A stretch of 38,592 bases of DNA from Clostridiales bacterium (lineage in GTDB: Bacteria; Bacillota; Clostridia; Christensenellales; Aristaeellaceae), in contig SVHA01000015.1 of assembly GCA_015056085.1 (NCBI GenBank), positions 1-38,592 of the forward strand, read 5' to 3'. The position numbers and the translations under genes are program-made. Under the pieces are notes generated by a model. The model was given only the letters and a program-made list of their open reading frames with translations, was not told where the DNA came from and did no database searches. Shown in pieces: positions 1-38,592 of the stretch (position 1 is its first letter; every line of letters begins with the position of its first letter).

Positions 1-66
1 AATTTTGAGCGTATTTCACTCAAAAACGGCCTCACACCTCTTGAAATTCGGTGCAAGGCCGCGTAA
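1..66 (+). CDS. IS3-family transposase (OrfB/integrase), C-terminal end only
   Basis: The frame starting at base 1 is open to a TAA at 64-66 and encodes 21 residues containing LKNGLTPLEIRCKAA. This matches the usual extreme C-terminus of IS3/IS150-type integrases (NGLTPLEYRTKA-like), which follows the DDE catalytic core. The rest of the gene lies left of the window, so its integrity cannot be judged. The identification rests on a short motif, but the insertion-sequence-like end found about 60 bases downstream supports it. Confidence 0.75.
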   Translation, partial: NFERISLKNGLTPLEIRCKAA

Positions 67-126
67 ACTATCTCTATTCTACTTCAGGACTCTTATTTCT
101 TTGTCTGTTGTTTCGGGTACAGTCCA
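1..126 (+). mobile_element. Right end of an IS3-family insertion sequence (partial)
   Basis: After the transposase stop codon there is a short noncoding tail ending in TTTCGGGTACAGTCCA at 111-126. Read on the other strand it begins TGGACTGTACCCGAAAC, which resembles the TG...CA terminal inverted repeats of IS3/IS150 elements. The outer end is placed at about 126. The left inverted repeat and any target duplication are outside the window. Confidence 0.6.
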
Positions 127-171
127 CTCTGATGGAGTAATTTTCCTTTTATTTGTATTTCTTCAGGTGCT

Positions 172-417
172 TTGTGTTCCTGGTGCATAGATAAATCAAA
201 TGTATTCGCCATCGCCCGGTATTACCGCACGGCTCCTGTCATCGTGAAGGCCATCAACCAGCGGGCCGACCATCAGGCCTTCTGGGAGAAGGTCTATGCT
301 GAACTGGTTGCACCCTGTGTGCGCTTGATTCACGCCGGAGAAAACGAAGCGGCGTACCGGCAGTATAAGGCGTATGCGGTGCAGTTGGGCGGGGAATACC
401 TGGCTGCGGGTGGGTGA
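172..417 (+). pseudogene. C-terminal fragment resembling CFI-box-type proteins
   Basis: An 81-codon open frame contains ARYYRTAPVIVKAIN followed by an amphipathic helical tail. The YYRTAPVIVKAI segment resembles the C-terminal part of a small domain seen in many Clostridia proteins (CFI-box C-terminal type). The Cys-Phe-Ile box and the preceding LRxFRD-like helix expected upstream are absent, and the first ten residues (MCSWCIDKSN) look unrelated. No good ribosome site precedes the ATG. The insertion-sequence end at about 126 lies just upstream, so I read this as the surviving 3' part of a gene cut by that insertion. A genuine small protein is less likely. Confidence 0.5.
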
Positions 418-444
418 TGGAAACAGGCACAATCACAACAAAAC

Positions 445-478
445 AAAAAACCTTCCAGAATGCTCTGGAAGGTTTTTT
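445..478. terminator. Bidirectional intrinsic terminator
   Basis: CCTTCCAGA (451-459) pairs perfectly with TCTGGAAGG (464-472) around a 4-base loop. It has six T on the right (473-478) and six A on the left (445-450), so it can stop transcripts in both directions. On the minus strand it ends the tRNA-Ala unit. Confidence 0.9.
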
Positions 479-481
479 CAG

Positions 482-554
482 TGGAGCATAGCGGATTCGA
501 ACCGCTGACCCCAACACTGCCAGTGTTGTGCGCTACCAGCTGCGCTAATGCCCC
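482..554 (-). tRNA. tRNA-Ala(GGC), promoter-distal copy
   Basis: The minus strand folds as a full cloverleaf. The acceptor is GGGGCAT/ATGCTCC, the D arm has GCGC stems, the anticodon stem is CAACA/TGTTG with loop CTGGCAG (anticodon GGC), and the T arm is AGCGG-TTCGAAT-CCGCT. The discriminator is A and no CCA is encoded. The sequence is the same as the copy at 588-660. It is followed by the bidirectional terminator at 445-478. Confidence 0.97.
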
Positions 555-556
555 GG

Positions 557-583
557 AAAAAAGACCTCAGCATGATGCTGAGG
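557..583 (-). terminator. Intrinsic terminator between the two tRNA-Ala genes
   Basis: On the minus strand CCTCAGCA and TGCTGAGG (8 bp, 3-base loop) are followed by TC and six T. It lies directly after the promoter-proximal tRNA-Ala and before the second one. Confidence 0.85.
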
Positions 584-587
584 GAAG

Positions 588-660
588 TGGAGCATAGCGG
601 ATTCGAACCGCTGACCCCAACACTGCCAGTGTTGTGCGCTACCAGCTGCGCTAATGCCCC
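588..660 (-). tRNA. tRNA-Ala(GGC), promoter-proximal copy
   Basis: The cloverleaf and anticodon (GGC) are the same as in the copy at 482-554. The 5' end lies about 14 bases downstream of a near-consensus -10 box. The discriminator is A and no CCA is encoded. Confidence 0.97.
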
Positions 661-673
661 ATGGACAAAATGC

Positions 674-702
674 ATTATAGCACGCTTGCGGGGTTTTGTA
701 AA
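674..702 (-). promoter_or_regulatory. Promoter of the tRNA-Ala unit
   Basis: On the minus strand TTTACA (697-702) and TATAAT (674-679) are separated by exactly 17 bases. The site sits just upstream of the first tRNA, as expected for a housekeeping-sigma stable-RNA promoter. Confidence 0.9.
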
Positions 703-863
703 GGGGAAAAGGCGAAAAATGCGAAATTTTTTTGAGGAACATCAAAAGTACAGCGGGGAGCCCTTCCTTTGCCGCCCTGGCGGGTTTGGGGGCAGGAAAA
801 GCCGCCGATTTCGGCGAATGTAAGGGTATATTCTTGAATCACCCCACAGGAAGGAGTTTTTTT

Positions 864-2153
864 ATGAAGAATACGAAGGTTTCGGCGCATCGGGCATTTG
901 CCCTGCTCAAGGAACTGGCCTACGAGCGTGTCAGCTGCTCTGCGGCGGAGCGCCAGGCGGCCCAGCGGCTGATGGAAGAGGCGCAGTCCGCCGGCGTGGA
1001 GGCGTGGATTGAGGACTTCCCGGTGCAGTGCGGCGAGGTTTCCAAGGCGGTTTTGAAGGTCACGTCCCCCTATGTGAAGGAAATCGAAGTTACCGGCTAC
1101 GAGTGCGCCCTGTCCACCCCCGAAGGCGGCGCCGACATGGAATTCTACTATGCTGAAAACCTCACGCCCGTGCACCTGCTCAACGTCAAGGGCAAGGCGG
1201 TGCTGATCAACGGCAGGCTGCGCCGGGGCGATTATGAAAAGCTGCAAAAGGCGGGTGCCGGGGCGATTTTGACCTTCTCCGGCTCCACGATTGACCGTCC
1301 CAGCGAAACGGACTGCGACATCCGCAAGCTGCGGGAAGTGCTGGTGGAGCCCTTCGGACAGGCCGTGGCGCTGAATATGCGTGCGGCGGATGCGGCTGAA
1401 ATGGTGCGCCGGGGCGCCAAAACGGTGCACATCGAACTGGAAAGCACCTGCATGGAAAAGACCAGCTGCAATGTATGCGCTGTGATTCCCGGCACGAAGG
1501 TTCCCGACGAAATCATCTCCTTCGGCGCACACTTTGACAGCGTGTACTTCTCCACCGGCGTGTATGACAATATGTCCGGCTCGGTGATTATCATGGAGCT
1601 GCTGCGCTACTTTGCCGCCAATCCCCCTGCCCGCACGATGAAGTTCAACTGGTATGGCTCCGAAGAGCAGGGTCTGCTGGGCTCCAAGGCGTGGGTGAAG
1701 GCCCATCAGGACGAACTGGACAAGCACGTCATGATGCTCAACATTGACGTGGCGGCGGCCACCCTGGGCCAGAACGCTGCGCCCATTCTCGCCACAGACA
1801 AGGTGGTGGGCTATGTGGATGCACTGATGCGGGAAGCAGGTGTGGCCTGCGAGTGCAAACTGGACATCTATTCCAGCGACTGCATCCCCTTTGCGGATAA
1901 CGGTGTGCCCGCCATCAACCTGTGCCGCTTCGGCACCCAGGGCGCCGGATTCATTCATGACCGCCGGGATAACCTGAGGAGCGGCTATCTGGATGAAAAG
2001 GCCCTGGACATCACCCTGCAGCAGGCGCTGATGCTGGCCCGCCGGGTGGATGATTCCGTGGTCTTCCCCTTCGACAAGACCATCAGCGATGACATCCGCA
2101 AGAAGGTGGATGAATACCTCTTCAAGGATCCCAAGAAGGACGCCAAGCAATAA
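864..2153 (+). CDS. M28-family zinc metallopeptidase
   Basis: This encodes a 429-residue peptidase of the M28 (aminopeptidase Y / glutamate carboxypeptidase-like) type, which cleaves peptides with a two-zinc centre. The expected ligands and catalytic residues are visible: H223 in GAHFDS, D235 in YDNMSG, the catalytic and ligand pair E267-E268 in GSEEQGLLGS, D295 in NIDV, and H365 in FIHDRRD. A PA-like insert probably occupies residues 90-190. No signal peptide is seen, so a cytoplasmic location is inferred. The ATG at 864 follows AGGAAGGAG at a good distance. A longer in-frame reading upstream lacks a ribosome site. The next gene starts 14 bases after the stop, so the two may be co-transcribed. 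Confidence 0.9.
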   Translation: MKNTKVSAHRAFALLKELAYERVSCSAAERQAAQRLMEEAQSAGVEAWIEDFPVQCGEVSKAVLKVTSPYVKEIEVTGYECALSTPEGGADMEFYYAENLTPVHLLNVKGKAVLINGRLRRGDYEKLQKAGAGAILTFSGSTIDRPSETDCDIRKLREVLVEPFGQAVALNMRAADAAEMVRRGAKTVHIELESTCMEKTSCNVCAVIPGTKVPDEIISFGAHFDSVYFSTGVYDNMSGSVIIMELLRYFAANPPARTMKFNWYGSEEQGLLGSKAWVKAHQDELDKHVMMLNIDVAAATLGQNAAPILATDKVVGYVDALMREAGVACECKLDIYSSDCIPFADNGVPAINLCRFGTQGAGFIHDRRDNLRSGYLDEKALDITLQQALMLARRVDDSVVFPFDKTISDDIRKKVDEYLFKDPKKDAKQ

Positions 2154-2166
2154 GGAGTTTTCGTCC

Positions 2167-3339
2167 ATGGATTACAATCAGAAATCGCTGGAGATGCACG
2201 AAAATCATCAGGGCAAGGTGGGCATTGTCTCGAAGGTGAAGGTGGAAAACCGGGAGGATCTCTCCACCGCCTACACCCCCGGTGTGGCCGAGCCCTGCCG
2301 GAAGATTCACACAAATCCCGACGACGTCTACCGCTACACTGCCAAGGGCAATCTGGTAGCGGTGGTGTCGGATGGTTCCGCCGTGCTGGGACTGGGCAAC
2401 ATCGGTCCCAAGGCTGCCATGCCCGTGATGGAGGGCAAGGCGATCCTCTTTAAGGAATTCGCCAATGTGGACGCCTTCCCCATCTGTCTGGACACGCAGG
2501 ACACAGAGGAAATCATCCGCACGGTGAAATTCCTCGCGCCCACCTTCGGCGGTATCAATCTGGAGGACATCTCCGCCCCCCGCTGCTTTGAAATCGAGAC
2601 CCGCCTGCGTCAGGAACTGGACATTCCCGTGTTCCATGACGATCAGCACGGCACGGCCATTGTGGTGTGCGCCGGACTGCTCAACGCCCTGAAACTGGTG
2701 GGCAAGTCCATCGAAAATGCCAACGTGGTCATCAACGGCGCTGGCAGTGCGGGCATTTCCATCTGCAAACTGCTGATGCGATTCCATGTGGGCAACGTGG
2801 TGCTGGTGGATCGTCAGGGGGCGCTGCATCCCGACGAGGACTGGATGAATCCCGCCCAGCGGCAAATGGCGCAGATCACCAACAAGCAAGGCGAGCGGGG
2901 CTCCCTCACAGACGTCATCCGGGGCAAGGATGTGTTCATCGGCGTGTCCGCCCCCGGCGTGCTGACGGCGGAAATGGTGTCCACCATGGCTGCTGATGCG
3001 ATTGTCTTCGCCATGGCCAACCCTGTGCCGGAGATCATGCCCGAACAGGCTGCCGAAGGCGGCGCCCGGGTGATTGCCACCGGTCGCAGCGATTATCCCA
3101 ATCAGATCAACAACGTGCTGGTGTTCCCCGGGATTTTCCGGGGTGCGCTGGACGCCCGGGCTACGGACATCACCGAGGAAATGAAGGTCGCCGCCGCCCG
3201 TGCCATTGCCCGGATTGTGTCCCCGGAGGAACTCCGGGAGGATTATATCATCCCCGGCGCCTTTGATCAGCGGGTGGCCCCCGCCGTGGCCCAGGCTGTC
3301 ATGCACTGCGCCCAGGAACAGGGCGTCGCCCGGGGGTAA
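2167..3339 (+). CDS. NAD-dependent malic enzyme (malate dehydrogenase, decarboxylating)
   Basis: This 390-residue enzyme is predicted to decarboxylate malate to pyruvate with NAD(P) in the cytoplasm. The N-terminal malic domain shows YTPGVAEPC, DGSAVLGLGNIGPKAAMP and the metal-binding DDQHGTAIV. The Rossmann domain shows VINGAGSAGIS, and later segments show FAMANPVPEI and GRSDYPNQINNVLVFPG. Its length is normal for the short bacterial form. AAGGAG overlaps the upstream peptidase stop codon and lies 9 bases before this ATG, so coupled expression is likely. Transcription probably ends at the hairpin at 3499-3530, after an unusual array of hairpins. Confidence 0.95.
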   Translation: MDYNQKSLEMHENHQGKVGIVSKVKVENREDLSTAYTPGVAEPCRKIHTNPDDVYRYTAKGNLVAVVSDGSAVLGLGNIGPKAAMPVMEGKAILFKEFANVDAFPICLDTQDTEEIIRTVKFLAPTFGGINLEDISAPRCFEIETRLRQELDIPVFHDDQHGTAIVVCAGLLNALKLVGKSIENANVVINGAGSAGISICKLLMRFHVGNVVLVDRQGALHPDEDWMNPAQRQMAQITNKQGERGSLTDVIRGKDVFIGVSAPGVLTAEMVSTMAADAIVFAMANPVPEIMPEQAAEGGARVIATGRSDYPNQINNVLVFPGIFRGALDARATDITEEMKVAAARAIARIVSPEELREDYIIPGAFDQRVAPAVAQAVMHCAQEQGVARG

Positions 3340-3341
3340 GC

Positions 3342-3498
3342 CGGGGGCCCTGCCCCCGACACCCCCTATGCGGGGCGTTGCCCCGCACCCCACCAGGGGC
3401 GCTGCCCCTGGACCCCTTTTGTGGGGCTTTGCCCCACACCCCAGTTGGGGGCCCTGCCCCCAACACCCCCGCAAGGGCCATCGGCCCTTGACCCATTA
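3342..3498 (+). repeat. Tandem GC-rich hairpin array after the malic enzyme gene
   Basis: Five units of about 25 bases follow one another. Each is a small perfect inverted repeat of GGGGC-loop-GCCCC type ending in ACCCC, with different stem-flanking bases (for example GTGGGGC/GCCCCAC and GTTGGGGGC/GCCCCCAAC). A sixth stem, AAGGGCC/GGCCCTT, comes next, then GACCCATTA and the terminator hairpin. The block has the same architecture, inverted, as the one at 4458-4640. Reading frames through it are low-complexity artefacts. Confidence 0.85.
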
Positions 3499-3530
3499 CC
3501 CCAAGCCCTAACGGGCTTGGGGGATTTTTT
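3499..3530 (+). terminator. Intrinsic terminator of the peptidase/malic enzyme unit
   Basis: CCCCAAGCCC (3499-3508) pairs with GGGCTTGGGG (3513-3522) and is followed by GGA... and six T (3525-3530). Confidence 0.85.
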
Positions 3531-3572
3531 GTTGGTTGAATTGTTTTCTGCTTGTTGTCGGTTGTGGAACAA

Positions 3573-3599
3573 CCAGGGGGCTTTCCGATCGCCCCCTGG
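3573..3599 (+). repeat. Conserved-loop hairpin repeat, copy 1
   Basis: CCAGGGGGC and GCCCCCTGG form a 9-bp stem around the 9-base loop TTTCCGATC. It is followed by ACCCCTTCGG. Related copies lie at 3708, 3873, 4212 and 4379. Confidence 0.8.
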
Positions 3600-3707
3600 A
3601 CCCCTTCGGTCTGCATCCCTTGTAAGGCATCTTTGCCGGAACAATAAAAACCGTTCTTCCTACAAGCAGGTTAATACCCCTTACATCCGAAGGGGCACCG
3701 AAGGTTT

Positions 3708-3734
3708 CCAAAGGGCGATCGGAAAGCCCTTTGG
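3708..3734 (-). repeat. Conserved-loop hairpin repeat, copy 2
   Basis: CCAAAGGGC and GCCCTTTGG form a 9-bp stem around GATCGGAAA, the reverse complement of the loop in copies 1 and 4. It is preceded by CCGAAGGTTT. Confidence 0.8.
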
Positions 3735-3818
3735 TCGCCCGTGAGGGCGAAACCTCACCTTGCATAACAGCACAATGTGAAAGGAAAGATCTACATAAAA
3801 ACAATACCCCCAGCCTTT

Positions 3819-3899
3819 GGGCTTGGGGAAATGAGTCAAGGGCCAAATAAGATTACTTGCATCCGAAGGTTTCCAAAGGGCGATCGGAAAGCCCTTTGG
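3819..3899. repeat. Long direct repeat, unit A (includes hairpin copy 3)
   Basis: This unit of about 80 bases runs from a GGGCTTGGGG stem through GTCAAGGGCCAAATAAGA and CATCCGAAGGTTT to the hairpin CCAAAGGGC/GCCCTTTGG at 3873-3899. It is nearly identical to 4325-4405. Confidence 0.8.
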
Positions 3900-3948
3900 C
3901 GGGGTGTGGGGCAGAGCCCCACCTTGCAAGGGGTAGCGCTTGTTGGGC

Positions 3949-4030
3949 GTTCTTTCTCAGGCCTGAGAAAGAACCAAAGAGGGCCAGAGGGGGTGTCTCA
4001 ATTCATCCCACCCGGAGACACCCCCTCTGG
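3949..4030. repeat. 26-bp perfect palindrome and adjacent 16-bp hairpin
   Basis: GTTCTTTCTCAGG (3949-3961) is followed directly by its reverse complement (3962-3974). Ten bases on, CCAGAGGGGGTGTCTC (3984-3999) pairs perfectly with 4015-4030 around a 15-base loop. No T-tract follows, so these are not clear terminators. I see no gene in 4031-4200. Confidence 0.75.
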
Positions 4031-4211
4031 ACTCCCCCCTTTCCCCCTGTCTTGTGCGTGTTATTGGGTTGAGTTACCCTCAAACGCCTCGCGGGGGCGG
4101 CCCGTTTCGGGGCTGCTCCGATGGAGTCCGTGTGCGGCGACGGAGCGCCGCACGCCGGAACTGTTGTAAAGATGATTGACTGGAACCTGTTACTCGGTTT
4201 TACCGGCACAA

Positions 4212-4238
4212 CCAGGGGGCTTTCCGATCGCTCCCTGG
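4212..4238 (+). repeat. Conserved-loop hairpin repeat, copy 4
   Basis: CCAGGGGGC and GCTCCCTGG (one G-T pair) enclose the same loop TTTCCGATC as copy 1, and ACCCCTTCGG follows. Confidence 0.75.
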
Positions 4239-4324
4239 ACCCCTTCGGAGTCCCCTCCGATGATAGTTGTCCAAACAATAAACAAAGGATAATCCCCCAT
4301 ACAAACAATCCCCCAAGCCCGTCA

Positions 4325-4405
4325 GGGCTTGGGGTGATGGGTCAAGGGCCAAATAAGACTACTTGCATCCGAAGGTTTCCAAAGGGCGATCGGAAAGCCC
4401 TCTGG
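4325..4405. repeat. Long direct repeat, unit B (includes hairpin copy 5)
   Basis: This is a near-identical copy of 3819-3899. The hairpin at 4379-4405 is CCAAAGGGC-GATCGGAAA-GCCCTCTGG. The GGGCTTGGGG at its left end pairs with CCCCAAGCCC at 4311-4320, the same stem as the malic enzyme terminator. Confidence 0.8.
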
Positions 4406-4457
4406 TTGCCCCCATAAAGACAAGCCAAATCCATAAGACTACCCCAAAACAAGACAC

Positions 4458-4640
4458 CCCGGAAATCCGTCAGGATTTCCGGGTGATGGGTCAAGGGCCA
4501 ATGGCCCTTGCGGGGTGCAGGGGCGGCGCCCCTGCCGGGGTGTGGGGCGGAGCCCCACAAGCGGAGTCCAGAGGGCGCAGCCCTCTGCTGGGGGAGGTGG
4601 GGGCAAAGCCCCCACCGGGGGTCCAGGGGGACACCCCCTG
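4458..4640 (-). repeat. Inverted copy of the tandem hairpin array, with terminator, after the CofE-like gene
   Basis: Read on the minus strand from the end of the CofE-like gene there are several GC-rich hairpins (for example AGGGGGT/ACCCCCT, GTGGGGGC/GCCCCCAC, GTGGGGC/GCCCCAC, AGGGGC/GCCCCT). Then come AAGGGCC/GGCCCTT, GACCCATCA and a final 11-bp stem CCCGGAAATCC/GGATTTCCGGG (4458-4483) followed by a T-rich GTGTCTTGTTTTG. The module order matches 3342-3530. The last stem is the likely terminator of the minus-strand gene. Confidence 0.8.
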
Positions 4641-4641
4641 G

Positions 4642-5382
4642 TCAGCCGATGGGGCGAATGAGAATAATGGGCGTCAGTTCGTCGCCCTGACCGCAGGGAT
4701 TGTCCCGCAGGGCGTCCTGAATTTCATCGTCCGTCAGGGGGAAGGTGTCGCACTTGCCCAGCTGATTCTGGTCGATGTCGTTGGCGTCCATGATGACCAC
4801 GGGAATGCCCGTGTCAGCCGTCATCTGGTTGGACAGTTCCACCGGGTTTTCCGGGTTGATCAGCGCCAAAGTCTTGTAGCGTTCAAAACTGGAACGGAAA
4901 TAGAAGCCGTCAATGCCGGCGACGCCGTGACCGCAAATCTTGTAGAACAGGCCCTTGATGCCGAAGGGGCGGGTGATGGCGGAGACAAAGCCGGCCCACA
5001 GCACCCGGGGTAGGCCCACCATGTCGATCACCAACTGGAGTTTATAAGGCTCGTGCATACCAACGCCGGTGGAATTGATGCCGGCGAAGCGGCTCATCAG
5101 CCGGGCGAAGAAGCCCAGCTTCATGTCTTCCATGCGCTTGACGTTGCCGGTGCACATAGCCATCACCTTGGCGGTGATCGCCATCACGTCGCCGGGCTGG
5201 GCCAGGGGCAGAACATAGCGGCGGATGAGCTCGGTGGCGCTTTCGCCCACTTCCACAAAATGGGTATGGATGGCATAACGGTCATAAGCGCGGCCGTTGC
5301 GGCCTTCCAGGCGGCCCCGGTCAAAATAGACGACGCCGTTTTCTTCCCGGCGCTGATGTTCCAGATTGCGGGAGTCGGACAT
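4642..5382 (-). CDS. CofE-like protein (coenzyme F420:L-glutamate ligase family)
   Basis: The 246-residue product resembles the F420-0:gamma-glutamyl ligase fold. An early RYAIHTHFVEVGE and PGDVMAITAKVMAM correspond to the family's N-terminal ligase motifs, and later come GIDGFYFRSSFERYKTLAL and VVIMDANDIDQNQLG. Family members add glutamate to F420-0 with GTP. No other F420 gene is visible and most Clostridia do not make F420, so the true substrate is open and only the fold is claimed. The ATG is preceded by AAGGAGGG at 7 bases, and a strong promoter lies 60 bases upstream. No signal peptide is seen, so a cytoplasmic location is inferred. Confidence 0.75.
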   Translation of the reverse strand: MSDSRNLEHQRREENGVVYFDRGRLEGRNGRAYDRYAIHTHFVEVGESATELIRRYVLPLAQPGDVMAITAKVMAMCTGNVKRMEDMKLGFFARLMSRFAGINSTGVGMHEPYKLQLVIDMVGLPRVLWAGFVSAITRPFGIKGLFYKICGHGVAGIDGFYFRSSFERYKTLALINPENPVELSNQMTADTGIPVVIMDANDIDQNQLGKCDTFPLTDDEIQDALRDNPCGQGDELTPIILIRPIG

Positions 5383-5441
5383 GGGAAACCCTCCTTATGT
5401 ATCCGGTTGCAGGGCAATCGGTGATTCTCTGATTCCCGTTT

Positions 5442-5470
5442 ATTGTACAACGCATTCCCTTTTGTGTCAA
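5442..5470 (-). promoter_or_regulatory. Promoter of the CofE-like gene
   Basis: On the minus strand TTGACA (5465-5470) and TACAAT (5442-5447) are separated by 17 bases, about 60 bases upstream of the start codon. Confidence 0.85.
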
Positions 5471-5549
5471 ACAAAAACAGGGAATCCTGCCCATTTTGGG
5501 GCAAGGTGTGGTATGATGGAAGGGTAAAAAGCAATCAGAGGTGTCAGGC

Positions 5550-6035
5550 ATGGCGAAATCCATCAAAACCAATGTGCTCAGGGCGCTGGACGCCGCCCGG
5601 ATTCCCTATCAGACGAAGGAATACGACGTCTCAGACGAAAACTACGACGGCAAGGTGATCGCCCAAAAGACGGGCCTGCCGCCGCAGATGGTGTATAAAA
5701 CGCTGGTGCTCACCGGGGAGAAAGTGCGGCACCTTGTGTGCGTGGTGCCGGTGGAAAAGGAACTGGACCTCAAGGCCGTGGCCAGAGCTGCCGGGGACAA
5801 AAGCGCAGCCATGCTGCCCCAGAAGGAACTGCTGCCCCTGACGGGCTACGTCCGGGGCGGATGCAGTCCCATCGGCATGAAGAAGAAGTTCCCCACCTTT
5901 CTCCATCAGGACGCCAGGGACCTTCAGGAGATTTCCGTCAGTGCCGGGGTGCGGGGGTGTCAGGTGATTCTGCAGGTGGAAGACCTCATCCGCCTGACGG
6001 ACTCCGTGCTGGCGCCCCTGTGCCGGGAATTGTGA
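5550..6035 (+). CDS. ybaK: YbaK/EbsC-type aminoacyl-tRNA deacylase (Cys-tRNA(Pro) deacylase)
   Basis: The 161-residue product has the YbaK/ProX fold. It carries the family's VYKTLVL strand, a conserved Lys in VPVEKELDLKAVA, and the signature GYVRGGCSPIGMKKKFPT. Such proteins hydrolyse mischarged Cys-tRNA(Pro) in the cytoplasm. The ATG at 5550 is preceded by AGAGGTG at 6 bases. An in-frame GTG at 5541 overlaps that ribosome site and is less likely. An extended -10 (TGGTATGAT, near 5509-5517) lies upstream without a clear -35. The convergent esterase gene ends only 4 bases away, with no terminator between. Confidence 0.9.
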   Translation: MAKSIKTNVLRALDAARIPYQTKEYDVSDENYDGKVIAQKTGLPPQMVYKTLVLTGEKVRHLVCVVPVEKELDLKAVARAAGDKSAAMLPQKELLPLTGYVRGGCSPIGMKKKFPTFLHQDARDLQEISVSAGVRGCQVILQVEDLIRLTDSVLAPLCREL

Positions 6036-6039
6036 TCGG

Positions 6040-6846
6040 TCACATCACCCGGCGGAGGAAATTGGCGGCCATTTCGGGCCAGCGGGCGATGTCTTGGTTG
6101 CAGTCCTGCTGCTGATAGTACACGGACATATCCGCCATGGACATCCCGTGGGGGCCGTCGGGCCAGATGTGCATTTCCGTTTCCACCTGAGCTTTGCGAA
6201 GGGCCATGCCCAGCAGGAAGGCGTTTTCCACCGGCACGCAGGCATCATTGAAGGTGTGCCACAGGAAGGTGGGCGGCGTGTGCGGTCCGGCCCATTTTTC
6301 CAGAGAATATTCCTCATGCACCGCAAGATCAGCACTGCCTGTGAGGTTTTCAAAGCTGCCGCGGTGGGCGAACTCCCCGCCGGAGATCACAGGGTAGCAC
6401 AGCACCTGACCGTTGGGCTTGACGTCCTCGCAGGTGAGACCCAGGGGCGCAAAAATTTCAGGGCGATTCCACATCGTGCCAAGGGAGCCCGCCAGATGTC
6501 CGCCGGCGGAGAAGCCCATCACGGCGATGCGGTCGGGGTGGGAGTAGGTTTCCTTGGCGTGGGTGCGCACCCAGTGGACGGCGCAGGCCAGGTCCTGCAG
6601 CCCATCGGGAAAACGGTTGGGAGCGACCCGGTAATGCACCACATAGGTGTTGAAGCCCAGGGACGCAAAGCGAAGCGCCAGTGGCTCACCCTCCCGCACG
6701 GCCCGGAAAGCATAGCCGCCGCCGGGACAGATGATGATGCTGGGGCGGAAGGGCTCCGGGGGAACGGTCAGGAAGTCCGTGGGAGCCACAGGGACGAAAA
6801 TGTCCATCTGGCAGCCGTTTTTCAGGGTCACGGTTTCGTACTTCAT
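6040..6846 (-). CDS. Alpha/beta hydrolase, probable carbohydrate acetyl-esterase type
   Basis: This 268-residue alpha/beta-hydrolase has an oxyanion-hole CPGGGYAFR, a nucleophile elbow GFSAGGHLAG, a catalytic Asp likely in NDACVPVENA and a catalytic His in GPHGMS. The layout matches the BD-FAE / acetylxylan-esterase-like group that removes acyl groups from sugars. Without a signal peptide it would act on imported esters in the cytoplasm (inference). The ATG at 6846 follows AGAAGG by 8 bases. An upstream in-frame extension of 18 residues lacks a ribosome site. It lies 68 bases downstream of the lipoprotein gene on the same strand and may share its transcript. Confidence 0.85.
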   Translation of the reverse strand: MKYETVTLKNGCQMDIFVPVAPTDFLTVPPEPFRPSIIICPGGGYAFRAVREGEPLALRFASLGFNTYVVHYRVAPNRFPDGLQDLACAVHWVRTHAKETYSHPDRIAVMGFSAGGHLAGSLGTMWNRPEIFAPLGLTCEDVKPNGQVLCYPVISGGEFAHRGSFENLTGSADLAVHEEYSLEKWAGPHTPPTFLWHTFNDACVPVENAFLLGMALRKAQVETEMHIWPDGPHGMSMADMSVYYQQQDCNQDIARWPEMAANFLRRVM

Positions 6847-6914
6847 GGGAATGCCTTCTTTCCTTATGTATTGAGGGATGATGGGTGTATGTGACGCCAT
6901 CCGGGGATGGCCAA

Positions 6915-7721
6915 TCAGCGGGAGGGGGAGGCTCCCGATCCGTCGCCGGCGAATTTGCCCTGCAGCCAGTCGATGGCCCGCTGGGCGTCCGGGTGATCGG
7001 ACAGGGCGGACAGTTCAGCCATGAGGGCGTCCGCATCGGCCATGGTGGCGGACAGCACCCGCTCTGTCAGGGATTGCCGCCACGCTTCACGGCACTGGGC
7101 CGATTGCAGCGTGTCCCCCAGGGAGTCAAAAGCGGCCAGGGCGGCGGCGAAATCGCCGGACTGCTGCAATTTCTGCGCTTCCGTCAGCGCCTGCTGATGC
7201 AGGGTGTCCCGGCACTTTTCCAGCAGGGCGGCGCTTTCTAATGTGGTGAGCGTTTCGAGGATGTCTGCAGCCTGGGCGTATTCGCCGGTGCGCATGAGCT
7301 GCCGGGCCTGCTGGAATTTCAGCTGGGGCATCTCTTCCCGGAGGGCAGCGGCCCGCTGCGGGGCGTTTGAAAAGCTGCCCAGGGCGTCAAAGGCGTCCAA
7401 TGCGGCCTCATAATGGCCGCCTTTTTCCAGGGCGATGGCGTCCAGCAGGGCCAGATACCGCCCGGCAGACTTGAAGCCCTTCACCTGATGGAAGTTGGCC
7501 TGGGCCAGGGCGTAGTTCTCCTGACTCAGAGCGTCCAGCGCCTGGGCGTACAGGGTGTAATCAGCAGATTGGCGGTATTCCCCCAACTGGGAGAACAGCA
7601 TCGCAGCGGTGCGGTATTCCCCTGCGCCCAGATACAGTTGCGCCTGTTCGTAGTAGGTCTGATTGGTGGCGGTGCAGCCGCTGAGCAGCAGCACCAGCGC
7701 CAGCGTGGCAATGATTTTCAT
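6915..7721 (-). CDS. Lipoprotein with tetratricopeptide-like repeats
   Basis: The 268-residue product begins with a lipoprotein signal, MKIIATLALVLLLSGC, with the lipobox Cys at position 16. The mature part is a chain of helical hairpins with TPR-like spacing, such as YEQAQLYLGAGEYRTAAMLF, YALAQANFHQV, HYEAALDAFDALG, QLMRTGEYAQAADILETL and DFAAALAAFDSLGD. It is therefore a surface-anchored helical-repeat protein, probably a protein-interaction scaffold. AGGAGGG precedes the ATG by 8 bases. Its partner is unknown. Confidence 0.8.
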   Translation of the reverse strand: MKIIATLALVLLLSGCTATNQTYYEQAQLYLGAGEYRTAAMLFSQLGEYRQSADYTLYAQALDALSQENYALAQANFHQVKGFKSAGRYLALLDAIALEKGGHYEAALDAFDALGSFSNAPQRAAALREEMPQLKFQQARQLMRTGEYAQAADILETLTTLESAALLEKCRDTLHQQALTEAQKLQQSGDFAAALAAFDSLGDTLQSAQCREAWRQSLTERVLSATMADADALMAELSALSDHPDAQRAIDWLQGKFAGDGSGASPSR

Positions 7722-7845
7722 GACAATCCCTCCTGCGCGATGATCGGCGAGTCTTTCTGCGGTATTGTGCGCAGAAGGGGAGGGAATTATCAGAAAAATG
7801 CAGGGCCTTGATGGAAGTATTCGATGGAAGTTGCCTCGTTCCTTC

Positions 7846-7874
7846 TTGACAGGGAGCGGGATGGCCTGTATGAT
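7846..7874 (+). promoter_or_regulatory. Promoter of bioY
   Basis: TTGACA (7846-7851), a 17-base spacer and TATGAT (7869-7874). The promoter overlaps a possible upstream ATG at 7861, which supports the start at 7903. Confidence 0.85.
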
Positions 7875-7902
7875 GAAAAAATCACGGAAAGGGGGCAGGT
7901 GC

Positions 7903-8427
7903 ATGAACGGAAAAGGCGCTTATTTGGCACTGGACGCCATGTTTGTGGCGCTGTGCGCTTTGCTGGCACAGATGATGCTGCCCCTGCCGCCCGTTCCGGC
8001 CAACCTGACGCTGCTGGCGGTGCACCTGTGTGCGCTGATGCTTCCCTTGAAGCACACGCTGGCGGTGGTGGCGGCATATCTCTTGCTGGGCGCGCTGGGC
8101 GTGCCGGTGTTTGCGGGAATGGCGGGCGGCCCGGGCGTGTTGATGGGCCCCACCGGCGGTTATCTGCTGGGCTATCTGCCCTGCGGGGCGGTGACGTGCC
8201 TGCTTCAAAAGCGGATGCACCCCATGGCGGCGATGGCCCTGGGCACTCTTGGGTGCTATATGCTGGGCACCGCCTGGTTCATGGGGATGACAGGCACGGC
8301 GCTGTTGTCCGCCCTGATGACCTGCGTGATCCCCTTTGTGCTGGCAGACGCCGGAAAAATTGCCCTGGCGCACCTGCTTTCCCGGCGCCTTCGCAGCGCA
8401 TGGAAGGGCGGCGGGCATCCGGGCTGA
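7903..8427 (+). CDS. bioY: BioY-family biotin transporter substrate-binding subunit
   Basis: This 174-residue membrane protein has about six hydrophobic segments. It carries the BioY-typical PVPANLTLLAVHLCALMLP and GVPVFAGMAGGPGVLMGPT segments and a YLLGYLPCG helix. BioY is the S component of energy-coupling-factor transporters and binds biotin at the membrane; the EcfA/EcfT module would be shared and encoded elsewhere. The ATG at 7903 follows AAGGGGG by 8 bases and sits 28 bases after the -10 box. No BirA-type operator is recognised. Confidence 0.9.
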   Translation: MNGKGAYLALDAMFVALCALLAQMMLPLPPVPANLTLLAVHLCALMLPLKHTLAVVAAYLLLGALGVPVFAGMAGGPGVLMGPTGGYLLGYLPCGAVTCLLQKRMHPMAAMALGTLGCYMLGTAWFMGMTGTALLSALMTCVIPFVLADAGKIALAHLLSRRLRSAWKGGGHPG

Positions 8428-8521
8428 AGTGACTGTCTTTTTCGGGATCAGCTGCATATAATCCAGAGGAATCAGCCGGAAAATTCCGGGAGAAAAATCG
8501 GAAAATTCTTCCGGAAAAGGC

Positions 8522-8550
8522 TTGACAAAAGATAGACAGTCGTGTATATT
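8522..8550 (+). promoter_or_regulatory. Promoter of the feo operon
   Basis: TTGACA (8522-8527), a 17-base spacer and TATATT (8545-8550), about 86 bases upstream of feoA. Confidence 0.85.
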
Positions 8551-8557
8551 ATTAGTC

Positions 8558-8607
8558 GTTAGTCAAAACTAACTTTTGTTTTTCGCCGGGAGTTAGACTG
8601 GACTAAT
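8558..8607 (+). promoter_or_regulatory. Palindromic operator sites downstream of the feo promoter
   Basis: GTTAGT-CAAA-ACTAAC (8558-8573) is a perfect 6+6 inverted repeat placed at the expected transcription start. A second, weaker palindrome with TTAG/CTAA ends lies at 8593-8606. The TTAG...CTAA composition recalls DtxR/IdeR-type metalloregulator boxes. An iron-responsive repressor is inferred from this and from the genes controlled. Confidence 0.6.
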
Positions 8608-8635
8608 TTCCGGGATACATCAAGGAGGAAACCGT

Positions 8636-8848
8636 ATGAATCTTCTCAAAGCGCAGGAGGGCCGGGAGTACATCATCCAGAACATCGTCACCGATGATGA
8701 GGAGCTGGACGCATTCCTGTTTTCTCTGGGCTGCTATAGCGGAGAGCCCATCACCGTGGTGGCCCGCCGCAAGGGAGGCTGCACCGTTTCCATCAAGGAC
8801 GGCAGATACAGCATCGATAACCAACTGGCCGCTGCGATCGAGATTTGA
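8636..8848 (+). CDS. feoA: FeoA-domain protein of the ferrous iron uptake system
   Basis: The 70-residue product is a single FeoA (SH3-like) domain. It has the LGCYSGEPITVVARRKGGCTV turn-and-strand pattern and the closing SIDNQLAAAIEI typical of the family. FeoA is a small cytoplasmic partner of FeoB. AAGGAGG lies 7 bases before the ATG. feoB starts about 130 bases downstream on the same strand. Confidence 0.9.
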   Translation: MNLLKAQEGREYIIQNIVTDDEELDAFLFSLGCYSGEPITVVARRKGGCTVSIKDGRYSIDNQLAAAIEI

Positions 8849-8975
8849 CGCCCATCGGGCGGCGGCGCCAGTGGTTGTTTTTTTCCCGGGCGGTTAAGCG
8901 CGTCTAACTGCTGAGAAGAGACCGACGCTTCACCCTGAACATACCACACCACATCTTGTAAGGAGGAATTCCCCC

Positions 8976-10994
8976 ATGCGCATTGCTCTGACAGGCAATC
9001 CCAACAGCGGTAAGACAACCATGTACAATGCCCTCACCGGCCGCAACGAAAAGGTGGGCAACTGGGCGGGCGTCACCGTGGAAAAGAAGGAAAGCCCCAT
9101 CAGGAAGGTTTTCTGTGCGGGTCAGCAGGACCTGATCGCTGTTGATTTGCCCGGCGCTTACTCGATGTCTCCCTTCACCTCTGAAGAGAGCATCACCAGC
9201 GCTTATGTCAAGAATGAAAACCCCGACGTCATCATCAACATCGTGGACGCCACCAACCTCAGCCGCAGCCTGTTTTTTACCACGCAGCTGCTGGAACTGG
9301 GCATTCCCGTGGTGGTGGCCCTCAACAAGAGCGACATCAACCAGAAAAAGGAGACCCATATTGACGACAAGGCCCTGAGCGAAAAGCTGGGCTGCCCGGT
9401 AGTCAATACCATCTCCACCGCCAGCGATGGTCTGGAAGAAGTGATCCGCACGGCCCTTTCTCAGGTGGGCAAGGGTCAGGAGGCGCCCTATCAGCAGGGC
9501 GATGTTGACCTGACGGACAAAGGGCAGGTGGCTGCTGCTGACCGCCGCCGCTTCGCCTTTGTCAATCAGATCGTCTCCGAGGTGGAACAGCGCAAGGTGC
9601 TGACCAAGGAAAACAACTATCAGGATAAGATCGACGCCGTGCTGACCAACAAGTGGCTGGGCATCCCGATCTTTGCTGTGGTGATGTTCCTGGTCTTCCA
9701 CATCTCCCAGGCGGAGAGTCCCATTGGCCTGGGCGTTTGGCTGGCGGATACCCTCAGTGCATGGCTGGAAGGCATCCAGGCGGCTATCGGCGAACTGCTG
9801 CTGAATGCCGGCGCTTCCGACATTGCGTATGCGCTGCTGGTGGACGGCGTTATTGGCGGTCTGATTGCTGTGATTGGCTTCCTGCCGCTGGTGATGGTGA
9901 TGTACTTCCTCATCGCCCTGCTGGAAGACTGCGGCTACATGGCCCGCGTGTCCGTGGTGCTGGACCCCATCTTCAAGAAGGTGGGCCTCTCCGGCAAGTC
10001 TGTCATTCCCTTCGTCATCACCACCGGTTGCGCCATCCCCGGCGTCATGGCCTGCCGCACCATCCGCAATGAGCGGGAGAAGAGAGCCACCGCCATGTTG
10101 GCGCCCTTCATGCCCTGCGGTGCCAAACTGCCTGTGATTGCCCTGTTTGCCGGCGCCTTCTTCGGTGATGCTTCCTGGGTGGGCACGCTGATGTACTTTG
10201 CCGGCATCGTGCTGATTTTCCTGGGCGCCCTGCTGGTGAACAAGGTGGCAGGCCACAAGCCCCGCAAGTCCTTCTTCATCATTGAGCTGCCGGAATACAA
10301 GGCGCCCAGCCTGAAGCGGGCCTTCCTGTCCATGTGCTCCCGCGGCTGGTCCTACATCGTCAAGGCCGGTACGGTCATTCTGGTGTGCAACACCGTCGTA
10401 CAGATCATGCAGACCTTCAACTGGAATTTCCAGGCGGTGGAAGAGGGCATGGAAAGCACTTCCATCCTGGCTACCATTGCCAATCCTTTTGCCTATGCGC
10501 TCATTCCCATTGTGGGTTATCATGCATGGCAGCTGGCGGCGGCCGCCGTCACCGGCTTCATCGCCAAGGAAAACGTGGTGGGCACGCTGGCGGTGTGCTA
10601 CGGCATATCCAATCTGATTGACGTCGAAGAACTGGCCCTGATGGAAGGTGCTGGCGGCGAGGTGGCGATGGTCTTCGGCCTGACCAAGGCAGCGGCCCTG
10701 GCCTACCTGATGTTCAACCTTTTCACCCCGCCCTGCTTTGCGGCCATTGGCGCCATGAATGCCGAAATCAAGGATAAGAAGTGGCTCTTTGGTGGCATCG
10801 GTCTGCAGCTTTGCACCGGCTTCACCGTGGCCTTCCTGGTGTACCAGTTTGGCACGCTGGTGACCACCGGCGCACTGGGCGCTGGCTTCTTCCCCGGCCT
10901 TATGGCGGTGGCGGTGATGGCTGCGGTGATTGTGTACATCAGCAGCAAGAACAACAAGACCATCAAGAAGGAATACACCCTTTCCGGCAAATAA
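8976..10994 (+). CDS. feoB: FeoB ferrous iron transporter
   Basis: The 672-residue product has an N-terminal GTPase domain: G1 GNPNSGKT at 7-14, DLPG at 57-60 and NKSD at 117-120. A helical regulatory segment follows, then a C-terminal membrane region with Gate motifs, including CGYMARVSVVLDP, IPFVITTGCAIPGVMACRT and the second repeat AAAAVTGFIAKENVVGTLAV. It imports Fe(II) across the cytoplasmic membrane. The length is normal for the shorter Bacillota FeoB. AAGGAGG precedes the ATG. A small Cys-rich partner gene starts 13 bases after the stop. Confidence 0.97.
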   Translation: MRIALTGNPNSGKTTMYNALTGRNEKVGNWAGVTVEKKESPIRKVFCAGQQDLIAVDLPGAYSMSPFTSEESITSAYVKNENPDVIINIVDATNLSRSLFFTTQLLELGIPVVVALNKSDINQKKETHIDDKALSEKLGCPVVNTISTASDGLEEVIRTALSQVGKGQEAPYQQGDVDLTDKGQVAAADRRRFAFVNQIVSEVEQRKVLTKENNYQDKIDAVLTNKWLGIPIFAVVMFLVFHISQAESPIGLGVWLADTLSAWLEGIQAAIGELLLNAGASDIAYALLVDGVIGGLIAVIGFLPLVMVMYFLIALLEDCGYMARVSVVLDPIFKKVGLSGKSVIPFVITTGCAIPGVMACRTIRNEREKRATAMLAPFMPCGAKLPVIALFAGAFFGDASWVGTLMYFAGIVLIFLGALLVNKVAGHKPRKSFFIIELPEYKAPSLKRAFLSMCSRGWSYIVKAGTVILVCNTVVQIMQTFNWNFQAVEEGMESTSILATIANPFAYALIPIVGYHAWQLAAAAVTGFIAKENVVGTLAVCYGISNLIDVEELALMEGAGGEVAMVFGLTKAAALAYLMFNLFTPPCFAAIGAMNAEIKDKKWLFGGIGLQLCTGFTVAFLVYQFGTLVTTGALGAGFFPGLMAVAVMAAVIVYISSKNNKTIKKEYTLSGK

Positions 10995-11006
10995 GGAGAG
11001 ATGCCC

Positions 11007-11165
11007 ATGGTAGATATCATTGTGATTCTGACCGTTTTGCTGTTGGTGGGCGCAGCGGGCCTGTACATCTACAAGGCGAAAAAGGCCGGGCAGAAGTGCA
11101 TCGGCTGCCCCTACGCCAAGACCTGCGGCGGCAAATGCGGCAGCGGCAGCACTGAAAACAAGTGA
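11007..11165 (+). CDS. FeoB-associated Cys-rich membrane protein
   Basis: This 52-residue gene is easy to miss. It has one N-terminal transmembrane helix (IIVILTVLLLVGAAGLYIY), a basic KAKKAGQKC stop-transfer, then a tail with four cysteines in CIGCPYAKTCGGKC. This is the pattern of the small FeoB-associated family found after feoB in many Bacillota. It may assist FeoB or bind metal (family-level inference). AAGGAG at 10993-10998 gives 8 bases to ATG 11007. An in-frame ATG at 11001 is too close. Confidence 0.88.
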   Translation: MVDIIVILTVLLLVGAAGLYIYKAKKAGQKCIGCPYAKTCGGKCGSGSTENK

Positions 11166-11169
11166 ATCC

Positions 11170-11208
11170 TTCCGGCAGCGGAAATTCTGCTGCCGGAATT
11201 TCTTTTTT
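11170..11208 (+). terminator. Intrinsic terminator of the feo operon
   Basis: TTCCGGCAGC (11170-11179) pairs with GCTGCCGGAA (11189-11198) and is followed by TTTCTTTTTT. Confidence 0.9.
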
Positions 11209-11293
11209 GCTGGCATATTGCCCGAGGATATGTTACAATGATCCAAGAAACTGGCACGCAAGGGTTTTTGCCGTGCCCGAAAGGAAGAAGGAA

Positions 11294-12571
11294 ATGAAAC
11301 ACATGATGATCCTGCTGATGATGCTGGCGTGCCTGCTTTTCTCCGGCGCTCTGGCGGAAGATGTTGCTACCGCTACGGAACTAAATGTTGCCACGGCTAC
11401 TGAACTGGACGTGGCGACGGCTACCGACCTGGACATTCAGCCCGGCGAAGGCGCTGCCTATGCCACGGTGACCGACCTCAATGCCTGCACGGTGCTGGGC
11501 AAGACGGGCCAGCGGCAGCACGGCGGGGAAAACAGCCTCGTGCTGACCTACGGCGCTTCCGGCTTCACCAGCAACTTTGAGGGCACGGAATTCTGGATGT
11601 ATGTGCCGGAGATGCCCACCTGGGACAACGACGGCGACGGCAAGAGCGAGTATCAGACCCAGCGCATCATGGTGCTGGTGGATACGGATATGCCCATGGA
11701 AGCCGAGTGCATCTACGTGGAGAATCCCGGCTGGTATCGTCTTGCCTCCGGCCTGGAAAAGGGCAGCCACACCATTACCGTCTACAAGGCGGACCGTGGC
11801 TTCTACGGCATTATGGCGGCGCTGTATCTGCCCATTTCCCGCATTGCCACCGACGGCGCCTTTGAAACGCCCAATCCCCTCAAGGATCTGGTGATTGAGG
11901 TCTACGGCGATTCCATCTCCAACGGCGACGCCGTGTGGACGGACGGCAAAAATCCCCAGGCATACACCTACGGCGCTTACGGCGGCGTGGTGGCCCGCCT
12001 GCTGGGGGCGGAACTGCGGGTGTGCGGCAACTCCGGCAACGGCCTGCTGGGTTGGGTCCTGGCTGGCGGCGCCAATGGCCGGCTGGATAACCTCTTCCCC
12101 CCGCAGAACAGCTGGGACAAGATCGACCCCAACCAGATTTCCAGCCCATGGAGCCACGAGGGCGCCAACGCTGCGGATGTGGTCATCATCAACCTGGGCA
12201 CCAACGACCGTGTGGAACTGGGAAACGGCGACCTGACGCCTGAAGTGTTTACGGCGGAGTATGTGCGCTTCATCAAGCAGATCAAGACAGACTGCCCCGA
12301 CGCCATGGTCATCGGCTGCATCGGCGCCATGGATGCGGTGAAGGAATTCAGCGGCGCCATTCAGGCTGCCGTGGATGAGGTCAACCAGTGGCACGGCAGC
12401 GAGTTTGCCTACTATGTGGAACTGCAGAACTGCCGGAACATCAAGGACGGCATGGGTCATGACAATTCCCATCCCTCCCAGCGCGCCCACGAGCAGTACG
12501 GCCTGCAGATTGCCAGACTCATCAACGAAAAACTCTCTCTGGGTGTGGAACTGCCCGAAGAAGTGAAATAA
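11294..12571 (+). CDS. Secreted SGNH carbohydrate esterase, CE2-like
   Basis: The 425-residue product has a signal peptide ending ...FSGALA before ED. A short linker of three near-identical nine-residue units (VATATELN, VATATELD, VATATDLD) follows, then a beta-sandwich region of about 170 residues and a C-terminal SGNH hydrolase domain. Catalytic residues are S207 in YGDSIS, Gly/Asn in CGNSGNG and GTND, and D390/H393 in DNSHPS. A jelly-roll plus SGNH order is typical of CE2 deacetylases, which remove acetyl from xylo-, gluco- or mannosaccharides. It likely acts outside the cell on acylated glycan. An extended -10 (TGTTACAAT, near 11231-11239) lies upstream with a poor -35. Confidence 0.85.
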   Translation: MKHMMILLMMLACLLFSGALAEDVATATELNVATATELDVATATDLDIQPGEGAAYATVTDLNACTVLGKTGQRQHGGENSLVLTYGASGFTSNFEGTEFWMYVPEMPTWDNDGDGKSEYQTQRIMVLVDTDMPMEAECIYVENPGWYRLASGLEKGSHTITVYKADRGFYGIMAALYLPISRIATDGAFETPNPLKDLVIEVYGDSISNGDAVWTDGKNPQAYTYGAYGGVVARLLGAELRVCGNSGNGLLGWVLAGGANGRLDNLFPPQNSWDKIDPNQISSPWSHEGANAADVVIINLGTNDRVELGNGDLTPEVFTAEYVRFIKQIKTDCPDAMVIGCIGAMDAVKEFSGAIQAAVDEVNQWHGSEFAYYVELQNCRNIKDGMGHDNSHPSQRAHEQYGLQIARLINEKLSLGVELPEEVK

Positions 12572-12584
12572 TCCGCAATGTAAA

Positions 12585-12623
12585 ACAGGCACAGCGACCT
12601 TTTCGGGGCTGTGCCTGTTTTTT
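12585..12623. terminator. Bidirectional intrinsic terminator
   Basis: ACAGGCACAGC (12585-12595) pairs with GCTGTGCCTGT (12608-12618). T follows on the right and an A-run sits on the left. It serves the convergent esterase and P-loop genes. Confidence 0.88.
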
Positions 12624-12631
12624 GTGTGGAT

Positions 12632-13138
12632 TCAGTTGGGGGCGCACAGGGCGATGATTTCCTCTGCCGCTTGCCGGGCTGTTTTGCCGGTGGTGTCCAC
12701 CAGACGGGTGTTCAGGCGGGGATAGAGGGGCAGGCGTTCCAGGCTGCGGGGAATGACGTCCTCCGTGCGCAAACCCCGGCGGACGTCTTCTTCCAGCCGA
12801 TGACGCAGGCAGTCGGCTTCCGCTGTCAGAGAGAGGCAATGCACCCGGCAGGCATCCGTGTTCAGCCGGGAAAGAATACCGTCGATGATTTCCTGCTGAT
12901 GCATCACCCAGCAGAACACGATGTTCTCGTAGGCACTGCAGGCCAGGAAGTTGTTCAGCAGGTGGCAGATGTTGTCCGTGACCATGGCCTTTGTTTCTTC
13001 TGTCACCTGAAAGGGATGGGCGTCCCAGCACCAGTCGCCGTCCAGAAAGACGCTCCTGGGCAGCAGCGTTTTCAGATGCTGACACACCGTCGTCTTGCCC
13101 ACGCCCATGGGCCCGCCGATGAGAAACAGCTGCTTCAT
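12632..13138 (-). CDS. Small P-loop ATPase/kinase-like protein (AAA_33 type)
   Basis: The 168-residue product opens with a strand and Walker A, FLIGGPMGVGKTT (near 5-17). It then has DGDWCWDAHPF, an acidic site in the position where small nucleoside or antibiotic kinases bind substrate, and a LID-like stretch rich in Arg (LRHRLEEDVRRGLRTEDV). No specific substrate can be named. Its ATG shares one base with the stop codon of the response regulator gene (TGATG), which suggests coupled translation, so it is the third gene of the sensor operon. The upstream in-frame extension inside the regulator gene is disregarded. Confidence 0.75.
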   Translation of the reverse strand: MKQLFLIGGPMGVGKTTVCQHLKTLLPRSVFLDGDWCWDAHPFQVTEETKAMVTDNICHLLNNFLACSAYENIVFCWVMHQQEIIDGILSRLNTDACRVHCLSLTAEADCLRHRLEEDVRRGLRTEDVIPRSLERLPLYPRLNTRLVDTTGKTARQAAEEIIALCAPN

Positions 13139-14637
13139 CAGGCGTCCGCCCCCTGCGGCCCATCCGCACAGGCCGCCGCCCATTGGGAGGGCGTTTTGCC
13201 TGTGGCCTGATGGAACACCTTGCTGAAGTAGGACGAATCCTCATAGCCCACCAGAGCGGCTACATCCCGCAAACGCATATCGGGATGCTCCCGGATGAGC
13301 TTCATGGCGCCCTCCATGCGGCACTGGGTCAGATAGGCGTTGAAGGAGGTGTCGCCGTACTTGCGGAACAGGCGGCTGAGGTAGGTCTGGGAGATGCCGA
13401 TCTCCGAGCAGACATGGTTGACGCTGATGGGCTCGCCGTACTTTTCCTGAATGAAGTTCAGCGCACACTTATACAGTTCCTCCGGGGACATCCGCTTGTC
13501 GGTGTCCAGAGCGTCATCGAACAGGAGGGTGTACAGGCCCACGGCCAGATCGCCGTAATGGGCGGCAGAGGCCATCATGTCCCGCACATCCCGGTTGAGG
13601 GAGTCCTGATTGCGGGCCAGCGCCGGCTTGTAGGGCATGACGGTGTGCAGCAGCTGCTGCAGCATACGGTAGGCGTGGACCTGGGGCATCTGTTTGGTTT
13701 CCCATTCCGTGACCAGGGTGAACAGCAGGTCCTTGATGTGGCGCTTGTCGCCGTTCTGGCAGAAACATTCCAGTTTTTTCAGGGTGGAGGAAGACACGTG
13801 GGGCTTTTCCCCATCCTTGGGCAGGGGAGAGAGGTACATATACTGATGCCTGCCGATGACCACGGTACTGCGGTGGAGAGCCTGGGCCCGGTGGACGAAT
13901 TCCTGGAAGGTGGTGAAGGGCCCGGGATTCCTGCTGAAGATCAGCGTCCAGGTGGGCACGGAGCGCCCCTGGGCGATGTAGGCCTTGGCGGCCGTCTGGA
14001 AATCAGCAGCGGAAACGTCGCTGCGGGCGTAGAGGATCTGCTCGTCGTCGTGGCGGCCCCTGAGGATATGGAAGGGCAGCCCTTGAGAAGAAAGAGGCGT
14101 GGCGGCGGACAGAGGCTCCTCGTTGAAGTGGGTCAGATTGCCCCAGCGCACATAGGCGAAGTGATACTTGCTCTCGCCGTAGAACTGGCGCAGCATTTCT
14201 GCGTCGCAGCCCTTGCCCGACAGAAGGGCGGAAAGGATTTCCGGCTCTCTGGCGGTGCGGGCCTGATCGAGTCTGCTCTTGATTTTTTCCAGCGTGGTGG
14301 TCAGGTGGGGGATGGTGACGGGCTTGAGGATGTAGTCATCCACGGAGGCCTGAATGGCCCCCTGGGCATACTCAAAATCCGCATAGCCGGAGATGATCAC
14401 AATGCGCAGTTCCGGCAGCAGGGCACGGGCCTGCAGCGCCAGGGTGATGCCGTCCATGCCGGGCATGGAAATATCCGTCAGCATCACATCCACCCGGTTG
14501 GACAGCAGATAGGCCAGGGCGTCCTCGGCGCAGGAGCAGGCGGCGGCAATCTCATAATCCGGGGCATATTTGGTGATGATGGCCTGCAAAAACCGCAGCG
14601 CAGGCGCTTCGTCATCCACCATGAGGATTTTATACAT
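13138..14637 (-). CDS. AraC-family response regulator (YesN-like)
   Basis: The 499-residue product has an N-terminal receiver domain with acidic D8/D9, phosphoacceptor D55 in LTDISMPGMDG and K105 in YILKPV. A long middle region follows, and the C-terminus has a double helix-turn-helix of AraC type (SVNHVCSEIGISQTYLSRLF and LRDVAALVGYEDSSYFSKVF). Regulators of this class pair with YesM-type kinases and usually activate carbohydrate genes by binding direct repeats near the -35. The ATG at 14637 follows AAAGGAG by 8 bases and overlaps the kinase stop by 8 bases. It is the best candidate to bind the 22-bp repeats found at three promoters in this locus (inference). Confidence 0.93.
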   Translation of the reverse strand: MYKILMVDDEAPALRFLQAIITKYAPDYEIAAACSCAEDALAYLLSNRVDVMLTDISMPGMDGITLALQARALLPELRIVIISGYADFEYAQGAIQASVDDYILKPVTIPHLTTTLEKIKSRLDQARTAREPEILSALLSGKGCDAEMLRQFYGESKYHFAYVRWGNLTHFNEEPLSAATPLSSQGLPFHILRGRHDDEQILYARSDVSAADFQTAAKAYIAQGRSVPTWTLIFSRNPGPFTTFQEFVHRAQALHRSTVVIGRHQYMYLSPLPKDGEKPHVSSSTLKKLECFCQNGDKRHIKDLLFTLVTEWETKQMPQVHAYRMLQQLLHTVMPYKPALARNQDSLNRDVRDMMASAAHYGDLAVGLYTLLFDDALDTDKRMSPEELYKCALNFIQEKYGEPISVNHVCSEIGISQTYLSRLFRKYGDTSFNAYLTQCRMEGAMKLIREHPDMRLRDVAALVGYEDSSYFSKVFHQATGKTPSQWAAACADGPQGADA

Positions 14638-16432
14638 GGGGTTGGCTCCTTTCACAGGGGAGAATCAGTTCCACCACGGCGCCGCCGTCGTTATACAGGG
14701 ACATTCTGATCTTGCCGCGGCTGTAATAATGCAGGCGCATATAGGTGTTGATCAGGCCGATGTGGCCGTCGGCGGGGTCGGAATAGGGGGTGTGCTCGGC
14801 GTCGATGTCAGCAAAGGCGGCGTTCATGCGCTGGAGCAGCTCTTCATCAAAGCCGCTGCCGTTATCCCGGATGAGGATGCGCAGTTCGTTACCCAGCACT
14901 TCGCCCAGCAGGTGGATGATGCGCTTGCCGCTGCGGCCGTCAAAGCCGTGGGTGATGGCGTTTTCCACCAGCGGCTGCAGGGACAGTTTGGGCACCAGCA
15001 GGTCGTCGGCCTCTTCGGGCATCTGGATGTGGAACTCCAACTGGTCCTCATAGCGGGCCTTGGCCAGCATCAGGTAGTGATGGGCGTTTTGCACCTCGGC
15101 GGAAAGAGGGGCCGAGCGGGAGCGCACATCGGCGGCGTAGCGCAGCATCTGGGCGAACTGGTCGCAGATTTCCATGATCTCCTCGTTGCCGCTTTCCATG
15201 CCCTTGGCGCTGATGATGTTGAGGGTGTTGTAAACAAAGTGGGGGTTGATCTGGGTTTGCAGGGCATTGAGCTGGGCCTGCAGGGTGGTGTTCTGCAGAG
15301 AGACTTCCCTCTGGGCGGAGCGGCGCAGGCGCTGCATCAGATCGTTGAAGGTCTGTTCCAGGGTGAAAATTTCGTAGTCCCTGGGGTTGGTGACGGTCAT
15401 CAGAGGCAAATCAGCGGAGGAATCCACCACCTTGCGGGAGGAAATGCGCTTGATTTTCTTGGTCAGGTTGCGGATGGAGCGGGTCAGTTCCTTGGAAGAG
15501 AAGATGATCAGGATAATACCCGCCACCAGAATGATGCTGCTGAAGCCGAAATGTTCCAGCAGCAACTGCTGGGAACGGCGGTGATAGGCCTTGATGTCCT
15601 GGGCGACATAAACGTTCAGGCCGCGGGCATTGCTGTGCAGACGGATCGCGAAGCGCTCTGAGCCGTCCTCCATGGTGTAGGCGGTCACGTCGAAGTCGGT
15701 GGCTTCGGGGTAAGTGGCGTCATCGCCCATAAAGCGGAACAGCTGCGTGCCGTCATCAAACAGCACATGGGCGGTGAGACCTTCGATTTCCTCAATGGAA
15801 AAAATGCGCACGAGCTCTTCCAGGTTGGAAGAAATCTCGATATATCCGATGGGCCTGCCGTGCCAGTTGACGGACTTGATGGTGGAAAAGACGTGGGCAG
15901 GCTGAAGGCTGATGCTCCAGGGGTCGGGATGGGGCGGGACGATGTGGGTGGTGGAGGGGGAGGTGTTGACGTAATCCAGATAGCCCAGAGAGGCAATGAC
16001 GGCCTTGGCTTCATCGGACATGCTGGCTACGGAGCCGGATTTTTCAAAGTGGTTGGATAAGTAGAAACCGTTGGGGGCAAACACGCTGACACGATAGAAG
16101 TTTTCCATCAGCGGCTCTGAATACAGTGCTTCGTACATCAACTGCTGCATATGCAGATGTTCTTCGTCACTCAGGGCGTCGCTGGCCATGGTGGCCTCTC
16201 GCATGGCGTTCATGAAAGTGACGTTGGTGGTGAGTTCCTCCGCGGCGTATTCCATCAGGTCCAGGTGGGAATCCACTTCGCCCATCATCTTTTTGCCCAG
16301 GGCGGAAAGGGTCTCAAAGGTATTTTCCCTCAAAAGACTCATATTATAGTTGTAGGCATACACGGAGCTACATACCGTGACCAGGAGCAGCAGGAGAGAA
16401 AACAGAAGGGTCAGCTTGCGATCCATCTTCAT
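14630..16432 (-). CDS. Membrane sensor histidine kinase (YesM-like, His_kinase family)
   Basis: The 600-residue product has a first membrane helix at about 8-28 and a large extracellular sensor region to about 290. A second helix (FSSIILVAGIILIIF) and a HAMP-like linker lead to the phosphoacceptor H398 in QINPHFVYNTLN. The ATPase domain carries LQPLVENAITHGF (N box), RDNGSGF (G1) and GHIGLINTYMRL. Ligands of this class are often sugars or binding proteins. GGAGGTGATC precedes the ATG. It is divergent from the CBM9-like/transporter genes and its stop overlaps the regulator start. Confidence 0.93.
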   Translation of the reverse strand: MKMDRKLTLLFSLLLLLVTVCSSVYAYNYNMSLLRENTFETLSALGKKMMGEVDSHLDLMEYAAEELTTNVTFMNAMREATMASDALSDEEHLHMQQLMYEALYSEPLMENFYRVSVFAPNGFYLSNHFEKSGSVASMSDEAKAVIASLGYLDYVNTSPSTTHIVPPHPDPWSISLQPAHVFSTIKSVNWHGRPIGYIEISSNLEELVRIFSIEEIEGLTAHVLFDDGTQLFRFMGDDATYPEATDFDVTAYTMEDGSERFAIRLHSNARGLNVYVAQDIKAYHRRSQQLLLEHFGFSSIILVAGIILIIFSSKELTRSIRNLTKKIKRISSRKVVDSSADLPLMTVTNPRDYEIFTLEQTFNDLMQRLRRSAQREVSLQNTTLQAQLNALQTQINPHFVYNTLNIISAKGMESGNEEIMEICDQFAQMLRYAADVRSRSAPLSAEVQNAHHYLMLAKARYEDQLEFHIQMPEEADDLLVPKLSLQPLVENAITHGFDGRSGKRIIHLLGEVLGNELRILIRDNGSGFDEELLQRMNAAFADIDAEHTPYSDPADGHIGLINTYMRLHYYSRGKIRMSLYNDGGAVVELILPCERSQPHV

Positions 16433-16496
16433 GGCGGATCACCTCCGGGAAGCAAGGCTTTTGTGCTTTGTGAACAGGATGATACAAGTCAAATCC

Positions 16497-16502
16497 ATTA
16501 TA
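16497..16502 (-). promoter_or_regulatory. -10 box of the sensor/regulator operon promoter
   Basis: On the minus strand TGCTATAAT is a perfect extended -10. The -35 position (CCCTTT at 16520-16525) is far from consensus. It lies about 65 bases upstream of the kinase start and next to the left pair of regulatory repeats. Confidence 0.65.
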
Positions 16503-16535
16503 GCACACGCCTGTTGCCAAAAGGGAGAAAGTGTT

Positions 16536-16660
16536 GGATTTTTTTATCGGTTGTGCTGGATTTTCCAATGGGAAATCACGGCCATGGCGAAAAAAGGACA
16601 CGATATTCCCATTGGTTGTGCTGGATATTCCATTGAACACCGGCGCAGGGGATGTATAAT
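16536..16660 (+). promoter_or_regulatory. Promoter with two pairs of 22-bp-spaced direct repeats (GGATATTCC box)
   Basis: The core promoter is TTGAAC (16633-16638), a 16-base spacer and TATAAT (16655-16660). Directly upstream are repeats starting at 16601 (CGATATTCCCATTGG) and 16623 (GGATATTCCATTG), 22 bases apart, the second beginning 10 bases before the -35. A further pair starts at 16536 (GGATTTTTTTAT) and 16558 (GGATTTTCCAATGG), also 22 apart. The arrangement equals that at 32038-32098 and 34636-34696 and fits an AraC-type activator. Confidence 0.75.
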
Positions 16661-16728
16661 TGAAGTAGTAAAGTCGCAGTAGTATGCGTCTGCGGCAAAT
16701 TTGCCTGACATGACAAGGAGGAATTATC

Positions 16729-17541
16729 ATGAAAAAGTTTCTGTGCATGGCGCTGACTCTGATGCTGGTGCTGGGCATGGGCACCTCTGCCCTGGCATAT
16801 ACCGGCAAGAACCTGGAAGCCCCCAAGGCGGAAAATGTCGTCATTGACGGCGACCTGTCCGAGTGGGACCTGACCCGCAGCATCCGCATCGATGCGGAAG
16901 GCCAGATCATCGACCAGATCGAGCACTGGGACGGCGAGGCCGACTGCGCCATGGAACTCTACGCCATGTGGGATGAAGAAAACCTCTACGTGGCTATGAA
17001 GATCTTTGACGACACCCCCCTGGTGTACCGTGAAGGTTTCCCCCTGGACGAGCTGGACGCCATCATCCTGTTCCTGTCCACCGATCCCGCTGCTGACCCC
17101 GCCCGCACCGAGTATGCTGCCACCGACTGGCGCATCGTGCAGAGCGCTGACAAGTATAAGGACGATTTCGACTTCTTCAACTACATCGACCGCGACATGA
17201 TCGCCGATCCCATGGGCTGGGAAACCCAGGGCGAATACGGCGACGAGCTGGTGTTTGAAGACTTTGAAGGCTCCATCGCTGACATGGAAGGCGGCATCAT
17301 CTGGGAGAGCCGCATTCCCCTGGCGGAACTGAGCAACGATCAGATTCCTGCGCTGGTGCCCGCTGCCGGCACCGTGATCGGCTTTGACTGCTCCATCCTG
17401 GACGTGGACCTGCCCTGCCCCGGCATTCACAGCCTGCGTATGCAGTGCTCCGCCGAACTGGAAGGCCGCGACCGCAGCCCTGAAGCCTACGCTGTGGACA
17501 CCAATCCCAGCCTGTGGGGCACCCTGACCTTCGTTGACTGA
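16729..17541 (+). CDS. Secreted carbohydrate-binding CBM9-like protein
   Basis: The 270-residue product has a signal peptide ending GTSALA. One domain follows that begins with VVIDGDLSEWDL, a typical opening of CBM9/DOMON-like beta-sandwiches, and has AMWDEENLYVAMKIFDDTP and a C-terminal DTNPSLWGTLTF. It probably binds soluble or surface glycan outside the cell. It is a paralogue of the protein at 34753-35541, sharing the closing motif and overall plan. AAGGAGG precedes the ATG. It is the first gene of the plus-strand transporter/GH3 run and is followed 32 bases later by the solute-binding protein gene. Confidence 0.85.
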   Translation: MKKFLCMALTLMLVLGMGTSALAYTGKNLEAPKAENVVIDGDLSEWDLTRSIRIDAEGQIIDQIEHWDGEADCAMELYAMWDEENLYVAMKIFDDTPLVYREGFPLDELDAIILFLSTDPAADPARTEYAATDWRIVQSADKYKDDFDFFNYIDRDMIADPMGWETQGEYGDELVFEDFEGSIADMEGGIIWESRIPLAELSNDQIPALVPAAGTVIGFDCSILDVDLPCPGIHSLRMQCSAELEGRDRSPEAYAVDTNPSLWGTLTFVD

Positions 17542-17573
17542 TTCCTTCCGGCGTGAAGAAAGGAGAAATGCCC

Positions 17574-18935
17574 ATGAAACTCAGGAAGATTCTCTGCGGC
17601 GTGCTCGCCGGCGTCATGGCGCTGACGGCAACGAGCGCCCTGGCTGCCAAGCGGGAAAAGGTTGACGCCTCCACGCTGGACTTCAAGGCCATCATTGAAG
17701 ACACCTCCACCAAGGGCAGCGCCAGTGTGTACCACTGGTGGACCGCCGGCGGCGAAAAGGATGCCATCGAGAGCGTCGTGGACGGCTTCAAGGATGTGTA
17801 CTCGAAGGTCAAGGCCAAGTCCAACGCCATCCCCGGCGGCGCTGGCGGCGCCATGGTCATGAAGGTTAAGGTGCTCCAGCAGGCCAGCAAGAGCCCCGAG
17901 ACCTTCCAGGCCCATCCCGGTGAGGAAATCGAGCCTTACCTGAACTCCAATATGCTTCTGAACCTCAACCAGCTCTGGGATTACGCGGACCTTTCCGCCC
18001 GTGCTCTTCCCGGCCTGGAAGATATGTGCACCGCCTCTGACGGCAACAAGTACATCGTGCCCATCGGCATCCACAAGACCAACGTGATCTTCTACAACAT
18101 TCACGTGTTTGAGAAGTACGGCGTGGCCATCCCGGATCATCAGAACATCACCTGGGACGAATTCTGGGCGATCTGTGATGAACTGGCCTCCAAGATGCCT
18201 GACGGCGAGTATCCCCTGGACCTGGGCGACCGCAAGGGCTGGCCGGCCTGCCAGGTGTTTGAGAACATCCTCCTGGGCACCGATCCCCAGATGTATGAAG
18301 ACTTCATCAACGGCACCTACAACCTGGAAGACATCACCGAAGTCCTGTCCACCTACGCCCGCCTGATGGAATACGTGGCGCCTGACCACTCCAGCCGTGA
18401 CTGGTACGAAGCCAGCGGTCAGGTGGTGGCCGGCACCTACGCCATGCAGATCATGGGCGCCTGGATGCAGCCCCTGATGACCAGCATGGATCAGGTCTAC
18501 GGCGTGGACTACGGCGTGTTCACCTTCCCCGGCACGGACGGCTGGTTCGGCATGTGCGTGGACGGCTTCGTGGTCAGCAACGACTCCGCTGACGTGGAAG
18601 CCGGCATCAAGTGGGCCTACAACGTGTCCACCCCCGAGGTGCAGAAGAACTTCTCCACCCTGAAGGAGAGCATCTCCCCCTACTCCGACACCCCCGACGA
18701 GACCTACTGCCCCCTGACCCTCGAGTTCAAGAACGAACTGGTGGCGGAAACCACCAAGGTCTACCCCAGCATCACCCACGGCACGGCCCTGCCCTGGAGC
18801 GCCTCCACCAGTCTGCAGACGCAGATGCAGGAGTTTGCTACCTCTGCCGAGCATGACGCCGAATTCTTCGCCAAGAAGATTGTGGACATCATGAAGGAAT
18901 CCAGCGTGAAGGGAGATTGGAATCTTGTTGATTAA
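17574..18935 (+). CDS. ABC transporter extracellular solute-binding protein (carbohydrate type)
   Basis: The 453-residue product has a signal peptide (KILCGVLAGVMALTATSALA). The body has family-1 solute-binding features: VYHWWTAGGEKDAIESVVDGF, PETFQAHPGEE, YIVPIGIHKTNVIFYN, and MQIMGAWMQPLM near the hinge. It resembles glucose/oligosaccharide-binding proteins rather than peptide binders. The only early Cys is not in a lipobox, so membrane anchoring is unclear. The ATG at 17574 follows AAAGGAG. The GH3 gene starts within its last 11 bases, linking the two in translation. Confidence 0.92.
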   Translation: MKLRKILCGVLAGVMALTATSALAAKREKVDASTLDFKAIIEDTSTKGSASVYHWWTAGGEKDAIESVVDGFKDVYSKVKAKSNAIPGGAGGAMVMKVKVLQQASKSPETFQAHPGEEIEPYLNSNMLLNLNQLWDYADLSARALPGLEDMCTASDGNKYIVPIGIHKTNVIFYNIHVFEKYGVAIPDHQNITWDEFWAICDELASKMPDGEYPLDLGDRKGWPACQVFENILLGTDPQMYEDFINGTYNLEDITEVLSTYARLMEYVAPDHSSRDWYEASGQVVAGTYAMQIMGAWMQPLMTSMDQVYGVDYGVFTFPGTDGWFGMCVDGFVVSNDSADVEAGIKWAYNVSTPEVQKNFSTLKESISPYSDTPDETYCPLTLEFKNELVAETTKVYPSITHGTALPWSASTSLQTQMQEFATSAEHDAEFFAKKIVDIMKESSVKGDWNLVD

Positions 18936-20904
18936 GAATATTTTCAAGCGCGGCGCTTCTCTTGTGCTGGCAGCAGCGATGCTGCTCACAGGCGCCGCCC
19001 TGGCGGAAGATACCGCCACTTACGAGCAGCCCCTGCTGCAGCCCCATGTGAAGCAGATCATTGAAGCCGACGGCTATCAGTTCATCGACCTCAACAGCAA
19101 CGGCACCCTGGATGTGTACGAAGACTGGCGTCTGGACGCCGAAACCCGTGCTGCTGACCTGGTGGGTCAGATGACCGTGCGGGAAAAGATCGCTCAGATG
19201 CAGCATCCCACCTTCCTGCCCCGTGCAGACGGCAAGATTCCCTCCTACCTCAACAAGTGGTGCGAGGATTACGGCATCGGCATGCTGCTGATCCGTGAGT
19301 TGGCCAGCGTGGAGCAGGCGGCTGTTTCCATGAATACCATTCAGGAATACGCCGAAGCCTCCCGCCTGGGCGTGCCCGTGCTGGTGTCTATGGACTCCGT
19401 GCACGGCCTGAGCTATGTGGCCGGCGCCACCGTGACGCCCCACAACCTGGCCCTGGCTGCCACCCGTGACGAGGACCTGGTCATCCGCCTGGCGGAGATT
19501 GCCCGCAAGGAGCACATCGCCATCGGCGTGCGCATGACCCTGTCCCCCGAAGCCGACATCGCCACCGAGCCTCGCTGGGGCCGCGTGATGGAAACCTTCG
19601 GTGAAGACGCTGACCTGGTCACCGCCATGACCCGTGCACAGGTCGTGGCTTTCCAGAACGGCTCCACCGGCATCCACGAAGATTCCATCGTGGCCTGCCT
19701 GAAGCACTTCCCCGGCGCCGGCCCCCAGATGGACGGCAAGGATACCTCTCCCATCGTGTCTGACGAGGAGACCCTGCAGGAGCACCTGAAGCCCTACTAC
19801 GCCGCTCTGGAAGTGAACGTGGGCTCCGTGATGCCTTACTACTCCGTGCCTCTGACCCTGGACATGGAAAACTCCGCCATCGGCTCCAAGGCTACGCTGC
19901 AGGACCTGCTGCGTGACGAAATGGGCTTTGAAGGCATCATCCAGACCGACTGGGGTATGATCTGGGCCATTCAGGAAGCGCTGGGCACCATGACCGGCGA
20001 GGAAGTTTCTGACGAAGAAGCCATCCTGATCGGCGTGACCGAGAGCCGTGTGGACGGCATCGGAGGCGAATCCATCCGCCTGATCGACCAGATGGAAGAA
20101 CTGACCAACGAAGGCAAGATCGACGAAGCCATCCTGGACGCTGCGGCTACCCGCATCGTGAAGGTGAAGTTTGAACTGGGCGTGTTCGAGAATCCCTACT
20201 GTGATGTGGAATACGCCAAGACTTTCGTGGGCAACGAGGAGCACCTGAAGGTGAACCTGGAAGCTGCCCGCAAGTCTATGACCCTGCTGAAGAACAACGG
20301 CACCCTGCCCCTTGCCCAGAACGTCGAGCAGAACATCCTGGTCGTCGGCCCCCGCGGCAACGACATGATGTCTCTGGTGGGCGGCTGGTCCTCCGAGCAG
20401 GAAGGCCTGACCATCTACGAAGCTGTGGCTGAATATGCCGGCGAAAATGCCACCGTCACCTACATCGCTGACGATGTGACCGCCATCGCTGACGCCGCCA
20501 AGACGGCTGACGTGGTCATCGTCTCCGTGGGCGAGCCCAGCTATCAGCACGATCCGCCGTGGGGCTATGACACCCTGGAAATCACCTCCACCCAGCAGGA
20601 AATCCTGGAAGCGGTGAAGGAAAACACCACCGGCAAGATCATCACCGTCGTCACCGGCGGCCGTCCCTACATCCTCACCTGGTGTGATGAAAACACCGAC
20701 GCCATCCTCATGGCGTACTATCCTGGCCAGCAGGGCGGCATCGCCATCGGCGAGACCCTCTTCGGCCTGAACAACCCCACCGGCAAGACGCCCATCCAGT
20801 TCCCCCGGGATATGGATTCCGTCAACGATCAGTCCGGCGACGTGGCCTTCGATCTGGAGAATCCTCTCTACGATTTCGGCTGGGGCCTGAGCTATACCGA
20901 GTAA
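18925..20904 (+). CDS. Secreted GH3 beta-glycosidase, canonical type (GH3-1)
   Basis: The 659-residue product has a signal peptide ending TGAALA before ED, then an EF-hand-like loop DLNSNGTLDVYEDWR. The GH3 barrel carries SMDSVHG and GATVTPHN, EPRWGRVMETFGED, KHFPGAG and nucleophile D342 in IIQTDWG. The alpha/beta C-domain has TLLKNNGTLPL and ends YDFGWGLSYTE, with no fibronectin domain. It probably removes terminal beta-linked sugars outside the membrane. A TTG start at 18925, with AAGGGAG 9 bases before it, overlaps the binding-protein gene by 11 bases. Among the three GH3 proteins here, this one keeps most beta-glucosidase motifs. Confidence 0.92.
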   Translation: MLIKNIFKRGASLVLAAAMLLTGAALAEDTATYEQPLLQPHVKQIIEADGYQFIDLNSNGTLDVYEDWRLDAETRAADLVGQMTVREKIAQMQHPTFLPRADGKIPSYLNKWCEDYGIGMLLIRELASVEQAAVSMNTIQEYAEASRLGVPVLVSMDSVHGLSYVAGATVTPHNLALAATRDEDLVIRLAEIARKEHIAIGVRMTLSPEADIATEPRWGRVMETFGEDADLVTAMTRAQVVAFQNGSTGIHEDSIVACLKHFPGAGPQMDGKDTSPIVSDEETLQEHLKPYYAALEVNVGSVMPYYSVPLTLDMENSAIGSKATLQDLLRDEMGFEGIIQTDWGMIWAIQEALGTMTGEEVSDEEAILIGVTESRVDGIGGESIRLIDQMEELTNEGKIDEAILDAAATRIVKVKFELGVFENPYCDVEYAKTFVGNEEHLKVNLEAARKSMTLLKNNGTLPLAQNVEQNILVVGPRGNDMMSLVGGWSSEQEGLTIYEAVAEYAGENATVTYIADDVTAIADAAKTADVVIVSVGEPSYQHDPPWGYDTLEITSTQQEILEAVKENTTGKIITVVTGGRPYILTWCDENTDAILMAYYPGQQGGIAIGETLFGLNNPTGKTPIQFPRDMDSVNDQSGDVAFDLENPLYDFGWGLSYTE

Positions 20905-20913
20905 CATCAGCTG

Positions 20914-21033
20914 GGGGGCATGGCGTAAAAGCCCTGCCCCCTTGCGCTTATGCGGCTGCCCGGCGGGGAAACCTGCCATGGTGAAAGTGCCGGGAACCTG
21001 ATATAGAATGGGGTGAACCAGATTCACCCCATT
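20914..21033 (+). other. Intercistronic RNA hairpins between the GH3-1 and permease genes
   Basis: A near-perfect 11-bp stem (20914-20924/20931-20941) and a perfect 11-bp stem AATGGGGTGAA/TTCACCCCATT (21007-21017/21023-21033) occupy the gap. Neither has a T-tract. They could protect or process the upstream part of the message, which encodes the abundant binding protein (inference). Confidence 0.6.
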
Positions 21034-21086
21034 AACAGCACCGTTTCGCCTGTGGGCCAGCACAATACGCAATGGAGGCGCTGCCT

Positions 21087-22127
21087 ATGTTTCAAGAGAT
21101 GTTGGAAGAATTTTGGGACAGTTTTTACTATATGACCTTTGAGGACCGTGGCGGTTTCTGGACGATTGTGGGCGTCATTGCGGGAGTGGTACTTCTGTAC
21201 CATCTGCTGCTGCGTTTTGCGCCCAAGGTCGTTGCGCCGATTCACAAGTTCCTCAGCAAACATCCGCTGATCTGGATTCTGATTCCCGCTGCAGCGCTGA
21301 TCTACTTCGTCTACGTGTCCCTGGGATGGAACCTGTGGGTGTCCGTTTCCGACTGGGCGGAAGGCGATCTGGAAGCCAGTTACGGTTTCGGGGGCTTTGG
21401 CAACTATGTTAAGATGTTCAACAGCCCCTATTTCTGGCCGGCACTGGGCAACACGCTGCTTCTGTTCTGCCTGATTCCTATCTGCCTGTTGCTGGGCCTG
21501 GGCCTGGCGCTGGTGATGGACCAGGGCCTGCGTGGCACGGCGGTGTTCCGCACGATGATCCTGCTGCCCTTCGCCCTGTCCTTCGTGGTGACGGGCACGG
21601 TCTGGGCGTATATGTATCGTCCCACAGGCGGCGTGCTGAATTCCTTCCTGAGTATGCTGGGGGTGAACGTCTCCGCAGCCATCAAGGAAGGCAACCTGAT
21701 GTGGGCCTCCAGCAGCAGTTCCATCATGCCCTCCATCATCATTGCCATGGTGTGGCAGTTCTCGGGCTATGTGGCGGTGGTGTTCCTGGCGGCCATCAAG
21801 AATGTGCGTGTGAACATCATCAACGCCGCCAAGCTGGACGGCGCCTATATGCCCCGCATTTACTGGAAACTGGTCATTCCCCAGCTCAAGGGCGCCATGG
21901 GCAGCTGCATCACCATTCTGGCAATGTACGCACTGCGCTCCTTTGACTTCATTGTTTCTCTGGTGGGCTACACCACGTCCTCTGCGTGGACGCTGCCCAT
22001 CTGGATGTACAACGAGGCCTTCCAGAACAACAACTTCGCTTATTCCTCTGCGATCAGCTGCTTCCTGCTTGCGCTGGTGCTGGTGCTGATCCTTCCGCTG
22101 ACCTACTGGACCAACAAAAGGAAGTGA
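21087..22127 (+). CDS. Carbohydrate ABC transporter permease (MalF-like)
   Basis: The 346-residue membrane protein has an N-terminal extension, then a binding-protein-dependent permease domain with about six helices. The ATPase-contact EAA loop appears as NAAKLDGAYMPRIYWKLVIP. It forms the channel with the next gene's product. The ATG at 21087 follows GGAGG by 8 bases; an upstream in-frame ATG contains that ribosome site and is rejected. The MalG-like gene starts 5 bases after its stop. Confidence 0.93.
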   Translation: MFQEMLEEFWDSFYYMTFEDRGGFWTIVGVIAGVVLLYHLLLRFAPKVVAPIHKFLSKHPLIWILIPAAALIYFVYVSLGWNLWVSVSDWAEGDLEASYGFGGFGNYVKMFNSPYFWPALGNTLLLFCLIPICLLLGLGLALVMDQGLRGTAVFRTMILLPFALSFVVTGTVWAYMYRPTGGVLNSFLSMLGVNVSAAIKEGNLMWASSSSSIMPSIIIAMVWQFSGYVAVVFLAAIKNVRVNIINAAKLDGAYMPRIYWKLVIPQLKGAMGSCITILAMYALRSFDFIVSLVGYTTSSAWTLPIWMYNEAFQNNNFAYSSAISCFLLALVLVLILPLTYWTNKRK

Positions 22128-22132
22128 CGAAT

Positions 22133-23026
22133 ATGCAGAATCACGTCGGTATTGAACGCAGCCGCGAGGCGCAGAAGCAGCAGACCATCAAGATCCGCCC
22201 CAAGTGGCACATGACCGTGCTGCATATCGTGTATTACCTCATCATGGTGGTTTTCCTTGTCTTCTATATGCTGCCCTTCTGGGGCACGGTGATGACCTCC
22301 TTCAAGACCAACAGCGAGGTCATGACCTCCACGCCCATCACTCCGCCTACGGAGTGGACGCTGGAAGGCTACTCCGACGCCATGGAAGAGTTGGGCGTGC
22401 CCCTGATGACCTCTCTGGTGGTGACCATCTTCGGCGCCGCCGGTTCGGTGTTCCTGGGTTCCATCTGCGCCTATTCGCTGAGCAAATGGAAATTCAAACT
22501 CAACAATGTGTTCTTCGTGGCGCTGGTGGCGGCGACCTACCTGCCCTTCCAGGCCATCCTGATTCCGCTTTTGCAGACCATCAACACCCTGGATTTGTAT
22601 GATAACGTCTGGGGTCTGGTGCTGGTGCACTCGGTGTTCGGTATGCCCATGTGTACCGTGATGATGCGCGGCTACTACGCCGACGTCCCGGATGCGCTGG
22701 TCAAGCAGGCGATGATCGACGGCAACGGCATGTGGGCCATCTACCGCAAGATCGTGCTGCCCAACACCATGATTGCCACCATTACCACCTTCGTATTCCA
22801 GTGCACCTCCATCTGGAACGAAATGCTCTTCGCCCTGGTGCTGGGCGGCTATGATTCCAAGCCGGCCACCATCGCCCTGAACGAACTGGCGGGCACCATG
22901 GCGGCGGAATTCAACGTGCAGATGGCCGGCTCCCTGATTCTGGCACTGCCGGTGCTGATTCTCTACATCTTCATGGGCAAGTACCTCATCAGCGGACAGA
23001 TGTCCGGTGCTGTGACGGCTTCGTAA
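22133..23026 (+). CDS. Carbohydrate ABC transporter permease (MalG-like)
   Basis: The 297-residue second permease has a first helix around 30-50, FKTNSEVMTSTPITPPTEW in the typical periplasmic segment, and an EAA loop VKQAMIDGNGMWAIYRKIVLP. AAAAGGAAG precedes the ATG at 22133 by 8 bases. A GH3 gene follows 17 bases after the stop. With the solute-binding protein at 17574 and the ATPase at 24957 it makes a complete importer. Confidence 0.93.
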   Translation: MQNHVGIERSREAQKQQTIKIRPKWHMTVLHIVYYLIMVVFLVFYMLPFWGTVMTSFKTNSEVMTSTPITPPTEWTLEGYSDAMEELGVPLMTSLVVTIFGAAGSVFLGSICAYSLSKWKFKLNNVFFVALVAATYLPFQAILIPLLQTINTLDLYDNVWGLVLVHSVFGMPMCTVMMRGYYADVPDALVKQAMIDGNGMWAIYRKIVLPNTMIATITTFVFQCTSIWNEMLFALVLGGYDSKPATIALNELAGTMAAEFNVQMAGSLILALPVLILYIFMGKYLISGQMSGAVTAS

Positions 23027-23043
23027 GGAAAGGAGACAACCCG

Positions 23044-24927
23044 ATGAAAAATCTTTTCAAAAAAGCGCTTTGTCTGGCTTTTGCGGGATGCCTGCTGATG
23101 ACGGCTTGTCCCGCCGTGGCGGAAGACGCCCTTGTGCAGCCGGAACTGGAAGCGAGAGTCAAGAACATCATCACCGTGGACGGCTACCAGTTCAAGGACC
23201 TCAATGACAACGGCGAACTGGACGTCTACGAAGACTGGCGCAAGACGCCCGAAGAGCGTGCCGACGACCTGCTGAGCCAGATGGACGCCACCGCCAAGGC
23301 GAAGCAGATGGTGCATCTGACGCTGGTGAGCAAGAAGGACAGCTGGTTCTCCAGCGACAACGTGGGCTTTGCCTTGGTGTATGAGTACATCTTCACCGAC
23401 GCCAAGACTGCCGCTGAAACCACCAACGAGATTCAGGAACTCAGCGAGAGTGCTCCGCTGGGCATCCCGATCATCTTCTCCATGGATACCGAGGCAGGCG
23501 CGGCTTTCGTCAAGGACGCCACCTTCCTGCCCGATGAAATCAGCCAGGGCGCAGTGAATGACCCCGAACTGGTCAAGGCGCTCAACGAGCTGCTCCGCAA
23601 GGAACTGATGGCGGTGGGCGTGCGTATGGCGCTGTCCCCCGACGCTGACCTGATCACCGACCCCCGCTGGGGACGCAATCAGGAGTGCTATTCTGAAGAT
23701 ACCGAAGTCGTGTCCAGCCTGATCGTGGCGGCCGTGCACGGCCTGCAGGGCGGCCCCGGCCTGACGAAGGACTCCGTCATCGCCACCGTCAAGCACTTCC
23801 CCGGCTCTGGCGCCCAGACCGATGGCGTGGACGGCACCCCTCTCACGATCAAGGAAGACTCTATTGACCTGCATCTGGCAGGCTTCAAGGCTGCCATTGA
23901 TGGCGGCGTTGCGGCTGTGATGCCCTACGGCTACTCCACCGTCCCCTATCTGGGAGGCGACGCCGTGGATAACTACGCTGACCAGTCCGCCGTGGTCATG
24001 ACCGACCTGCTGCGCGGCCAGCTGGGCTTCACCGGCATCATTCAGACCGACTGGGGTCTGAACTTCTCCGGTGCGGCCAATGCCGGTGCGGACATTCTGG
24101 GCGGCGCAGGCGTGCGCTCCACCCGCTCTGTGGTGGATGAAGTACCCGAAGAGCGCCTGACCGACGCTTGCCGCCGGATCCTGATCGCCAAGTTCGAAAT
24201 GGGCCTGTTCGAGAATCCCTACGTGGACGCTGACGCTGCTGCCTCCATCCTGGGCTGCGAAGAGCACAGGGCGCTGGCCAAGGAAGCGGCTGCCCGTTCC
24301 TTCACCATGGTGAAGTACGAGAACGCTCAGACGCTGGGCGATAAGGTCATCATCGCCGGTGAACTGGCGGATAACGCCCGTGCCCTCAACAGCGGCTGGA
24401 CCGTCAAGGAGCCCATGGAAGTGGGCGGCACCAGCATCCTGCAGGCGTTCAAGAACCGCCTGGGCGAAGAGAACGTCACCTACTACGCCGATGCGGCTTC
24501 CGTGCCTGCAGACCTGGCCGGTCAGACGGTCATCCTGGTCGTCGGCGAGAAGAGCGGCACCCATGATCCTTCCTGGGGCGCTGCCAACCTGGAATTCCCG
24601 GAAGATCAGCAGGCGCTGCTGAATGCCCTGGACGCCGCCGGCGCCAATGTGGTGTCCGTGGTGCTGATGAACCGTGCCTACGTCCTGACCCCCGTGGTGG
24701 ACAAGAGCGACAGCGTGATGCTGGCGTATCGTCCCGGCCTGACCGTGGGCGCTGACGCTGTGGTGGAAGCCCTCTATGGTGAGACTGCCATCACCGGCAA
24801 GCTGCCCTTCCAGATTCCCGCTACGATGGAACAGGTGCTTAATCAGCGCGAGGACCTGCCCAAGGACATCGTTGATCCGCTGTTCGAGTATGGCTTCGGC
24901 ATCGATGTAGCGGCCTTTGGCAAGTAA
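23044..24927 (+). CDS. Secreted GH3-family glycosidase, divergent (GH3-2)
   Basis: The 627-residue product has a signal region MKNLFKKALCLAFAGCLLMTAC... that may be either a lipobox (LMTAC) or a type I site (PAVA before ED). An EF-hand-like DLNDNGELDVYEDWR loop comes next. The GH3 motifs are DPRWGRNQECYSED, KHFPGSG and nucleophile D336 in IIQTDWG. The usual DxVHG/GATVFPHN pair is replaced by DTEAGAAFVKDATFLPDE, and LLKN in the C-domain by MVKYEN. Substrate specificity therefore probably differs from GH3-1. It lies between the permease and ATPase genes of the importer. Confidence 0.88.
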   Translation: MKNLFKKALCLAFAGCLLMTACPAVAEDALVQPELEARVKNIITVDGYQFKDLNDNGELDVYEDWRKTPEERADDLLSQMDATAKAKQMVHLTLVSKKDSWFSSDNVGFALVYEYIFTDAKTAAETTNEIQELSESAPLGIPIIFSMDTEAGAAFVKDATFLPDEISQGAVNDPELVKALNELLRKELMAVGVRMALSPDADLITDPRWGRNQECYSEDTEVVSSLIVAAVHGLQGGPGLTKDSVIATVKHFPGSGAQTDGVDGTPLTIKEDSIDLHLAGFKAAIDGGVAAVMPYGYSTVPYLGGDAVDNYADQSAVVMTDLLRGQLGFTGIIQTDWGLNFSGAANAGADILGGAGVRSTRSVVDEVPEERLTDACRRILIAKFEMGLFENPYVDADAAASILGCEEHRALAKEAAARSFTMVKYENAQTLGDKVIIAGELADNARALNSGWTVKEPMEVGGTSILQAFKNRLGEENVTYYADAASVPADLAGQTVILVVGEKSGTHDPSWGAANLEFPEDQQALLNALDAAGANVVSVVLMNRAYVLTPVVDKSDSVMLAYRPGLTVGADAVVEALYGETAITGKLPFQIPATMEQVLNQREDLPKDIVDPLFEYGFGIDVAAFGK

Positions 24928-24956
24928 TCCACATTGAACGGAAGAAAGGTGATCTT

Positions 24957-26069
24957 ATGGCTGCTATTACGATCAAGGATATGAGCGTATCCTACAACAA
25001 GGGTAAGTCCTATGTGCTGGATAAACTGAACCTGACGGTGAAGGACGGCGAATTCTGCGTGTTCCTGGGACCTTCCGGCTGCGGAAAGTCCACCGCCATG
25101 CACTGCGTGGCAGGTCTGCTGGAGCCTGTGGACGGCATGATCCACTTCGGCGATGAGCTGATGACGGAAATGGAAAATGGCAAGAAGAAGACCTTCGTGC
25201 CCCCGCAGGAGCGCAACATCGCCATGGTGTTCCAGGAGTACGCTCTGTATCCCAACATGACGGTGCGCAAGAATATGTCTTTCGCCCTGGAAACCAAAAA
25301 GACCCCCAAGGAAGAGATCAACAAGCGTGTCAATGCCATGGCGCAGATGCTCTCCATTGACCATCTGCTGGACCGCCGCCCGGCGGAACTCTCCGGCGGC
25401 CAGCGTCAGCGTGTGGCTCTGGGCCGTGCGCTGGTGCGTGACCCGCAGGTGTTCCTGCTGGACGAACCTCTGGGCAACCTGGACGCCAAGCTCCGTGAGC
25501 AGGTGCGCTACGAGCTCAAGAAGATTCAGACCCAGTTGGGCATCACCACCATCTACGTCACCCACGATCAGACCGAAGCCATGACCATGGCGGATCACAT
25601 CGTGCTGATGAAGGATGGCCACATCATGCAGGAAGGCACGCCCAACGACCTGTACGACCATCCCAGCTGCGAATTCGTGGCGGGCTTCCTGGGCACGCCT
25701 CAAATTAACCTCTTCACCGCCAAGGTGGTGGAAGACGGCGGCAAACTGGCCCTGGACGCCGGCAGTTTCACCCTGCCCGTGCCGGAAGACATGGTAGAGT
25801 GCCTCATCCCCTATGCGGGCAAGCAGGTGCATCTGGGCATCCGTCCCTCCGACCTGTCTGTCACCGAAAGCGGCTCCATTGCCGGACAGGTGGAATCCAT
25901 TGAGCCTCTGGGCGATGCATACCTGGTGTATGTCCGGGTGGGCGAGCAGGTGGTTGTGGTCAAGCACGCCGAAGAACAGGCTCCCACCGAAAAGGATCTG
26001 CAGCTTGTGCCCAATCCTGCCAAACTCCATCTCTTTGACCCCGAAACGGAAAAGCGCATCAATATCTGA
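24957..26069 (+). CDS. ABC transporter ATP-binding protein (MsmX/UgpC-like)
   Basis: The 370-residue ATPase has Walker A GPSGCGKS at 38-45, signature LSGGQRQR, Walker B VFLLDEPLGNLD and switch His in VTHDQTEA. A C-terminal TOBE-type regulatory domain (LGIRPSDLSV) is present. It drives sugar import with the two permeases. GAAAGGTGATC lies before the ATG. A hairpin at 26087-26110 separates it from the carrier-protein gene. Confidence 0.95.
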   Translation: MAAITIKDMSVSYNKGKSYVLDKLNLTVKDGEFCVFLGPSGCGKSTAMHCVAGLLEPVDGMIHFGDELMTEMENGKKKTFVPPQERNIAMVFQEYALYPNMTVRKNMSFALETKKTPKEEINKRVNAMAQMLSIDHLLDRRPAELSGGQRQRVALGRALVRDPQVFLLDEPLGNLDAKLREQVRYELKKIQTQLGITTIYVTHDQTEAMTMADHIVLMKDGHIMQEGTPNDLYDHPSCEFVAGFLGTPQINLFTAKVVEDGGKLALDAGSFTLPVPEDMVECLIPYAGKQVHLGIRPSDLSVTESGSIAGQVESIEPLGDAYLVYVRVGEQVVVVKHAEEQAPTEKDLQLVPNPAKLHLFDPETEKRINI

Positions 26070-26086
26070 TGCCATTATACGCATCT

Positions 26087-26110
26087 GTCCCGCCTGAATG
26101 AAGGCGGGAC
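26087..26110 (+). other. Hairpin between the importer and the Dlt-like genes (weak terminator or attenuator)
   Basis: GTCCCGCCT and AGGCGGGAC form a perfect 9-bp stem with a 6-base loop, followed only by GTGCGTGTTTCTCT. The poor T-tract suggests partial read-through. I find no convincing promoter between it and the carrier gene. Confidence 0.6.
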
Positions 26111-26152
26111 GTGCGTGTTTCTCTGAAACTATACAGGAAAGAGGAAACCATC

Positions 26153-26383
26153 ATGCGCCAGACGATCATCGGGATCCTTCAGGACTTCAATGAAGATGCG
26201 GATTACGAAAACGAGCAGCGGCTGATCGACGAGGGAATCATCGATTCCCTGGACCTGACAGCCATTATCCGGGAACTGGAGGAAGCCTTCTCCGTCCGTA
26301 TCGATCCTTCCCAGCTGGTGCCGAAGAATTTCAACAGCGTGGATGCAATCATGGAAATGCTCCGTCGCATCAAGGGCGAATGA
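26153..26383 (+). CDS. Acyl/D-alanyl carrier protein (DltC-like)
   Basis: The 76-residue product is a single carrier-protein domain of acidic helices with the phosphopantetheine serine S32 in GIIDSLDL. The context (adenylation enzymes, MBOAT, SGNH) fits a DltC-like thioester carrier rather than a fatty-acid ACP. The ATG at 26153 follows AGAGG by 8 bases. Its stop overlaps the next start by four bases (ATGA). Confidence 0.88.
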   Translation: MRQTIIGILQDFNEDADYENEQRLIDEGIIDSLDLTAIIRELEEAFSVRIDPSQLVPKNFNSVDAIMEMLRRIKGE

Positions 26384-27861
26384 TTCGCAATGTGCTGATC
26401 TGGCTGGAGGAAACCGCCTGTGCCCGGCCGCAGGATGTTGCCTTTGAGGACGACCATGATCGCCTCACCTATGGGCAGCTGCTTTCCCGGGCGCAGGAGA
26501 TCGGCTCCTGCCTGGCTGAGATCATCCCGCCCCAATCCCCCGTGCTGGTGATGATGGAAAAGAGCCCCGACTGCATTGCCGCTATGCTGGGCGCCGTGTA
26601 CGCCGGGTGCTTCTATACCCCGGTGGACCCCGCCATGCCCCAGCCCAGGCTGAAATTGATCGCCGATGTGCTCAAGCCCGCCTGCGTGCTGTGCGAAGAG
26701 CGCTTCCGGGAGGCAGCATCGCTGCTGGCAGGTCAGGCCCCTGTGCTGGTGACCGGGGAGATTCCCGCCCGGGTGGATGAAAAGCGGCTGGAGGACATCC
26801 GCTGCCGCCATGTGGACACGGATCTGCTGTATGTGCTGTTCACCAGCGGCTCCACGGGCGTGCCCAAGGGCGTGGCCATCACCCACCGCAGCGTGGTGGA
26901 TTTCATCGACTGGGCCGTGATGACTCTGGGCATTGACTCCTGGTGTGTCTTTGGCAATCAGGCGCCCCTGTACTTCGACAATTCCGTGCTGGACATTTAC
27001 TGTGCCATCCGCACGGGAGCGAAGGTGCATTTCATCCCCAAGGGATACTTTGCCTTCCCGGCGCAGATGCCGGGATACCTCATCGAGCAGGGCGTCAACA
27101 CGATTTTCTGGGTGCCCTCGGCGCTGACCAGCGTGGGGCAGGCCGGACTGCCGGAAGGCAAATTGCCGCTGAAGAAGATCCTCTTCTGCGGCGAAGTGAT
27201 GCCCTGCAAGACCCTCAATCTGTGGAAAAAAGCCGTGCCGGACGCCCTGTTTGTGAATATGTACGGCCCCACGGAGATCACCGACGTGTGTATGTACTTC
27301 GTGGTGGACAGGGAGTTTGCGGACGACGACGCCCTGCCCATCGGCGTGCCCTGCCTGAACACCCGCATCGACCTCATCGACGGGGAAATCTGCGTCAGCG
27401 GCACCTGCCTGTCGCCGGGGTATTACAACGCCCCTGAAAAGACGGCGGAAGTGTTTGTGGAACATCCCCTGCGCCGGGGCGTGACGGAAAAGATGTACCG
27501 TACCGGCGACCTGGGCCGCTACAATGACCGGGGCGAGATGATGTTCATCGGCCGCAAGGACAGTCAGATCAAGCGCCACGGCTATCGCATTGAACTGGGC
27601 GAGATCGAATCGGTGCTGCTTTCTCTGGAAGAAGCGGACGACGGCTGCTGCCTGTATGATGCAGCGCAGGAGATGATCGTGTGCTTCTTTGCCGGCAAGG
27701 GCGACGAAAAGCAGCTCCGTCGGCTGATGAAGGGGAAACTTCCCCGGTATATGCTCCCGGACGCCTTTGTGAAAAAGGCGGCCCTGCCCAAGACGGGCAA
27801 CGGAAAAACCGATCGCATACAACTGAAACAGGAGTGGGAGAATGAGCATCCTGTCCGTTGA
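26380..27861 (+). CDS. DltA-like adenylation enzyme A1 (amino-acid:carrier ligase)
   Basis: This 493-residue adenylate-forming enzyme is predicted to activate a carboxylic acid with ATP and load it on the carrier. Core motifs are FTSGSTGVPKGV, MYGPTEITD, YRTGDLG, GRKDSQIKRHGYRIELGEIE and the catalytic Lys in GNGKTDR. In the pocket D200 (YFDNSVLDIY) matches the Asp that holds the amino group in DltA and NRPS domains. C270 in LFCGEVMP matches the DltA Cys linked to D-alanine selection. D-alanine or a similar small amino acid is therefore the expected substrate. It overlaps both neighbouring genes (4 and 20 bases). Confidence 0.88.
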   Translation: MIRNVLIWLEETACARPQDVAFEDDHDRLTYGQLLSRAQEIGSCLAEIIPPQSPVLVMMEKSPDCIAAMLGAVYAGCFYTPVDPAMPQPRLKLIADVLKPACVLCEERFREAASLLAGQAPVLVTGEIPARVDEKRLEDIRCRHVDTDLLYVLFTSGSTGVPKGVAITHRSVVDFIDWAVMTLGIDSWCVFGNQAPLYFDNSVLDIYCAIRTGAKVHFIPKGYFAFPAQMPGYLIEQGVNTIFWVPSALTSVGQAGLPEGKLPLKKILFCGEVMPCKTLNLWKKAVPDALFVNMYGPTEITDVCMYFVVDREFADDDALPIGVPCLNTRIDLIDGEICVSGTCLSPGYYNAPEKTAEVFVEHPLRRGVTEKMYRTGDLGRYNDRGEMMFIGRKDSQIKRHGYRIELGEIESVLLSLEEADDGCCLYDAAQEMIVCFFAGKGDEKQLRRLMKGKLPRYMLPDAFVKKAALPKTGNGKTDRIQLKQEWENEHPVR

Positions 27862-29407
27862 GTTTCTGATTTTTGTGGCAGCAGTGATTCTGCTGTTCTA
27901 TCTGCTGCCGAAAAAGGTGCGCTGGTGCGTGCTGCTTTTGGCCAGTGTAGGATTCTACCTGATGAGCGGCTGGCAGGGCGGCGTGTATCTGCTGGCGGTG
28001 GCGGTTCTGACCTGGTTCAGTGCCCGGCACATCGGCAAACTTCGCGCCCGGATGGACGAAGTGCTGCAGGAGGAGAATCCCGCCGCAAAAAGGAAACTCA
28101 GGCACCGGATGCGGGCATGGCTGACGGTCTGCCTTTTGCTGGTGCTGGGCGCACTGGTCTTTATCAAGTATTTTGAGCCGGGACGCATCGCCCTCAATGC
28201 CATCCTGAAGTTTTTCAACAACCGTACCCAGTTTGAAGCCTTCGAAGTGCTGGTACCCCTGGGCCTGAGTTACTTCACCTTCCAGAGCGTGGGCTATGTG
28301 GTGGATGTGTACTGGGGCAAGGTGAAGGCCCAGCCGAACTTCTTCAAACACCTGCTGTTCGTGAGTTTCTTCCCGCAGATCATGCAGGGACCCATTTCCA
28401 CCTATGAGCAGCTGGCGCCGCAGCTGCTGGCGCCCAAGGCGTTCCATCCCCAGCGGATGACCATGGGCTTCCAATTGATGCTGTGGGGTTATTTCAAAAA
28501 GCTGGTGCTGGCAGACCGCCTGGCGAGTGTGACGAACACCATTGCCGCCGGGGGGGAGCAGCAGGGCTGGCTGATTCTGCTGGGCATCGTGCTCTACACC
28601 ATCCGCCTGTACGGGGATTTCTCCGGCGGCATGGATGTGGTCAGAGGCGTTGCGATGATGCTGGGCGTGGACCTGACGGAGAACTTCCGGAGGCCGTTTT
28701 TCTCCACCAGCGTGGCGGAATACTGGCGCCGGTGGCACATTTCCCTGGGCACCTGGTTCCGCACCTATGTGCTGTACCCCCTGAGCATCTCCCGCCTGGG
28801 CGACCTTTTGAGCAAAATCGGCAAAAAGACCCTGGGCAAGAAAGCGGGGCGGATGCTGCCCGGCGCCGTGGCGACCTTCCTCATCTTCCTGCTGATTGGC
28901 ATGTGGCACACCGCCAACTGGAATGCGCTGATCTTCGGCGCATACTTTGGCGTCCTGATGGGCACGGCGATGCTGCTGGAGCCGCTGTTTAAGGTGATTC
29001 GGAAAAAGCTGCACATCACCGACAAGACGGTATGGTGGCGCATCTTCGGCTGGGGTCGCACCATGGTGCTGATTCTCCTGGCGCAGTATTTTGCCTGCAC
29101 TGTCTCGCCGGAGCAGGCGTGGACGCTGCTGCAGGGCACCTTCGCCGCCTGGGATTTTGCCGCTGCGGAAGAAACCCTCACGGGCTTCATGGCCTGGCGG
29201 GAGTGGATCATCGCCGGCGGTGCGCTGCTGATTGTGCTGCTGGTGGACATCCTCTGCGAGCGCAAGGTGGACGTGAATGGCCGTCTGGCCAAGGGCACGT
29301 TCTTCCTCCGCTGGCCGGTGCTGCTTGTGCTGATTATGGTCATTCTGATCTTCGGCTACTATGGCGAAGGCTTTGACAGCACCGCATTCCTGTATGCAAA
29401 CTTCTGA
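27842..29407 (+). CDS. MBOAT-family O-acyltransferase (DltB/AlgI-like)
   Basis: This 521-residue polytopic membrane protein has about ten or more helices. It carries the MBOAT signatures RRPFFSTSVAEYWRRWHISL (conserved H299) and GMWHTANWN (catalytic-type H356). Relatives move acyl groups from a carrier across the membrane to teichoic acid, alginate or other glycans. Length and motifs look intact. It starts inside the A1 gene, so translation is coupled. Confidence 0.93.
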   Translation: MSILSVEFLIFVAAVILLFYLLPKKVRWCVLLLASVGFYLMSGWQGGVYLLAVAVLTWFSARHIGKLRARMDEVLQEENPAAKRKLRHRMRAWLTVCLLLVLGALVFIKYFEPGRIALNAILKFFNNRTQFEAFEVLVPLGLSYFTFQSVGYVVDVYWGKVKAQPNFFKHLLFVSFFPQIMQGPISTYEQLAPQLLAPKAFHPQRMTMGFQLMLWGYFKKLVLADRLASVTNTIAAGGEQQGWLILLGIVLYTIRLYGDFSGGMDVVRGVAMMLGVDLTENFRRPFFSTSVAEYWRRWHISLGTWFRTYVLYPLSISRLGDLLSKIGKKTLGKKAGRMLPGAVATFLIFLLIGMWHTANWNALIFGAYFGVLMGTAMLLEPLFKVIRKKLHITDKTVWWRIFGWGRTMVLILLAQYFACTVSPEQAWTLLQGTFAAWDFAAAEETLTGFMAWREWIIAGGALLIVLLVDILCERKVDVNGRLAKGTFFLRWPVLLVLIMVILIFGYYGEGFDSTAFLYANF

Positions 29408-29425
29408 TCACGGGAGATGAAATTG

Positions 29426-30505
29426 ATGCAGGCGAAGATTCCTGAAACGGCAACCCGGAAAGAGAAAATCCTGTTCGCTCTGCGGGCGATTGTGTTTGCC
29501 GTGCTGCTGGCGGCGCTGCTGAGCTATACGCTGTATGTGCTGGTGCCCAAGTATGACTACGGCATCTGCTCCATCACCAACCTCTATCAGCAGGAAGACG
29601 ACACCGTGGACGTGCTGGTGCTGGGCACGAGCCTTGCCTACGGCGGCGTGAACACCAACGTGCTGTGGGAGGAATACGGCATTGCTGCCTATAACCTCTG
29701 CGGCGCTGAACAGCCTTACTGGATCAGTTATTACTATCTGCAGGAGGCGCTGAAAACCCAGCATCCGCAGGTGATTGTGCTGGACGCCAAGCCTGCCACC
29801 TATCCCGACGACTATTCCCGCCGGGGCAGGGCTTTCCTGGGCACCACAGGCATCAAGGACCCGATCATCCGCCTCAGGGCACTGCTTTCCAGCGTGGCGC
29901 CGGAGAACTACGCCAGTTTTGTGGCGGGTTTCCCCCAGCTGCACAGCTATTATCCCGATGTGACCCTGGACAACTTCGCCTATCCGCCCAATAACGGCGG
30001 GCGCGGTTTTGACTGGCAGGGGTACATTGAATCCACGGAGACGGAAGTGCATTCCAAGCCGTCTCTGGTGTGGTCCTCCACTAAAAAGAACGTCAACCCC
30101 CGCCAGGTGGAATACTTCCGCAAGACGGTGGAACTGGCACAGCGGGAAAACATCCCCGTGATGGTCATCGGCATTCCCAATCCCGACTACGCCAACGACC
30201 ATATGTACTACAACACCCTCTGGGAAGTGGCGGATGAGTACGGCGTACCCCATGTGAACTACAACGACCCCACCAACCGCTATGGCCTTTTGTATTCCTC
30301 CTGCTTCTCCGACTGGCAGCATCTCAACGTCAAGGGCAGCGTGATTTTCTCCAGGAAACTGGGCGCTGACCTCAAGGAGATGTTCCCCCTGCCGGACCGC
30401 AGGCTGGATGAAGGCTACGACGCCTGGAGAAACGGTTCCGAAGCCTGGTACGAGACGTATCCTGAATACCTGCCCGAAAAGCCGGAGGAAGGAGCGCCTG
30501 CATGA
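29426..30505 (+). CDS. Membrane-anchored SGNH-type protein (DltD/AlgX-like role)
   Basis: The 359-residue product has a single N-terminal membrane helix (about 17-40) followed by an extracytoplasmic domain. SGNH-type residues are visible: S69 in VLGTSLAYGG, Asn/Gly in NLCGAEQP, and D296/H299 in DWQHLN. Proteins in this position (DltD, AlgX/AlgJ) finish acyl transfer to the polymer outside the membrane. CGGGAG gives the better spacing to ATG 29426 than to ATG 29417. The last four bases overlap the A2 start (ATGA). The sequence is not close to classical DltD, so the role comes from motifs and position. Confidence 0.8.
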   Translation: MQAKIPETATRKEKILFALRAIVFAVLLAALLSYTLYVLVPKYDYGICSITNLYQQEDDTVDVLVLGTSLAYGGVNTNVLWEEYGIAAYNLCGAEQPYWISYYYLQEALKTQHPQVIVLDAKPATYPDDYSRRGRAFLGTTGIKDPIIRLRALLSSVAPENYASFVAGFPQLHSYYPDVTLDNFAYPPNNGGRGFDWQGYIESTETEVHSKPSLVWSSTKKNVNPRQVEYFRKTVELAQRENIPVMVIGIPNPDYANDHMYYNTLWEVADEYGVPHVNYNDPTNRYGLLYSSCFSDWQHLNVKGSVIFSRKLGADLKEMFPLPDRRLDEGYDAWRNGSEAWYETYPEYLPEKPEEGAPA

Positions 30506-31974
30506 GCGTGAACAACATTCTGGAATTCCTGGAGGAAACGGCCCGGAAAACCCCGGAGCGCATCGCCTTTGCGGATGAGAGCGAATCCCTCACCTTTGGG
30601 GAATTTTTGCAGCGCACACGGGCCATCGGCAGTGCGGTGAGCGAAATGGTTCCGCCCCGGCAGCCTGTGGCGGTGCTGATGAACGATCGCAGCGTGAACA
30701 CGGTGGCGGCGCTGATGGGCATTGTGTATGCCGGCTGCTGCTATGTGCCGCTGGACGCCTCTCTCCCCGAAGAGCGGCTGGCGCTGATTGCCCAGAGCCT
30801 CTGCCCGGCGCTGGTTTTGATGGACATGAAGGGCGAAAAGGCCGCCAGGTCCTTCGATTGCCCGGCGATTCATGTGTCCGACGCCATCGGGCATGACATC
30901 GACGCCCGGCGGCTTGACGAAATCCGTGCCCAGGCTTCCGCGGATGACCCCATGGCCATCATGTACACCAGCGGCTCCACGGGCATCCCCAAGGGCGTGG
31001 TGCAGAGTATGCGCAGCCATATCCTGTATACCACCGCCACCATTGAGAAGTACGATTTCACCGCCGACACGGTGTTTGGCAATCAGTCGCCCTTCTTCTA
31101 TGCCAATTCCATCATTGATATCTTCCCCACGCTGGCGCTGGGCGCCAAAACGGTGATCCTCCCGGCGGGGGCGCTGGCCTTCCCGGCGGTGCTGATTGAG
31201 CAACTCAATCGTCATCGGGTGATTGAACTGACCATGACGCCCTCCAGCTATGTGAAAGTGGCGTCTTCCGGCGTGCTGACGCCGGGGTGCCTGCCCCATT
31301 TGAAGTACATCGTCCTTTCCGGCGAGGCGGCCCACTGGGCCACGCTGGAAAAGTGGCTGGCAGCGGCGCCAGAAGCGGATGTGTGGAACTTCTACGGCAG
31401 CACGGAGATGTACTCCGTGGCGGTGTGGAAGCTGACGAAGACCTACGAGGATGGCCGGACCATTCCGGTGGGCCCGCTGTTTGACGGCGTGGAGATCGTC
31501 TTCACTGAAGAAGAAGGAATGCTGGTGCACACGCCCTGGCTGGCGGAAGGTTACTACCGGGATGAACACCGCACAGAGGCTGTTTTCTTTACTGGGGAGG
31601 ATGGCAAGCGGTATTACCGCAGCGGCGACATGGGCATGATGGACGAGGAGAATCACCTCGTGGTGCTGGGCCGCAAGGACACCCAGATCAAGCACATGGG
31701 CTACCGCATGGAAATCGGCGAAACGGAACTGGCCCTGCTGTCCGCCCAGGGGGTGAAGGAAGGCTGCTGCATCTTTGACAAGGACAGCGGCGTGCTTCAT
31801 GCCTTCTATACGGGTGAGGTGGATCCCAAGGCGCTGACGCCTATTCTCAAGAAGGTGTTGCCCCGCTACGCCATGCCGGACAAGGTGCATCAACTGGCGG
31901 AAATGCCCTACACGCCCACCATGAAGATCGACCGAAAAAAGATGCACATGATGTGCGAAAATTGGCAAAAATGA
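30502..31974 (+). CDS. Second DltA-like adenylation enzyme A2, altered substrate pocket
   Basis: This 490-residue adenylate-forming enzyme has intact catalytic motifs: YTSGSTGIPKGV, FYGSTEMYS, YRSGDMG, GRKDTQIKHMGYRMEIGETE and C-terminal MKIDRKKM with the catalytic Lys. The pocket differs from A1. The amino-anchoring Asp is A201 (FFYANSIIDIF), and the DltA-type Cys is Ser (VLSGEAAH). A non-alpha-amino acid, or another acyl group, is therefore the likelier substrate; loss of function is less likely given the intact core. It is the last gene of the cassette, just before the terminator at 32002. Confidence 0.85.
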   Translation: MSVNNILEFLEETARKTPERIAFADESESLTFGEFLQRTRAIGSAVSEMVPPRQPVAVLMNDRSVNTVAALMGIVYAGCCYVPLDASLPEERLALIAQSLCPALVLMDMKGEKAARSFDCPAIHVSDAIGHDIDARRLDEIRAQASADDPMAIMYTSGSTGIPKGVVQSMRSHILYTTATIEKYDFTADTVFGNQSPFFYANSIIDIFPTLALGAKTVILPAGALAFPAVLIEQLNRHRVIELTMTPSSYVKVASSGVLTPGCLPHLKYIVLSGEAAHWATLEKWLAAAPEADVWNFYGSTEMYSVAVWKLTKTYEDGRTIPVGPLFDGVEIVFTEEEGMLVHTPWLAEGYYRDEHRTEAVFFTGEDGKRYYRSGDMGMMDEENHLVVLGRKDTQIKHMGYRMEIGETELALLSAQGVKEGCCIFDKDSGVLHAFYTGEVDPKALTPILKKVLPRYAMPDKVHQLAEMPYTPTMKIDRKKMHMMCENWQK

Positions 31975-32001
31975 CCTGATGTCACATAAAAACGCTTAAA
32001 A

Positions 32002-32026
32002 AGAGGGGGAAAACCCCTCTATTTTT
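32002..32026 (+). terminator. Intrinsic terminator of the Dlt-like operon
   Basis: AGAGGGG (32002-32008) pairs with CCCCTCT (32014-32020), followed by ATTTTTG. Confidence 0.88.
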
Positions 32027-32037
32027 GTGCTCAGACT

Positions 32038-32098
32038 GGATTTTCCATACCCCTGTACTGAAATTTCCATGGACTAATCTTCCCAGTAAATGTAAACT
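32038..32098 (+). promoter_or_regulatory. Promoter of GH3-3 with 22-bp-spaced direct repeats
   Basis: Repeats start at 32038 (GGATTTTCCATAC) and 32060 (GAAATTTCCATGG), 22 bases apart. The -35 TGGACT (32070-32075) begins 10 bases after the second repeat start. A 17-base spacer leads to TAAACT (32093-32098). Both core hexamers are weak, as expected for an activator-dependent promoter. Confidence 0.65.
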
Positions 32099-32167
32099 AC
32101 AATCAAGGCAAGGTGGGAGACGAATCCACCTGCAAAACGACTACTGTATATGGAAAGGAAGGTAACC

Positions 32168-34537
32168 ATGAAGAAGCTGTCCCTGTTGCTGGCCATCATC
32201 ATGATGCTGGGCTGCCTCAGCGCGTTTGCTGAGGATGCGGCACCCGCAGGCCCCACGGAAGCTGAACTGCTTGCCCAGAACCTCGAGTTCGCAGTGATCC
32301 CTGCGGACGAGACCACTGGCCAGGCCAAGCTGTCCTATGTGGAAGGCGTCACTCCCATCCTGGAAGTGGACGGCCTGAAGTTCAAGGACATGAACAAGAA
32401 CGGCACCCTGGACGTCTACGAAGACTGGCGTCTGACCGATGCCGAGCGCGTTGACAACCTCATCTCCCAGATGAACGATGAGGAAATGGCCGGCGGCCTG
32501 CTGTGCATCAACGCTGACCTGGAAGATGCCCGCTATGTCATCGACGAGTTCGAGATGACCTGCCTGCTCTTCAACCTCAACGGCACCCCCATCTCCATCA
32601 CCAACACCCTGAACAACCTCCAGGCCAAGGCTGAGTCCATGCGTCTGGGCATCCCCATGATCTTCACCTCCGACCGTGAGTACAACTCCTTCGGCGGCTA
32701 CATCGACAAGTCCCATGAAGGCTTCGGCACTGCTTACGATCCCGAGCTGGCTTATGATCTGGCTTACTTCTACGGCCAGGCCATGAAGGCCATCGGCGTG
32801 CACGTGACCTTCGAGCCCTACGCCAACGAAATCGGCGCTCAGTACGGCGAGAACCCCGAACTGATCGCCAAGGTCATTGAAGCTGAAATCCGTGGTCTGG
32901 AAGACTCCGGCTTCGCTTCCTGCACCAAGCACTGGCTGGGCCGTGGCGGCGACGCTTCCTTCGGTGAGGCCCGCTCTGTGGCTCAGAACTTCGACAACTG
33001 GATGGTCGGCTGGAAGGCCGCTATCGATAACGGCTGCGAATGGATCATGACCAACTGCGGCGGCACTGGCATCATGAACACCATCGACGTTAAGTTCGAA
33101 GTGGACACCATGAACTACCTGCGTGAGACCCTGGGCTTCGACGGCGTTGTCGTCACCGACTGGTGGCCCTTCGGCTTCTCTCACCTGACCGGCATCACCC
33201 CCGAAGGCGTTGACCTCTCTCAGCAGACCTACGCCTGGATGATGAATCGCGTGCTGGAACTGGGCACCGATATGTTCGGCACTCCCACCGTTGACCACGG
33301 CGGCGAAGATGCCTACAACCAGAATGCTATGTGCCACCGCCCCGACCTGATCGTGGCTGGCCTGCAGGACGGCACCATCAAGCGCGTGTTCGTGGAACGC
33401 GCCCTGACCCGCATCTACTCCTTCTCCATGAAGAAGGACCTGTTCGAAGATCCCTATCGTGACGTGGACGCTGCTGTGGCCCTGACCGCCAGCGCTGAGT
33501 GGGCTGCCAACCCCACCGAGATCCACACCAACGAAGATCTCCGTGCTGCCCGTAACCCCTACGAAGTCGAACTGACTGAAAAGCTGCAGGCCAAGTCTGC
33601 TGTGCTGGTCAAGAACGACAACAACCTGCTGCCCCTGCAGAAGGGCATCAAGGTGTATGTGCAGTCCGGCAATGCTGACCGTGACGCTGGCTACAAGAAG
33701 TACATCGCCAACTATGCCACCCTGGTGGAAACCATGGAAGAGGCTGACGTTGTGATCGGCGACTTCAACAGCATCAACGACGTGGCTGAACTGTTCATCG
33801 ACGACGCTGTGTACTATGGCAAGCCCATGGTGCTGACCATGAACAACATCGATCCTGACCAGTACACTCTGGAAAACGCCGATGCTCTGATCTACATGAG
33901 CTACAACCAGTCTGCTGACCACGGCTCCACCGAGGCTGGCTTCATCACCGCCACCGAGCCCTGGGTCTATGCTGACCTGCTCTTCGGCGTGCGTGAGCCC
34001 GGCGGCGTCATCGTTAAGGAACTGGCCCGCGACGCCATCAACGACGAAGTGCAGTGGAAGGATCTGGCTGGCGATCAGGGCGCTGATCCCTACGTCCGCC
34101 TGATGGTCCAGGCTACCATGATGGCTGACAAGCAGTATCATGCTTCTCCCAACAACTGGGGCGATCCTCTGGTGCAGGCCCTGTACGGCATGAAGTACGG
34201 CGAGCAGCCTGAATTCAGGTACTCCTGCCTGATCCTGCCTCAGGTTGTGACGGCTGAAGAAGTGGAAAATTCCTCGGGCAGCATGCAGACCCAGACCACG
34301 GTGAAGACTCAGGCCAAGGCCGGCGAGCCCTTCTCCGTGTACTGCCTGATGAACAACGACGGCGCTGACGGCATGACCACTGTGGAAGTGTATGCCAACG
34401 ACGTGCTGGTTGCTGAGAAGCTCTTCACCTGCTGCGGCGACAGCTGGCGCGTGGTGGAAGTTGAGCTGACCCTGGAAGCCGGCGATTACACCATCAAGGT
34501 TGCTGACCAGGTCGGCACCATGACCGTGGTGGAATAA
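32168..34537 (+). CDS. Secreted GH3-family glycosidase, highly divergent, with C-terminal beta domain (GH3-3)
   Basis: The 789-residue product has a signal region with both a possible lipobox (MLGC) and SAFA before ED. A preface region and the EF-hand-like DMNKNGTLDVYEDWR loop follow. The barrel has KHWLGRGG in place of KHFPG and nucleophile D331 in VVVTDWW. The C-domain (KSAVLVKNDNNLLPL) is followed by about 90 residues of an Ig-like beta domain (PFSVYCLMNNDGAD to the end). Arg is mostly CGT/CGC and Ala often GCT, suggesting strong expression. It has its own promoter and terminator. Activity on a different linkage from GH3-1 is inferred. Confidence 0.85.
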   Translation: MKKLSLLLAIIMMLGCLSAFAEDAAPAGPTEAELLAQNLEFAVIPADETTGQAKLSYVEGVTPILEVDGLKFKDMNKNGTLDVYEDWRLTDAERVDNLISQMNDEEMAGGLLCINADLEDARYVIDEFEMTCLLFNLNGTPISITNTLNNLQAKAESMRLGIPMIFTSDREYNSFGGYIDKSHEGFGTAYDPELAYDLAYFYGQAMKAIGVHVTFEPYANEIGAQYGENPELIAKVIEAEIRGLEDSGFASCTKHWLGRGGDASFGEARSVAQNFDNWMVGWKAAIDNGCEWIMTNCGGTGIMNTIDVKFEVDTMNYLRETLGFDGVVVTDWWPFGFSHLTGITPEGVDLSQQTYAWMMNRVLELGTDMFGTPTVDHGGEDAYNQNAMCHRPDLIVAGLQDGTIKRVFVERALTRIYSFSMKKDLFEDPYRDVDAAVALTASAEWAANPTEIHTNEDLRAARNPYEVELTEKLQAKSAVLVKNDNNLLPLQKGIKVYVQSGNADRDAGYKKYIANYATLVETMEEADVVIGDFNSINDVAELFIDDAVYYGKPMVLTMNNIDPDQYTLENADALIYMSYNQSADHGSTEAGFITATEPWVYADLLFGVREPGGVIVKELARDAINDEVQWKDLAGDQGADPYVRLMVQATMMADKQYHASPNNWGDPLVQALYGMKYGEQPEFRYSCLILPQVVTAEEVENSSGSMQTQTTVKTQAKAGEPFSVYCLMNNDGADGMTTVEVYANDVLVAEKLFTCCGDSWRVVEVELTLEAGDYTIKVADQVGTMTVVE

Positions 34538-34594
34538 TCAACGACAAAAACACTTCAGATGGATGATAACATCCTGATGAAACAGTAACTTCCC

Positions 34595-34635
34595 GGGGCG
34601 AATCGCATGAGCGGTTCGCCCCGCTTTCGTGTTTT
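34595..34635 (+). terminator. Intrinsic terminator after GH3-3
   Basis: GGGGCGAATCGC (34595-34606) pairs with GCGGTTCGCCCC (34611-34622; one G-T pair), followed by GCTTTCGTGTTTT. Confidence 0.82.
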
Positions 34636-34696
34636 GGATATTCCCATCAAAAGTGCTGGATATTCCATTGCACTTTTTTTCCAGTGCCTGTATAAT
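34636..34696 (+). promoter_or_regulatory. Promoter of the second CBM9-like gene with 22-bp-spaced direct repeats
   Basis: Repeats start at 34636 (GGATATTCCCATC) and 34658 (GGATATTCCATTG). TTGCAC (34668-34673) begins 10 bases after the second repeat start, then a 17-base spacer and TATAAT (34691-34696). The 18 bases GTGCTGGATATTCCATTG are identical to those at 16618-16635. Confidence 0.75.
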
Positions 34697-34752
34697 GGAG
34701 TCACGGTGGAGCAGATGTGCCTGCCGCAACGACGCTGAAGGAGTGATATGTT

Positions 34753-35541
34753 ATGAAGAAATGGATGGCGATCCTGCTGGCGGCTGTGATGCTGCTTGGC
34801 TGCGCTGCGGTGGCTGAAGATGCTCCCGAACAGACCCGCGCTCAGGGAACGGCCCACAAGATGGTGGAATGGACCATGGACGGCAAGTTGGACGAGTTCA
34901 ACACGGCCGATCCCCTGGTGCTTAACGACGCCACCCAGTTGGTGCGTGACGGCCATTTCTGGAATGGTCCTGACGACCTGAGCGCAAAGATCTACATCGC
35001 CTGGGACGAAACCAACCTCTACATCGGCGCTGAAGTGAACGAAGACTCTGTCTTTGGCGCCATCGAAACCCTCCCCCTGGACGGTATGGACAATTTCCAG
35101 ATCTACCTGTCCACCAATCCTGCTGATGACCCCAACCGTACCGAGTACGGCATCAACGACTTCAAGTTCTACCTGATCATGGACGGCGAATACTGGGATA
35201 CCGCTGTGGATCGCTCCATGGTTCCCAAGGATAACCGTATGCGCTACATCTCCAAGGGCCTGGACGGCGGCGAGAGCGTGCTGGAAGGCTATGAGTGCAT
35301 GGCCGAGCAGACCACCATGGGCTTCACCTATGAGTGCAAGATTCCGTGGGCCTGCTTCTCCAACGAGCGCATTGCCGTGTATACCCCCGCTGTGGGCGAC
35401 ACGGTGAACTTCAACTTCCTCATCACCGATATTTCCTATCCCTGCCCCGGCACGGAATTCGTTCCGCAGATCGCCTGGACCGGTAACGCGAGCATGGACA
35501 CCAATCCCAGCGTTTGGGGTCTGCTGACCTTCGCTGAATAA
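34753..35541 (+). CDS. Secreted or lipoprotein CBM9-like carbohydrate-binding protein
   Basis: The 262-residue product has a signal with a good lipobox LLGC at about 14-17 and an alternative AAVA site before ED. The domain has EWTMDGKLDEF, AWDETNLYIGAEVNED, YLSTNPADDPNRTEYG and closing DTNPSVWGLLTF, matching the paralogue at 16729-17541. It probably displays a glycan-binding beta-sandwich at the cell surface. AAGGAG lies 9 bases before the ATG. It is transcribed from its own repeat-bearing promoter and ends before the structured element at 35581. Confidence 0.82.
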   Translation: MKKWMAILLAAVMLLGCAAVAEDAPEQTRAQGTAHKMVEWTMDGKLDEFNTADPLVLNDATQLVRDGHFWNGPDDLSAKIYIAWDETNLYIGAEVNEDSVFGAIETLPLDGMDNFQIYLSTNPADDPNRTEYGINDFKFYLIMDGEYWDTAVDRSMVPKDNRMRYISKGLDGGESVLEGYECMAEQTTMGFTYECKIPWACFSNERIAVYTPAVGDTVNFNFLITDISYPCPGTEFVPQIAWTGNASMDTNPSVWGLLTFAE

Positions 35542-35580
35542 GTTTTTCATGGGGGACCTCCCCCGATACCCCTCCTTTTA

Positions 35581-35660
35581 TCCGGCAAAGCAAGCCCTCT
35601 CCTCTGGGCTATACCCGGTGTGATGATACGCTCGCACCGGAGCTTTGCCGGAGTTTTTTA
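35581..35660 (+). terminator. Three-way-junction RNA element ending in a T-tract
   Basis: The outer stem TCCGGCAAAGC (35581-35591) pairs perfectly with 35642-35652 and is followed by G and six T (35654-35659). Inside are two hairpins: AGCCC/GGGCT (35593-35597/35606-35610) and CCGGTGTG/CGCACCGG (35615-35622/35633-35640). It ends the CBM9-like transcript and lies 33 bases before the next gene's start. It could instead be a regulatory leader. Confidence 0.7.
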
Positions 35661-35692
35661 TTCCTGCGTGTTTCCAGAAAGGAAGTGCAGTC

Positions 35693-37069
35693 ATGAAACG
35701 GTTGTGGCTTTTGACGCTGGTGCTTGTGTGCCTGGTCATATCCGCCAACGCTGAAACGATTCTGGTGGGCGAAGAGGAAGGCATGGTGCCCTCCCTCACC
35801 CAGGCAATTGAGCAGGCCGCCGATGGCGACACCATCCTGATGGCCAGCGGTGTGTACGACGAAAGCCGGGAGACCTTTCCCATCATGGTGGATAAGGCCG
35901 TGACCATCAGCCCCCAAGAGGGCGCTGTACCGGTGATCGTGTCTCCCAAGCAGACCACCGCCATGGAAATCACCGGCGCCGGCGCCACCGTTAGCGGGCT
36001 GAAGTTTGATCATATCCGCTGCGCCATCTGGGTTTTGGCCGATGACGTGACGGTGAAGGACTGCGTCATCACCCTGGTGGATGAAACCTGGCGCACTTCC
36101 TCTTCCGGTATGTGGATTGCAGGCGCCAAGCGCACCACCCTCACGGGATGCACCTTCACGGGCTGCAGCGTGTCCGTGGCGGGCCCGCCGATTTCCGACA
36201 AGAGCGTTGGCATCCCCGTGCTGACAGCCATGTTTGAGGTGGGCGAGGACATTGAATTCTTCACCACCCACACGGTGGAAAACAACATCGTCAACGGCGA
36301 GCCCCTGTGCTACGTCATCGGCCTCCATGACACGGTGTGGACGGAAGAAGTGGGGCAGATCATAGCCGTGGAGTGTGAGAATCTCACTTTCACCGGGCTG
36401 AATCTGGACTTTGCCAGCATCGGCATCCAGATTGCCTATTGCCAGAATGTCACCATCGACAAGTGCTCCGCCAACGATAACGGCATCTTCGGCATCTACA
36501 TCATGAAGACCGACGACTGCCTCATCACCCATTCCCGGGCCGACCGGGGCGCTCACGGCATCGACGTGCGCGACTGCGACCGGGTGACCATTCTGGACTG
36601 CGTCACCAACGAGTGCGGACAGGGCACCTTCCTCTCCTGGGGTCGGAACTGTCTGGTGCAGCGGTGTGAGATCAGCAACAACGGCACGGGTTTCTTCACC
36701 GCCAGCGGCGGCGACAACCATGTGGCCGACTGCGTCATTGAAAACAACGACCTGGGCCTGTATGTGCAGCACGAGAAGCTCTTTACCCTCACTGACACCC
36801 AGGTGAACAAAAACACCTCCTGCGGCCTGCGTGTCACCGACAGCGGCGTGGTGAGCCTGGACAACTCCTTTGCGGATAACTTCGTGGCCCACCTGGCGCT
36901 GGACTGCTACCCCCTGACCCATATGCGCTGCACCTGGACCCGCAGCGTGGACTGCGACGTTTACGCCCGCAATGGCCGGGCCATCAAGTTCATCGCCAAC
37001 ATTTTTGACGGTGAAATGGAGGATAGCTGCCAGTTTGACGGCGGCGAAGGGTATGTTTTCGTGAAGTAA
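35693..37069 (+). CDS. Secreted right-handed parallel beta-helix protein
   Basis: The 458-residue product has a signal peptide ending ISANA. It opens with VPSLTQAIEQAADGDTILMASGVYDE, the usual cap of NosD/pectin-lyase-like beta-helix proteins. Many short strand turns of the type NVTIDKCSANDNGIFGIYI, DCLITHSRADRGAHGIDV and NCLVQRCEISNNGTGFF follow. Such proteins bind or cleave polysaccharides. I cannot see a sure catalytic set, so lyase, epimerase or binding roles stay open. AAAGGAAGTG precedes the ATG at 35693. No clear promoter was found between the structured element and this gene. Confidence 0.85.
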   Translation: MKRLWLLTLVLVCLVISANAETILVGEEEGMVPSLTQAIEQAADGDTILMASGVYDESRETFPIMVDKAVTISPQEGAVPVIVSPKQTTAMEITGAGATVSGLKFDHIRCAIWVLADDVTVKDCVITLVDETWRTSSSGMWIAGAKRTTLTGCTFTGCSVSVAGPPISDKSVGIPVLTAMFEVGEDIEFFTTHTVENNIVNGEPLCYVIGLHDTVWTEEVGQIIAVECENLTFTGLNLDFASIGIQIAYCQNVTIDKCSANDNGIFGIYIMKTDDCLITHSRADRGAHGIDVRDCDRVTILDCVTNECGQGTFLSWGRNCLVQRCEISNNGTGFFTASGGDNHVADCVIENNDLGLYVQHEKLFTLTDTQVNKNTSCGLRVTDSGVVSLDNSFADNFVAHLALDCYPLTHMRCTWTRSVDCDVYARNGRAIKFIANIFDGEMEDSCQFDGGEGYVFVK

Positions 37070-37109
37070 AGGCAGCAATGCCATTCCTCTGATAAACACA
37101 TGAAAAAGG

Positions 37110-37150
37110 CCGCCGCCCGGCGGGAAACGTGCTGGGCGGCGGATGTTTTT
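37110..37150. terminator. Intrinsic terminator after the beta-helix gene
   Basis: CCGCCGCCC (37110-37118) pairs with GGGCGGCGG (37134-37142), followed by ATGTTTTT. An A-run on the left makes it usable in both directions. Confidence 0.82.
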
Positions 37151-37179
37151 GTAATGCTGCAGACAGACCCTTGAAAATC

Positions 37180-37214
37180 AAAAACCCGCAACCCCTCTTC
37201 ACGAGGAATTGCGG
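37180..37214 (-). terminator. Terminator following the tRNA-Arg fragment
   Basis: On the minus strand CCGCAA...TTGCGG (37209-37214/37186-37191) with an inner CCTC/GAGG pairing is followed by GGGTTTTTG. It would have terminated the original tRNA transcript. Confidence 0.7.
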
Positions 37215-37220
37215 TGTGCG

Positions 37221-37262
37221 TACACCCGGCAGGATTCGAACCTGTGACCTTCAGAGTCGGAG
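37221..37262 (-). pseudogene. 3' half of a tRNA-Arg(CCG) gene (probable attachment-site remnant)
   Basis: On the minus strand the anticodon loop CTCCGAC is followed by TCTGA, AGGTC, a T arm with GGTTCGAATCC, acceptor strand CGGGTGT and discriminator A. The 5' half is missing: upstream reads AATCAA instead of the complement TCAGA, and no D arm or 5' acceptor strand follows. Integrative elements that insert into tRNA genes leave exactly such a 3' duplication. Confidence 0.75.
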
Positions 37263-37321
37263 TTGATTAAAAGAACGCATGTGCGCTTAAATGTATTCCT
37301 TAGATATCACGCTTGTCACCA

Positions 37322-37930
37322 CTATGTGGGCATACCTCGATACCTTCGAACAACTCCGGATTGCGGATAACACACCCATAAATCGTATATTCCGTTGTAG
37401 CTATCGTAGACATAGAGAGCATCGAATTGGTTTATGCAACCCTCTTGACTTAATCGGAGTGCTGCGGTTAATTCATGCATCTGTTGCCGATTATAGCTAG
37501 AGACCGGATTAAGGACAAAAACAAAAAGACGATTCTTACGGAATATCCGGTAATTTGGTCCTTGTAATTTGTGAACTTTCTTCGATATCTCTTCCATTAG
37601 TGAAAGCGGTGTTGGAGAATAGAAACTACTACTGGCGCTTACCAATTTACCATCAATGATAAGTGGGTGAAACCCAAGCTCGCGAATTCTTGAAATGGCA
37701 GAATCAGGGATGTCGCTGATCGATCGGTTGATCCATTTTCCTAACAGTGCAAAGAATTCACCTTGGTTAGTGTGAAAGCTTCTGACAACCTCAACACCGA
37801 TGCCTTTTTGCTCATCTTGTATATCCGGCATATCGCGACATTCAAGCTCTTGAGAAAAGACTCTTGGAAAATGCCGGAGCAATAAAGTGCGGGCAAATAA
37901 CTCTTCTTTTCGTTCCTGCCCATTTGCCAT
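37322..37930 (-). CDS. Unrecognised 202-residue protein, possibly nuclease-like
   Basis: The family is not identified. The gene is clearly more AT-rich than the rest of the window. An early CRDMPDIQDEQKGIGVEVVR has the PD...(x)ExV spacing seen in some divergent PD-(D/E)XK-like nuclease folds, but the Lys is missing and this is only a hint. The remainder is mixed helix and strand with Tyr/Phe-rich segments (FVFVLNPVSSYNRQQMHEL, YVYDSYNGIYDLWV). GGGGGAG lies 8 bases before the ATG. It sits just inside the probable attachment site, so mobile-element cargo is likely. Confidence 0.65.
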   Translation of the reverse strand: MANGQERKEELFARTLLLRHFPRVFSQELECRDMPDIQDEQKGIGVEVVRSFHTNQGEFFALLGKWINRSISDIPDSAISRIRELGFHPLIIDGKLVSASSSFYSPTPLSLMEEISKKVHKLQGPNYRIFRKNRLFVFVLNPVSSYNRQQMHELTAALRLSQEGCINQFDALYVYDSYNGIYDLWVCYPQSGVVRRYRGMPT

Positions 37931-38055
37931 CCGAAAATCTCCCCCTATTCATACGTATGCCTCTCAAATAATCTCTGTGGTAAACAATGATGATTACAAC
38001 GATTATACTATGAGATTAGGTAAAACGCAATGATGGAAATATGTTTGAGTCGGAC

Positions 38056-38085
38056 TTGACAGAAACCCAATGAGCGGCATATAAT
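38056..38085 (+). promoter_or_regulatory. Strong promoter ahead of a truncated gene
   Basis: TTGACA (38056-38061), an 18-base spacer and TATAAT (38080-38085). Downstream is AGGAAAGGGG (38116-38125) before a GTG at 38133. Confidence 0.8.
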
Positions 38086-38113
38086 TGAATTGCACAAAGT
38101 TGCCGCAATGCTA

Positions 38114-38407
38114 TTAGGAAAGGGGCGAAAATGTGAAAAACGAAATCAATGATACCCGGGCCTGACGCTTGACGTAATAGTTGGGTACCCCTTCGTACCG
38201 GTCGAGGCTCCTTTCGTCGGCCTCGTCGATTTCCCAGACCGCCACCGGCACCCGCGCGCCCTTCGAGCGTGTCTTTTCCACCGTAGCGTGGAGGTAGAAC
38301 TCCAGCCGGTGATTCAGGAGCCAGCCCGTTCCCAGCAGTCGGGCGTTGGGGCAACGGTGCGCCATCTGTTCTTCGACCATGTTGGAACCGTATGCGATGT
38401 ACTTCAT
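38114..38407 (-). pseudogene. Gamma-glutamylcyclotransferase-like (AIG2-type) gene, 3' truncated
   Basis: The product starts MKYIAYGSNM, the family's substrate-loop motif, and continues to VAVWEIDEADERSLDRYEGV and NYYVK, as in GGCT-like proteins of about 130-150 residues. After about residue 83 the family match ends and the frame runs into unrelated sequence (SLISFFTFSPLS) to a stop, giving 97 residues. The last part of the fold is therefore missing. GAGGAGG precedes the ATG at 38407. GGCT-like genes are common cargo of Bacillota conjugative elements, in line with the nearby tRNA fragment. Confidence 0.65.
38133..38165 (+). pseudogene. Truncated 5' end of a gene (10 codons)
   Basis: GTG with a good ribosome site begins a frame that stops after ten codons (MKNEINDTRA). 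With the strong promoter just upstream, this looks like the start of a gene whose body was lost. It faces the cut end of the GGCT-like gene, so a recombination joint near 38150-38165 is inferred. Confidence 0.4.
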
Positions 38408-38471
38408 TGTGAAATCCTCCTCTTGATTCAAAAGCGTTGTGTTGTATTCATCACTCTGATCGGGTGAAAAG

Positions 38472-38591
38472 TCAAGTCCTTCTGTGTCCCCAGACCGCGT
38501 TCCAGCTGATCAGCCCAGCCTCAAGATCGGCCCGCATCAGGCAAAAGGCAATCTGTTCCGGGGTGATCTCTTCTTTGTGCTCGAAGACCGT
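38472..38591 (-). CDS. C-terminal 39 residues of an unrecognised protein (partial)
   Basis: On the minus strand one frame is open from the window edge to a TGA at 38472-38474, reading ...HKEEITPEQIAFCLMRADLEA and ending WNAVWGHRRT. Composition and helix pattern look like real coding sequence. It ends 64 bases upstream of the GGCT-like start on the same strand. The family is unknown. Confidence 0.55.
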   Translation of the reverse strand, partial: TVFEHKEEITPEQIAFCLMRADLEAGLISWNAVWGHRRT

Positions 38592-38592
38592 T

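Follow-up and report, generated by a model that had tools for sequence, protein, structure and literature searches.

The window analysed in this study (the whole stretch of DNA, 38,592 nt in length) contains a compact cassette of five genes in the order C-A1-B-D-A2, followed by a hairpin:

26153..26383, + strand: C, phosphopantetheine carrier protein, 76 aa (Pfam PP-binding, 29.4 bits, cut-off 20.8)
26380..27861, + strand: A1, adenylation enzyme, 493 aa (Pfam AMP-binding, 197 bits)
27842..29407, + strand: B, PatA-type MBOAT acyltransferase, 521 aa (Pfam MBOAT, 32.4 bits)
29417..30505, + strand: D, predicted membrane-anchored extracellular SGNH protein, 362 aa (motifs and predicted fold)
30502..31974, + strand: A2, second adenylation enzyme, 490 aa (Pfam AMP-binding, 174 bits)
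32002..32020, + strand: terminator-like hairpin directly 3′ of A2 (consensus scan only)

All five genes start with ATG and have no internal stop. C and A1 overlap by 4 bp, as do D and A2; A1 and B overlap by 20 bp, and 9 bp separate B from D. A single carrier gene was recognised within the cassette. The set of carrier, adenylation enzyme, MBOAT protein, SGNH protein and second adenylation enzyme that the first-pass annotation had proposed proved to consist of intact, tightly packed ORFs with family or fold support. The hairpin may mark the end of the cassette transcript; the terminator-type consensus scan returned 25 sites, against a mean of 15.6 in shuffled sequences.

Glycan-use genes around the cassette

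The cassette lies among genes for sugar import, glycoside hydrolysis and regulation:

13138..16432, - strand: two-component pair, an AraC-type response regulator (13138-14655; regulator models below cut-off) and a probable sensor kinase (14630-16432; by eye)
17553..18935, + strand: sugar ABC importer substrate-binding protein, CUT1 type (NCBIfam GlcS-like, 86 bits, below cut-off 500)
18925..20904, + strand: GH3a, GH3 glycosidase, signal peptide by eye (Pfam Glyco_hydro_3, 182.6 bits)
21072..22127, + strand: sugar ABC permease A (NCBIfam permease models, below cut-off)
22133..23026, + strand: sugar ABC permease B (ORF, start chosen inside; orthologues 58-94% identical in 15 of 16 loci, by synteny)
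23044..24927, + strand: GH3b, GH3 glycosidase, signal peptide by eye (Pfam Glyco_hydro_3, 152.6 bits)
24957..26069, + strand: sugar ABC importer ATPase, MalK/UgpC type (NCBIfam UgpC, 411.8 bits, cut-off 432)
32150..34537, + strand: GH3c, GH3-related glycosidase, signal peptide by eye (Pfam Glyco_hydro_3, 57.5 bits)
34753..35541, + strand: CBM9-like protein, signal peptide by eye (Pfam CBM9_1, 50.5 bits)
35645..37069, + strand: right-handed beta-helix protein, signal peptide by eye (Pfam Beta_helix, 104 bits)

The set of a CUT1 glycan-use locus is complete here, with a binding protein, two permeases, an ATPase, glycosidases and a two-component regulator, permease B having been assigned from synteny and the kinase from inspection by eye. 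NCBIfam response-regulator and AraC models match 13141-14655, all below cut-off, and the kinase frame gave no family-model match. A regulator similar to that of the window sits after or near A2 in many relatives (a cluster of 13 proteins, one of them Pfam-checked). The cassette had been described as placed after a sugar importer and GH3 genes; these neighbours are real, but the GH3 genes flank it on both sides, two upstream and one downstream. A GDSL esterase with weak CE2 similarity is encoded further upstream in the window.

The carrier, the adenylation enzymes and the proposed relay proteins

The attachment site of C is Ser32 in the motif D-S-L-D (codon 26246-26248), whose D-S is invariant in 10 aligned carriers. 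C scored 33.1 bits against the DltC equivalog NF003464, under the cut-off of 68. A1 scored above the cut-off of the amino-acid adenylation model (327.6 bits, cut-off 317.4) and under that of the DltA equivalog TIGR01734 (263.8 bits, cut-off 559.85). The alpha-amino-binding Asp of A1 is Asp200 (Asp235 in gramicidin synthetase numbering). After near-identical proteins of the same genome and fragments with fewer than 380 aligned residues had been left out, this Asp was kept in 23 of 23 A1 proteins, all with the pocket code D-N-L-W-[FLWY]-C-M-D-V-K. Compared with the DltA of locus L115, the A1 pocket of the window is the same at positions 235, 239, 299, 301 and 517; the other five of the ten positions differ, including position 330, an Asp invariant in the 23 A1 proteins. 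An excerpt of PMC8972799 describes a Cys by which DltA selects D-alanine, and A1 has the equivalent Cys. We nevertheless rejected the assignment of A1 as a D-alanine enzyme on this residue, since half of the pocket is unlike DltA and the Cys is not diagnostic, because a gramicidin synthetase domain carries the same Cys in our alignment.

The catalytic motifs of A2 are intact (A10 Lys475), Lys517 (pocket numbering) is kept in all 28 A2 proteins, the motif N-Q-S-P-F-F-Y-A-N is invariant (n = 11), and the structural model has a pLDDT of 87.8. In place of the alpha-amino-binding Asp, A2 has Ala201, and because Ala replaces this Asp in 28 of 28 A2 proteins, the acid that it activates probably lacks this group and is perhaps a hydroxy acid. 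A small aliphatic residue at position 235, as in alpha-hydroxy-acid adenylation domains, is present in A2 (Ala), which is not proof of substrate. Passages of PMC11253843 describe two such domains (one engineered, one modelled) with Ala or Gly at position 235, and also McyG, which has Val at this position yet activates L-Phe, so that Asp235 is not strictly required for amino acids. A2 scored under the cut-offs of the DltA models (222.2-227 bits; TIGR01734 cut-off 559.85) and of the amino-acid adenylation model (245 bits); CoA ligase models gave at most 153 bits.

Four A2 pairs, taken from four loci, gave dN/dS values of 0.12-0.22, indicating purifying selection, as for A1; the saturated pair L074/L076 was not counted. 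One A2 (L083) is split over two frames. In a tree of 80 adenylation enzymes (80 of 82 sequences, kept after removal of near-identical ones, with a weak root on a single long-branch DltA outgroup), A2 forms a separate clade (support 100), and A1 joins the enzymes of other Clostridia cassettes (support 100, 52 sequences), with A2 outside. A recent duplication of A1 as the origin of A2 was also considered; the two were sisters in a small tree but not in the 80-enzyme tree, and no duplication is claimed.

B ends in the acyl-shuttle motif F-L-Y518-A-N-F, and F-x-Y-x-x-F occurs in all 10 aligned B proteins that reach the C-terminus, that of the window included. Its conserved His residues are His299 and His356. 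B scored 137.7 bits against the DltB equivalog TIGR04091 (cut-off 375), and its profile matched the solved DltB over positions 8-397 of 504 only. In PatA, as an excerpt of PMC12148441 describes it, the F-x-Y-x-x-F motif is auto-acylated and the acyl group is then handed to the SGNH partner. By these sequence features B is PatA-like, yet it is encoded alongside a carrier.

The label of D as a membrane protein held up, with one N-terminal transmembrane helix (a hydrophobic segment at residues 18-36). The motifs G-T-S72 and D299-W-Q-H302 provide Ser72, Asp299 and His302 as putative catalytic residues. Neither Pfam nor NCBIfam matched D up to E 0.001, the DltD domain PF04914 included (the DltD of L115 scores 319 bits), and there was no credible sequence match to the PDB. 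Its model folds as an SGNH protein and matches DltD and PatB, among others, and the assignment of D as an SGNH protein is safe, settled by this predicted fold. A closer placement beside DltD is not safe: the best Foldseek E-value was that of DltD 6o93, at a TM-score of 0.34, and there was no DltD among the 50 matches listed by VIA-align.

Distribution and history of the cassette

The D type was present in 20 of 308 family genomes, with A2 next to D on the same strand in 17 of these 20. Two family cassettes have no adjacent A2 (G101, and G313, whose contig ends 2 kb after D); in G268, A2 is on the opposite strand, beside an AT3 acyltransferase. A scan of the genomes of 84,980 species gave 29 loci, 16 of them with all five genes; 12 of the 16 are, by their equal lengths, on the same contigs as in the family survey and four are new, two of the new ones being titled Lachnospiraceae or Blautia. 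The order that the first-pass annotation had proposed to look for in other genomes is not unique to this strain: C-A1-B-D-A2 is conserved between genera of the family, and also in four more loci, far beyond chance. However, A2 is not strictly part of the machine, because it is missing from the adjacent position in two of the 20 family cassettes, lies on the other strand in one, and has some stand-alone homologues (in L067, L068, L069, L070 and L072 the stretch fetched gave no carrier match).

In 16 of the 20 D-bearing family genomes, the cassette adjoins the importer ATPase or GH3b. In G009 and G268, no importer or GH3 gene like those of the window was found next to it, and six genomes have GH3b with no cassette found. 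The link between the cassette and the glycan locus is usual, not absolute.

The A1+B+D tree (support 84) and the separate A2 tree (support 98) both placed the window with the same three genomes, whereas the tree of importer genes placed it with two other genomes (support 100); loci missing a gene were left out, so that the trees used 16, 17 and 16 of 17 loci. The A2 tree is weakly supported elsewhere and joins G162 with G159 (72), compared with G162 and G198 in the A1+B+D tree. The history of the cassette differs from that of the importer genes. We also considered an exchanged block extending past A2, given that GH3c is 70% identical in G072 and 36% in G162; this was dropped, as relatives have more than one GH3c type and the G162 orthologue was possibly missed in the fetched stretch.

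Relation to known systems and a proposed acylation relay

Surface acylation by MBOAT and SGNH proteins is known mainly as the carrier-based attachment of D-alanine to teichoic acids and the acyl-CoA-based attachment of acetyl groups to glycans. In the Dlt pathway, teichoic acids are D-alanylated by DltA, DltB, DltC, DltD and DltX, the last a separate microprotein with the shuttle Tyr. Like Dlt, the cassette has a carrier loaded by an adenylation enzyme, an MBOAT protein and a membrane-anchored SGNH protein. Unlike Dlt, its proteins reach no Dlt family cut-off, its shuttle motif is fused to B, its order is C-A1-B-D-A2 with a second adenylation enzyme lacking the amino-binding Asp, and it is usually tied to a glycan-use locus; there is no space within the cassette for a separate DltX, because the genes overlap or sit 9 bp apart. 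The earlier description of the locus as Dlt-like stands for a carrier-based acylation cassette with an extra adenylation enzyme, but not for its MBOAT protein, which is of the PatA type with a fused shuttle motif, nor for the Dlt cut-offs. Judged from these features, the cassette would work like Dlt yet is not a dlt operon.

A complete ordinary dlt set elsewhere in the genome had been named as an observation that would speak against a distinct system. No such operon was found at the DltA and DltB family cut-offs: the DltA model gave 12 matches, none over cut-off, and the DltB model exceeded its cut-off in none of 120 family genomes, this one included. At the search settings used for the family loci, the surroundings of the two other MBOAT genes of the genome (L001/L054 and L002/L055) gave no match to C, A1 or D. 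Each of these surroundings contains a weak A2-like ORF.

In the AlmEFG system of Vibrio, an adenylation enzyme and a carrier supply glycine to lipid A, a surface glycolipid; its transferase is not known as an MBOAT protein, and it has no known SGNH partner. As that system is generally described, it has the adenylation enzyme and carrier in common with the cassette and differs in its transferase and in the absence of an SGNH protein. Cassettes of other Clostridia, for which we found no name, have the same four functions. A, C, B and D are contiguous in 12 of the 20 loci fetched (from 20 of 40 genomes with a match, mostly the best-scoring), and two more have one gene between A and C. The strict F-x-Y-x-x-F end occurs in 14 of 19 B-type proteins of these loci, one of the 14 lying outside its cassette, and their D proteins scored 100-133 bits against the profile of our D (14 aligned). 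Unlike the present cassette, they have the order A-C-B-D, no recognised A2 and different A pockets (often Lys at 239).

PatA/PatB systems (O-acetylation of peptidoglycan, alginate and cellulose) resemble the cassette in the F-x-Y-x-x-F end of the MBOAT protein, its conserved His and an SGNH partner, the latter by predicted fold in the cassette. The acyl donor of PatA is acetyl-CoA, and a carrier protein is described as absent from other MBOAT/SGNH pathways, in the excerpt of PMC12148441; the cassette operon instead encodes C, A1 and A2. We found no description of a carrier-based MBOAT-SGNH cassette with two adenylation enzymes in the open-licence literature, judged by titles and the opening of abstracts.

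The reading that we prefer, and to which we give about even chances, is that the five genes encode an extracytoplasmic acylation relay that depends on a carrier and is usually found with a glycan locus, A1 loading an amino acid and A2 most likely a second acid on the same carrier. We infer all of the chemistry, both acids, the acceptor, and that A2 loads C. A1 would adenylate an alpha-amino acid and attach it to the phosphopantetheine arm of C, from which the membrane protein B would receive the acyl group on its own Tyr in F-L-Y-A-N-F, on the outside; Ser72 of D would then accept it and pass it on to a hydroxyl group of a glycan, either extracellular or in the envelope. A2 would adenylate a second acid that has no alpha-amino group (a plain aliphatic acid, or a hydroxy acid of small size) and would most likely feed the same carrier and relay, placing two kinds of group. 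The earlier idea of two different groups on a glycan gains support from the alpha-amino-binding Asp, present in each A1 that we examined and absent from each A2. Against the preferred reading stand the two family cassettes without an adjacent A2, the opposite-strand A2 of G268, the stand-alone A2 homologues, the differing position of G162 in the A2 tree, the amino-acid-activating McyG without Asp235 and the exceptions to the link with the glycan locus.

It is conceivable, though unlikely, that A2 does not load C and is an acyl-CoA ligase or feeds another acceptor; its acyl-CoA would go directly to B or to some other acyltransferase, and A1 and C would provide a separate group. B belongs to the PatA type, and acetyl-CoA is the acyl donor of PatA (PMC12148441, excerpt). 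Among stand-alone or displaced A2 homologues, that of L069 has a CAT-type acyltransferase as its neighbour and those of L067, L068, L073 and L077 an AT3 acyltransferase (identified by Pfam in L067 and L073, and in L068 and L077 from their similarity to those two); for the stand-alone ones, the stretch fetched gave no carrier match. However, these homologues group together with a common Cys after Y-A-N and may differ in role. The A2 of the window falls with the same genomes as its A1, B and D do, and its scores for amino-acid adenylation (245 bits) and DltA (227 bits), both below cut-off, exceed those for CoA ligases (at most 153 bits). The look of a glycan-use locus, with secreted-looking GH3 enzymes, a sugar importer and the upstream GDSL esterase with weak CE2 similarity, together with an orphan A2 that comes after a carboxylesterase (L070), would also suit a catabolic A2 that activates an acid released from the glycan (e.g., an ester-linked one) and has no role in surface acylation. 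We regard this as quite improbable, given the 4 bp overlap of A2 with D, the position of A2 after D in 17 of 20 family cassettes, a history of the window's A2 that is that of the cassette and not of the importer genes, and the absence of any further recognised catabolic gene for such an acid in the locus.

Very doubtful, in our view, is a rearranged system for D-alanylation of teichoic acids with A2 as a redundant or decaying DltA copy. DltA, DltB and DltC cut-offs are not reached, D has no Pfam DltD match, the A1 pocket differs from the DltA of L115 at five of ten places, including the invariant Asp330, and this D occurs in only 20 of 308 family genomes. The four functions are as in Dlt, A1 has the Cys that selects D-alanine in DltA (PMC8972799, excerpt), which is not diagnostic, and the best Foldseek E-value of D is that of a DltD. 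A2 is a separate clade (support 100) under purifying selection, although it is in two frames in L083. The genome encodes one LtaS-like protein (62 bits, cut-off 970), and a teichoic-type acceptor is therefore possible.

In summary, the cassette combines Dlt-style carrier loading with an acetylation-style MBOAT protein with a fused shuttle motif, and adds a second loading enzyme. We suggest, tentatively and with more doubt than confidence, that gut Clostridia may possess exchangeable cassettes whose single carrier and single MBOAT-SGNH relay serve two adenylation chemistries, for an alpha-amino acid and for an acid lacking that amino group, placing two kinds of ester on an extracellular glycan, with the set changed by swapping whole cassettes. 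If the inferred working of the relay is true, a surface glycan could be decorated with whatever acid an adenylation enzyme is able to select, and the expected surface chemistry of gut bacteria would be wider.

Cassette genes and their distribution

The first-pass annotation had claimed five genes at 26153-31974, and these frames were borne out: all lie on the plus strand, are intact, and either overlap or are separated by 9 bp.

26153-26383, plus strand: C, carrier protein
26380-27861, plus strand: A1, adenylation enzyme
27842-29407, plus strand: B, MBOAT protein
29417-30505, plus strand: D, SGNH protein
30502-31974, plus strand: A2, second adenylation enzyme

Pfam recognized C as a phosphopantetheine carrier, A1 and A2 as AMP-binding enzymes and B as an MBOAT protein; D had no match in the Pfam scan. 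The cut-offs of the NCBIfam Dlt models were not reached by A1 (263.8) or A2 (222.2) for DltA (cut-off 559.85), by B for DltB (137.7; cut-off 375), or by C for DltC (33.1; cut-off 68). With the NCBIfam amino-acid adenylation model (cut-off 317.4), A1 scored above (327.6) and A2 below (245.4). The genome of the window is a draft with a completeness of 94.84%.

Searching 200 Aristaeellaceae genomes with A2 gave 25 genomes at E <=1e-50, comprising 11 with the A2 type (at least 44% identity; the own genome included, and one a fragment) and 14 with A1-like enzymes only (30-36% identity). A D profile matched 39 of all 308 genomes of the family at E <=1e-20; 20 genomes scored above 500 bits, followed by a second copy in G198 (426 bits) and then a match at 215 bits. 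A2 was immediately 3′ of D and on the same strand in 17 of the 20 genomes holding this D, a count that takes in G156, on two contigs, two genomes whose loci are truncated at contig ends (G303, G361), and G311, with A2 in two frames. In G268, A2 is on the opposite strand, and no A2 adjoining the cassette was found in G101 or in G313, the latter searched over the 2 kb remaining on its contig. G131 has a tandem pair of A2 copies 3′ of D (L035:13348-16658), both with a Y-A-N motif.

A wide scan with the A2 alignment against one genome per species (84,980 species) yielded 29 loci. The order C-A1-B-D-A2 was complete in 16 of them (with A2 in two frames in L083), 12 being, judged from their equal lengths, family contigs already counted and four being new (L062, L071, L074, L076). 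The deposited labels of these four, taken as given, are Murimonas intestini (flagged contaminated), Eubacteriales, Blautia, and Lachnospiraceae. Five further loci held parts of the cassette (L059, L060, L073, L079, L081), and eight, some at contig ends, held A2 with no cassette in view (L066, L067, L068, L069, L070, L072, L077, L084). Most A2 homologues outside or apart from a cassette (L067, L068, L069, L070, L072, L073, L077) have as a neighbour either an acyltransferase, of the AT3 or CAT type, or a carboxylesterase; L072 has none of these beside it. The sheep-rumen MAG RGIG6780 has one cassette copy with B in two frames and the D match absent (L059:8494-9942) and another with A2 in two frames (L083:11768-13290).

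Pockets of the two adenylation enzymes

Ten pocket positions (gramicidin synthetase numbering) were mapped by alignment. The A1 pocket was D-N-L-W-[FLWY]-C-M-D-V-K in all 23 sequences, and A2 had Ala235, Asn236, Met278, and Lys517 in 28 of 28, A2 proteins without a cassette in view being counted. A2 thus keeps the catalytic lysine but is without the alpha-amino-binding residue. A true DltA, adjoining dltD and dltB in L115, has the pocket D-L-L-S-L-C-L-V-A-K, in agreement with the published D-alanine pocket (PMC8972799, PMC11253843). As to position 235, the review PMC11253843 states that the two alpha-hydroxy-acid domains it covers carry Ala (engineered) or Gly, but also that McyG, with Val there, activates L-Phe.

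A2 formed a clade with a support of 100, outside the clade of A1 and the other Clostridia cassette enzymes, and its structure model was confident (pLDDT 87.8). For the same four pairs from four loci, dN/dS was 0.12-0.22 for A2 and 0.09-0.20 for A1; A2 is under purifying selection, as is A1. We infer which kinds of acid A1 and A2 would activate, that A2 would charge C, and what the acceptor would be.

Glycan-use surroundings and cassette history

Beside the cassette lie genes for a sugar importer, made up of a binding protein, two permeases, and an ATPase, together with three that encode GH3-type proteins and others for CBM9-like proteins and a beta-helix protein. In the window, a two-component regulator stands 5′ of the cassette; signal peptides of neighbouring proteins were judged by eye. 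In many relatives, one of which was checked, an AraC-type regulator lies 3′ of A2. Upstream of the locus, window 11162-12571 encodes a GDSL esterase that weakly resembles the CE2 N-terminal domain. Window 481-660 contains a tandem tRNA-Ala (GGC) gene pair with equal scores and 32 bp between.

The importer ATPase or GH3b, a GH3 gene 5′ of the cassette, adjoins the cassette in 16 of the 20 family genomes with this D; G101 and G303 have later locus genes only, on short contigs, and no locus genes were found beside the cassette in G009 and G268. GH3b (E <=1e-150) occurred in 16 genomes of the 200-genome sample, 10 of them also with an A2-type match. In the other six (G025, G046, G052, G071, G085, G145), no cassette was found in the fetched stretches, several of which are cut by contig ends, and the D profile search of the 308 genomes gave no match. 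The cassette is therefore an optional though linked component of the glycan-use locus.

Between the window and G162, the importer genes and GH3b are 84-94% identical, but the five cassette genes only 41-59%. In agreement with this, G162, L083, and the window formed a group (support 100) in the tree of permease B, GH3b, and ATPase. The partners of the window in the A1+B+D tree were G067, G072, and G131 (support 84), G162 there falling with G198 and L083 (support 100). The A2 tree again joined the window to G067, G072, and G131 (support 98); it was weak outside this group, with G162 joining G159 (72). In the window, the cassette together with A2 therefore has a history separate from that of the importer, as would be expected if it had been exchanged as a unit.

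Related systems in the class Clostridia

Of 245 genomes from the class, 40 contained relatives found with an A1 profile (E <=1e-120), and loci were fetched from 20 of these (L216-L235). A-C-B-D stood in a row in 12 and with one gene between A and C in two; two had A-A-C-B, and four were incomplete or scattered. The adenylation pockets are highly variable across these loci; Lys, known from acidic-substrate codes, occupies position 239 in many of them. Some related cassettes have a gene for a PLP-dependent decarboxylase, resembling TIGR03099 but scoring below its cut-off, next to A and C or between the two (L232:7576-8760, L234:8444-9634, L047:7534-8709); a similar one was seen by eye at L046:3798-4991. 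Such an enzyme might alter the carrier-bound acid; in butirosin, the acid is altered while on its carrier. An independent two-A set occurs at L233:6611-11127 and L235:6928-11457, where two adenylation enzymes in tandem accompany a carrier and an MBOAT that is of DltB size and lacks the shuttle motif.

In five of six D proteins compared from other Clostridia cassettes (L219, L220, L223, L226, L229), G-D-C replaces G-T-S, so that Cys may be the nucleophile. Long D-like proteins of about 875-1066 aa were found at L179:3707-6418 and, as similar frames, in L180, L181, L182, and L185; the L179 protein, the one scanned, has laminin-G-like domains C-terminal to its SGNH part. An MBOAT adjoins the long protein in four of these five loci; neither C nor an A enzyme was recognized in the fetched stretches.

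Among 19 B-type proteins of the fetched Clostridia loci, one of which (in L220) stands outside its cassette, 14 end in the strict fused shuttle motif F-x-Y-x-x-F, three in a Tyr-keeping variant, and two, of DltB size, in neither. Carrier-loaded MBOATs with a fused shuttle are thus no rarity among Clostridia; the cassette of the window, with its A2, is a special form of them. There may be a whole family of surface acylation systems that differ in their building blocks.
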